From: Bolinopsis microptera
Lineage: Eukaryota; Ctenophora; Tentaculata; Lobata; Bolinopsidae
Assembly: GCF_026151205.1 (NCBI RefSeq)
Contig: NC_087072.1
Location: forward strand, 19,436,103 to 19,500,102
Length of the DNA stretch: 64,000 nucleotides
Reading direction: 5' to 3'
Positions within the stretch are counted from its first letter, which is position 1. Every line of letters begins with the position of its first letter. This document shows, piece after piece, positions 1 to 64,000 of the stretch. The position numbers were made by a program, and so were the translations under genes. The notes beneath the pieces are model-generated. The model worked only from the letters and a program-made list of their open reading frames with translations. It ran no database searches and was not told the origin of the DNA.

Positions 1-1018
1 CCGACAATTTTGATGTCTTTCCGGCAGTTATGTTAGATTTTATTCGTTTTTTTACAGCATTAATCCCTCCCAAATGGTAACAAAATGCTGTAAATCATAT
101 AGTGTTGACTTTATAAGATGTAGCTTCATCTATAAATAACTTCAAAATATTTTGTAACTTTAGCCACGATATAAATCAATCAACTATATGTACAACTGTA
201 TGTTCCGTATCAAAAAGTTTCATTCGTAGATATTATCATTGTTGCAATTATTATAAATTATTTGGAACTGTTAAGAGTTGCAGCGTCAGAAATCTGATCC
301 CTGGAAGGATTCAGCTTCTCAAATGGAAATTATACTAATGTTCCAGCCATAAAATTAATGAGGATTGCACAAAAACAAAAATTGGCCTTTTTCCAAACAA
401 AGAAAATGCTATAATGTTAAATTACCGTTCTCAAATACAAAATGATACCGAGAATGAAATAGGTCGCTCACTTTTCCTATTAGTTCATGAAGCATGATTC
501 ACGGCCTGCAAATTGTACCGAATTTAGGTTTATTACATCAATCACACTCTGTATGAATCTCTGGGCTGCTTTCCGGCCGATACCTAGTGACGCTAGGTGA
601 GCGTACTTCGAGATAAGAGCACAGTAGAGCCCCCTCCCGGATTACAACATTGCAATGTAAGAAAAATAATAGCTGCACTAATAATATTCGTTACATGTGC
701 TGACCCTCACTTACTTTTTATAGGACGCATTGAATCTTCTGAATAAGTTTAAAATGATCGCTACTGGCGCATTATATACAACCAATTTACTGCCAACATA
801 CATAAAATAATCCACTACTCTATATTCACCATACGGCAAATTTACGGCCATATCATACACACTACTCCACTAGCATCATGTAGCCAGTTTATCACGGACG
901 TCGGACACATAATATATAATCGGCATGTTTTTGTAAAATATAATTATGGCTTGATTTAACTCGATTCAAGTATTCTTGGTTGCACTAGATTTTCCAAATT
1001 ACCACTTAATTTTGACTA
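1..1018. other. non-coding stretch upstream of the BTB ORF
   Basis: AT-rich sequence with stops in all frames and no ORF, RNA gene or repeat array I can support. It may hold the BTB promoter. If the NRDE2-like gene starts outside the window, this is also part of one of its introns. Confidence 0.5.
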
Positions 1019-1048
1019 ATGCTCATTGTACTCAGTATAAACCAGGAG

Positions 1049-2080
1049 ATGGCTCCTACAATTCAAGTTCCCTGCAACTTTGGTAGAGAGTACATAAACA
1101 TTCCGGAACATTGTAACTTGAAACTGAAACTTAAAAACGGAGAGGATTACCTCGTTAACTCAGTTATAATGTCTTATAATAGTCCCGAAATTAAGAGACT
1201 GACAACTGAACTGCATCAGACCACTCTTGATATGGATGATATTGATGAGAATGCTGTTTACTGTTTTGTCGATGCTTTGTACTCCGGGGAATTGGAACTG
1301 ATAAAGAAAGATATATTCACTGATGTCTACAAGTTGGGAAGAGTATTTAAAGTCCATTGGTTAGTACTCAAATGCACTGATTATTATGGAAGTCTAGTTG
1401 CTGAGAGGGAAACGATTGATGCATCTTCGAGGGATACTGCTTACGAAAATTTGAAATCGTTATTTCTTATCGCAAGAGCCATTCATACTGAATCCTATTT
1501 AAAGGAACGTATTTTCATTGATTTCCTTGTTAAAAGTATTAACGAAAGAGGGGATAAGCGTGAGTTCATAAAAACGTTTGTCGGAGATATAAAATTAAAC
1601 GAATTATCGGAATCTCTGGCAAGACAAATCCTACACATTGTAGGTGAGGATAGTGATATATTAGTTGAGGGACTGGTGAGAAGTTTAAGAAGTCTTCCTT
1701 TTGACACCCCGCTAAGTGATGAACTAAGAAATATGTTAGAGAATTGTAGTCTGGCTAAGTGCTATCAAAAGAGTCGCGAGACGTATGATGAGCTTTTTGA
1801 TTTGCTTGATGATATTGAAAGTTTGACAAAAGATGATTTAAAGTTTATAAATCGCATTAACAGGCAATGCATGAAGAAAGCATTCACTCTTATCCTTGAT
1901 GATCTGAACATTCCTTCAGAGAATGTAACTGTTCCTTCTGTGGCAGATACGATGCAAGACGATAGTAAAGCAATGGTAGAAAATGTGAGAGCACCATCTT
2001 CTGCATCATCTTCTGCATCATATATCACATCACCTGATAATGCACCGTCATCATCATCTGCATTATCAGATGTCGACTAA
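1049..2080 (+). CDS. BTB/POZ-domain protein, single uninterrupted ORF
   Basis: The reading frame is open from ATG 1019, but the ATG at 1049 (GAG-ATG-G) has the better initiation context, so I start there; that gives about 343 residues against 353. The N-terminal 110-120 residues read as a BTB fold: a LKLKNGEDYLVNS strand-helix, then VDALYSGEL, DVYKLGRVF and WLVLKC, which are typical BTB positions. The rest is helical and acidic, compatible with a BACK-like region, and ends in a Ser/Ala/Asp-rich tail from about residue 310. No Kelch or zinc-finger repeats follow. BTB proteins commonly dimerise and act as Cullin-3 adaptors or scaffolds; which applies here cannot be told. No intron is seen, while every other gene in the window is split, so a retrocopy or nested single-exon gene is possible. 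A candidate AATAAA lies at 2328-2333. Confidence 0.75.
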   Translation: MAPTIQVPCNFGREYINIPEHCNLKLKLKNGEDYLVNSVIMSYNSPEIKRLTTELHQTTLDMDDIDENAVYCFVDALYSGELELIKKDIFTDVYKLGRVFKVHWLVLKCTDYYGSLVAERETIDASSRDTAYENLKSLFLIARAIHTESYLKERIFIDFLVKSINERGDKREFIKTFVGDIKLNELSESLARQILHIVGEDSDILVEGLVRSLRSLPFDTPLSDELRNMLENCSLAKCYQKSRETYDELFDLLDDIESLTKDDLKFINRINRQCMKKAFTLILDDLNIPSENVTVPSVADTMQDDSKAMVENVRAPSSASSSASYITSPDNAPSSSSALSDVD

Positions 2081-2327
2081 GGTGAACTATCTTAACTTTA
2101 TTAAGGTCAGTTTACTACTACATACTATCTACTTCAGTCATCTGCATCGGCTGAGAAATTATACCAATCTTTGGAAAACAATACTGTTCTAAGAAAATGA
2201 GGCACTGTTGGGAATCAAAGGATGGAACTATGTTAGAAGTGGGGGTTATTTCTTATAATTGTTTTTAATGAAGAATGTATTGTCATTGCAATCTAATGCA
2301 TTATATTTTTTAATTCAACTTCAAATC

Positions 2328-2333
2328 AATAAA
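2328..2333 (+). promoter_or_regulatory. candidate poly(A) signal of the BTB gene
   Basis: AATAAA about 250 nt after the BTB stop codon, in an AT-rich 3' flank. No other function is visible in this flank. Confidence 0.4.
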
Positions 2334-2670
2334 TTGGAATTTTTAATTCGATTTGACTCAAATGAATGGGAGTGGTTTACGTTCCTAGTGAATCATGATA
2401 ATTTCAGTCTCCAGATTATTCGTCATTTCACACGAAATATCGAAGATTTAGTCGAACCCTTAAGTGCGTTTAACACGATGAGTGATGCTCCATGAAGACT
2501 GAGCCAATCTGGAGAATTATTTTTGGGGGCAAAAATGGCAAAAACATATGTCCTACAACGAACGAATATTAACGACCACGTGCCCACACATCCCCCCGGC
2601 CCCCAAAGGGGTTAGTGATTGTTAAAAATAATCACTAACCCTGTGCTAATATATACTATATCTCTCTCAG

Positions 2671-2854
2671 GATTGACAGGTGAGGTAATTGATCCTGAGT
2701 GCTGTGTTACCGCCTCGTGGTTACAACAGTTTCTGTTCACATCCCAAAAACCTGACCTGCTGTTCGAAAGCATGTTTCGATTACATCTACCAGACAACAT
2801 CGCTCACCTACCTTTTCTAGCTTTGTTTCATTGTCAGATCAAACTCTTACACAA
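2671..2854 (+). CDS. candidate NRDE2 internal exon
   Basis: Open segment after a TCTCTCTCAG acceptor, ending at AA|GTTAGT (phase 2). It encodes helical sequence including ASWLQQFLF and HLPFLALFHCQIKLLH, in keeping with a HAT-repeat protein. It is in the right order, strand and phase to join the exon at 3360. I cannot align it to a family member, so it stays a candidate. Confidence 0.5.
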
Positions 2855-5800
2855 GTTAGTTTCTCGTCACAATCATGTTTGAATACTGTGAAGTGTGATA
2901 TATATCCTACCTCAGTTTTTAGAGTGACAGTTGATATTTATAATTAGGGAACAACAGGCTGATTAGTAAAACAAAAGGCTAATTCTATTTGCAGCACCAT
3001 CAATTGATATGATAAATTATAAACACCCAGAGCATGTTTCTGTCTAAAAGTAAAACCTACTGATAGCCACCAAAAATTGGGTGAATGATATAAATTGACT
3101 GTAACACAAGCCTGTTACAGCAATTTGGAGTACCTGATGAGGTTGTGTGAACAGATGTACTCAAGACTGGAAAACCAAACTGTTATTGGGGTCTTTTGGA
3201 CTCTTCTTACTCATCTAAAGTCCTCAAATGGTGAATAAGCTTATAGTGCCACAACTAAAACGTTAAAAATGATCTAAACATTTCAGAACATTTAATTCTA
3301 TCAACTACATAAAACTATTGCCTCCACCATCACTATAATATATGTACCGCAGTTAAGAGCACATCTCGGTTTGTGAAGGGTCTGCTAAAAGAGCCAGGAC
3401 ACCGCAACAACATGACCTACTGGTCCCTCTTTACTCACTTCACCTCGGAGAGCCACTCCGTGCTTCAGAAACTACTCACTACTCCTCTCTCCGCGTATCA
3501 TGAAGCAGTGTTGAGGAACAAGTTGGCACTTTGTCAGGAAGCTGGGACACAGGGAGATAGGGGGAGAGTTGATAGTGTTGATAGTGTTGATAGGGAGATT
3601 GAGGAGCTGATCTGTAAACCCATTCTCAGGTAACGTTTAGCTTAAATATAATGTTTACATCATACGTGTGTTAGCTGGTGGTTGTTGGCTGTGTGTACTT
3701 AATTTTAAGCAATATTGTGTACTATTCTTCAACATTGCCCCCTAGGAACTAAAATCAAGTGTAAGGTTTTTTTTTTCTGGGTGCCACAGACCCACCCAAT
3801 GGTGCTGACTTTTTTGGGTTAAAGACCCACTTTTCCATTGAATGTGGCTCGCTGGCTGAGCTGCGCTCGCAGTAACTTTTTTCGCAAATTTTTTAATCCA
3901 ATTTTTTGAACTTTCCCTATCAACAATCTTAGAGATTGGACTAATAATTTAGGACTTGAAGTTGATGACCTTCTTCCGTCAGAATAAATATATGTACTAT
4001 TCATATATTATGCAATATTCCACCACATTTTGGTTGATAATTTGATTTCCAAAGTCCACTCATACATATGTGGAAAACTTACAAATACCTCTTAAAATGG
4101 TGGCTTTATACTTATAGTATAAAGATGTAGGTATAGGTCAGGGACGTAGCCAGGTTTTTTAATCCAGCTGCGCAGCGAGCGAAGCGAGCAAGCTGTGGCA
4201 GGGGTCTGGGGGCGCAGCCCCTGGAAAATTTTTGCGAAACAGGGTGTTTTAGACGACATTTGGCATTAAAGAAATTTGTAGGACAGCAATAAACTGGGAT
4301 TGAAAAGAATCAAGTACTCACGTACAGGGACGTAGCCAGGATTTTTCTTTGAGGGGAGCTGTCGGCGAGCGAAGCGAGCCGACGTGACCAATCCAGCTGC
4401 GCAGCGAGCGAAGCGAGCAAGCTGTGGCAGGGGTCTGGGGGCGCAGCCCCCAGCGGGGTCCAGGGGCAGAGCCCCTTGGCGGGGGCTAAGGGGGCGCAGC
4501 CCCCCGGAAATTTTTTGCGAAACAGGGTGTTTTAGACGACATTTGGCATTAAAGAAATTTGTAGGACAGCAATAAACTGGGATTGAAAAGAATCAAGTAC
4601 TCACGTAAAGTTGGTAACTTCACAACAGCAATCTGCATTCTCCAATCAGAATTTACGACTTACTCAGGCCTCATCGTCTTAAAATTTTTACATTTCCTAC
4701 GGTCTAGGGGACACTATATTGACTATTTATAGAAGTCTTCTAGAATGTTTGCTTGGATGTTATGACAGATATTTACTAATGACTAATCCACAGTTCAAAT
4801 CTTTGACTGACTGCAGTCATAAACACAGCCCAGTTACCAGGCGACCATGGGGGAGTAGACACACAGTTGATAACAACAGACCTACTATCAATATCAACAG
4901 ACCCACTATTTCATCTTACAGACCCACAAGTCAATCCACAGACCCATTTTAGAGTAGCAAAGACCCACTATTAAGCTAGTAGACACACACTTAATAAAAA
5001 TAGGCCCACTATTTGACCTTAGAGACCCACTGCCAATAACAACAGACCCACTTTGTAACCTTACAGACCCACAAATAAATCTACAGACCCATTTCAGAGT
5101 AGCAAAGGCCCACTATTTAGCGAGTAGACACACACTTAATAACAACAGACCCACTATCAATATCAACAGGCTCACTATTTCATCTTACAGACCCACAAGT
5201 CAATCTACAGACCCATTTCAGAGTAGCAAAGACCCACTATTAAGCGAGTAGACACACACTTAATAACAACAGACCCACTATCAATATCAACAGGCCCACT
5301 ATTTCATCTTACAGACCTTAAGTCAATCTACAGACCCATTTCAGATTAGCAAAGACCCACTATTAAGCGAGTAGACACACAGTTGATAACAACAGACCTA
5401 CTATCAATATCAACAGACCCATTATTTCATCTTACAGACCCACAAGTCAATCCACAGACCCATTTCAGAGTAGCAAAGACCCACTATTAAGCTAGTAGAC
5501 ACACACTTAATAAAAATAGGCCCACTATTTGACCTTAGAGACCCACTGCCAATAATAACAGACCCACTTTGTAACCTTACAGACCCACAAATAAATCTAC
5601 AGACCCATTTCAGAGTAGCAAAGGCCCACTATTAAGCGAGTAGACACACACTTAATAACAACAGACCCACTATCAATATCAACAGGCCCACTATTTCATC
5701 TTACAGACCCACAAGTCAATCCACAGACCCATTTCAGAGTAGCAAAGACCCACTATTAAGCTAGTAGACACACACTTAATAAAAATAGGCCCACTATTTG

Positions 5801-8800
5801 ACCTTAGAGACCCACTGCCAATAATAACAGACCCACTTTGTAACCTTACAGACCCACAAATAAATCTACAGACCCATTTCAGAGTAGCAAAGGCCCACTA
5901 TTAAGCGAGTAGACACACACTTAATAACAACAGACCCACTATCAATATCAACAGGCCCACTATTTCATCTTACAGACCCACAAGTCAATCTACAGACCCA
6001 TTTCAGAGTAGCAAAGACCCACTATTAAGCGAGTAGACACACACTTAATAACAACAGACCCACTATCAATATCAACAGGCTCACTATTTCATCTTACAGA
6101 CCCACAAGTCAATCTACAGACCAATTTCAGAGTAGCAAAGACCCACTATTAAGCGAGTAGACACACACTTAATAACAACAGACCCACTATCAATATCAAC
6201 AGGCCCACTATTTCATCTTACAGACCTTAAGTCAATCTACAGACCCATTTCAGATTAGCAAAGACCCACTATTAAGCGAGTAGACACACAGTTAATAACA
6301 ACAGACCTACTATCAATATCAACAGACCCACTATTTCATCTTACAGACCCACAAGTCAATCCACAGACCCATTTCAGAGTAGCAAAGACCCACTATTAAG
6401 CTAGTAGACACACACTTAATAAAAATAGGCCCACTATTTGACCTTAGAGACCCACTGCCAATAATAACAGACCCACTTTGTAACCTTACAGACCCACAAA
6501 TAAATCTACAGACCCATTTCAGAGTAGCAAAGGCCCACTATTAAGCGAGTAGACACACACTTAATAACAACAGACCCACTATCAATATCAACAGGCCCAC
6601 TATTTCATCTTACAGACCTTAAGTCAATCTACAGACCCATTTCAGATTAGCAAAGACCCACTATTAAGCGAGTAGACACACAGTTGATAACAACAGACCT
6701 ACTATCAATATCAACAGACCCACTATTTCATCTTACAGACCCACAAGTCAATCCACAGACCCATTTCAGAGTAGCAAAGACCCACTATTAAGCTAGTAGA
6801 CACACACTTAATAAAAATAGGCCCACTATTTGACCTTAGAGACCCACTGCCAATAATAACAGACCCACTTTGTAACCTTACAGACCCACAAATAAATCTA
6901 CAGACCCATTTCAGAGTAGCAAAGGCCCACTATTAAGCGAGTAGACACACACTTAATAACAACAGACCCACTATCAATATCAACAGGCCCACTATTTCAT
7001 CTTACAGACCCACAAGTCAATCCACAGACCCATTTCAGAGTAGCAAAGACCCACTATTAAGCTAGTAGACACACACTTAATAAAAATAGGCCCACTATTT
7101 GACCTTAGAGACCCACTGCCAATAATAACAGACCCACTTTGTAACCTTACAGACCCACAAATAAATCTACAGACCCATTTCAGAGTAGCAAAGGCCCACT
7201 ATTAAGCGAGTAGACAAACACTTAATAACAACAGACCCACTATCAATATCAACAGGCCCACTATTTCATCTTACAGACCCACAAGTCAATCTACAGACCC
7301 ATTTCAGAGTAGCAAAGACCCACTATTAAGCGAGTAGACACACACTTAATAACAACAGACCCACTATCAATATCAACAGGCTCACTATTTCATCTTACAG
7401 ACCCACAAGTCAATCTACAGACCCATTTCAGAGTAGCAAAGACCCACTATTAAGCGAGTAGACACACACTTAATAACAACAGACCCACTATCAATATCAA
7501 CAGGCCCACTATTTCATCTTACAGACCTTAAGTCAATCTACAGACCCATTTCAGATTAGCAAAGACCCACTATTAAGCGAGTAGACACACAGTTAATAAC
7601 AACAGACCTACTATCAATATCAACAGACCCACTATTTCATCTTACAGACCCACAAGTCAATCCACAGACCCATTTCAGAGTAGCAAAGACCCACTATTAA
7701 GCTAGTAGACACACACTTAATAAAAATAGGCCCACTATTTAACCTTAGAGACCCACTGCCAATAATAACAGACCCACTTTGTAACCTTACAGACCCACAA
7801 ATAAATCTACAGACCCATTTCAGAGTAGCAAAGGCCCACTATTAAGCGAGTAGACACACACTTAATAACAACAGACCCACTATCGATATCAACAGGCTCA
7901 CTATTTCATCTTACAGACCCACAAGTCAATCTACAGACCCATTTCAGAGTAGCAAAGACCCACTATTAAGCGAGTAGACACACACTTAATAACAACAGAC
8001 CCACTATCAATATCAACAGGCCCACTATTTCATCTTACAGACCTTAAGTCAATCTACAGACCCATTTCAGATTAGCAAAGACCCACTATTAAGCGAGTAG
8101 ACACACACTTAATAACAACAGACCCACTATCAATATCAACAGACCCACTGTTTCATCTTACAGACCCACAAGTCAACCTATCAACAGACCCACTATTTCA
8201 TCTTACAGACCCACAAGTCAATCTACAGACCCATTTCAGAGTAGCAAAGACCCACTATTAAGCGAGTAGACACACACTTAATAACAACAGACCCACTATC
8301 AATATCAACAGGCCCACTATTTCATCTTACAGACCGACAAGTCAATCTACAGACCCATTTCAGAGTAGCAAAGACCCACTATTAAGCGAGTAGACACACA
8401 CTTAATAACAACAGACCCACTATCAATATCAACAGACCCACTATTTCATCTTACAGACCCACAAGTCAACCTATCAACAGACCCACTATTTCATCTTACA
8501 GACCCACAAGTCAATCTACAGACCCATTTCAGAGTAGCAAAGACCCACTATTAAGCGAGTAGACACACACTTAATAACAACAGACCCACTATCAATATCA
8601 ACAGGCCCACTATTTCATCTTACAGACCCACAAGTCAATCCACAGACCCATTTCAGAGTAGCAAAGACCCACTATTAAGCTAGTAGACACACACTTAATA
8701 AAAATAGGCCCACTATTTGACCTTAGAGACCCACTGCCAATAATAACAGACCCACTTTGTAACCTTACAGACCCACAAATAAATCTACAGACCCATTTCA

Positions 8801-10417
8801 GAGTAGCAAAGGCCCACTATTAAGCGAGTAGACACACACTTAATAACAACAGACCCACTATCAATATCAACAGGCCCACTATTTCATCTTACAGACCTTA
8901 AGTCAATCTACAGACCCATTTCAGATTAGCAAAGACCCACTATTAAGCGAGTAGACACACACTTAATAACAACAGACCCACTATCAATATCAACAGGCTC
9001 ACTATTTCATCTTACAGACCCACAAGTCAATCTACAGACCCATTTCAGAGTAGCAAAGACCCACTATTAAGCGAGTAGACACACACTTAATAACAACAGA
9101 CCCACTATCAATATCAACAAGCCCACTATTTCATCTTACAGACCTTAAGTCAATCTACAGACCCATTTCAGATTAGCAAAGACCCACTATTAAGCGAGTA
9201 GACACACAGTTAATAACAACAGACCTACTATCAATATCAACAGACCCACTATTTCATCTTACAGACCCACAAGTCAATCCACAGACCCATTTCAGAGTAG
9301 CAAAGACCCACTATTAAGCTAGTAGACACACACTTAATAAAAATAGGCCCACTATTTAACCTTAGAGACCCACTGCCAATAATAACAGACCCACTTTGTA
9401 ACCTTACAGACCCACAAATAAATCTACAGACCCATTTCAGAGTAGCAAAGGCCCACTATTAAGCGAGTAGACACACACTTAATAACAACAGACCCACTAT
9501 CGATATCAACAGGCTCACTATTTCATCTTACAGACCCACAAGTCAATCTACAGACCCATTTCAGAGTAGCAAAGACCCACTATTAAGCGAGTAGACACAC
9601 ACTTAATAACAACAGACCCACTATCAATATCAACAGGCCCACTATTTCATCTTACAGACCTTAAGTCAATCTACAGACCCATTTCAGATTAGCAAAGACC
9701 CACTATTAAGCGAGTAGACACACACTTAATAACAACAGACCCACTATCAATATCAACAGACCCACTATTTCATCTTACAGACCCACAAGTCAATCTACAG
9801 ACCCATTTCAGATTAGCAAAGACCCACTATTAAGCGAGTAGACACACAGTTAATAACAACAGACCTACTATCAATATCAACAGACCCACTATTTCATCTT
9901 ACAGACCGACAAGTCAATCTACAGACCCATTTCAGAGTAGCAAAGACCCACTATTAAGCGAGTAGACACACACTTAATAACAACAGACCCACTATCAATA
10001 TCAACAGACCCACTATTTCATCTTACAGACCCACAAGTCAACCTATCAACAGACCCACTATTTCATCTTACAGACCCACAAGTCAATCTACAGACCCATT
10101 TCAGAGTAGCAAAGACCCACTATTAAGCGAGTAGACACACACTTAATAACAACAGACCCACTATCAATATCAACAGGCCCACTATTTCATCTTACAGACC
10201 GACAAGTCAATCTACAGACCCATTTCAGAGTAGCAAAGACCCACTATTAAGCGAGTAGACACACACTTAATAACAACAGACCCACTATCAATATCAACAG
10301 ACCCACTATTCCACCTTATAGAGTATAGACCCATGTAAGTAAGTCTACACTATAATAAAACACATCCAAGCTATCAACAGGCCCACTATTAACCATGGTC
10401 AATTCAATCCTAACCTC

Positions 10418-10467
<50 letters not shown>

Positions 10468-13400
10468 GAAAATATGTTTTTTTTTTGTTTCAGCCAATTT
10501 TAATTTTTCGATGAAAAAATTTGAGGCAAGGGTGCTGGCACCCTTGGCACCCTATAAAAAAAAACCTTAATCAAGTGTACCTGATCATTGCATCAGTCCA
10601 TTATCAGCACATGTCTTTACGATATGATCTGAGTGTTACCTAATATTAATGTATCCCCAATTCAAGTGTTATGTATAATGTATAATAGGAGAGTTGAAAG
10701 GAAACGAAATACAGTATTTACTACCCCGCTACTATGCGGCAAAGATATTGCATAAGATATAACAAAATAATTTACACGACTAAAATAACTAAAATACCAT
10801 CAAGTTCAAAACATCTTATTAAATAGGTATTAGGCATATTTACTATTTAGGTTACTAACTAAGAAAACTGCTAGAGTAAACTCTCTAGTACTTCACATTT
10901 TGTTGTCCAAGTAGGTTCTAATGATAGTGCTGCAATAAAAATAATAATGCTAAACTTTCAAACAAATTAGAACCAGCTATGTTATAATTTGTTACTCAGT
11001 ATCAATAATGCAATTTGCAAATTATGAGAAAAAGCATCGACTGTTAAACCGCCTTACACAGTATAAAAATGACGAAATCTGTTCAAAAGATTTAAATGTT
11101 GATATGTTTATAACTGAAAACTTTCAAATGGGATAATTTTTAAGTGAAGTAAAAACAAGCTTTGAAACAGAAATTAGCATGTTCAAAACTATTATATCAC
11201 AAAACTCAAAAAATAAAGTAACATGAGTGCTAGAATATTCTGATATGTAGCAAAACTAATTGAAACTTAAAAAGTCGAATAAGTTACAATTTGTTTTCAA
11301 ATACTATTTAACCTTTTAACGCTAAATTTCCTTTCTACTTGCATTTTATAGATTCTGACCTTGCACCCTTTTTGCAATACGCATACAAACAACAAGACTC
11401 AAATTCAAATTTACCATTCTTGCTGCATTTCTTTTTCATCTTCTTATTGTAACTGCCACACTCTGAAATCAATAAGGATATGAGTGGTAAGAACAACATG
11501 TAAACAAGGAACTTCAGGTGACACGAACTGCTCATTGTGAGTAGACTGTACCAAGCCATGTATTAAAATATCTCTAGAATAAATCTTAAAATTGATTTAG
11601 AGGTTCCTGCTTAGTGGGTTATGCTTTGAAGGCCTGGCTTTATCATTTCCCTATTTGCCCTGTCCCTCTGATCTCTGTGGTAACTTAAAGATGATAACTA
11701 TGGTAACTATGGTAACTATGGTAACTATGGTAACTATGGTAACTATGGTAACTATGGTAACTATGGTAATTTTCTTACCATATTTACAGTCACACGCCCA
11801 CTTGTAAGTGTACCAATTCTGCAGGCAATTGAAGGTCCGGACATCAAGTTCTCCTTCAAAACTTCTGTTGAAATCCTCCTCTGTACATTGGTTTGTTGTC
11901 CTGTCTGTCGATGGCTCTACGGTCACTGTTCCATACAAAACCGGTCCAGGAGTAACTGAAGGTGCTGGAAAGGAAAATAAGTATTTCAAGCAAATAAAAC
12001 TACTGGTACAACTATTGGTACTATTAGAACATTACATAATACAACTACTGGTACTATTCAAACATTACATAATACAACTACTGGTACTATTAAAACATTA
12101 CATTATACAACTACTGGTACTATTAGAACATTACATTATACAACTACTGGTACTATTAAAACATTACATAATACAACTACTGGTACTATTAGAACATTAC
12201 ATTATACAACTACTGGTACTATTAGAACATTACAAAATACAACTACTGGTACTATTAGAACATTACAAAATACAACTACTGGTACTATTAGAACATTACA
12301 AAATACAACTACTTGTACTATTAGAACATTACATAATACAACTACTGGTACTATTAGAACATTACAAAATACAACTACTGGTACTATTAAAACATTACAT
12401 AATACAACTACTGGTACTATTAAAACATTACATAATACAACTACTGGTACTATTAGAACATTACAAAATACAACTACTGGTACTATTAGAACATTACATA
12501 ATACAACTACTGGTACTATTAGAACATTACAAAATACAACTACTGGTACTATTAGAACATTACATAATACAACTACTGGTACTATTAGAACATTACAAAA
12601 TACAACTACTGGTACTATTAGAACATTACATAATACAACTACTGGTACTATTAGAACATTACATAATACAACTACTGGTACTATTAGAACATTACGTTGT
12701 AGTGAGTATGTAAGAGATTGAATATATTTCACCGGATTATAACCGCTCCCAACCCTTATTGTCTTATTAATTGCCTTATCAACTACAATTCAATGATTAA
12801 TAATGCTAAATGTAAGTATCACTTACTAATACTATAACTTCGTTACCTGTGTAATGAACGGAGCAGTATATTAGGATACCGACAGTCAGAACGGTGATAA
12901 AAACCATGGAAAAGAGACATATGATCACATAGTGCTTTCTTATTAATCTTCCTCCTTCGCTTATTAATGACCCGGATTCTCTCCCCTCTGGACTCATTGC
13001 TGGTTTAAAATTGTAATCAAAGTAAGTTACTTATACTATTGGTAGAAGAATCGTGTGGTGCAAAGTTTTTTGGGCTAAAAAGCGCTGGAACTTAACAAAC
13101 TGATCAAGGTTGTAAAATAGAGCTAACATTAAACATTGTTACATTTTGAGAATCTAACATCATCCAGGATAGAATACCTGAGCTGGACTATAGACGTCTT
13201 TCTCTGGCAATGAATGGGGGGAACTAACTTCCCTGAGTGTTCCACCAAATTATATTCCTAGTATAGATACAGTATACTATACAGTATACTAGTATAGATA
13301 TTATCTACAGTAAAGATCTTTAAACGGACGATATTTCGAGGATTTTGATAATATGCTCTGAGCCATCTTGATGAGAATTATTATTAAATAATAGTTATAA

Positions 13401-16400
13401 ACAAGGGACGAGAGAAGAGTAGTATATTAGTGAGACTATTTTTCAACAGAAAAAATTATATCTTAAGCCAGGAGACTGAAACTAATAGAGAAATACAAAT
13501 CCGTTTCCAACCGTCCACAGTCCAGACCTTTCTCTGTCCTAGCAAATAGTTCAGCAAAAGAAATAAAGGGAGTAAAGGGAGTGATCAAACGTATCAAATT
13601 CATTTATCAAACACGGTATAATCTACAACGTTGATGATATAGGTACTATCATAGATCGACCTTACAAACAATCTGGTAGCTATTTTGAGAGAGTGACCCT
13701 CTCTTTAATAAAAGAATTTAATAGAAATGTTTGTCCCATCCCCTGAATATTACAAGTGGTTTACTGTGTGGGTGTTCATTTTGGTGGCATGAATGTTGGT
13801 GGTGTCCTAGCGTAATTTGTATTCAAGCTTGACTTACTTCTAAAAGAAATGCACCTGATATTTACTACTTATACCTCGCTTGAGAGGCTATAGAAGATCC
13901 AGAATGCTGAAAATCACCCTTTGTGAGTACTCTGATTATATTCTCTGAACTCTGATTCTGAACTTTGATTAGACTAATGTTTTGTCACTCTGATCATGGT
14001 AACGGTTGGTATACACACATGACGTATAAGTGTGTAACTTTGTGTTATAGTTTTATCAGTTATGTCCAAGTCCGTATTGGGCAAGGTAAAACGGTTCGTT
14101 GAGTAAGAGATCTCGATATAATGTTTCTTGAATATTTTCTGAGAAGTCATATCCTATATTATTATGTGTGGTGTCATGTGCAATTCATCGAATTTGAGAG
14201 ACAATGTGACCGAAATTAAATTGACTTCATTTGAAAACGCACCAAAAAGTACAGAGGGGGGTGATATGTTGAAAGTAGCGACACAAATACACGCAATTGG
14301 AATGAACTGACTGATACAGATGCAGGAATGTACATATGTTTAATGATAAAATGAGGAAACGGAATTAAGTGGGCGTTTCCAGTGTTATTAACTACAAATT
14401 TAACTTCTCAAATGCTGTTTTTGTACCATAAAGCTGAGATATTTTTTTTATCTAGACACTTATTTTACTTCGGTGTATTCCAACAGCCACAATGTTACAC
14501 AAGTGCAACCAGCCAATTACAGGAAGCCGAAGGATCTTTTTGGCCAGTGACGGTTAAGGTAGTGTGTACCATACTTTCTTCGTCCGAGACTTTGCTGCAA
14601 TGTGCAGCTCCTCATTTAACCCTCACACCCGATTTCTCGAGTATTCGGCTGAGTAGACCGGGGGGCTGCATAGACCACTCATGATCCTTAGCTGAACGTC
14701 GACGACGCTCACCCCACGACCAGGCAGTCAGTGGGTTTCGAACTCGCAACCTAACGATTGTAAGACAGGCGTTCTAACCAACTGCGCTACCTGGCCGTTA
14801 AAAATATAGTTTTATCCGTTATGTGAATGTCCAAGTACGTACCGTATTCGGTATTGGGTAAGGTAAAACGGTTAGTTGAGTAGGAGATCTCAATATCATG
14901 TGCAATTCATGGTATTTGAGAGACAATGTGACCGAAATTTAACTGACTTCAGTTGAGAACGCACCAAAACGTACAGAGGGAGTTGGGGGACATAAGTCAG
15001 TTTACTCACGTTGGGTCGTATATCCACGTTCGGGAGCTTTTCTTAAAACCCCCATCCTATAATTTCCCGCACTGTAAAGCATCATTTTTCTCATAACATC
15101 ACATATCCGGGCAGGCCACTGTTTAGCAATAACGTGCTATATATGGACAAGTTCATTAATTGAATTTGTCATGAGTTACGAGAGTTACAAAATAATAGAT
15201 TAAAATTTTTAATTAAGGTCTACATAGTTGTTAGAAAATTACTTGATATATTGAGTATTTGAACCCAAGGTGGAGTAGGTTGTTGCTGGTTGCGCGCGGT
15301 TGTTCGCCGAATGATCGTGAAGGTACGTTGATCTGTCATCTGTTGCTGTAGAAGTTGGAGGATGTGGAGGAATCGTAATCGAATGATCATTCATATAGCT
15401 GTGCCCATTATTTAAATACCATTTGATCAGGTCCGGTCGTAATAAATTAGCCCAACATGCACGGCAGAGCATATTGTCATAGCGACCCTAGCAAGTGTAA
15501 TAGTGTATAGAAACCAAATTGGGAGTTGGGAGTTATAGTTAGCCTAGTAAGTATAAAACAATTGGGCATTTAAGTTATTATACAATACTTCACATTGTGC
15601 TATTATGTTTCAGAGTTTAACGTGGATTACTATTTTAAGTGACGCTTTAGAGTCACAACTTTGAAGACAACTTCCATTTTACTAAATAAAATATGCACTT
15701 TATTAAGTAGCTTAAATAATTTCAAGGTTCTAAAGGTGTCAAATAAATATTTCACAAGTTACAACCGAAAAAACACACACTGGTATAGAAGTATTGATAA
15801 TTAGTTTTCCGAATAATCATATTTGAAGCGAGAATGATAGTGCTAAAGTCATAATTGTAATTAGTTGTTCGGATCGACAGTTACCGTCCAACAGGTTAAA
15901 AAACAAAATCTGTTAAACAAGGTTCAAATATTCACATTCCAAACTTACTACATTCAAGCTTTTATATAACACGGAAATACGTAAATGATATTCAAAATCA
16001 GCATACAAATAAACAAAAAGTTAAGTCAAAATAACAAACAAAGTAATGAAGCTGCTAAAATTCCCTGAAATACCAGATTTAATCATTAAATTCAGGCGGA
16101 AAAAGTGAAATACTGTTTAAAAATTAAAGTTAAAATCAGTTTCCAAAATTACTGTACGCTATTTCACGAATATTATTCACTACCGAGAACATCTAATGCT
16201 CTTTTTGCAATACGAATATTTACAACAAGACTCCTTATCAGCACCGTTACTCCTCTCGCATTGTTTCCGTATACTCTTCCTGAAGGCGGAGCAATCTGAA
16301 GTTATTTAGGATCTGTTACGTTAATGGTGATGTAAGATATTCTAAGTGCCTATTGTATGATTTTTTGGCTTTATGTGGTTCTTTGCACGAAACGTAAAGG

Positions 16401-19400
16401 TCACTTAAGATTCTATCTTTGGTAATTAACCTATGATTTATTTACTTACTATGACTACAACTGCAGTTCCACTTGTAGTCGTAGGAAGACTGCAGGCATC
16501 TCCTGGTACGTTCATCAAATGATGTTGGAGAAAAGATATTTGCAAAATCATCATTTGAACATTGGCTTGTGGTAGCCTTTGTCGCTGGTAAAATTAAATC
16601 CTCCGGCGCGGACGGAGACATGGTATCCTGATGCTCGTTCACCTCAGGCCCAATAGTTGCGTCAACAGTTGCAACATCTGCTTCTTCTCGGCCTCCTGAA
16701 AAAGGAGACATGAATAGTATTGGAAAATATAAAAACTGGTACTATTCGAACAAGTTATTTCGCTATATCAGCCACCTTCTGGTCAATATTGAATGGTGTT
16801 TTGTTTTACTTTTAGTCAGTAACAAAGTTATTACCTTCTTTTTTAACGGATAAGAAGTAATATAGGATACCCGCAGTCACAATGGAGATTATCAGCAAGG
16901 AAAACACACAAATCCACACATAGTGCTTTTTATTGGATCTCTCCTCTGCGCTTATCATTGACTCGGATTCCATCCTGTCTTCTGCCATAGCTGTTTCTAA
17001 TTATCTGAGTAAATTACAATTTCATTTCAAGCAGAATTGGGCTGGGCAGGGACTGGTATTATTAGGAATCGTTTACATAGTTGGTTAGCAGCTTAATGTG
17101 AATCCTGGAGGGGTTCTGAATTGCTGAAGGTTCCCGAAGGGGGGGGGGGGGGATGTTGGGACGGAGGTTTTAGCCATATTATATGTGAGGATTATTCTAC
17201 CCGCTTGAAGGTTAAAATTGAGCTAAATATGAATTATCACACTATGTCTTGAAAACGGTTAAAGATGGTTTCGATAGTTTTGGCCTGGACAAAAATGAGC
17301 AGTAATAGAACAACAAAACTCGAAATTAAAAATAAACATTTTTAGCTCAAATTAAGAAACGGACAAATTACTCAATTAAATGGGTAACAAATAAAACAAG
17401 TTTTGTCACAGCGCTCTTGTTGCAATACCGTGGGAACTGTGGCGGCTGAATTTCAGTCGTTCAACTCAGTCCTGCAAGAGTAAAGATTGAGATACTGATT
17501 ACTGAAGATTTTTTACCTGCAATTTTATAATTATTTATCACCGTGCTTTTTAATACCAAAAACTATAGATATTAAAGAACTATATCATGACTAAACTGAC
17601 CCATTAATAATTTTGGTGACTTCAGTTAATTCGGCTTAGGTATTCCAGCAATGTTTATTAATTACACAAGTTAGACGATGAATAAGCTGGAATGTTTTTG
17701 AAAATGAATATATTATAATCAAAATTACGCTTCTATTGTGCATAATAACTAAGATACCATAGCAGAATCACTAAGATACCATCCATGGTGAGAAAATAAA
17801 ATGGTGGGAAAATTGTGACGTTGATAAAGTAGGTTGAATGATTGATAGAGAAGTGGTTAGCAGATAGAAATCTAACGTGTATACACCACTGTAAATAAGT
17901 ACCTTTTCAGGCCCCCTCCTTACGTTAAAAGTTCAAAGCCTGGTTACATTTTGAAAAACTTTCAAGTAAAGAGATTAACCAGAAGGAAATTTAATTGTTT
18001 GGAAGTCCTAGAGAGCAATAAAATTTATCATTTTGCTCCACATTTTCAACCTGTGGCCACCATTCCAGTGATCTCTCTCCAGAACCTGCTCTCTCATTTA
18101 TTTATTTTCAAAGCGTTTCTAAACTGCATAAAATTTGCAGGGGCCCTGATCATCTTGTCACAGCAAGCACATGGAGAAACCCCCAGAAAATTAATAATAA
18201 CTTAAACTGATGTTGCAAAAACCTTTTAAAATAAAAAATTCAACGATAGCCCTAGCCGCAAAGGTAAAAATCTCTCGCAAAAATAGCCAGGTTAAAAAAA
18301 TTTTAGCTTACGTTAAGGTGCCACTTTTTGAACTTATTTTCACCTATGCGTGTATACAGCTACAGTTTATTTGAGAGGCTACAGATACTAGGGATTGGGA
18401 TCATGTATATGTCTATATGTCTCCAGCAAAAGTTAATGTTCATTTAAAAAAAAAGAAGATTCAACTCACACATAAAAAATGTTACTCTAAAAAGTGACAA
18501 ATATATACACCGCTCAGTCAATTAAAGAATAAATAGATATAATGAAGGTATTGTTTTAAATTTGAAGTATTAGGTTAGTATGATAGGTATTTGACACTGC
18601 ATTCTATAATATTATTTCAGAAATATCACATAGCTATAGCCTAATAGCTAATACTGTAGCAATAAAATATCTTGTAGTTCCAGGAGGTCAAGAAACCGGA
18701 TCCAGGAAATAATTTTGGGGGAGCTTTTGAAGAAGAGGACGTTCGTGATTCCGATTCTCTCAAATGTGACAGTTTTTAATCTATTATTCTACGTCTTGGT
18801 TCTTATATCTCAATCTTTCAAATTCGTACCAAGCAATATTTGTTGAAACTCAACCCATGCCCATTTATTCCCCAATTTTTGGTCAAATAGGCATGGGCAT
18901 GGGCTTAAAGATAGCTAAAACTTAAGTCATGATAAAAATAAATATCACCATTGTGTTGGCCGTCCTCAAATTAGTAATTAAAGCTATATTTTAGCTAAAT
19001 TAGGTGTAAACAGTAATATAAGCCTTTCTATAATAATGGCAATAAATATCAACTAAATATCGAGACCGGTACTGGGATACATTGAATATGGAGGATCGAT
19101 CTAGCGACCTCTTAAGTCGATCTGGGAAAGCCATAGAAAATGTGGATGATTTCATCTACTTAGGCTCCTGGATTGAGAGCACAGATAGGGAGATAAGGGT
19201 TAGAAAGGGAAAAGCGTGGGGTGCCCTACATAGACTGAAGGATATCTGGAAATCCAAACTCTCAGAGAGCCTTAAGATTAGATTGTTCGTAGCGGCTTGT
19301 GAGTCAGTACTGCTCTACGGATCAGAAACCTGGACACTGACAAAGGCTTCAAGAGAAAAGTTTGGACGGGACATACACAAAGATGCTGCGTATGGCGCTG

Positions 19401-22400
19401 GGTATCTCATGGAAGGACAAGGTCAGCAATATAACTTTGTATGGTAGCCTACCAAGGCTGTCAAACAAGTTACGAAGCAGGAGATTAAAATTGACGGGAC
19501 ACTGCATCAGACATCCTGAGCTACTTGCTACAGAGATTTATGGACGGTTTTTTACTTGAACGATGCCCAATACAAAGCAACTTATAATGAGGATTTATAA
19601 TGAGGTGACTGGAAACAGTGTGTTATTGTCGGATTTTTTCATGGACATTACGTAATAATAATTGCCTATTTAAGTATTATCGGCTATAGAATATAGATGA
19701 AAACAAAAGTATTGCCTGAGAGAATTGTTTGCTAATAAACATGGTGTAATGCAGGGATATATGAAGGGGGGGGGAGGGGGTTATCTGGCGTAGATCAGAC
19801 TTAGTTCCGACATAGTAGTAGTAGTAGTATGGCCGAGACTGGTACTGGGATAAAACGTGACGAAAACACAAAGGTACTTGCTACAATGTTATAAACTCGT
19901 CAGACTTACATTGTCCCCGCCCTTAGTGTCTTGCCACCAAGATACTTTAACCAAATTGTACTTAGGATAATGAAATGGAAATCAGTTTTGGTATAAGTGC
20001 TCCTAACAATACAATGGCCACAGACTACAGACTACAGAGATTTATGGACGGTTTTTTGCTTGAACGACGCCCAATACAAAACAACTTATAATGAGGATTT
20101 ATAATGAGGTGGCTATAGAAACAGTGTGTTATTGTCGTATTTTGTCATCTAGACAGTACGTAATAATAATTGCCTATTTAAGTACCGTAGATTGGGGTAA
20201 AATCGCCGTGTCGGGGAACTTCGCCACTATTTTTCAAATAATCATTTTACTGTTTTGAATTGTTAGGAGATCGAGTTTTTGTGCAGTATTGTGTTAAACA
20301 AATGGTTATGAAGGTATTCCTATTCAAAAATAAACTTTCACTATGTTAAGTAACCTCAGGCAACATGACATAATGCAACTAAGTGGCTAAAACTTTCGGC
20401 TTGCATATTTCCCATATTTTCCAATTATATCCTTAATAAATTCTGTGTGGCATCATTAGCATATATGTCTTGTTCATTGTATCGACGGACAGTCTAGACC
20501 GCAATGAAAATGCTTGTACGTCGTGCAATACCTCGTATGATGGCTATCATACCGGACCCGATTGGTCCTGTTGTCTTGTGAGTGCAAATTTGCGGGATTT
20601 GCGAATATGGCGAAGTTACCCTTAAAACGTTGTTCGTATTGGCGAAGTTCGACTACATTTCTACTTCATCCCGGCGATGTTACCCGCAGCATGGCGATGT
20701 TACCCCAGCGACTAAATTGCCCATTGTAACACGCAGGCTAGAGCTAGATAAATAAAATTGGCAGGTGTATCAAGGATATATAATTGAGTTTCGAGTGGTA
20801 TCATGGTGCTTAGCACCGAATATGGTATAGTTTCAGAATGGCGAAGTTACCCCATATCGCAGGGTAACTTCGCCCTGATTTCAGTGGCACCAATCTAGCT
20901 GACTATTTATGCGTGGCTGATGTGGTTCATACGAAAACATTTGTTTTACCAATCCTGTTCATATGAGCTATAAACTTTTTCAAGTACTCGTGTCGTATTT
21001 TCTAAATAACATGAAATAGCTGTAAAACATGGCGAAGTTCCCCCATTCTACAATCTACGGTATTATCGGCTATAGATGAAAACAAAAGTATTGCCTGAGA
21101 GAATTGTTTGCTAATAAGAATGGTGTAATGCAGTATCAGACTTGTACACTATTACTATTTTAACAAAAGCGCTTCTACTCACATTATGATTGGTGCTATT
21201 CAGAACTCTCCTTACCGATATTCATAACTGTTAAATTGTAAGTTATTTAGATTTTAACTAATATTATTTTATCATAACCCCCTAATTACAATTTTAGCAC
21301 GACAGAGACCCTCCACCTGGGCACGTACGCTACCAACCTGTTCTGCTCCAACTACACCACCCTCTCACCCCTCTCACCAGAACAAGGACCCTACCTGTTA
21401 GCCCACGTGGGTAGATTAGTGGAGTCGGGGCTGCCACGTGACCAGATCCAAGTGGACTTGTTGGTTCTCTTCAGACACGTCATACAGACCGAGCTGAAGC
21501 GTGGTGACGAGGCAGATACCAACATTCTAAGGAAGGTGTGATCTTGTGGTGTTTAGCATGGTTGTATTTCAGTTCATTTAAGGATATTTAACTCTTTTGT
21601 ATTTCAATTTGCTGTTTGATTTAAGTATTGTTCGGAAATTAGAATACGTGGATTTCCAGTGAATAATACGTTTACATATTATTCTTACGTTCCTTGGAAA
21701 TTCTACTTATCCAAAAATATTGCATTTTGCAGGTAGCCCTGTTAGCAGTGGAGCAGTTTCCTCAGATACAAATGTTCTGGGACCTTTTAAAGAAACATGT
21801 GACAATGACTAGTAAAATATGGGAAAGGTATTATAAGATGGCAATATTCACAATTCTGAACTTTATTCAAGTTTTCGTAAATGTATTGTAATGGAAGCTT
21901 AGAGAAGGAATCGTTTTGATGAAGTATTAGGTAGATATAGATGCTTTTTTTCTTCAAGTTTGTGATTATTTGTTAAACTGATTATGATCGTAGCTACCCT
22001 CCTCACCCCTCCATCATATCCAGATTATTAAAGAGCAACCAAGAAACAATGTGGTACTGCAGAGTTACACACGAGTGTGACAAGCAGGAAACTCACCCGG
22101 ATATCAACCTGACTAACCGGATAATATCCCTGGCGGTCACCTCTGTTGATACCTTCCCTCGCTCGCTACTATTGTGGGAGCTTTATACTCATATCTCGCA
22201 GGTCAGTAAACTGGAAACTAATGAAATCGTGAATTGTATTTGAAGTCATTTTCAAGATAATAATATGTCATGTGAAGAAAGACTATTGAAACTGCAAACA
22301 ATAACTAGCGCAACTTAGATTAAATTAAATATTTTTCAGAAGTACGATACAAAGTCCCTGAAAAGTGTTCTCATTCGATCCATCAAGGAAAATCCTTCTA

Positions 22401-22812
22401 TGAAGCAATTTTACCTACAAGCTATCCACTGTTGTCCCGTAAATTAAATTTCTTCATCGCTATTTAGTTTATTTTTTAAAGTAGTGATCTAATTTTGATC
22501 TCTTTGTTCGATATCTAGCTATACTATCAAGATAATTTTGTATTAAGTGTGCCGCTTGCCGCTTAAAACCCCTCTCTTGCTGCTTAAAACTCCTCTCTTG
22601 ACGCTTAAAACCCCTCTCTTGCCGCTTAAAACCCCTCTCTTGCCGCTTAAAACCCCTCTCTTGCCGCTTAAAACCCCTCTCGGTTATTCAACCTTTTAAC
22701 TAACCCTGGAAATTAATTCCAGGAGGAGGCAGAAACAGTGTACGAGCTGATAGAAGAGAAACAGATCAGGCTGAGAACTCTTATAGAGGAAATTCAGATG
22801 TTCTGCCAATGA
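2671..22812 (+). CDS. NRDE2: NRDE2-like protein, 3' exons
   Basis: Proposed coding exons: 2671-2854 (less sure), 3360-3629, 21298-21535, 21733-21827, 22024-22201, 22340-22438, 22723-22812 (stop TGA). Intron phases match at every junction, although the acceptor before 3360 is weak and 3353 is an alternative. The C-terminus reads as NRDE2: helical HAT/TPR-like segments such as ENPSMKQFYLQAIHCCP, then a last helix pair ending in EEKQIRLRTLIEEIQMFCQ. In known animals NRDE2 is a nuclear protein tied to nuclear RNAi in worms and to MTR4/exosome control and splicing in vertebrates. The N-terminal half must lie upstream of the window. The intron 3630-21297 is about 17.7 kb and carries two minus-strand genes and large repeats. 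The other introns are 100-300 nt. AATAAA at 23126-23131 is the likely poly(A) signal. Confidence 0.72.
3360..3629 (+). CDS. NRDE2 internal exon before the giant intron
   Basis: Encodes FVKGLLKEPGHRNN followed by YWSLFTHF, which reads like an NRDE2 HAT-repeat segment. The donor is CAG|GTAACG at 3630 (phase 2), joining in frame to the exon at 21298. A run of GATAGTGTT imperfect repeats (3571-3590) encodes VDSVDSVD, probably a small in-frame expansion. Confidence 0.62.
3753..3762. repeat. left 10-bp target-site duplication
   Basis: AATCAAGTGT directly abuts the left terminal inverted repeat of the satellite-bearing element and recurs exactly at 10569-10578, just outside the right end. Confidence 0.85.
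4139..4607. repeat. two tandem copies of a GC-rich dispersed repeat
   Basis: Units 4139-4325 and 4326-4607 both begin CAGGGACGTAGCCAGG and both end in AATCAAGTACTCACGTA. Inside are short GC-rich blocks (GCGAGCGAAGCGAGC; repeated GGGGGCGCAGCCCC inverted motifs). The second copy is longer by extra GGGGCGCAGCCCC blocks. The look is that of a miniature inverted-repeat element; no coding content is convincing. Confidence 0.65.
4853..10330. repeat. satellite array with two monomer types and higher-order structure
   Basis: About 5.5 kb built from units marked by CAGACCCATTTCAGAGTAGC and AGTAGACACACACTTAATAA. Two unit lengths alternate: about 123-124 bp (with CAATATCAACAGGCCCAC) and about 145 bp (with AAAAATAGGCCCAC and CACTTTGTAACC). 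GACCCAC recurs many times per unit. Blocks of mixed units repeat as larger blocks, so this is a higher-order array. No open frame crosses it. Confidence 0.9.
10420..10466. repeat. poly-C tract
   Basis: An almost unbroken run of more than 40 C residues just inside the right end of the transposon, followed by an A/T-rich stretch. The exact length is likely unreliable in assembly and variable between individuals. Confidence 0.9.
10579..11334. other. AT-rich intronic sequence
   Basis: Between the right target duplication and the minus-strand membrane-protein gene. No ORF, array or RNA gene is seen. It lies in the large NRDE2 intron and probably includes the 3' UTR of the minus-strand gene. Confidence 0.5.
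11335..12997 (-). CDS. type II membrane protein with ten-cysteine ectodomain, copy 1
   Basis: Three coding exons on the minus strand: 12997-12847 (ATG), 11964-11779, 11462-11335 (stop TAG), all joined in phase 1, giving 154 residues. Exon 1 encodes a short charged cytosolic segment (SLISEGGRLIRKHY) and one membrane helix at about residues 24-44; basic residues on its N-terminal side predict type II topology. Exon 2 is a Pro/Thr-rich stalk plus four cysteines (C-x19-C-x9-C-x-C). Exon 3 adds C-x10-C-x10-CC-x4-C-x10-C and ends IKCK. The same exon plan and spacing recur in the gene at 16180-16988, so the two are tandem paralogues. I do not recognise the family. The ten cysteines suggest a disulphide-knotted extracellular domain, perhaps shed as a ligand, but that is inference. 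Intron 1 is swollen by a 33-bp minisatellite and intron 2 by a 9-bp repeat. Confidence 0.72.
11690..11770. repeat. 9-bp tandem repeat
   Basis: About nine near-perfect copies of GGTAACTAT in intron 2 of the first ten-cysteine gene. Nine being a multiple of three keeps a false frame open on the minus strand past the true donor at 11778. Confidence 0.9.
12000..12700. repeat. 33-bp minisatellite
   Basis: About 21 copies of a 33-bp unit containing CTACTGGTACTATT and GAACATTACA, with variation mostly at TACATAAT/TACAAAAT and TTAGAA/TTAAAA. It lies wholly in intron 1 of the first ten-cysteine gene (11965-12846). Because 33 is a multiple of three, long repetitive frames stay open on both strands; they are not genes. 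Confidence 0.92.
13254..13300. repeat. AT-rich palindromic cluster
   Basis: Overlapping GTATAGATA, ACAGTATACT and AGTATACTAGTATAG words form nested short palindromes about 260 bp upstream of the first ten-cysteine gene's start codon. This may be simple-sequence drift; any promoter role is speculative. Confidence 0.4.
14044..14266. repeat. direct repeat, copy A
   Basis: Shares ordered blocks with 14806-14983: TATAGTTTTATC, GGTAAAACGGTT, CATGTGCAATTCAT, GAGAGACAATGTGACCGAAA and CGCACCAAAA. Copy A carries extra sequence between the blocks. It lies upstream of the first ten-cysteine gene. Confidence 0.75.
14540..14796 (-). repeat. tRNA-derived SINE-like repeat
   Basis: Read on the minus strand, 14796-14718 has a tRNA shape: GGCCAGG acceptor strand, TAGCGCAGTTGG (A box), CTTACAA anticodon loop, GAGTTCGAAACC (B box) and CCTGGTC pairing back to the start. 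The T and anticodon stems have several mismatches, so this is not a working tRNA. About 180 bp of unrelated body follows, as in tRNA-headed SINEs. Its outer end at 14540 is a guess. Confidence 0.55.
14806..14983. repeat. direct repeat, copy B
   Basis: Second copy of the 14044-14266 segment, same orientation and more compact. The two copies bracket the SINE-like repeat, which suggests a local duplication. Confidence 0.75.
15239..15507 (-). CDS. candidate terminal exon of an unknown gene
   Basis: The minus-strand frame is open from a CTTGCTAG acceptor (exon start about 15507) to TAA at 15239. It begins GRYDNMLCRACWANLLRP and ends in a Ser/Thr/His-rich tail finishing NTQYIK. The first residues resemble the end of helix 7 and helix 8 of a class-A GPCR (RYxxxxRACW), with a cytosolic tail after it. 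No transmembrane exons are found upstream, so this may be an orphan or chance ORF. Confidence 0.28.
16180..16988 (-). CDS. type II membrane protein with ten-cysteine ectodomain, copy 2
   Basis: Coding exons 16988-16835 (ATG), 16695-16450 and 16295-16180 (stop TAG), phase 1 at both introns, 171 residues. Exon 1 carries SMISAEERSNKKHYVWIC and a membrane helix at about residues 24-45, matching copy 1 in position and character. Exon 2 has a longer acidic Pro/Thr stalk (about 60 residues) and then C-x20-C-x10-C-x-C. Exon 3 gives C-x10-C-x10-CC-x4-C-x5-C and stops after CSR. Shared short blocks with copy 1 include YKW, ESCC and YCKK. Exon 3 is only 116 nt and is easily missed by ORF calling. The introns are 139-154 nt, free of the arrays seen in copy 1. 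The function is unknown. Exons, phases and cysteine spacing are seen in the sequence; the extracellular orientation is inferred from charge distribution. Confidence 0.75.
16989..19080. other. intronic/intergenic stretch
   Basis: Upstream of the second ten-cysteine gene and inside the large NRDE2 intron. It has a poly-G run near 17140-17152, a GCCCATGCCC...GGGCATGGGC inverted repeat near 18855-18904, and no ORF that looks coding. Promoter elements for copy 2 should lie at its left end; I see no clear TATA box. Confidence 0.4.
19088..19560 (+). pseudogene. non-LTR retrotransposon reverse-transcriptase fragment, frameshifted
   Basis: The frame from 19088 encodes VDDFIYLGSWIESTDREI, then SVLLYGSETWTLT, a typical C-terminal stretch of LINE reverse transcriptases. 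A one-base shift near 19362 moves the match to another frame, which continues as YTKMLRMALGISWKDKV and ends RLKLTGHCIRHPELLATEI. Endonuclease and catalytic RT motifs are missing, so this is a 5'-truncated dead copy. The following 3' flank is duplicated at 20036. Confidence 0.75.
19537..19760 (+). repeat. repeat copy 1, probable LINE 3' tail
   Basis: From ACAGAGATTTATGGACGG to GGTGTAATGCAG, near-identical to 20036-20184 plus 21061-21132. This copy lacks the 876-bp insertion and so shows the empty site. Confidence 0.8.
20036..21132 (+). repeat. repeat copy 2, interrupted by a transposon
   Basis: The same sequence as 19537-19760 but split at TTTAAGTA/TTATCGG by the element at 20185-21060. Confidence 0.8.
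20185..21060. mobile_element. TA-flanked inverted-repeat transposon, non-autonomous
   Basis: Begins CCGTAGATTG and ends CAATCTACGG, flanked by TA on both sides (20183-20184, 21061-21062). The related copy at 19537-19760 shows the uninterrupted site with one TA. The interior has many GGCGAAGTTACCCC / GGGTAACTTCGCC words in both orientations. There is no transposase ORF. A TA target fits the Tc1/mariner superfamily; the 876-bp length fits a non-autonomous member. Confidence 0.85.
22552..22682. repeat. 21-bp tandem repeat in the last NRDE2 intron
   Basis: Six to seven copies of a unit containing GCCGCTTAAAACCCCTCTC. It accounts for nearly half of the 284-nt intron 22439-22722. Confidence 0.9.
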
Positions 22813-23125
22813 AAACTTATCAGATCACGAGATCTTCACCTAAATGGATGTTATTCTAAATGACACTGTTCTTTATTAAGATATATATGACAGCAGATAA
22901 AACAAACAAGTAACTGAGAAGAAACACTGAACAATAACTAAATTTGTTTTTCCAGTTAGATTGGTTATGGTTTCTGGTAGTACGCGGAGAAAAATGAGAT
23001 ATGTTGAGTATTACAGGAGCCCTGATTGACCTTCCGTGGTATTGGTGGTATGTTATTTCAACATGATTGTTCAGAAGTTGTGACTGGGATTGCAAACAAA
23101 ATGCCAAAACTCGTAAATTTCACCA

Positions 23126-23131
23126 AATAAA
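23126..23131 (+). promoter_or_regulatory. candidate NRDE2 poly(A) signal
   Basis: AATAAA 314 nt after the NRDE2 stop. The 3' UTR would run toward the convergent neuropeptide gene, which ends at 23351 on the other strand. Confidence 0.45.
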
Positions 23132-23350
23132 ACGCAAAATTCCTGTTAGTGATATTTGAAAACCGAATAATGGGGATGATCATCAATCTGAGAAATTCTA
23201 TGCATACAATATTACTTTTTCAGCTGCAATATCGTTAATTGATAAAGATAATTGTCTGCTCCCATTTTCCAAGTTGAAAAACAATCTTATCAGAAAATGT
23301 CCCTTGTAATTTTGTTACCCATTGTCCAGTGTGTCCAAGCCTAATAAGAG

Positions 23351-24063
23351 CTATTTCGTGTTGAGAAATTGTTTTCTTTTCCCGTTAAATGGCCGGTACG
23401 CCCGACGTTTACCTCTGTTCTCTTCTTCCCCGTGAAGAACTTCTTGAAGACTGTTTTCCTCTCCCATTGCCCGTTTATGCAATATCAAGTTATCCTCTTC
23501 CTCCAGGACTTCATTTTCTGATCCCCTCGGCATCTTGTGCAGCACTTCATCTTCTGCTCCCCTCTTGTGTAGAATCTCGTCTCCAGCGTTTCGTTTATGT
23601 AGAATTTCGTCTCCAATGTCTCGTTTATGCAGAATTTCCTCTTGAGACTCCCTTACGTATCGGGTGTGCTGTGCCTGTAAGTGTAAATATCTTACAATTA
23701 GTAATTAACTAACCATAGTGCAATTATAATTATTTCATTGTATCCCAGAATTATCGAGGCAATTGTGTGCAGCAAGATATTTTTGGAGAGGTGAAACAGA
23801 GTGGTAATAAAGCAAATTACAACATACTTTTTCCAGCTTGTGCGAATCTATTTGTAATCTGTTCATGATGCTATTATCATTTTGGTTGAACTTGTTCCAA
23901 ATTGCAATTTTCATAAAAAACATTCTTTTCCCGGCAATTGGCTTAGCTTTTAATTTAGCTTATAAGTATTACTAGAGATAGTTCTTACCGATTCACCGAG
24001 CACTTGGAGGATTAACCCAGCCCAAACAGTTATCAGCATAATTGATTTGATTAACCGAGCCAT
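23351..24063 (-). CDS. neuropeptide precursor with EILHKR repeats and a C-terminal amidation site
   Basis: Two coding exons: 24063-23989 (ATG, 25 codons, GTAAGA donor) and 23674-23351 (TTACAG acceptor, TAG stop), phase 0, 132 residues. Exon 1 is almost entirely a signal peptide (MARLIKSIMLITVWAGLILQ). Exon 2 carries a series of acidic units ending in LHKR: QEEILHKR, DIGDEILHKR, NAGDEILHKR, DEVLHKM (cleavage site lost) and DNLILHKR. These are followed by ENRGKR, RAYRPFNGKR and a short KQFLNTK tail. KR/GKR are classic prohormone-convertase sites, and the glycine before KR predicts C-terminal amidation, so a product such as RAYRPFN-amide is likely. I do not recognise the peptide family. The repeats differ at the nucleotide level while the KR sites are kept. 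The gene is convergent with NRDE2 and about 540 bp past its stop. Confidence 0.78.
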
Positions 24064-25419
24064 GTTGCCTTCAGTACCTAGTATAAAGTATAGGTTAAGC
24101 CACGAGAGTTGTTAAAATGAAATGGCACCAGGAGAGGTTTAATATTAAGTACTATCGGAGTGAAAATTATCTGTTGCATTTTTCAATGGGGTGAATTTAT
24201 AAACATTGCAAAGCAAGGAAAAATTAAAAGCTGTGGTTTGGTAAAGTGGCCGACAAGTTATAGTATTGCCAATGCTAATAACTATGCAAAAACAATATTC
24301 GGAGCAAGTATGATGTCGTAGTTGATCACGTGATATCACCACTGCCCGGAGATTGGGTGAGAGAAGATGCCAGGAGACGATTATCTAGATTGTTACCCAC
24401 AAAACACCTTCTCTCCTTGTAGTGGCTTACCTGACCCCTTGTTGGCTTCCTGGACAGCCGCTTAGTTTTGGAAGCACTTGAGAAAACTGCTTTCTTTCCT
24501 AGAGAGCAAGTACCAAGTATTGGACAGAGGAGTGAAGAGGTTTTATATACCCTCCCTCGAGCATTATGTAATGTCCAGACAGACTAACAACCTTGATCAA
24601 TATATCTCAATATACCGCCCAATCTCCGGAGATGACGAGCTTTAGTATAATTACCGGTACTGACTGTTAAATATTAGTTTCTGATAAGCGTATAACATCA
24701 GAAGCTGGGGGACTAGATTGAGATTTGCGATCTGACGAGGTTACGTAATGCCACTATAAAATCCTGCTATATGACTGGGGACTATAAATCAGGACCCAGC
24801 TGCCTCAATACTCCCAGCGTGAGATCAGCAGATCTCAGCAAACCGTTAACACGGGTAACCTTTTATAAAGGGGCTCAGATTTAATGTTATAATAGCTCTA
24901 TTATGCTGATCAGAGATCCATTCGTCGTATCGGCACGGGGACATTACCAACATGTCCTCATGTTCTGAAATTATAGAATAATCCCTCAGCAATGCTTTTA
25001 GCACGATCCACGACAATGCAATCGTGTTTGACAAATAGGTTCAGAATGATATGATGGGAATATTGACCGGGGATATTCTCACATACACATTATCCCAGGT
25101 TTGTAGACTGCAATAAGGTAACTTGGAAGAACTGCAGCTGACGGGTGTAGCTGATTGCTTGACTAGAATTTGGAATAGGGTATGTGAGATTGAATTGCAA
25201 TAGGGACTAGGTAGTGTCCACATATAACGCCACTATCATATTGGAGGGTGGTTTTAACTTGATCGAAATACTGAAGCTTATGTAAACCATGTATAAACTT
25301 GCTAATAGAGTACTAGTAGTAGAGGGGAGAGGGACTTGTATTCGTGGTAATATTACCACCACCATTCAGATGTTAAACAACTATCCTTGTTCCTCCTGAT
25401 GTAGGATTAGATATGTGAG
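24064..25419. other. upstream region of the neuropeptide gene
   Basis: No supported gene. It is the expected promoter region for the minus-strand precursor. A mixed TATACTTTATACT motif sits close to the start codon, and no convincing TATA box at normal spacing was found. Confidence 0.4.
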
Positions 25420-26820
25420 GTAAACAATGTACTATGTAGCTCTGATATAATAAACAATGCACCATGTAGCTCTGATATAATAAACAATGTACTATTTAGC
25501 TCTGCTATAATAAACAATGCACCATGTAGCTCTGCTATAATAAACAATGCACCATGTAGCCCTGCTATAATAAACAATGCACCATGTAGCCCTGCTATAG
25601 AAATAATGCACCATGTAGCCCTGCTATAATAAACAATGTACCATGTGGCTCTGCTATAATAAACAATGCACCATGTAGCCCTGCTATAATAAACAATGCA
25701 CCATGTAGCTCTGCTATAATAAACAATGTACTATGTAGCTCTGATATAATGAACAATGTACTATGTAGCCCTGCTATAATAATTTAATAAACAATGTACT
25801 ATATAGCTCTGCTATAATAAACAATGTAGCTCTGCTATAATGAACAATGTACCATGTAGCTCTGCTATAATAAACAATGCACCATGTAGCCCTGCTATAA
25901 TAAACAATGCACCATGTAGCCCTGCTATAATAAACAATGCACCATGTAGCCCTGCTATAATAAACAATGCACCATGTAGCCCTGCTATAATAAACAATGT
26001 ACCATGTAGCTCTGCTATAATAAACAATGCACCATGTAGCCCTGCTATAATAAACAATGCACCATGTAGCTCTGCTATAATAAACAATGTACTATGTAGC
26101 TCTGATATAATGAACAATGTACTATGTAGCCCTGCTATAATAAACAATGCACCATGTAGCTCTGCTATAATAAACAATGTACTATGTAGCTCTGATATAA
26201 TGAACAATGTACCATGTAGCCCTGCTATAATAAACAATGTACCATGTAGCCCTGCTATAATAAACAATGTACTATGTAGCTCTGCTATAATGAACAATGT
26301 ACTATGTAGCCCTGCTATAATAATTTAATAAACAATGTACTATATAGCTCTGCTATAATAAACAATGTAGCTCTGCTATAATGAACAATGTACCATGTAG
26401 CTCTGCTATAATAAACAATGCACCATGTAGCCCTGCTATAATAAACAATGCACCATGTAGCCCTGCTATAATAAACAATGCACCATGTAGCCCTGCTATA
26501 ATAAACAATGCACCATGTAGCCCTGCTATAATAAACAATGTACCATGTAGCTCTGCTATAATAAACAATGCACCATGTAGCCCTGCTATAATAAACAATG
26601 CACCATGTAGCTCTGCTATAATAAACAATGTACTATGTAGCTCTGATATAATGAACAATGTACTATGTAGCCCTGCTATAATAAACAATGCACCATGTAG
26701 CTCTGCTATAATAAACAATGTACTATGTAGCTCTGATATAATGAACAATGTACCATGTAGCCCTGCTATAATAAACAATGTATCATGTAGCTCTGCTATA
26801 ATAAATTGAACACCGTGTAG
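25420..26820. repeat. 30-bp tandem array with an internal 541-bp duplication
   Basis: About 46 copies of a 30-bp unit made of CTATAATAAACAATG and CACCATGTAGCCCTG. Variants swap CACC/TACC/TACT, CCCTG/CTCTG/CTGAT and ATAAAC/ATGAAC. The pattern from AATTTAATAA at 25781 repeats at 26322, 541 bp later, so part of the array was copied as a block. The unit length is a multiple of three, so long false frames are open on both strands. Confidence 0.93.
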
Positions 26821-28477
26821 CCGGTAAGACCTTTTGTTTGGATCCCGAGTTTGCCGTCCAACTGATTTGCTCCTTACTCCTCAAGGCGGATGTTTCAATC
26901 TCCCCAGGTCTGATAGTGATTAATGCGGCCCTGCTGCACTAATGCGTTACCTGATTAACTGATTAATTCCTCTCTATTATTGGCTCTACGGTGCTGCCGG
27001 TCAACATGCTGTTGTAATTAATTCCACGAATTAACTTTGCTTTCTTGCCAGCCACTAAACATTGCTTAAACTTCTTTGTAATTTAATTGGTAGAGGAAGA
27101 GGAGGCAGAGTTTATAGAGGTTCGAAATTTTTCAAACTCTTCGCAAAAGAGTGGTTAGATTCTCAATATTTTATTTAATCAGTTAGCTCCAATCTCTGTA
27201 TTGCCGCTAACTTAAAACGCTTTGTCTGAATTCAAAAGCATCTCTGTGGGATTTAACACCTTTTTTGTTAGGAAATAAGAATTGAATATGTAATTAACAT
27301 GTAATGTTTGATATTAATATGAAACTAAGTTTGGCTACACTTCTGGCTCAGTGGTTTATTGGGCGAGGCTAGTTACATTCGTTGTGCAATGTTAGCTTAC
27401 ACAGTTATACAGTCTTACTAGTAACAAATCAGTGATAGGCATGTTTAATGCTTTCTCTTTTATGGCGCAATTTTTATGAAATTTTTCTCCGATACTTATC
27501 ACAATCGTCTGTTATTACATTCTTCAGTCGCGTCTCATTTTTCATAATTCTTCTCTGACTTTCTACCAATGAGTCGACACAGTTATCAGCTTTATTGGTT
27601 AACAATCGGTTAATTTATTGTTTATCAATTTACATTTTAAACTATTACATTCGGGAATATTTGCAAACTCTCACGTTGAAAAACGTGAAATAATTTCTTC
27701 GACTTTATTGCAATTAATGGATGGCGAAAAAATGTGTGCCTTTTTCCTCGAAAAGTCGATGGGGAAAATTTAAATAGATGACTCCCGATTTTTGCGGAGT
27801 GGATTTGTCCTGTTAGACTACAGTTTTACTCCACAAAAGCTCTTACATTTATCTTAAAGTTAAGTTTATGTTTCAATCTTTGATTTAAATTATTAATTGA
27901 TTGATTTTTGGAATTTCTTATCAGATTTTAATTCAAATTTGACTGAATGTGAGATCTATAATTTGTAGTCATTATGTCTTGATTATTTTTCTAAAATGAA
28001 GCAGGATGATAGTTCTATTATCGAATATGCTAAAGACCCTGCTCTTTGTCGGATCCTTCCAGCTCTCACTTTTAACAAGTATGTGTATTCCGGTTTTAAT
28101 CTTTTGTTCGCGCTGGTTAGATTGGAAAACGTTTAAGTTTGAGTTATCAAGACTTCTAATTGGAGCAAGGACATAAGTATTTTACAGTTTTTAGGCCAAA
28201 ATTCGCGACAAGCCATACTGATCCTAAATTTGCAAACATACACACACACACACACACACAATTTGCAAATGGTATTAATGATAGATGGAATAAGAATTTT
28301 TCATTTTTAAGGACAAACTTTGCCAGTTCACAGTTAGTGTTACTATGAATTTCGATTACAAATTATAATTCGAGGTTAATAATTATCAAATGCTTTCCTA
28401 TTTTGACCGCACATTATAAATCACCACTTAGTTCTTATGTTGTTTGTTTCCCACGAATCAGTCAGCTTACAGGTTTA
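26821..28477. other. AT-rich intergenic DNA
   Basis: No gene seen. It contains a short (CA)n run at 28240-28260. ORFs here are short and of low-complexity composition. Confidence 0.45.
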
Positions 28478-29916
28478 TTGTCATACGTTGTATGACCCGC
28501 CGCGCACGAAGTGCGCGGCTCCCCCTGTATCGTCCCCCTGTATCGTCGTAACATAGTGAAACGACCGTGGGGGTCGCAACGTCAAACGTGATACAACAGG
28601 TTTAGGTAAATTTGAAATTAGAAAACCTTAATCAATCCATTTAAAATTAGTACTTGTTTAAGCATTCCTACGTCATTACGTGTTACGCTAAGAACTCGTC
28701 ACGGCATTTAACGGGTGATACTCGTAAAATATTTGTTTCAAATATTAGATTTAGACCGTCGACGACGGACGAGTCCAACTCGGCGCGCGTCTTGGTAGGT
28801 TATACTTATAAACATACAAGTACAACTCGACATAAACCCGAATAATATTGAATATTATTTTTCGGAATATTCCTTCCAAAATTATATAGTTAAATAATAG
28901 TTAAATAACTACCCAATATTAATAAACAATGATAACGCTGTGCATGGTTTCACAATTGACAATGCCCAATTTCAAATTTGCGCTTGTAGGTTTATAACCT
29001 ACCAAGACGTGCACCGAGTTGGACTCTGGACTCGTCGACGGTCTTGTATTATAATATTTTAAACAAATATTTTACGAGTATCACCCGTTTAATTTGCGCT
29101 TTCAATTCCGAAATGCGAAACAAAAATCTTTATTTATCAGCACTCTTTATATATATCGTATCACGTTCCCAAAACCACTGCACACTGCTATACTTTACTA
29201 TAGACGTAGTGTGTAGTTATAATATTAATAATATAAAATCGTACCCCACTATTAGTATTATATTGTATATTATCAATTATGTAACGCGCATCGAGGGAGA
29301 GGAAAGAGTTTAAACTAAAAAACCGTTTTATAGTTCATATATAGCGATATATATACGAGTCGTGCGTTACGGCCGGGCAAATAAGGCACTTTTCTGCTAA
29401 AGCTCCTAGGCTCCTGGGATGATTGTTTTATGCAGACTACAGACTAGTACGTGGTGCCGCATCGATAGCCGAGATCTCAGATGGATGATGATTAATAATT
29501 ACTCTACACTCGATTGTCACGTGACTTTTTTAACCCGTTCTCTCGCTGGTCCTGAACTCAAGAAACGCCGCCGTGAGGCGGGCGCGCGCTACTGCAAGGG
29601 CTCTGGATACTGGATAGAGCAAGTCCTGAACGACTATTCGAAACCCTAACGTCTATAATCTGATCCTAACCCAATCCGTGACCATTGGTAATTATGATCT
29701 GGCCTTGACCATTGTTGTATCACGTGGTGACCCCCACGGTCGCTTCATTTACGGGTGATACTCGTAAAATATCTGTTCCATATACAGGACCGTCGACGAG
29801 TCCAACTCGGCGCGCGTCCTGGTAGGTTGTAAACCTACAATCGCTTCACTATAGAGTTTCGACGATACAGGGGGAGCCGCGCACTCGTGCGCGGCGGGTC
29901 ATACAACGTATGACAA
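28478..29916. mobile_element. foldback/MITE-like element with long inverted ends
   Basis: Both ends read inward as TTGTCATACGTTGTATGAC, then CCGCCGCGCACGA..GTGCGCGGC and CTCCCCCTGTATCGTC, giving at least 55 bp of near-perfect terminal inverted repeat. Inside, GACCGTGGGGGTC on the left is mirrored by GACCCCCACGGTC on the right, and two inverted copies of the multi-hairpin repeat lie at 28707-28815 and 28985-29092. No clear target duplication and no transposase frame. Confidence 0.7.
29751..29842. repeat. multi-hairpin repeat unit
   Basis: One of five copies (also 28707-28815, 28985-29092 inverted, 31086-31180, 31800-31890) sharing GGGTGATACTCGTAAA, GTCGACGAGTCCAACTCGG and GGTAGGTTGTAAACCTAC. 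The middle block can fold as CGAGT-CCA-ACTCG inside an outer AGGAC/GTCCT stem, and the last block as a 7-bp hairpin. Confidence 0.75.
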
Positions 29917-30150
29917 GACCATTGTTAATGATCTGGCCCGGCGCGCGCTACTTCGTAGCTCGTGCCGTCGGGCCATAACATTTCAAGAAGAAAGCGGCGC
30001 GCGCTACTTCGAAGAAATTTAGAAGAGTAACATCAGTCAAATCTGGCCCGGCGCTCGCTACTTCGTAGCACTTACCATCGGGCCATAACATTTCGAGAAG
30101 AAAGCGGCGCGCGCTACTTCGAAGAAATGTAGACGAGTAACATCCGTCAA
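29917..30150. repeat. two tandem GC-rich repeat units
   Basis: Units at about 29917-30039 and 30041-30150 share TGGCCCGGCG, CGCTACTTCGTAG, GAAGAAAGCGGCGCGCGCTA and GAGTAACATC. A third copy is at 30812-30928, same orientation. Confidence 0.8.
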
Positions 30151-30180
30151 CCCAATCCTTAACAAAAGCATATGCTGAAA

Positions 30181-30743
30181 TTACTGGGCCGCGCTCAGCC
30201 TGTCATTCCGCCAAATCTTTATGTTAATGAACATAATAGCCTGGGGTCCCCAGGTAAATGCTGAAACCTTGATTGACGATGTCAACCCATCGAGATCGTT
30301 GCTCTGCGAAGCAGAGCAACAATCGGCGATGCGAAGCAAGAATGCTAGTTCGCGTTGAAGCCTAGCGGCGAAGTCCTCAAGCTGAAACCCTAACCCTGAC
30401 GAGAAATTAGACTAACTTCCTTATATGGTCATATCACGTGATCGAGACAGTTTTTCGCCAATATCTCGTCAGGGGAGCATTTTAACTATATGTTGTATGT
30501 CATGGGGGGGGGGGGGGGTGATTCGGAATCAGCGTCCGAAAATACGCTTAGTAGTAGTACGTCGATTGAAGTTGGTTTCAACTGTCGGTGGTCGGGGGCC
30601 CTTTTAGAACAATCTCGAAGATCGCGACTGTAGATTACCTGGGGACCTCAGGCTATCATGTTCATTAACATACCGACCGAATAGAGATTCGGCGGAATGA
30701 CAGGCTGAGCGCGGAATGACAGGCTGAGCGCGGCCCAGTAAGA
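30181..30743. mobile_element. short inverted-repeat element
   Basis: The left end reads TTACTGGGCCGCGCTCAGCC, followed by TGTCATTCCGCC and CATAATAGCCTG. The right end carries the inverse, with GGCGGAATGACAGGCTGAGC duplicated (30692-30735). The interior has a GCTCTGC..GCAGAGC hairpin and a poly-G run (30503-30518). No target duplication is evident. Confidence 0.6.
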
Positions 30744-30811
30744 CTGTAGAGTGATTTAGCACACTCGATTTCAGATGCCACTATGGTTGATTCACGATGT
30801 CAATCCTTCGT

Positions 30812-30928
30812 TGACCATTGTTAATGATTTGGCCCGGCGCGCGCTACTTCGTAGGACTTGCCATCAACATTTCGAGAAGAAAGCGGCGCGCGCTACTTCG
30901 AAGAAATTTAGACGAGTAACATCCGTCA
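30812..30928. repeat. third copy of the GC-rich repeat unit
   Basis: Same blocks as 29917-30150, including GACCATTGTTAATGAT at its start, which also begins the first copy immediately right of the foldback element. Confidence 0.75.
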
Positions 30929-31085
30929 AAATCCTTCGCATCTCGCCGATCCACATACGTGGTTGCGAGAAGATGCGCGGCCCAGTCTAGCAGTGCATCG
31001 CGCTACAACCACTATCTATGGAGGCTGTATGGCCATGTGCTGACGGTTATTTGCTTTTTCCCGCGCACCTCGCTATAAAATCATT

Positions 31086-31180
31086 AACGGGTGATACTCG
31101 TAAACTATCTGTTCCATATATTGGACAGGACCGTCGACGAGTCCAACTCGGCGCGCGTCCTGGTAGGTTGTAAACCTACA
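31086..31180. repeat. multi-hairpin repeat unit
   Basis: A further copy with GGGTGATACTCGTAAA, GTCGACGAGTCCAACTCGG and GGTAGGTTGTAAACCTAC. Confidence 0.75.
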
Positions 31181-31332
31181 CTAAAATCACAAAGTCCACA
31201 TACTCAAATTTGACTTCAAAATATTCATATTACTCCTGAATGCATGGCCGGGCCCATGGCACGCTCACGTGTCATGTCATGTGCTGTATTTACTACGATC
31301 ATGCACTTACCTAGCTGGGGATTCCAGGCTAT

Positions 31333-31778
31333 CCCAGAAAACCTTACTGGCTGGGGCCTAACTTCAAAAGTAAAAGACATAGAGACTAGGGTGGATGGTT
31401 TTTTTTAACGTTTTTATGGAATTGGTACCGTTGTAAAACTTACATTATGACAGTTCAGATGGCGAAAGTTTTATCGAAAATGGACCTGACAATAGAGACT
31501 TTCGGTTTTTTGCAAAGTGTTTGCCTTGTAAAAATAACGTTACCTCCCCAGGAGGAAAATTAGGGACATCGTAGATTTTGAGTTATCCCGAAAAGTGAAA
31601 AGTATGATTTTGGGCCGAATAAAAGATCGCAGCTTTATATAATTATAACTTTGCAAATCAATTTGGTTGTCAATGTCATGACTCCATGGCTGAATTCAGA
31701 TTGTAAAAGGCGACGACAATCATGCTATTCAAAAATGATCACCTCTAGCAAGCCCGCCAGGCAGTAAGGTTTCCTGGG
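31333..31778. mobile_element. 446-bp inverted-repeat MITE with TAT flanks
   Basis: The left end is CCCAGAAAACCTTACTGGCT; the reverse complement of the right end is CCCAGGAAACCTTACTGCCT. TAT flanks both sides (31330-31332, 31779-31781). No coding content. A 3-bp duplication would suit several DNA-transposon classes; I do not assign one. Confidence 0.7.
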
Positions 31779-31799
31779 TATACTTCAGAAAAATGTTTA

Positions 31800-31918
31800 G
31801 CGGGTGATACTCGCAACTCGTTAACAGTAAAATATTGTTTCCACGTCGACGAGTCCAACTCGGCGCGTTTTGGTAAGTTATAAACCTACGAAGAAATGTA
31901 GACGAGTATCATCCTTCA
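31800..31918. repeat. multi-hairpin repeat unit with its own inverted ends
   Basis: Begins CGGGTGATACTCG and ends CGAGTATCATCC, so this copy is a complete small foldback unit of about 120 bp with the GTCGACGAGTCCAACTCGG core in the middle. Confidence 0.65.
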
Positions 31919-32633
31919 ACTAGATCTCCGATGTGTTTATATAAACTATAAAGAGCCTAATAAGCTTGGGTCCCTATCTATAGGAGGTGCACCATAAAAA
32001 TAAACTTGCTCGGATTTTAAAAATTTTTGTACCATTGTTTTCTAGAGACTGTGAGAATTTTCACAATACCAAATTTGTCATACCTTTTTGGAAAGATCAG
32101 TGAGTTTCGCCTAAGTGCCATACTTGATAGTGCGCGGCTTTTGAAGCAAATTTAGCTGTAAAAGTCGCGTAATTTGACCAAATTTGACCAAATTCGTTGA
32201 TTTTTGTCGTATTATTTGGATATATCTTCAGTTCCTTGAATGAGATCATTCTGAAAATTGGCGACGACCTTCCAATAGGGCTTTTACAACTGTCCGAAAA
32301 ATTTGGTGGATATCGGAGTTGATATAGTGATCAAAATGAGGCAAAATACGCTGCTTTTAGCTGTAACATAATGTCTGATGGTTGGATATGCTTTAAACTT
32401 TTCGGACACTTTCCTTGTAAGTCTACGAGTAAGCTCACCAATTTTTGTTGCAATCGGAGGTCGGGAAGGATACTTAATATCTATTTGTTTGAAGAAAATT
32501 GTGCTGGCCGAAATTAGCGCTAAAAAACCATCCTACAGTCGGCACGCGCGGCTCACCGTCGATGGCGCACTACCTACTATCTAAAAGTAATCTACAGCCA
32601 CAGGGACTGTGAAATGGCAATGCATGGTCGTTG
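31919..32633. other. intergenic stretch upstream of the three-finger gene
   Basis: No gene or array is supported. It should include the promoter of the plus-strand gene; no clear TATA box was recognised. Confidence 0.4.
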
Positions 32634-34155
32634 ATGTGTTTAACAGTTGTCAGAGATCCGCGCACATTCGTACTAGTTTCACTGTTATCTCTTACAGAGC
32701 AAATAGCCATAGGCATATACTATTACCAATGCAATAAGCTGAGTAAAGACTGAGAGGGAAACGGGAATGCGGGTCAAGGAAGTCAAACTTTTTTGTTATA
32801 CGTCTTCTAAATCTATGTTCTAAAAATGTTTCTTTCAGTGTCAATCAAAATGACATCGTGCATGAAGTGCTTGCGTGTAATAGATCTTAACGATCCTGTC
32901 ATTAAAGAGTTCAAGTTGGACTTCAACATTACCAAGTAAACTTTGAAACTTTTATTAAAACTTTAGAATACATTATGTTGGACGTTGGTCCTAAAATTAT
33001 TTCTGTTAAAAATTGATGAAGAGGTGAGCCATATATTTATATTGACAATTAATGATAGTGTAGCCGTAGGGATTGGTTGCTGCTCGAAGCTGATCAGTCA
33101 ATGAATGAGTATGACCCATGTCAGAAAAATAAAGCTCACCAAAAATAAAGTTCACATATTATTATTACGTATTCACTTTTTGGCCAATTTTTAACCCCCA
33201 TCCCCCCTCCGTAATCATTTTTACACATAGCTATTGTGTCAAAATTACACTAGCGTAATCATTTGGAAACCCCCCCCCCCCTCAAAATAGTAAATCACTA
33301 TTTCCCTTTCAGAGATGAATTGGAGCCTATACCGAGCACGTGCAAGATAGAGAATTGCGGAGATGCAGAGTTGGACAGCTGCCTTCGGGTCGTCCTGGAG
33401 ATGACCAACACAACGACAGTCCATATTCACAGCTGCGGGAACTCTTTAATGAGCGACGAACGAGTGTGCGAGCTGCTGCAATACGGGGCCGGCCCCGATG
33501 TGGCCTGCTCTGTTAACAGGTCAATTAAAAAGCTGCCACCAGGCTGGATGATATTATTGTTTTTGTTAGAATAGGAATCATGTGTTATTTTTAGGTAGTG
33601 ACTAGTTGCATAACATATCACTATGGATGCAGTATCATCAAGAGTTGCTAACAGTTCATTAGAACTATTACCAATAGTATAAGTAAAAGTTCGATATAAC
33701 CTATCCCCCAGTTAGCCGAGTAAATCCTCTTGGGCAACCAACCTCAACCTAGTGACTAATCCAATCTCCTAACTCTTAAGTAACCAACTTAATCTCCTGA
33801 GTAACCAACTTAATCTCCTAAGTAACCGGCCTATTCTCCTAAGTAACTAATAATAATATAGTCTCCTAGACCTAAGTTAAAGTAACTAATATAGTCTCCT
33901 AAGTAACCAACCTAGTATCCTTAGTAACCCTCCCAATCTTCTAGGTTACCGATCCAATTTCGCAAGTAACTAACCCAATCCTCGGCCTCCAGGTGCCAGA
34001 GTGGAGACTGTGAGCCTGACCTAGAAATTAATGATACTGAGTATATCCTGCAAGACACCACCACGCAACTCGACGACGATCAGCCCAGTTTGGGATCTCG
34101 CCCAAATATCTTACCCACAGTGGCGGTTATAGTTATTTCATTAGCGGTGAGGTAG
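32634..34155 (+). CDS. secreted or GPI-anchored three-finger (Ly6/uPAR-like) protein
   Basis: Exons 32634-32742 (less sure), 32839-32935, 33313-33519 and 33993-34155 (stop TAG) join in consistent phase and give 191 residues. Exon 1 offers a hydrophobic leader (FVLVSLLSL). The middle has ten cysteines starting with SCMKC (C-x2-C, the usual opening of the LU fold), then TC, NC, SC, SC, VC and AC, ending RCQSGDC, plus two N-glycosylation sites (NIT, NTT). The C-terminus after an acidic linker is NILPTVAVIVISLAVR-stop, a hydrophobic tail like a GPI-attachment signal. GTGAGG at 34147 could instead be a donor, making the tail a membrane helix that continues in an unseen exon. TGF-beta receptor ectodomains share this fold, but no kinase exon is found nearby. 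AATAAA lies at 34329-34334. Confidence 0.62.
33715..33985. repeat. degenerate 18-21-bp repeat in an intron
   Basis: Imperfect repeats of CTCCTAAGTAACCAACTTAAT-type units fill most of the last intron of the three-finger gene, up to the acceptor at 33992. Confidence 0.75.
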
Positions 34156-34328
34156 ACAATGAAACGCGGTTATTTTTTCTAAATCTAATATAAGGCTATG
34201 CCATGGACAGGGAATTATACAACGAAATATGAAACTGATTACAAAATCGTCTTCTTTCGAGGATAGTATTTGCAACATAATATAGTGAGGCGGAGGTTTT
34301 TACATTATATTTGGGTTACAAGTCGGCA

Positions 34329-34334
34329 AATAAA
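34329..34334 (+). promoter_or_regulatory. candidate poly(A) signal of the three-finger gene
   Basis: AATAAA 174 nt after the TAG at 34153-34155, supporting a transcript that ends without further exons. Confidence 0.45.
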
Positions 34335-34967
34335 TCAGAAACTATTGGGGTAATGACCAATATCCAATATTTGTCGTAATCAGACTATTTCTTATTGGAT
34401 ACATTTTATTGAATCAGCTGAATATTATATCTACATCTACTCAGTCTATTATGATAAAGTTCTGCGAAGTAAAAAAATGTGATTTATTGCACTTGGAAAG
34501 ATATGGGTTCAAGCTGTCACTCAGTCTAGAAAGATGTACTAATTCTAGAGTACAGATGACTTGCACCTTCGTGTTCCGGCAGTTACTGATTTATACGCCC
34601 AGCCAGTTACTTATCTGCAGACTTTAATAATTTTTACTGATACTAATCACAGTACAAAAAGGGTTGGTAGAATTACAAACGCTGTTGCTCATAGTGCTTC
34701 AAACGTAGCAAATTTTCTGTTTCATAGTCTCGGATAATGAATCGTTGAATTTTCATATTTTTTGTAATATTAACACATAAAATTTGCTCCATTTGATCGG
34801 GGAATCTAACATCGTGACCATAAATATTGAAATAATTTAATGAATTCATAAAATATATTCACTTTGCAACGAAGCTTCAAAATAGCAACAAATTACAATT
34901 AAAACAATCTTCTTTCAATCCCAGCAGCAACACATTAATTTTGACTGATTAGGAATTGGAATATCTG

Positions 34968-35180
34968 TTACCGACATAAAATGTCCGGTTCACAGAGGTC
35001 ACATGGAGGCTGATTCTGTCTTAAAAGAAAGGAAGACTTGAACTGTCTTGCAAGAGCTGAGTAATGTGTGTTGCTGGTGGGATTGACTTCACTCAAAAGT
35101 AATTTACATGACAACTCTTCCTCAAGCAAGTAAAAGTACAGATCGCTCACATCAGTCGTTGCAGAATCCACGGAGCGGGA
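34968..35180 (-). CDS. candidate terminal exon, unknown protein
   Basis: The minus-strand frame after an ATATGAG acceptor runs to TAA at 34968. It reads LYFYLLEEELSCKLLLSEVN and ends PPCDLCEPDILCR, with a composition more like protein than chance. It has no ATG; the first possible start is a GTG. No partner exon joins it in phase, so it remains a candidate only. Confidence 0.25.
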   Translation of the reverse strand, partial: SRSVDSATTDVSDLYFYLLEEELSCKLLLSEVNPTSNTHYSALARQFKSSFLLRQNQPPCDLCEPDILCR

Positions 35181-35858
35181 GTCTCATATCAAATACTATA
35201 ATTTCAAATCAATGATCCGTAATGAACGGCGACAATTGTTCTCGCCATTACTGATTTATTTCATTAATCAATACGTTATCAGTCCCAGCCTATTGGCGGT
35301 GTGTATCAATATGTCAAAACAGGTCCAATTAAACCCCCTTTAAACAGTCTGCATCCAATAATAAATTAATAAAAGTGTACAAACTCCGTATCAAAATATT
35401 TGAAATTTAAAGTGTTCAAGTCTTACTTTTTTTCGAAAATGTACAAAACCTGTCTGTTTTATATACCATTATTGTCATTCAGGATTCCTGTTTCTCACTC
35501 GTAAAACCGTTGAAAAGTCCTTGCTTCGAAGTGTTTATTTTCGCTCCGCAAAAATGCACTAAACTATAAAACACCAAATCGAATCAGGTAAAAACTTTAA
35601 AAGTATAAATTCTCTAAATTGTGGAAGGGTAAAAGTTAAAAGTTTTCGATTTGATGTTTTACAGACCGTAATAAGTTATATATTTATTATCATCATAGTC
35701 AAAACATTTATCATATATTTCGATTGGCAACTTAAAATATCCGGGCTAGGCTGGCTAGGATGGACTCGATAAAATCTGACATCGAAACATTGATGAAATA
35801 TAAATAAGAAAATTCGCCTTATCACATCTTTTCATACATTTCACTTTACACCTATACG

Positions 35859-35964
35859 CCTATTATATTGGTGTAGGTCCAGGTTTCCTTTAGCAATTTC
35901 TCCTCCTTTCTCTCTTCCAGATCTCGCTTGAGTTTCTTCAACTTGACTTTGTCTTGACTCAGAC
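35859..35964 (-). CDS. candidate terminal exon with a charged helix
   Basis: After a CGTTTCTCAG acceptor the minus-strand frame encodes a highly charged, probably coiled segment (VKLKKLKRDLEERKEEKLLK) and stops after YTNIIGV. It lies about 200 nt downstream of the ligand gene's last coding exon on the same strand, so it could be an alternative 3' exon, part of the ligand's 3' UTR, or another gene. Confidence 0.28.
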
Positions 35965-36161
35965 TAATCTCTCTGAGAAACGAAAATTTGTCAGGGCGCT
36001 TCCGTGTGCGGTTTGGGTGGAAAGTTTTTAATCGCAAACAATTAGATTAGATTCACACAATCAATGTTTTGTTGTTAGTCAATAAACATTCCAAAAGGCT
36101 AACAAAACACACATTTTTAACATACCACACGTCAACCTACCATATCAAGAAGGCCCGGTTG

Positions 36162-39100
36162 CTATGAGCACCCGCACTCGTCCACTACCATGTCCTCCAA
36201 ATTGTGAATTTCGATGTCCTGGGGCTGACCCTGCAACGATCATCAAAGATCACAAAGGTGATAACTCCAGGCTAATTAGACCCAATTTGTAAACCATTCA
36301 AAGATGGGAGAGTCCGCATTCCTAGTTTTATTCGGGCAACTTTGAAAAGCAATTATTGGTCAATTACAAAATTCAAGAAATGAAGGGTCGCACCATTGTG
36401 AAAATATAATCGTTTTTCCAGATGATTAACAACCTGCATTGCCATTGAAAGTCTGACAGAAACGTTGTGCCACAAAAGTATTAAGGATTCACACCGGAAT
36501 TAAGAACAATTTAATAACAATCTAAAGGTTCCAACTGACCGTTGAGTCGAGTTTCCCGGAGCTGAACATGATGCTCAGATCGGAGAGGGAGGCTGGGGTG
36601 CAGCAGGGCCGGGGCGAGGCCATAGGATTGTTGTAGTTGGCACGGGCAATCACAAACGTGTAGTACAGACTTGACCGTTGTTCTGCAAGGTACATAAAGG
36701 GACAGTCTCCGCTGCAATAGTAGGCGTCATATCCTTCCGGAGCCAAGATCCAATCCATTCCGAGATCGGCAAATTTAACGTAATAGTGATACCTGAGCGG
36801 GAAAAGAAATTAGGAAGAGTGTTTTAGATAAAAACTTCCGGATGAGTTTCCATAATATTTGACAGAATTTGAATAGTTCCTGTAAAACGATTAACTAGTT
36901 CAAGAATAGTAAGTTTCTTAAGAAAGTTACCTGCAGCATTTCTTCTGTTGTCGGGGATTGACACAGTCGTAACCGCTCCGCTTCTTTCTCGAATGGTTTT
37001 CCTCGTAAGTGTCAATAGACAGCAATGGGCGGTTGCTCTCGTTGTTTCCTTCAAACACTTCTTCAAAGCCTATCTCGGGTGACTCTTGGAAACATTTCCC
37101 AATACAGATCAGGAGACCATGGTTTGTTTCCGGCCACTGCGACCATCTGAGAGTAGATGATTCAGTTGGTAAACTTTGAAAACATTTCCAATGATGTATA
37201 ACAGGCTATTATATGTAAAGATAAGTCTAACCCGATTGTCAGAACTAAGAACTTTAGATATAAAACAAACCTGCTGAAAGTAAGCTGAAGATCGAAGTCG
37301 AATGTTCGGCCGTTAGCGGCCCTCACTTTTTTTACGCGCTCCATGTGTGTCGGTCGGCCGAGCAAATCTTCAGCCCGGGATAAATCATTTTGGAAGTCCT
37401 CCAAAGGACCGGTTAATTTGTACAACTTGACAGTCATCTTACGAGGGTCCTGAAATAAAGAGGGATTACAACAAAGTCCATAATTAGGAATTAGAAAGAT
37501 TCTGTTGATGAGGGGAGTGGCTGGGGTGGGGCCTGAGAAAGTTATGAGGTGGAAAAGAGATAAACACAGGGGAGTGGAACTATTAGTTTCCTGTTATGCG
37601 GCGGTGAATATTAGCTACTAGCGATAGTGCTCATAACGACCAATACCTATCCAGCTAGCGAGTAATCGGGGCCGGGGTATAACCATATTAACCAATAGCA
37701 GTGACATATAGGTAGCGCCAGGCGAGGGTAAAAGTAATCCATGATCCAGGGTCAATGGTATATGGTTGAAAGTTTGAGTCAGATAGCTAGCTAGTTGGTT
37801 TAAGTCGCTCCAGCACTTTCATAATTGCAGAGGTTACAAATTGTCGAGCGGTGGTCGGTGCCAGGCACGGCATCTACACAAGGCAGGGTGAAATCAGGGG
37901 ACAGACTACGGAGCTATAGTAGTTGTAGCTATGTAGACTGTAGACAGTTCGCTAAACCCATCCTTTGAGGACAGCCCCCGAACGGCGGTAGAGAGGATGA
38001 GTTATCGTCGGCCGAAGGGTGAACTCATGCCCTAGACGGCATTTCAGATATTTTAAATCTTACTACACTTCAATTTAGGAGAAAGTAAGCATCCCGCCCC
38101 ACTGCTCTATATTTAGCGGCCCGGGTGTGATCATCTTACCCTCTCCCCTTCTCTCTTGTTGACTAACTGTCTGGGTCCGGGGCATGTGGAGCTCCGCCAA
38201 ATTACGGTAGACGAAAATAATGCGTATATAATGCTGTGTACTGGCTGTTAATCTGATAAATTAGAAGTAGCAACAGTAAGTACTACCCACCAAACCCTGC
38301 TCCCCACTCCACCCAACTATCCAGCTATTCTTAATTAGGGTCACCCAAATTTAGAGGACACATGCGGTCCTGATAAGAATAATTTCCAGTGTGCGATTGG
38401 GGCTTCACCGACAGTTTGAGTCGCTTTATAATTTGGTGGTTTGAAACGAAATTACCGTATGGTCACATCAGGAGTTATAATTAAACTAAACTCACCCGCC
38501 CAGGATCCCTATGACTGATACCAATCTTGAGAGTAGCTCCTGTAGCCATGTATCGGCCGAGTGTCGAGTCGAACTGATAGTGTCTCGTGTTCGGTGTCAG
38601 GATCGTCTCTGAAGGGGAATTTTTACGTCATTCAATGGGTCCGTGACGTCACCTTAAGGTAGTCTAGGTTAAGAACCTACTGATGTAATGGACTGGGTGA
38701 CATTGGTTTCAGAGCCATGACGTGACATGAAGCTCCAGGACACTGTTGTTAATCATGATACAGCTGCATCGTGCTTGACGATCTATCTAGTCCCATTTAA
38801 TCAAATCACCGCGGTTAAATCACGTGATCCAAAGTGATGGCTGCTCATTGGTGGAAACCTGATTGTGAAGCCTGTGGCAATGTTCTAACTGGCAAAACAA
38901 GCCATGTAAGCTTGTATGCATGTGCTGTATTGATTGATTACACACACTTCTTTTAAACTCAACATTAAACTCAAGGCAACGGGCACCGAGACGAGATTAA
39001 TCTCGCACATCAGCTAAGGACAAATTAAAAATGAGCTCGTACTGTTGGAAAGATCACATTTTATTCAGAGTACAGCTTTTCAGAATCACTTGGTGTCCCA

Positions 39101-40752
39101 AGAATCTGTGCGTCTATTATGTGTTAACCGCGACCAGTTTTTTATACCGGATCGAAGCAACGAATATTGTTGATGGGCAAATAAAAGGATCGAAATTGGA
39201 AGAATTTACCAAAAAACACGAACAAGTTGATGAGCGAATAAGTATGTGACTCACCTTCGGGGAATCTGAAAACTTTGATCGTTTTTGAGAAATAGTCATG
39301 AGAATCCTTGTTGTATCGATCTCTCACGCTGTCTTGTTGTTTCTTCTTAAATTCGTTATAATAATCGTCAACCTGCGGTCACGAAAACTTTATTATGCCA
39401 CAGGTTCATAATCAGGTCAAATCATGTACAAACCGAGCAAACATGCGAATGTAATATAAGCTTGGAATGAGTTTTAGGAAGATCTTGGGGAATGTCTTAG
39501 GACTATGATCTGATACTGTTAGAAATTATGCCTTGATCAGCCAATTATCAGAATACAGTTGGTCCACTAATGATTGAGTAGCGAATGTGAGTATTCTAGC
39601 AGCTCACTCAAGACAAGTATAAACTTAAAGCTTTAATTCCTTTGTCAACAAAAATTAGATCAAGCAAAAAGTTATCATTACATCACGCGCTGGGGTAAAC
39701 GTAAAAGTTTTTAACCGAACAATTACAGAGGTGATTTGACGGCCGGTAAATCAACAAGACTGGATGAAACCTTGGTCGTGGGCTAGTCTAGTCGGGACTG
39801 TGTTGTATTTTCCAAGGTTTCGACTGGTCAGCGGAGCTCAAAAACCCGACAAATTGATATAGACTGCCGCATTAAAAGCCTTAATTGCAATATAGACACG
39901 TGAACAATGTTCAAAGCGTAAATTTACCAATTTCGGACAATGTTTGATGTTATGAATTTTGTTTGGTAAATTTAAACGTTAGGGAAATCTAAAGGCGAAT
40001 TTAAACGCATCAAAAATTCTAAAATCTACAAAATCGCCATGAAGAGAAGAAAAGAGGTCAACAGCCAATAATTTCTAGAGTGGGAATATTTTCTTCTTAA
40101 CTATCAGACCAGGCTACAGACTGGATTTAACAGAAAAAAAACCTTACATGGAAACCATGATACAATAACCTCATACAGGTTAGCTAAATCTGAACAAATT
40201 GAATTGAAATATCGATGCACAACTATTCCAAAAGATAGGAAGATTAATATAAAATTAAATTTGAATTCTAGAGCTTAACTGAAGGATCAGAACAAAGGTA
40301 GTGGTCTCTTACCTGCCATCTAGTGTGGAAGTTGAGGTTCTGTCTCGTGATATTAGAAGACACTTCTTGCGTTATTCTCAACTTACTCAAAATCTGCACC
40401 TATAAAGTGTAACAGGTTAGCGTGGTCAAGTAAACACGTTTTGTGTTGTCTAGAACACTAATAACTTGCAGCAAGATAACGCTGGAATGACGGGTATTCA
40501 AACAAAAATGTGAAATTTATTTCAGAATCGTGGCCAGACTGTGATGAGAGATTGCAGAGCTCGACCATTCGAAACAGTGCAGATGCATTAACAAAAGACT
40601 ACTCACAGAACTAGTAGTGGGTATCTAGTGGTACTAACCTTTATTGCTTCCATTCTCAGTTTTCTCGTTTGGTTCGGAGCATCACGGACGTTCGGACAGT
40701 CGGCCTTTGTGCCCGCAACTAGCAGCCAGTACGATAAAATGCAAAACAACAT
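36162..40752 (-). CDS. TGF-beta-superfamily ligand (TGF-beta/activin/GDF8-11 type)
   Basis: Eight coding exons on the minus strand: 40752-40639, 40399-40313, 39372-39255, 38608-38496, 37449-37271, 37146-36931, 36792-36540 and 36230-36162 (TAG). Phases match throughout and give 382 residues. The start at 40752 gives a clean signal peptide (MLFCILSYWLLVAGTKA); an in-frame ATG at 40821 would add 23 residues. The prodomain begins RKLRMEAIKVQILSKLRI, the latency-helix motif of TGF-beta/GDF8-type ligands. A furin site RKKR in exon 6 releases a mature part of about 122 residues with nine cysteines: YDC, KKCCRY, YYCSGDC, RPCCTP and the final ECGCS. The motif DWILAPEGY is typical. Such ligands signal as dimers through type I/II serine kinase receptors, usually Smad2/3. 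Oddities: Met replaces the usual Trp in GMDW, and the loop before the last strand has about seven extra residues at the last splice junction. Confidence 0.88.
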
Positions 40753-40913
40753 CTGAAAGGAACTAAACCGAAACTCGGTGGATATCACAAGTATGAAACT
40801 CCTTGTCGGGATCGGGATCAAGTTAGGAACTGAGCTGGACTGGACGCGGTTGTCTGGGTGCGATTTAACAACTGTTGGCAGCTGGTGTTAGAGGAGCTTT
40901 CTACAACAGTGGT

Positions 40914-40920
40914 CTTTATA
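40914..40920 (-). promoter_or_regulatory. TATA box of the ligand gene
   Basis: TATAAAG on the minus strand, about 160 nt upstream of the ATG at 40752. Transcription would start near 40885-40890, giving a 5' UTR of about 135 nt without an intron. Confidence 0.5.
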
Positions 40921-43900
40921 AAGGAGTAGCAGAAGATATTAAGAGGGGGAGAGAAGTCTGGTCCGGTCGTACATATTGATCTAGAAAAGAGAGGAGTGTC
41001 ATGTGACTAGTGGGATATAAGCTGTACAAGTGTCACGTGGCTCTGATTAATAAGGCTTGATGACGAGAATGAGTGAAGTCAGGGCGATAGTATGACGTGA
41101 CGTGGGACGCAATTCCGTCGACACCTGCTGGGTGACGGAAATAAATCTAGATCTGTAAACAAAGGCATCAAACAAAGCGGCCCCAAAAAATCCAAGGAAG
41201 ACGAAAGATTGAATCTTTGAAAAATCTAGTTTTATTGAGCGCATTAATTTCTTTTAAGAAGGGGTGGCTAAGGTAAAGGGTATAAATAGGTAACAATCGA
41301 TTTGTTTAAATCATCGACCAATCGTGAAAAATATTTTCGTCATAGAATTAAAAGCAGACAAGAATAACTTAGTCAATGATTGGTTGGAATAGTTTAAAGC
41401 TTTCCAAAAAAGGACCGTCTGAACGAGGTGTCATTAAAAGAAAAGTGCTTTTTGGCAAATAATCTATTACATTATCGAGTGTTTAGAGATAACAGATCTG
41501 CTGTAGTTGCTAATTTGTTATCAGTTGTTCGAGGTTGGATACCATGACGTTGTGTTTTGTTTTGAGCAAGGTCGATCCCACATCACGTTTGATTGTGGCC
41601 GAGATTTGTCTCGTTAAACAAGGAATTCGTCGACCGCACTTTGGGTAATGGGATCGTCATTTCAATTTGTCGTTTTGAGGGATACTAGGGTTTAGTTTCT
41701 GATACAATTCTCAGGTGATAAACTCGGAAATGCTATGCAGACGCATACCAAACGGTATTCCGTTGTTTTCCGGAAACAGGACATAGAGACCATGTCAAGA
41801 GTTATATTTTGTGATATTCTATAAAAATATAGCAGCTCAACAGTGCTCACTGCCCTGGCACCAGCTTTATAAAAGTGTTTTTGAACGGCTTGAATGAATA
41901 GGATCGATTCAAATATATCTGGTGTTGAAGGGATTGATCTTTATGCTTATCGAACTCTAAATTCGTAAATAGTCTTTGTGAAATGCTCTAATTCACGTGT
42001 AGTCTTGGTAAAATTCTCACGATTTTAAGGAGAAACTTACAGTTCGTAATATGCCTTTTTTGTTTTTGATCCCATTCCCAACTTTATATAGAACTATAGA
42101 ATAAAGCTGTCCTTAATGGAGCAGAATAATACAACGTAAAGGGGTCCACAGAAACGATAATAAGGAACTAAATGACTGAGAGTAGACAAGAGAAAGAAAT
42201 TATACGTGATTGAAACAACTCTGAGGGACGCGCCATATTTTATACATTGCAAAACATATATGCAGCGTGTTGCGGATAAACTCCAAACAGAGGGTCTACA
42301 AACCCACCATGACCAATTACCATCACCAAAAAGTAGCACGTGACTTCTGAGGAACTTCATGTGGCAAACACGTGACAATCGACCGATATAGCCTTATTGT
42401 GCCGAGCTAAAATGGGATAAAATGTCAAGGGTGCTTCCCAGAAAGGCGCCGAGGAGTCTCGAGCCCTCTCTGAGAATCAACACTCTCTCAAACCACGTGC
42501 TCAAGTGATCGCTACTTGGCAACCACCATCTTAGCCATGTGACCAAGGAGGACCAATCACGAGGACAAGAAGGCAGGTCTATGCGGAATACTGGTAGTTA
42601 AATATTATACAATTGGCAATTAAATGTTACCAAGATCCTACCAAGACTGACTTCTGGGGCACGGCCACAAAGGTGCGGACTTACTTCACCTGTCCGTGTT
42701 GAGGGTAGACTGTGTACATGAATCAGTTAGGGTGTAAACCGGGGGTGACAATTAACCTGACTGATTCAGAACAACAAATTATTTAAGTAGCTTAGGGCGT
42801 TATGTTGGTAGAGAATGAGCCCTTACTCTCTTAAGATACGATCAGCAGAGATCAAACTAAACGCCCAGAAGTGTGCTTAGGGTGCTTAGGGTGTTAATTA
42901 GAGTATTTAGGGGCGAGTGAAGGGACAGTGCTAGAGAAAAAAGATTTAAAGTCAGATGTGCCATGGACTTGGAACGGATCACAAATGTCAGATACTAAGA
43001 ATGACAAGGTTGATAATGATATGGTGTGCTGAGTCTCAATCTGCCAACTCGCAGCCATCAGCAACGGAACAATTGTAACTTCAGAGGAGGCTAAAGAAAC
43101 CTGGAAAAGGACTGTGTTATTTGAACACAAAAACCAAAGACTTTAAAAAGCGAATACCTCATCTGGAGTAGGCCGGGGCTAACTACCTGTTCAAAGCAAG
43201 CCCTACTAAGTCAGACCAAGATTATCTCCATTATCACTTAATTTCGAAGTGCTCTACCGGCCTGTTAATTTAATCTGCAGGACGTCCGCAGGCTCGGCAA
43301 AAATTTGTATTATTATGGCAAATTTGTTTTGTTGATTACAAAGATTTACGGCGACAGTTTGCGATAAGCGTGGGAACAATCGTTATCACTGATCACACTG
43401 ATGAACTAATCATGGCAGTTCAAGTTGCAAAAGCTCGAGGGCAAAGTAATTCTTGACAAGGATTGGTCGATTAAGAAAACAACGATAATGGAAACCTTAC
43501 ACAAATAATCTTATCATGGCGATTATGGAAGAGTAATTGTGGCGACACGTAAAGATTAAAAATGAACGGATTCCGAGTAGATCATATTGATCACTCGGTC
43601 ACTTCCGTGCAACGTCCATAGTGAAACGTCCCTTCAAATTATTTGCCAATATGAGCAGGTTATTATGCCCTCGGTATAGTCTATCATCTAGAAAATGAAG
43701 CTCAATTGCCGCCGTTCCATCAAATTTTGATAAAATCCTTTTGTCGGATGGTCTATTTTCATAAGCGATCGATCAGACTTAAGGTAACATCAAATGTCGG
43801 CTTATAAGATCAAATGGGTCAAATAATACCGATGACATGCACATATTATCATGATTTAGAGGAAGATTATTAATCATATAAAGTGATAGATTAATCTAGG

Positions 43901-46004
43901 GACCATGAATTTGGCAATACAAATTAACCAGTTCAAATAGTGGTTTGTTCAAGTTTATCATCAATAAAGGAAATAAAGTAGACAGAAAAACGTTATTTGA
44001 TTAAGGTTGTCAGTGGTGGACAGACAGTTGGGTTTAGCTTACGTTTTAAATTCAATTTGTTTTCTCCCAGGACAATAAGAATTATTCTTAGTTTCTTTGA
44101 GCGGGATGAATTTGTCGAGCAGGATTGATTCAAGACGCAGTACGGGACCATACAAGCAGACGCCACTGTCAGCATTAATTTAATAAAACGCATCAAACCC
44201 CGCATAAAAATAAACTTCGAGTTCAATAAATAGATTTTTGAATCACTCTCCGTTCGCATCTCTCAAGAGATGATCAGGGACAGAAATTGAGAATCACAAA
44301 TGAAGCTAACTCCGGCCGAAAAAGTGGCGCCCGGTGATCACGCTACTACACATGTCCAATGAGATGAAAAAAGAGTTAAAGTATAACATAAGCAGTTGAT
44401 CGGGCTAGGTGGGGAGAGGCACGTAACAATGTAAGATCATACTGAAGCCTGAAGTGTTATAGAAAATTAAACTAACTCTGAGGTTCGGGCAAAGGTTGAT
44501 AACAGTCCGGAGTCAATACTAATTTGTCAGAATGCAGGAGCGGTAATTAGAAAGTAAATACCTAGGTTTAGTACCTTGGTTACCCCTCTAAAAGCTATAA
44601 CAAAGATATAACTACGGTAATTAAATATTATTCAAGCTACTGATAAAAGCTATTTCACGGCTACAATTGTTACCAAACGATTAATAATTTGTCAAAAAAG
44701 TGCAATCGGAATCCAAGCTCAATACAAACAAAAAGGTTAGATCAGGTCTGCATGAATAAAACTATCAGGTTGGCGCGTTTTCTGAAGCAATTAATCAGTA
44801 GTCTAGGTGTGTTCAAGTATATGCCCGGGAGGTTTATGTCAATGCCCGAATTTTCTACTGATAAGTGGACCGACAGGCTACATTGCGAGCTGGTTGCAAG
44901 TTCAGGGATGGCCAGGTCGTCTATACACTTCAATCAGGGTATCGTCCCACAGGTCCGCGACTGGTGATCTCATGACCGACTATCAACTTGAAGGACCCTT
45001 CCGCCCACCTTCACCCTGTCTGCCAGCTCTTAACTCGCGACTCCCATACACAAAATCACTTAGGAGAAACTAGTTAAGACTGATAAGTGTAGTCTGGCTC
45101 AGTTCTGAACTTCGATCGTTCGCACCGCTTGATCCTTGCAAAATTTCTACGTTTTGAGACTGTTATTTTTCGACAAATAAATGTTCATTATAACATTATT
45201 TATTATAAAGGAGCTGCTCTGGCTTTACAGACTTCCGGAGACCACGTAATAATATTGCATGGCATTGTGAGTTACTGGAGGACTTTGGGGGCAGAATCAT
45301 GTCAATAGTTGACGGTCCGGGCATATTTCTTACAAAAGTGGGTGGAGCATTGGAATGGTTGTCGGTACTTCATTTCCGACCATGAAAGTGACACTAATAT
45401 TAAGGAGAACGAACTTTGTGGCAAATTTGACGGATCTAATATTTAATATTGTGTACTGATGTCTACTAATACTACGTAAAAGGACGGTGTGATTTTTGCT
45501 GAAAGTGACAAATTCACAGATTTATATTAAGCTGAATGATGAAACTAGATTGTTTATTAGCCGCATGATTAACGTTCCCAACTTCAATTGTTCTTTTCGG
45601 CTTAATTTTGGAAAAGTTATACAGGGGAATCCCGCTATTTCCGGCAATACTTCGTCAACAATTAAGCCGAGAAGAAACACTGAATGTGTAGACACTGATT
45701 AGTAAATTGCTCATATGATTTTAGAATTGGCAACCTCACAATGTGCTTGTAGAGAGTTGACTTCTCAAGGTTTCTTCACACTGTTTTAAAATTCAAATAT
45801 ACGTTAAAGTTGCATCCGGTTAATCGCGATCTCAGACGTCAATCAAGGAAAATAGTCAATTTCTTAGAACTTGGGAGTAAATATTTTATCAATATCTGCT
45901 CAACAAGACGAAAAAAAAACCATATAGATGAAAAAACGTGAAGAATTAAGTTAAACTCGTAATTTTCAAAAAATTAACAGCTCATAACAACACATACGGG
46001 GAAA

Positions 46005-46038
46005 GCTAAATTTAGCAAGCGAAATAGCTAAATTTAGC
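46005..46038. promoter_or_regulatory. paired 12-bp palindromes
   Basis: GCTAAATTTAGC occurs perfectly at 46005-46016 and again at 46027-46038, 22 bp apart start to start, about two helical turns. This resembles a doubled dimer-binding site; no factor is assigned. Confidence 0.4.
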
Positions 46039-46974
46039 AAAGGTCGCAGTTGCCGGGCAAGTTTCGTAAACTTTTTCCTGTTTAGGGCGTGGGCGCTGAA
46101 TTTTTACTTGGATATTATTAGTGGATCTAATTGAATGAATCAGAACAATATGGAACCCACATTTTAAGACCATTGAAACAACTAGGTTTAGCAAGACTCT
46201 GATGTGGGTAATGGTCATTTTTCGAGGTGTCGACTAAAATATATGCAACTTTTCAACTGCAATTCGGACAAGAATGATGCAAGAAACTATAAATTTGCAC
46301 CCGTCAGTCACTAAAATATCTTAACAGCAATCTAACGAGCTATATTGTCACTTTGGTATTTGAGAAGTGGGCGGGAGAGCAATTCAACATCGTGTATTCA
46401 TCGTTTGTCATCATTTTATAAGTAACATTTATAATCGTTTATAGCACTACACGGTACTTGTATCTGTGAAATCACTCTAGTCCTTAATAATCCTCCCCCG
46501 AACTTTGTGTCTTTTCTCTGTAAAACGTGCTTCAGGTACAGATATGAGGAGGAGCTGTTAATAAAGGTTTAACTTTAATTAGCGACATCAATAGAAGAAT
46601 TGTCCCCGAATTTAGGTATAGTTTTATAATATTTGACTTTGTTTATCGTGCCGCAAAAGCAGAAGCCCGTCCTAACAGTGGTACGTACGGAGTTCACAGC
46701 CTTTCACTGTGAATCTTGATCGTATCACGGCACCGGGCACCAGGTTCCAGCTTAGAACCTCGCGGGACACCAACAATACACCGGTCCTACTAAATCATAA
46801 GCCAAGAATTTTAAAATTTCTTACAGAAGGTCCCCGAGGGTTTGAGAATAGCATAATTCGGTGCATTTTTGACGCTGATTAAGAAACACCCCTCATGACA
46901 TAGGGTTGAAATGCTTCCCTGAGGAGTTATGGGAAAAACAGTTTTGGTCACATGACACTTGACAGGTTAGTATT

Positions 46975-47045
46975 GTTTAGGGTTAGGCTTAGAGTTGTGG
47001 TTAAGGTTATGGTTAGCTTTGGTGTTAAGGTTACGGTTACCATTT
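46975..47045. repeat. degenerate GGTTA-rich stretch
   Basis: Runs of TTAGGGTTAGG, GGTTAAGGTTATGG and GGTTACGGTTACC. It resembles decayed telomere-type or simple (GGTTAN)n sequence. Confidence 0.5.
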
Positions 47046-50000
47046 CATTCAGCTGAAAAGCCGTTAAAACCAAGTCACGTGAGTGAACTTGTAAAAGCCA
47101 CAATACTGAGATATACTGTAAAATGTCACACCAAGCCTAGCATGATCTAATTCCAAATAGTGGTTCTCGTTTGCTATTTAGAAGCACTGGTCATCATCCC
47201 ATTATTAATAGAGGTGGAAAACAGTTGATTTCCGTAGTGATCTGGAGGTGATCTCTCCACGGATGATGAGCTCAGCTAAGCTATAATCGTATCATGACTC
47301 AGTTTGGGTGTGTTCCCACAAAAATTGTTTCAAATTGCAGGTGGATTTGGAACCTAGCGATAAAAAATGGATAGATTCACACTTTTTAGTCAAGATGTGG
47401 CTAGAAAGGTATTAACTTTATTAACTTTATATGTTTTATCAGAGTTCACCTTGTGAACTTTTTGACAGAAGTGGTCACAATCGCCTAAATTCAATTTATG
47501 CTATACACGTAATTGGGAACGGTAACATAACCCACGACAAAAACAAATTCCGGCTCCTTAAAACGCCCAGCTATCGTAAACTGGGTATGAATTCCCAAAT
47601 TATAAGCTCCTTTCACAATATTGTAAAACATTGTTCACTCGAACCATGTCGGACTCGAAGTTTAGATACAACGTCGAATTTCAAGCGACGCCTCGAAGTG
47701 CATCCTTATGAAATGCCCAAATATAAGTGTGGCGCTGATTACGTGATAAATAAAAATTCTGTACATTTTGGATTTTAAAATAATAATAGTTCAAATATTT
47801 AAGATAATCTGAATGAATTACTCATAATATACGAATATAATGGTCCAGTATTTTCGACAACCGAAGCTTTACACTTGCAAGACTATCAAGAATGAAGAAC
47901 TATAAATTAGAAATTGATATTTGCTTATTGGCTGTTAAAAGCATCAAATTAAAGAGCCCTTTTGCGCTTTTATTCTTAGAAATTATGGATATTTTTGGGT
48001 GCTAATGCAATGTATGCATCCAAATATCGAATGCATCAAAGCTATTGATTTTGTACTCTACAGAACGCAGTAACTATTCCTTAGAAGCACTGGAAATAAA
48101 ATGAAAGCACAATTTAAGTGGAGCATACTTAAGGAGGTTAGAGTTTGCATGTTTATCTTTCACAGCCTCACGGTATACGAATCAAATAAATAGCAGTAAA
48201 CAAGGTCAATACAACTAGACCGAAAACCGAGCATTACAATCGAAGCTTTCGTAAATAGGTCAAAAAATGCATGATTGTCCTATCGAAGTTGGTATTTCTA
48301 ATAAATGTTCATGTCTAGTTTTCAGCCATACTCAGCATGACATGAGCCCATACAAGTGAATTGGACCAGTCCTAATTCTATTCTTCAATCTCGATACTTG
48401 TATTCAATGATCGGCATCACGGAAAGATAGACGGTTCTAATTCTATGGCCAGTTTAAGTAGGCTAGTCGATGTGTACCCGGTTTGTGGACTGTTCCCAGA
48501 GCACGTGATCAAAAGAAAGCAACAAATGAACTACAAATTCGAATTAATCCAGCATTTACGTAGCTCTAAAATGTGATCGCACGGTCAGCGCTGTAAAGCT
48601 AATATAGAACAGAGCCGAAGGTCTCTACTAATTAGTCATAACGGTAGTAATCACATGACTGTTTTTCAAGGTCTCGGATTGTAGGACGAGTTATCACGTG
48701 CAATCTGGCCGCTGATTAATTGGCAGAGAGTTTAGCACGTGCACGTAGTGATGTAAAGAGGCATCATGACTGTCTGGTGGCAACAGGATGCGCTTGACAG
48801 ACCAAATACCTATTTGGGGGTGTGGACTGAATCTGATGATCATCGGGAGCAGAGAAACTTTGGAGTTCCATTCGAAAGTCTAAACGAATAGCAGGGCTGG
48901 ATCAGTGCAGGCCGCAGGGTAGATTGCTGCCAATGAGAAAGGGTTAATTGTTAAACTTCCTGGGACGGTAACGGGTACAATGAATATCAATTTATCATTG
49001 GTTAAGACTCTATTGAGCAACTGATAGACTCCTTGGCTACCCGGCTATGTTCTCAACTACCTCGAGCTACAAAAGTAATGTAGGGACAAAAACGTGACTA
49101 TCAAACTTGATCGGCTCACAGTTCAAGTCTCTTTAACCCAATATTTCAGGTCTATTTCACATGAAATAATTAATCTCAGGATGTAAAAAGCAAATAATTC
49201 TCAATTCTCATGTAATTATAAAGAGGGACCCCTGAACTTGGTGTGAACCAAATCAGGTAACCCGGAAACGAGCTTTCTCCGCTATCCAATTAGGAGCCCA
49301 ATCAATAGAGCCGCAGTTCTAGGTCATGACAGCCGAGTTCCTGGTGTACGATTTCCAAGAAGTTTAGAGCTCTACTGATTGCTAGCAAAGCAGCTCCAAA
49401 AAAACGACATCTAACATGACTGAGCTGAGCCCAATTTCAGGGAAAGCGATTTTGAAGTCCAGTGCCAGATTCTCAGACAAGTTCAGACTGTGTCAACTTG
49501 ACTTGGCAGTGGCAGGTGAAATCAGCTGCCAAAACCCAGACTATCGAATCCAGAGTCGGCACTTCTAGATTGGCCCGGCTTCATAAGCTTAACAAATGCT
49601 TAACAAGGCTCGCCCGGGAAAGTATCACTCGATAATGGGGCAGACGTCGAATCTAATGGCCCAGACACTTTCAGAGTGGCAGTTTGGGCCTGGAATGCCG
49701 GATTTGAGCCTTAATTGGGGGTAATTGAGTAGCGTCAAATCTAGCTGAAGTTAATCCCACGATGGGGAATTTCTGTAAGGTTTCCTCGCGAGAGGGGCAA
49801 TTCCTGCTGCTCTGGAAAATGCTTACATGAACTCGGACAGTTTCCATCATGATTCATTAAATGCTTCAATTTACCGTCCAAATCTAATAAAACTATTAGG
49901 GGGAACAGGTCAATATGCCATCCCCATTGGTGGTCGGGAATCTAGGCCAATCATCACTACAATTAGTGTTAAGGAAACTTTATGGGTGCCACATACCTTT

Positions 50001-53000
50001 CACTTTTCACTCTAGTACTTCACGTGAACAATGAAGAACCGAACTAACTATTCTCAGAAAGTTCATAATACTAGCTCTCTAGTTAACTATGGACCTCATA
50101 ATCGATAGAAAGAGAGCGCGGAACAGACTGATTTTATACTGCCATTGCTAAAGCTGCAAGTCTTTTATATAAAATTATTGCAGTGCTATATGTTCTGGGA
50201 TTTGGGACGTGGTTCACTCTGCAACAGGATTAGTTGCAGCTGTCACCAATCATGATAGCAGAGAAACGCAGGTCAACCCAACTTTAATATAGGTTCGATT
50301 AAATGTCAATCAATAGCTGGTCGCGGACTTGGGGGTGTGCCGTGTCTCTCGTAGCAGCTCTAAATTTAAAGCTTCGACCATCTGTGCAGTTGACATTGTC
50401 CTCACAGAAATAATCTTTGTAATAAGTGCTTATTTGATGGGCCCTGTCGTTGGACGGATTTAAAGTCTAAATTTGGATCTTTATAGAAAACAGGCGGAGC
50501 TGCATCAAAGGAATATCAAATTATATCTAGATATCAGCCACTAGCATTATGTGGAAACAACTAAATTTCTAAATTTAAGCAACAATTTTCATAACCACCC
50601 CACCCGGGTAACGGAAAATATGTTTGTGTACTTCAGGAAAAACTATGTAGCAATAAGTGCTAATACTTAAACAAACGGTGTGTAAAATGAAACATTACAC
50701 GTACTGAAGTACAACCTGACAAATAGGATCTACTTGAGGGCCTTTGTGGTGCTCTGAGAAGCTGAGGTCCGGTTATAAATATAGGATGGCAGGATGTTAC
50801 GTAACAGTGACACTTTGTCACTTCCTCCTACAACAGCACAAGTGTGATCGGAAATCAATCAGTGACACACGTGTCCCACCTTTGGTCGCCTGCACCCAGG
50901 CCCAGCCCCATTCTCACAGGTTCGGGTGGCCAAAAAATTAAATTCGACAAATCACGATGATGTGGGGGTGATTTTCGCCCTGAGCACTGCATACTTTCAC
51001 CTTATTATGTCGGGAAATTATAAGACGTGGGTTGAGGATTGGTCTACATATTAAAACTAAGATGGTCTAAGCAAGGGACGTGTCGAGCAGTTTAGACATG
51101 CTAAAGTGTTAATTCGTGTCCAATTGGCAAGGGCCAGCGGGGCTCCAGAAGTAGTGGTCGTGGGAGCCCGAGAAGGAGTCACGTGGCAGTCACCTGACAC
51201 TGACCCTGTCCCTGCCCTCTGTAATGATCCTATTTCTTTTCTAATCCACAGCTACATGTTTACTAAACATCAGGTAATTCAATTTGGATTTGGAACATAA
51301 TTTAGTACTTGAGGTTGGGTGGTCAGAACTGAAAATAACAAGGTTGTCGCGGTGACTAAACAGTGTACTCCTGACCATGGGGGTAATCAGAACATGTGAC
51401 AAAGTTCCGGAAAACGAATGTCTCTTCGGCCCCACGCACAAATGCCGAAATTGACCGGAAACGTCATAAAATGAACAGTCTTAATACTATCAATTTTAGA
51501 CTGGAGATTGTGAAAATGCAATATTCAATTTCAAACGAAGAAAGATAAGAACTGAAATAACATCATCATGTTTCATATGATTGAATGCTGAATGGTAATT
51601 GCATGTGAACATCAGTACTGGAAATTCTGAGAAACATGAGAAAACCTTAAAATGACAATGTAAAGACAGGATTGCAAAATTCCCTCATAGCGTATTTATC
51701 AACCTGAAAATGCTCTCCGGAAATGTTAACGAGTACGGCTAAGTTGGGAGAAAAGAGATAACAAAAACTAAAACAGTTTTTCGAATTGCATCACCAAACC
51801 GGCAATTCACAGTCTAAAAGATGAAAATTTCATTAAGGCGCAGAGGTTTAAGAAGGCGCTACTTGACAGAGTTCCAGGTCTAAGGTTCAGGTCTGACCTA
51901 CTAAAGCAGCTAAGGAGCTGTTCAGCCGTCCCGACTTGAACTAAGGATTGCTATCAGCCCCTCTATTGTATTATTGTCCGAATTTTGTGTTGCGACAAAC
52001 CGTCCCCAGCCAATAGAAAAAGTAGTACGAGCCGCTAAGCCAATAGGGACGAAATAGTTGACCACGTGGTATGACCGATTGTAACGAGTATAAGCAGATA
52101 TCGTCGTTATCTGGTCATTTGCCGGACAATTCCCGTCAATTCATTGACGAGGGATTAGTCCGATCTGGGACAATGGCAATTCTTGTTTTATTCAATTACA
52201 GGAAGTACCCCGACAAGGCCTTTCCACAAATAGGTTCACGTGATTTTGTACTAGAGTTACTATTGGTGGACCAGGAGGTCAAAGGTTTGCAACCCACCTT
52301 AAATCACGGGGAGAATACCGCAGATATTTAACGGGAGACAACACTTAGATGCAACCAAACGCAAGTCAAAATTAAAAGTAGTGGTAATTCTATTTGGTTG
52401 AATAGGCGAGATCCTGGCAGATCCTTACGAAAATGGAGTTAGAGTTACAACGATTATAGCTAAAGCCGTGGGAGGGTCAGGACTACCATCAAAACGTTCT
52501 AATTCTCGGTACGAGCTCGAACCCAACAAAAGTAATGCTCCAACGCGGCTCGGTTAAATCAGTAAAAAGCTCTCGCTCTGTCCGCCATAAAACTAGAGTG
52601 TCGAGTCTGTGGTAATGCGGCATTCCCGTCCTCTGTACATGAGATGATGCCAGTACAGTTGTTGCAACTACTCTCCGGCTACCTACTCGGCCCCACACAA
52701 CTCATCGTGGGAAATTAGCGAACAAAGCATGTCATGGAGACTAGCAATTTGACACTCCCACTTTATAAGGCAACAATGGGAAAATGTAAAAGAACAACGT
52801 CATGGAGGTTAGCCTGTAGGACAATATTGTACATCAACTGTCGCAAAAACTATAACACATATATCGAAATATTTAATAATAGAGTCAAACTTTATTTGCC
52901 GCATTGAAAGCCGAAACCGATTGAAGTTGTTGAGAAATAAAAAGTAAAAGTGGTTGGAAATGCAAGACAAGTGGCCCGATGGGTCAAGAAATGTAGCAAT

Positions 53001-53446
53001 CGGACGCCATTAGTATTTAAGATATTGTACAAAATATACTAACTATAAATATATAATCGCGTAAAATAATGCATGATAGTCGCACTTACAATCAATTTAC
53101 AATTTCTCCGTATCTGCCAAGCAGGATGAACAGTTAAAACTCTCTATTATTGAAGCAGTTGTAAGAAATCTCTTAGTGCACTTTCCTCTTCAGTAGATCC
53201 ACACATCACAGTGACCGAAGCAGTGGGAAAATAATCACATACGGGGAAAAAATAGGCGTGCCGACGATTTGGAGCATACTGAATTCGACAGAATATGTGA
53301 TTAAGTATTAACAAAGTGATCACAATATTGCATTGTAAAGATTTGAAAGTTTAACATCCATTAAATTAAATATCAAGCAACTTGAGGAAATTCTACGGCC
53401 GTCGCTAACTAATTATTGATCATTGAAGTCACCGAGTTAATCACAT

Positions 53447-53475
53447 GGTACCCTTTCCGCTTTACAAAGGGTACC
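53447..53475. other. perfect 10-bp hairpin
   Basis: GGTACCCTTT, nine-nt loop, AAAGGGTACC. It stands alone in the gene-poor region; no role can be assigned. Confidence 0.6.
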
Positions 53476-56400
53476 ACTGCCAACAATAGAAGAACGACTG
53501 ACATAAGAAACAAAAGTAAACGATAGAGTTTAAAAAGAAATCTCTTGCTGCTTGGGCTGGATCAAGCAATGATCGGTGACAGGCCACCCTTTGTGGTTTT
53601 ACTTAATTCAAAGAGTATTGAAAGACAATAAGTAAAATACACAATGTTGGTGGGATTGAGGCAATGAAAACGTGAAGCCTTGGTCACATTAAATCTTTCA
53701 AATGAAAAAATTGGTCAGAGTTAGTTGAAAGTATAGATATTATAGCTGGAAGCAGGACAACTATATACCTCATATTTCCTTTAAATGAAACGGCTCCTGT
53801 GAGCAAAAACCACTTCTATCGAAGAGAAACCGACAACAAAAGTTAAAATATACCACAGAATGTAATGTAGTATGTAGTAGTATCGAATAGTTTGTTCGAA
53901 AAATCATTGAATATAATGTTATTAAAATAGCATGGGAAATGATAAAAATCGAAGAAAACTCTCGAAATTATTGACTCATCGGAAAAGACAAGTAAGCAAT
54001 GTTTATTCTACATGTTATCGATGATTTGATAAACAAATAGACCACATTATAGTCACCCAAAAACTTAAGAAAGTTCTGCACTGATCAAGTAAAATCTGCA
54101 CCATCATACAGTACGAAGTTCAGGAACTCAAAAAGAATTGGCGAGCTGGTAATATGTGAGTCGTGAAACTCACTCCATCTTGTTGAGGTTGCACTGAAGA
54201 GGGAGAGGAGGGGAACTTAAAAACTGTAGGAAACTCCCACCTTAGGAGACGTGACGTAGTAGGCCGACCTGTCAGATTATTAGGTAATATCCTGGTTCAG
54301 GGTCAACACCAATTGTAATGCAAACATAGGGCAGCAGACACAGCAAAAATGTAGACCCACCAGCACATGATGGGGAGCCAGGGTCGATAGAGGTTGGTTC
54401 ACGGCTCGGCACAACTGTTAATTGCAACGGCACACCCTGGTAAAATGGACGCACGTGCCACATCGGCACACCTCCAATGTCAGAGGTGGGCAAAACGCAC
54501 CAAATTTGACTGTTCGAGAAAGCTCCATTAAAAAGTAATGTTCGGCGGACAAGTGCAAACGGTTAGGGTCAGCTCTTTTGGTGCCGTAAATTTCGTGAAA
54601 AATCGTTGAATGTGGCACACAAAGTAAAGTTGGCTCAATTAGAAGAATTAGTCCAAAAATATCAATCAATAAGGAAATTAAAATTTGGGCCCGGCTGAGT
54701 GTGAAATATAGCGTGAGTTGCGTGATTAGGTCGATAACAAGAATTTCACGTGAGACTAATCAGAGGATTCTGATCGGTAAATCTTTTAGAGAAATTATAG
54801 AGGGTTATATAATATCAAGGCTTACCTGAAATAATTTGTGGTCATAACTCGAGTTCAGGCAGCTCCTATTTGCCCTGTTTGCCGACTCGACGTTCAAGTC
54901 CTATTCCGGGACAGACTCGAACATCTTGACGCCAATCAACAACAGCATCCATCCTGACAAAGTGAGTTGCGTAAATTTCGGTGCTATCTCAGAATCCAAA
55001 AAGAAAACAGCGGCAGAAACAAAGCAACTTGGAGCGAATAAAAATCCAATAAAAGACAACTCATAGTTGTAAAATGTAGATATGCTTAACTGTCCCTTAT
55101 TGATAGCAATTCGGTACTTAGACTTTTCCACAAAATCAAATATCGCTGGATATGGTCTAGTTAAGAAACATCTATCCTTTTAAAGTCTAGACAAGGCGAA
55201 TGTTTTCAGTCAAGTAGCTTGGTATTACAATATTACAGTATAACGCATCCTCGCTTCCACTTAGATAATGTCCGAGAATGAACTGAGAATCGATAAATGT
55301 GGTTTGTTGTCTTATCTTTAATCTTAAGGGTGACACATTCCGCGGTCACTATTACCAAAATACAGCCGACAATCATTTATTGCGGGAAATTCCTGACAAC
55401 TACCGTCAACAATTAGTCTTGATAACAGACGATGCGGTCATCTGTATACTTGCACTGGGTAAGAACACAAGTAACCCTTGGACTTGTCATGAGCACAAGT
55501 ATCGGCAATCCGAGTAACTTAGAGACTTGAATTTCATTAGAACAGCCAGAGAGTTAAACGAGAAAACCTTGAAAATCAATGCACAAGAGTGACATACTTC
55601 ACGGTAGGACAAGCATTTTAAACTGACACTTGTCAGGATACGTCTGGTCATGGGAATCAGGATAACTGATCAAGTACCTGTTCGCAAGTACGGCTAAAGT
55701 GGCAAAGACAAACTGCACGATCAGGCCATCTGTTCGGTACAGTACACGCGTGTAACTGGGAGATGCTCAAGAACAGCCAATCAGTGTAGATTCCAAAACA
55801 CAGGGTGAAACGCGCGCGGCGTGCATTTCATTTCCTCTGCGCTCGTCTTTGATGTTTGAATTTGGAGTTATCCCGACGCGGGTCTGGCGTCTGCGGATTG
55901 TCAGATTGATAATGATTACCAATTAGTGGCTGGTTTGCGTTCTGAATATTTTTGTTAAGCCCTCTGTCTGACAGGTTTTCAACCATTTTCTTACCATACG
56001 AGGCTTTAAAGTAGTTTAAAATTCCATCTTGTTATAAATGTTTACAATTTTATAATCTATGCATGTTTAAGTTCTCTCTTTTGGGGCCGCCGTTATGATC
56101 TAGGAAGACAGGGTACCGCACTTTTCAGATTTCGATAAAAACTTGGCAACCGGAGCAAAAATGGACTCATAAGTGCATCATAATTACATAGATAAACTAT
56201 AAAATTGTCTGTACTCTGTATGTTACTACTTACTCATCAACTTCTCATTCAGGTTATCAATGCAAATGACCTTTTTTTAAAGATAATCTTTCTACTCAAG
56301 CTATTCAAGGAAAACTGTCTCATCTGCAAAAACAAGAGACAAGTGGTATTGAGGTTGGCCTTTTGGTTGGACATTCACAGGTTAGTAGACCCCGAAGCCT

Positions 56401-58761
56401 CAGCGAGTGAAAAACAAAGCAGATTTAGTCAAACCTTTGAACCTGTCGTCGTTGCTTGAAGTCGATGCTTAATGTCTTTTAACTAATTTTAGATATTCAA
56501 TTTCGGTACAGCTTAATAATAATATTAAGTGGTTAATCTTACTCCTAATTAAGAGACAAATTTATTTGAAAAACGAAGATGGTTTTACCAACTTAGTGAA
56601 CTTAGCAAGAGATAGAGTAGGATGGAGGAGTTTATTTATCTTGAGACATATTGAACGAAGGAGTCTTCGAAAGCGTAAATAGGCCAGCACTTTGCTGAGC
56701 CTCTTTAGGTGCTCTTTTGTTTATAGATGTTATTATATAATCTTACTCAGGTCATGCGAATTATGATGATCAGGAAGAAGTAAACTGGAAATATGATTAC
56801 AAAAAACGTCGCAATAATTGTCAACTCAGACTTTTCACTATCACTACACGAGCTCAGACAATCAATAAAATAATGAAGAGGTATGCTTCGAAACAAAGCC
56901 TTTTCAGCATGTAAGAGTATTAACAGGATTTTATAACAGGTGCATTTGTGTAGTCGGCCACTGCGTCAGCGTTGCGCAGATCACATTTTTTGTACTATAC
57001 AAACTGTGAACTGCATGTATAACGATGCTTTCAACTATTTGAGGTACATGTCGATTACAAATATCAGAAAAATGAAACTTCGAGGCATAAAATGTTTTTG
57101 AATAATCAAGGAAAGACAAATAAAAATATAGCACAGCACTTGGTTATCACTGTCCTTATCTGTAACATCTAAAATCTGATAAGTATTATGAATATATGGA
57201 GTAATGACAACTGAATGATTTTAAACTCTTTGAACAGATTGCTATATATCATATAATATATATATTGGAATAATAATTAAAACTAGAATATTCTGGATCT
57301 TATAATATCCACTATCAATTCGGTGTCAGAACATAAAAAGGATATTAGAGAGAAGAAGCGACTGCGATTATTCTCGCTTATTCACTCTACACACAAATTC
57401 CACCATAAATCGTGCTATCAGAATACATCCGAAAACTGTCAAAATAAAACAAACAAAATGCCTTATCACTCGCCCTAGATTAACCACTGGTCCGATACTC
57501 ATTTCATAACTTCCCATCTTGATATAGCTTAACGGAACTTATATTTGGCCGGACATTACATGAGCGCTGGAGGGCCCAAAATTATGTCCGTTCGCGTATT
57601 GTCCAACCAAATTAGGTCCGATAAGGTAGCATATTTTTTGTGGATTTTGTGATTTCTTATGTTTCAGCTCAACTTCAAGCACAAGCTGAGTTTGTGTACT
57701 TCGATCTTCTATTCGGGCACACGTGCAATGAGACTTCTTAACTTTTCATAGAATCTACCTGGCAGGAATACAGCTGTATTAATTAAACTGACAGATTTCA
57801 CATTTATCCCCTTGCTGATTTTACAAGTTTCTATACGCGGGGTTTTTCGTTCAACAAATTACATTTTTCATTCTTGTGCTCTCTTGACATGAAGAGAAGT
57901 TAAAGGCGGAGTCATTTATTTGTGGTACGTCTTTTCTTCTTGGAAGGGTTAAAACAGCTGTTTTGCTACCTTTCTTATAGCAGTAATTTAGAGTCTCAGA
58001 AGAATCGGTGAAGTTGGCATGACAAAGAAAATAAATTGAGGTAAAAATTGTTATAAGATGTACATTGTACTGACTAATGCGTATTTATACGCTTTTTTCA
58101 AACCTAAATAAGTGTTATTACACTCATTTTGGTTTGAGAAAGCCATGGCAGTGAATTTTCCCTAGTTTTCAGTGAAGCCTGTATAATAGTGTACAATCCT
58201 TTTTTCTGTTATTCGATCAACATTCATTACAGAAATCACGACTGTGGTACTGACTGTATGGTTTACTGAGCTTCATTCTAGCTGTGGCCTACCTCAGATA
58301 TTAAATCGCACCGCGATCAATTGTTTCTCGACATTTCGTACGTCAAATACTATTAAAAATAACAACTGAGTGCTGACGGTCCTCAAATTTCATCTCTGAC
58401 GTACCCCTGTCAGTGTCAGACCATCAACTATAACTATAAGCCCGTTGCCATTCGGTTGTCATGGCAACACTTGCCGCAGGTGCTATAGTAATGGCGAAAT
58501 TTAAGCTCCAAACTACCTTTATATTTGACTATTTTTACCCATCTCACAAAAATAAATGATCTCCTTTTATTTTCCTTCGTCGATTTTCCAAGATTATAGA
58601 TAATTTGTAATTACAAGTCATGAAAGGGCTCGACAAATCTACAATTATCTTATCAAGCTCGCTCGTGGCTACTTTTCTCGGGGAGAGGCTGTTGAGCTGC
58701 AATTATTTTTCTGATAATGTGATCTGACCTCTAAATCTCTCGTTCAGCTCATATAATTGAG

Positions 58762-58792
58762 ATCACGTGATTACCAAGTCAGATCACGTGAT
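58762..58792. promoter_or_regulatory. paired E-box palindromes upstream of the receptor gene
   Basis: ATCACGTGAT occurs at 58762-58771 and 58783-58792, 21 bp apart. CACGTG is the core site of bHLH-ZIP factors (USF/Myc/MITF type). It lies near the probable 5' end of the receptor gene. Confidence 0.4.
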
Positions 58793-58922
58793 TGAAACAA
58801 CCAATACGAAGGTTATCTCCTCTTTATCTGACCAATGAGATAGTTGCTGAGCAGGTGCGAAACTGGCTTGACAGCGGGACAATTATAGTGGGCTGTAGGG
58901 CAAGTCTACAGGTGTTTGAACT

Positions 58923-59109
58923 ATGGTGCTCAGCAGTCAGCATGCTCTTAGTGCTTTTTCTGCCGATTATCATTTGTTCATTTTGTTGTATCTTTGTTCG
59001 CTATGCTACATAATCGTAGACTTTCAGCTGATACTGGTCCTTTTTTGTCTCAGACTGCTTACTTTGTGCGATATTCTTTGTTTTAAAACTACTTTTACCC
59101 TCAAACTCG
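58923..59109 (+). CDS. candidate first exon of the receptor gene
   Basis: Two overlapping frames start here. ATG 58923 opens a hydrophobic frame that ends at a CTCG|GTAATT donor (phase 1), matching the phase of the candidate exon at 59299. ATG 58941 in another frame gives a signal-peptide-like MLLVLFLPIIICSFC but lacks a good donor. Neither is certain. Confidence 0.25.
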
Positions 59110-59298
59110 GTAATTTACAATTTGCGTAAACCATTTCAATAACCACAATTTTGTATGACAGCTGTAGAATACACTGGAATTTTAATTGGTCTTACTAAAA
59201 TAATTAATAAAAAGCAATTTCGACTTTTTTCAGATCATGTCTCGATGATCGTCGGGTATAATATTTTGTGCATTGTAGTAATTATGATTTCATTGCAG

Positions 59299-59392
59299 GT
59301 AACAGAAGAGCTGGAGTAGAATTAAGTGAGATAACAAATTGGTCTAAAAAACAGGGCAAGGACTTTGGAATCTTTTGTGACATTGTATCCTT
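59299..59392 (+). CDS. candidate N-terminal exon of the receptor gene
   Basis: After a TTCATTGCAG acceptor the frame reads NRRAGVELSEITNWSKKQGK and on to a cysteine (IFCDI). Possible donors are at 59382 (GTGACA), the GTATCC at about 59392 and the GTATCC at 59399; none joins the exon at 59646 cleanly, so the 3' end is unsettled. Confidence 0.35.
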
Positions 59393-59645
59393 TTTTGACG
59401 TATCCTTTTGAATTGAATCGAGTGTTATGTGTGTGTCCGTGAGAAAATGTGCGACCATGTGCAACGCAGTGATCTGTATACTCCCACATCATCCTCTCTG
59501 TCACCCGACCTCACTCACTCTCCCTCACTCACCAAACATCACGAAACATCACCCACTCACCACTAGTCTCCTGATATTCTGACTGCTTTTTGAACTTTGT
59601 TTTATTCCATTTCTTGCTGGCTGAGTTTTGTGCTGTTTTTAACAG

Positions 59646-62600
59646 AGCACCCCCAGTAACTTGCAATATACCCCGGACTTTATACACTGGTACAAGACAA
59701 AGACACTGGAATCATGATGATAACCAGTTTGACGAAGAAATTAAGGTAAACAAATTTTATGCACCTAGTTGACAGAAAACAAGATCGAGAATTAATTAAA
59801 TTAACCGGCCGGATTGGCTAATTACGAGGTGAATCTATCGTCCGTCCTTATATCTTTTGTTTGCTAAACTGTCAAGAGCTCAAACTTTTTATTTCAAATT
59901 TCAGTAGCTTATGTTACAGTTAACTACTTTTAAGGGTTACAAGCCCGACTCTGAGGTTAGCCTGCAGTGTGACAAGGATTACCACTTTGAAGACGATAAA
60001 GACTTAAAGGAGAGAATGTTGAAGTGTAACGGTGTAGGAGAGTGGGTACTTTGGGGGGAGGAAACTTCAGAAACTTGGCACAAATCTGTCCCCTGTGTTC
60101 GTGAGTACTTATTGTTAGTTTATTGTGTAACTATAATGTCAAATGTGGTGTAACCGATCATCATAGCACGTGGTTTTTAAATATCTGCTATGAAATTTTG
60201 ATGTGATTTTGAAGAAGTTTAAGTTACAATGAGATATCGATTATGTAAAGTTTTGTCATCGCTTGCTTATATTTCCTTGTACTTGATGGAATGCTTCGAC
60301 ATTTCAATCTTGATGAGATTATTTTCAGACCAAACCACATGTTCTTATCCTACTAACGTTGAAAAGAAGAATGGTGAAGGTACCGTAAAACTGGAGGTTG
60401 GCGAGAAACTGTATTGCGAAGAAACGGTCACTCTTGCATGCGGTTTAGGCCTGGAAATGTTCACAAATGATACCGGCGAATATCGGTTTGTGGAGAGATA
60501 TTGTTCTACACATTTTCCCGTTTTTTTGCACGTTAAATCGCGTTTTCACGTCTTAATATTAAAAGAGTGGTTAATAATCGAAATACTATTACATTTGAAA
60601 AATGATCTGTAAACCTCAGGAAGACAACTGACAGGCACTATTGAAGTGACTTGCCTGAAAGATGAAGAGGGCAGTAATGTGGGGAAACTGTCAGCAAGCA
60701 TCATCTGCGGTGAGTACAGGTTCTTGGATAAAATGTGTTGCTGTTCAATGTATTCATGGCACGTTATTATATTGCTGCCATTTCAACCACCAAAGATGAT
60801 ATTAGATGATATTAGGTGGACAACTTTTTTTACGAATGAACCTTCTCTTTCAATAAAAAAACGGGTTACAAATAATTAAATTTTTTTTGTTGTTTCAAGA
60901 ATTGACAGCTTTCGAATAAATTGTGGACAAAATTCTTGTGGTATCAAAATTATTTTGCTGATTACTAACTAAACCGACAACAATTTAAACATAGTTTGTG
61001 TTCGCACTGCAGTATGCTGTTTAGTGGTCGCTCACTGCATGCTGTCGATTGAATTAAGGTCTTTAAAAGATCATATTTTAACCAATAATTGTCGATAATT
61101 TTTAACCAAGATGAAAATTATTGGTTAGATAAGAATATTTATTCAAATATTGACGTAATAGACCATCAAAGCGACCTCAAACATGCTCACAAATTAGTTG
61201 AAATACCACAATTTTATCAGTTTATTGCTCCTTATTATTGGTCAGTTTTGGTTTGACGGTGATTGCAGGCTCTAACTTTGTGACACCGTGCCAGGTACGA
61301 AGATCCATCTCATGACACACCTGGGTGAAGGGTTGGAATATGTGCCACAACAGCAATCTGCAATCTTGAACAATCAGGTCATCAGAGTCGGAATGATTTA
61401 CAGCCGCTTCAAGACCGCAGTCACGAGTAGATTTGCTGATCTGAATGCTTCCTTCCTCGATGAAAAGATATTTCGGTTAGATAAATGATGATATCATTTT
61501 GTTACATAATCTATGTAAACTTAAGATCAAGGAACTTATAAATATAAACTTAAAACAAGTTAACTGTCCAGTCTGTACCAATCGTGGTCTTCAACCTCAG
61601 AGCAGTTTAAAAATATAAAATTCCAGCAACCCATGTGACTGGAAGTATGGCGGATCTAACACAACCTTTACCAGGTACATCTCCAAAGAGAGAACACTAC
61701 TCCAAACCAATTTGCTGGTAATCCCATCTCAGCTGACATTGTCAACTTCTGAAGATCTGGAGAATATAATCAGCAAAACGGACGCTGATATTGAGAAGCT
61801 GAAAGATTTGAGTTTTAGTCTAGATAGTGGAGAAACCATTGTTATCAGCCACGCTGAGCGCACCTTCGAGGGTTTGTAGACAAATTTTCTTAACTGATAG
61901 TGATAATAGAAGATAACAATAGCGTATCACTTTCTCTAAAAAATATCGGTTATCTCAACTGCAACACGAAGTTGCATTAAAGCCATTATTAACCCAACTT
62001 TAATGTGGTGATGCTTTCAAAGTTTCGTACACGTCCAATTATGACTCATAATTTATGAGTAAAGCGTATATTTGAACGATGGATTATATCGTAGGAAAGT
62101 GCGGTGGTTTGACGGAGGTAAACAATAAAGGATCATACATTTGGAACGGTACTAACCAGACACTCCCCTGTGATTTCAACAAAGAGGTAGTTGCTCATGC
62201 TGTGTCGAAATGTACCTGCGATGATGATACGGTAAGTATGCTCTTACTTCTTCCTTCATTTCTCGCTAATACTAACCAGCATTCAGCAACCTGTCAATTT
62301 CTCTATTAAACTACTGATGACTTTGGATTTGGCGTACATATCGTTAAGTACGAATAAATTTTCCTTCGTAGGGGCTTTGTGTTCTGGATACCACTGGTGC
62401 GTATGATAACTGCTCTTACAAATCAAACAAGACCAAAGGCCTTGACGAATTAAATAAAGAGGTAATACAATCTATCTGCAGTAATTTTTTCGTAATTCAA
62501 AATTGCGTCATTTCATAATTTTAGTAGCTTGAGTTTTAACTACGTCACAAGTTCACGCGATCAACTGTTCAGGATATATCTCCAGTGGAAAAGGCTGACA

Positions 62601-63941
62601 AGCTGAAAGATATGACGGAAGATTTAAGTGAGGAGGACATTGACGAGGATGGGTGTGTACTTTCAATTTTAATTTAATTTTGAAATGATAAATTTTGTTC
62701 TGATTTCTGAATGATACTTGACGTAGCTAATAATCGACAATTCTACACATAATTTATCTCGCAATAATAATGGGAATTAAGATAACAGTGAGAATAAATA
62801 TAACACGGCTGTTTCCATACCAGATATGATATAGGAGCTAACACGATATCTGACATCCTGGAAGCTGATACGGAAAGTTTGAGAGTGGACAAGGTTCAGA
62901 GGATGAATGAGAACGTTCTGGACGTCATTGATAAGTTTGCTAATGCCGGCGGTGTGGTGGCCTACAAGGAGGCTGTTGCTACTGACAAGTTAGTGATTTT
63001 CTGAGGAAATTTATTGTGTGCTTTTGAGCTTTCATGATCGTTTTTCTTTTTACAATTCTACAAATTCTTTTTGATAATTTTGTTGGGTTTTTAAAATAAT
63101 TGTAGATTGATTGAATTTTCCTGTGAGAATTTATAGCTTTGTTTTATGTTTATGATTGATATTATAAAAGTCTCATATTGTGATACATTTTTTGTAAGGT
63201 TCTTTGAATAATTGTTAAATTACTAGAAGTTTTCCTGTGAGAATTATCTCGCTTTGTTTATGTTATTGATTCTTCTATTGTGATTGATTTTTGTGACTTA
63301 ATGAGCTTTGTTTACATTCATGATTATTTTTCGATCAGTTGCACATGAAACATTAGATAATTCACAGCCACCTAAAGCTATTGTGAAAATCAACACTTTT
63401 TACAATCTAGCTCTAATAGTTATATGACAAGTAATCAATTGCAATTGTAAATATTTGTGTTGACAAGGATTATGTAATTGTTCTTCACTTTTAGTCATTT
63501 GATTTTAACACCTCTGCTGCCCAGGTATCTGAAAGCGCTGGACAAAGTGCTGTTGAACACAGACGCACCGACTGGAGGCAGTAAGGAGATTAGTAAAAGT
63601 AACATGAGGATGGCTCTGTTGAGTGTACCTAAAGATACTGACAAACAGTTGACCTTATCTTGCTCTAGTAAGTTCGCTGTTCTATAAACACTGACGTCCT
63701 AGGAGGACCATTCTGGAACTTTTTCTGCAATAACCTGAGAGAAAAAACAGAGCTTCTTAGGTAAAATGGTGTTACATGTTTATAGCATCCTTCTGAGTTT
63801 ATTCCAATACACCATGTCAGGTAAAAAGTCGGATGGTGGGGTTCATATTACAGCTGGTGGTTCTGCTGAAGTCGGTGATGATCTGGAGATAGTGATGGAG
63901 ATTCCTAAGGGCATAAGAAAATCCTTAAAAGACAACAATAA
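59646..63941 (+). CDS. adhesion-GPCR-like receptor ectodomain, 3' end beyond window
   Basis: Thirteen exons with matching phases: 59646-59745, 59920-60100, 60329-60442, 60620-60709, 61269-61294, 61354-61475, 61627-61871, 62095-62231, 62372-62461, 62573-62652, 62824-62988, 63525-63667 and 63821-63941; 538 residues so far. Exons 59646-61294 hold two cysteine-bearing, sushi/CCP-like modules (VSLQCDKDYHF...VPCV; EETVTLAC...ASIIC). Exons 62095-62461 resemble a hormone-receptor-type motif: YIWNGTNQTLPCDF, CTC, then GLCVL and YDNC. From 62573 on, helical repeats (ISDILEADTESL, MNENVLDVIDKFA) followed by beta-rich LLSVPKDTDKQLTL read as the GAIN domain that precedes autoproteolysis. The GPS and seven-helix parts must lie beyond 64000. 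In this family the ectodomain binds partners outside the cell and the GAIN domain exposes a tethered agonist. The donor at 60442 (GTTTAG) and the acceptor at 61353 are the weakest. Confidence 0.72.
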
Positions 63942-64000
63942 GTATGTTCTCAATTGAGATAGGCAATCCGTAATATTGAACTGCTTTTCAGTATTTTGAA

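What the first reader, a model, noticed from the sequence alone, without database searches (positions are those of the whole stretch)
11335..16988. Tandem pair of small type II membrane proteins with a ten-cysteine domain of unknown family
Two minus-strand genes share a three-exon plan, phase-1 introns, an N-terminal membrane helix with basic inner flank, a stalk, and the spacing C-x19/20-C-x9/10-C-x-C-x3-C-x10-C-x10-CC-x4-C-x5/10-C. Loops vary while cysteines are fixed, as in ligands or recognition proteins. The last exon is too short for simple ORF calling, so the family may be under-annotated.
Basis: partly seen in the sequence, partly recalled or inferred. Interest (0 to 1): 0.78.

Follow-up and report, generated by a model that had tools for sequence, protein, structure and literature searches.

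The report
Twin ten-cysteine type II membrane proteins
Two neighbouring genes, probably from a comb jelly, encode small membrane-anchored proteins whose outer part keeps ten fixed cysteines while the rest has changed roughly as fast as unconstrained DNA; they match no family searched here and look like a lineage-specific pair of recognition or defence proteins.

Summary
Two minus-strand genes (A 16988-16180, 171 aa; B 12997-11335, 154 aa) each have three exons, GT-AG phase-1 introns, one hydrophobic segment behind a basic flank, a stalk, and C-x19/20-C-x10-C-x-C-x3-C-x10-C-x10-CC-x4-C-x5/10-C. They are 42% identical; all 10 ectodomain cysteines align, against 22 of 63 other columns. They are a tandem duplicate. 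Genome searches returned no third copy. No Pfam-A match reached its cut-off and no PDB match was significant. A somatomedin-B-like cysteine order was tested; shuffles that keep the cysteines score as well. New here: dN/dS is near 1 (0.91 NG86; 0.80 ML, about 0.5-1.35), although both frames stayed open and every cysteine stayed; exon 3 is cationic, exon 2 mildly anionic; the exon pieces model as helices at modest confidence. Assembly size and window GC fit the ctenophore Bolinopsis microptera (inferred). Best reading: a lineage-restricted, fast-changing, membrane-tethered mini-domain used in recognition or defence. There is no RNA evidence; the function is inferred.

The parts
16835..16988 (-). 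gene A exon 1: N-terminal tail (motif-like ESESMI), basic flank NKKHY, hydrophobic membrane segment
   Evidence: coordinates, splice; best 19-residue hydropathy window 2.63 at residue 24
16450..16695 (-). gene A exon 2: acidic stalk and cysteines C1-C4
16180..16295 (-). gene A exon 3: cationic segment with cysteines C5-C10 and stop
   Evidence: helical model of this piece
12847..12997 (-). gene B exon 1: tail (motif ESGSLI), basic flank IRKHY, hydrophobic membrane segment
   Evidence: (window 2.84 at residue 25)
11779..11964 (-). gene B exon 2: short stalk and cysteines C1-C4
11335..11462 (-). gene B exon 3: cationic segment with cysteines C5-C10 and stop
12007..12695 (-). 33-bp minisatellite, 20.9 copies, inside gene B intron 1
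16719..16752 (-). single stretch in gene A intron 1 that resembles gene B's minisatellite unit
   Evidence: blastn: 15 of 17 matches over 34 bp at 79-82%, 2 at 76%; position computed from the alignment coordinates

Best explanation
SHOWN: two intact, tandem-duplicated three-exon genes with one conserved ten-cysteine ectodomain frame, one hydrophobic N-terminal segment and open frames kept through much divergence. INFERRED: each makes a type II single-pass protein. The short tail (ESGSLI / ESESMI, resembling an acidic-dileucine sorting signal; motif recalled) faces the cytosol. The stalk holds a disulfide-locked, largely helical domain of about 75 residues outside the cell or inside a secretory granule. 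The fixed cysteines keep the scaffold while other residues change, so the two copies present different surfaces. The most likely use is binding a partner that also changes (non-self, gamete, or another animal's cells), with the cationic exon-3 half as contact face. Anatomy about 0.85 likely; recognition or ligand role about 0.4.
For: Exons, phases, splice sites. 10 of 10 Cys kept against 22 of 63 other ectodomain columns; NG86 dN/dS 0.91 over 149 codons, 0.94 in the ectodomain. ML omega 0.80 (about 0.5-1.35) overall and 1.46 (about 0.55-4.5) for the 63 ectodomain non-Cys codons. Loss of stops-free frame or of cysteines would be expected without constraint. Exon 3 net +8/+9, exon 2 C1-C4 net -1/-3. 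Exon pieces model as two helices each, mean pLDDT 73.1 and 68.0. Hydropathy peak with basic N-flank. No further copy returned from the assembly.
Against: No RNA, expression or protein evidence. omega does not exceed 1 significantly in any of the eight partitions, so relaxed constraint fits as well. Only two members were found, unlike typical large recognition families. The hydrophobic segment could be an anchor or a cleaved signal; no predictor was available. The structure models are single-exon fragments of 37 residues with two-row alignments, pTM 0.37-0.39, and the lower-ranked models fall to pLDDT 50.6 and 53.7.
Confidence: 0.45

Rival explanations
1. Host-defence peptide precursors: an anionic, membrane-anchored pro-region (exon 2) holds a cationic, six-cysteine helical segment (exon 3), released or exposed to act on microbes.
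For: Exon 3 net +8/+9, exon 2 C1-C4 -1/-3, exon-2 stalk -7/-1; even ectodomain cysteine number per exon (4 and 6); fast change with fixed cysteines.
Against: By eye no cleavage site conserved between the copies lies between C4 and C5 or in the stalks (reading). The whole ten-cysteine frame, not only exon 3, is conserved.
Confidence: 0.25
2. Relaxed, lineage-specific orphan pair of minor importance: a structural or granule membrane protein whose only demand is a folded disulfide core.
For: omega near 1 without significant excess; DNA identity in exons 2 and 3 no higher than in neighbouring non-coding stretches; only two copies returned.
Against: Frames open and all ten cysteines kept, each rare without constraint; exon 1 is also conserved, 46% at protein level.
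Confidence: 0.2
3. Divergent somatomedin-B (SMB) domain protein on a type II anchor, with an inserted loop and two extra cysteines.
For: C-x10-C-x-C-x3-C ... CC order shared with the one SMB match found in the assembly. BLASTP of that SMB stretch against B and A: E 0.007 and 0.057, each for a single comparison. hhalign P 0.045. Loop-shortened A gives SMB as its only Pfam match, E 0.26. A's full ectodomain scores above all but 28 of 1000 fully shuffled versions. SMB beside a type II anchor occurs in ENPP1/3 (recalled).
Against: hhalign probability 1.2%. With cysteines fixed, 178 (A full), 71 (A shortened), 754 (B full) and 495 (B shortened) of 1000 shuffles score as high; fully shuffled B reaches the score in 230 of 1000. 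No SMB match for the natural sequences nor for two loop-shortened forms of B. The C-x3/4-C start is absent.
Confidence: 0.06
4. The frames are not one gene each (unjoined exons, or decaying copies).
For: No RNA here; differences by codon position nearly equal (57, 58, 68 of 149).
Against: Canonical splice sites in register in both copies; open frames and cysteines kept.
Confidence: 0.04

Closest known systems
Somatomedin-B domain (Pfam PF01033; vitronectin, ENPP1/3)
   Same: C-x9/10-C-x-C-x3-C followed by CC (rows); in ENPPs beside a type II anchor (recalled)
   Different: two extra cysteines, 21 residues between C5 and CC instead of 5, C1-x19/20-C2 instead of C-x3/4-C; similarity not beyond cysteine positions, hhalign 1.2%
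GDNF-receptor/GAS1 domain (Pfam PF02351)
   Same: ten cysteines, helical, a C-x-C-x(3-4)-C-x(10-11)-C stretch (recalled, lead only)
   Different: not listed for either protein by Pfam and not at this locus in the assembly search; known members are GPI-anchored (recalled)
Lineage-restricted cysteine-rich proteins such as the coral SCRiPs (PMC2652719, PMC10892658: search listing and start of abstract only)
   Same: small, cysteine-framed, taxonomically restricted
   Different: PMC10892658's abstract calls SCRiPs neurotoxins; here the proteins carry a membrane segment; no sequence comparison was made
Ly6/uPAR domain
   Same: CC-x4-C near the end (recalled)
   Different: no C-x2-C start and no Asn after CC-x4-C (both features recalled); not listed by Pfam

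Membership tests
Somatomedin-B (PF01033) | profile score above the curated cut-off | tested here: not met
   not listed for natural sequences at E<=10 (HMMER filters drop most weak matches); loop-shortened A 12.1 bits against a cut-off of 23.1, two loop-shortened forms of B not listed
Somatomedin-B (PF01033) | eight cysteines with C-x3/4-C start and short C5-CC interval | tested here: not met
   spacings read, compared with the six SMB rows
Somatomedin-B (PF01033) | similarity beyond cysteine positions | tested here: not met
   cysteine-fixed shuffles reach the score in 71 to 754 of 1000; hhalign probability 1.2%, P 0.045; BLASTP E 0.007 and 0.057 count the cysteines
GDNF receptor / GAS1 (PF02351) | profile match | tested here: not met
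   not listed; one search gave one place on C7 under the cut-off (17.4 against 22 bits) and none here
Ly6/uPAR | C-x2-C start, CC-x4-C-N end, profile match | tested here: not met
   sequence reading; not listed; the features are recalled
Type II single-pass membrane proteins | one N-terminal hydrophobic segment, basic on the inner side, not cleaved | tested here: inconclusive
   one hydrophobic peak (2.63 / 2.84) with basic residues before it; topology and cleavage not testable here
Fast-evolving recognition proteins | dN/dS significantly above 1 at surface sites | tested here: inconclusive
   ectodomain non-Cys omega 1.46, 2dlnL 0.60 against omega 1

The most novel reading that the evidence does not exclude
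A comb-jelly-specific recognition pair on a new all-helical ten-cysteine scaffold, type II anchored, in which fixed cysteines carry surfaces under diversifying selection: a possible allorecognition, gamete or immune ligand system in what may be the sister lineage of other animals.
Probability: 0.15. Interest if true: 0.75.

Novelty: new variant of a known kind. Interest (0 to 1): 0.4.

Why it matters
Ctenophore immune repertoires have been surveyed by known protein domains (PMC11797021, passages); a pair that matches no known domain would fall outside such a survey. A fixed disulfide frame with near-neutral change elsewhere is a small, concrete, testable candidate, and its 116- and 128-bp last exons are easy to miss in annotation. 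If it proves to be an ordinary orphan pair, the interest is modest.

Tried and rejected
Not supported: somatomedin-B kinship (for and against are given under the rivals); GDNF-receptor domain; a viral or prokaryote relative (viral contigs with B's ectodomain, 27 pattern stretches and no relative; genome contigs with the two-row ectodomain alignment, 20 stretches and no relative). Weak Pfam names (DUF3267, Orf78, Lsm_interact, BTG, DUF7715 at best E 0.037 for a piece of B, FBA, NUP160_helical) are all under their cut-offs and none is listed for both natural proteins. PDB by sequence: A alone gave 4 chains at best E 0.2 in the stalk, the ectodomain profile 1 chain at E 0.89, a cysteine skeleton 0; B alone was not searched. 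Foldseek of the exon-3 model gave no PDB match; the exon-2 model was not searched. Skeleton queries with X gave no Pfam match. Pattern searches for hidden paralogues: 13 places for Y-K-W-x-C-x-C codons (reversed-pattern control 14) and 48 for CC-x4-C-K-K (control 31). I read by eye the translated context of 33 of these 61 places; only those of A and B fit. Of the other 28 only the 27 printed letters were seen. A COX1 family search to name the organism found nothing. Rfam and tRNA scans of the window were empty. The bacterial promoter scan is uninformative here. A short stretch near 10.9 kb looked by eye like a relic of exon 2; blastn and tblastn gave no match there to exon 2.
Full report
WHAT IS THERE. 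Gene A: exons 16988-16835, 16695-16450, 16295-16180, 171 aa. Gene B: exons 12997-12847, 11964-11779, 11462-11335, 154 aa. Both lie on the minus strand; all four introns are GT-AG and phase 1. The cysteine frame is C-x20/19-C-x10-C-x-C-x3-C-x10-C-x10-CC-x4-C-x5/10-C; the second spacing is x10 in both copies. Exon 2 carries four ectodomain cysteines, exon 3 six.

IS IT MORE THAN CHANCE. The proteins are 42% identical overall. In the ectodomain 10 of 10 cysteine columns but only 22 of 63 other columns are identical; given 32 identical of 73 columns, all ten cysteine columns being among them has probability 1e-4. In a neutral-decay simulation with substitutions only and branch lengths 0.2 and 0.3, the frame stayed stop-free in 37 and 10 of 2000 (A) and 36 and 14 of 2000 (B), and all ten cysteines survived in 9 and 1 (A) and 13 and 1 (B) of 2000. 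So both proteins have been kept.

ORIGIN. A and B are a tandem duplication. Blastn homology covers exon 1 with about 60 bases upstream, part of exon 2 with the start of intron 2, and exon 3. The 33-bp minisatellite of B's intron 1 (12007-12695, 20.9 copies) matches a single 34-bp stretch in A's intron 1 (15 of 17 matches of that length at 79-82%, 2 at 76%), so the array probably grew from sequence already in the ancestral intron. Genome-wide protein searches returned only exons of A and B (4 of 4, 6 of 6 and 4 of 4 scored candidates). The tool looks exon by exon and scores only its best candidates, so diverged copies could be missed. Pattern searches added nothing: 13 places against 14 for the reversed control, and 48 against 31. 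Context was read for 33 of these 61 places.

RATE OF CHANGE. NG86 dN/dS is 0.91 over 149 aligned codons, 0.94 in the ectodomain, 1.02 in exon 1 and 0.77 in the stalk. A Goldman-Yang maximum-likelihood fit gives omega 0.80 (about 0.5-1.35) overall, 0.90 for the ectodomain, 0.61 for the stalk, and 1.46 (about 0.55-4.5) for the ectodomain without cysteine columns; none of the eight partitions differs significantly from 1. Global-alignment DNA identity: exon 1 73%, exon 2 cysteine part 63%, exon 3 64%; nearest 5' flank 71%, intron 1 start 64% and end 66%, intron 2 start 76% and end 62%, 3' flank 65%, 5' flank beyond 60 bases 48%. Shuffles average 54-61%, and only exon 1 (0 of 300), the start of intron 2 (1 of 300) and the near 5' flank (7 of 300) clearly exceed them. 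The combination is: frame and cysteines under purifying selection, the rest close to neutral or partly diversifying. Two sequences cannot tell relaxed from positive selection.

ANATOMY. One hydrophobic peak (19-residue means 2.63 and 2.84) follows a basic flank NKKHY/IRKHY. This fits a type II anchor, but topology was not tested. The conserved tail contains ESESMI/ESGSLI, which resembles an acidic-dileucine sorting signal (recalled motif, inference). Stalks are 50 and 30 residues as cut, 28% and 43% Pro/Ser/Thr. Charge differs by exon: exon 3 is +8/+9, exon 2 C1-C4 -1/-3, the exon-2 stalk -7/-1. AlphaFold models of the A exon pieces, with two rows each, give two helices each: exon 3 mean pLDDT 73.1, pTM 0.37; exon 2 mean 68.0, pTM 0.39; the five models spread from 73.1 to 50.6 and from 68.0 to 53.7. 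Foldseek finds no PDB match for the exon-3 model; the exon-2 model was not searched. The spliced ectodomain could not be folded.

KNOWN FAMILIES. No Pfam-A family reaches its cut-off for either full protein or ectodomain. PDB searches with A, with the ectodomain profile and with a cysteine skeleton gave nothing significant. The best lead was the somatomedin-B domain. The one SMB match found in the assembly (27.5 bits) reads C-x3-C-x10-C-x-C-x3-C-x5-CC (translated by me), and the middle spacings occur in A and B. For it: BLASTP E 0.007 with B and 0.057 with A, each for one comparison; hhalign P 0.045; loop-shortened A gives SMB at E 0.26 as its only Pfam match. Against it: hhalign probability 1.2%; two loop-shortened forms of B do not list SMB; with cysteines held in place shuffled sequences score as well in 178 (A) and 754 (B) of 1000, or 71 and 495 of 1000 after the C5-CC loop was shortened; full shuffles reach the score in 28 (A) and 230 (B) of 1000. 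The resemblance is thus mainly one of cysteine order. I file it under no named family.

ORGANISM. The assembly has 264,652,675 bases in 232 contigs and its first contig reaches beyond 23.35 Mb. A table passage of PMC11797021 lists Bolinopsis microptera at 265 Mb, 38.5% GC, largest chromosome 26.2 Mb, 346 scaffolds; 4-kb blocks of the window lie between 35 and 43% GC. The scaffold number differs and no marker gene was compared, so the identification is probable, not proven. No relative was found in viral or prokaryote collections. Ctenophore proteomes were not available.

LITERATURE. Four full-text searches (20 of 20 papers listed; 12 of 21; 10 of 265; 2 of 2; listings and abstract starts only) showed no paper that describes such a protein. 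The library lacks most subscription journals and most was not seen, so this is weak evidence of absence.

VERDICT. A real, intact pair, lineage-restricted as far as could be searched. The mechanism I think most likely is a membrane-tethered disulfide mini-domain whose changing surface binds a changing partner; a cationic defence peptide and a relaxed orphan are the main rivals.

Noticed in passing
36525-37205 (-): TGF-beta ligand gene: the frame 36525-36809 matches PF00019 at 1.1e-18; the preceding frame 36930-37205 has an RKKR site just before its cysteines but no Pfam match itself.
   Followed up: partly
23354-23704 (-): Open frame with repeated ILHKR/EVLHK units and a final GKRRAYRPFNGKR stretch, like a neuropeptide precursor; no Pfam match at E<=0.01.
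   Followed up: no
22472-22687 (-): Tandem QERGFKR-like repeats in an open frame near the precursor-like frame; repeat or second precursor, not resolved.
   Followed up: no
12007-12695 and 11691-11769: 33-bp minisatellite in B intron 1 and 9-bp array (ATGGTAACT, 8.8 copies) in B intron 2. If intron 2 were retained, B's frame would run on through hydrophobic TIV repeats.
   Followed up: partly
17005-17013 and 13000-13010 (-): Acceptor-like sequences (TTTACTCAG, TTTTAAACCAG) lie 16 and 2 bases before the start codons of A and B, as for a 5' UTR intron or spliced-leader addition; an inference, no RNA seen.
   Followed up: no
5023-10322: Large satellite-like region with nested periods of 21, 41, 124, 145 and 269 bp beside the gene pair, then a 47-base run of C at 10419-10465.
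   Followed up: no
1016-2077 (+): Long open frame with a BTB domain, PF00651 at 2.2e-6.
   Followed up: no
19046-19444 (+): Open frame with DUF6451 (E 2e-5, 24.9 bits, below the cut-off of 28); possibly a retroelement remnant (guess).
   Followed up: no
L013 1400-1700: The only somatomedin-B match returned from the assembly (C9, 27.5 bits, open frame 568 aa).
   Followed up: partly
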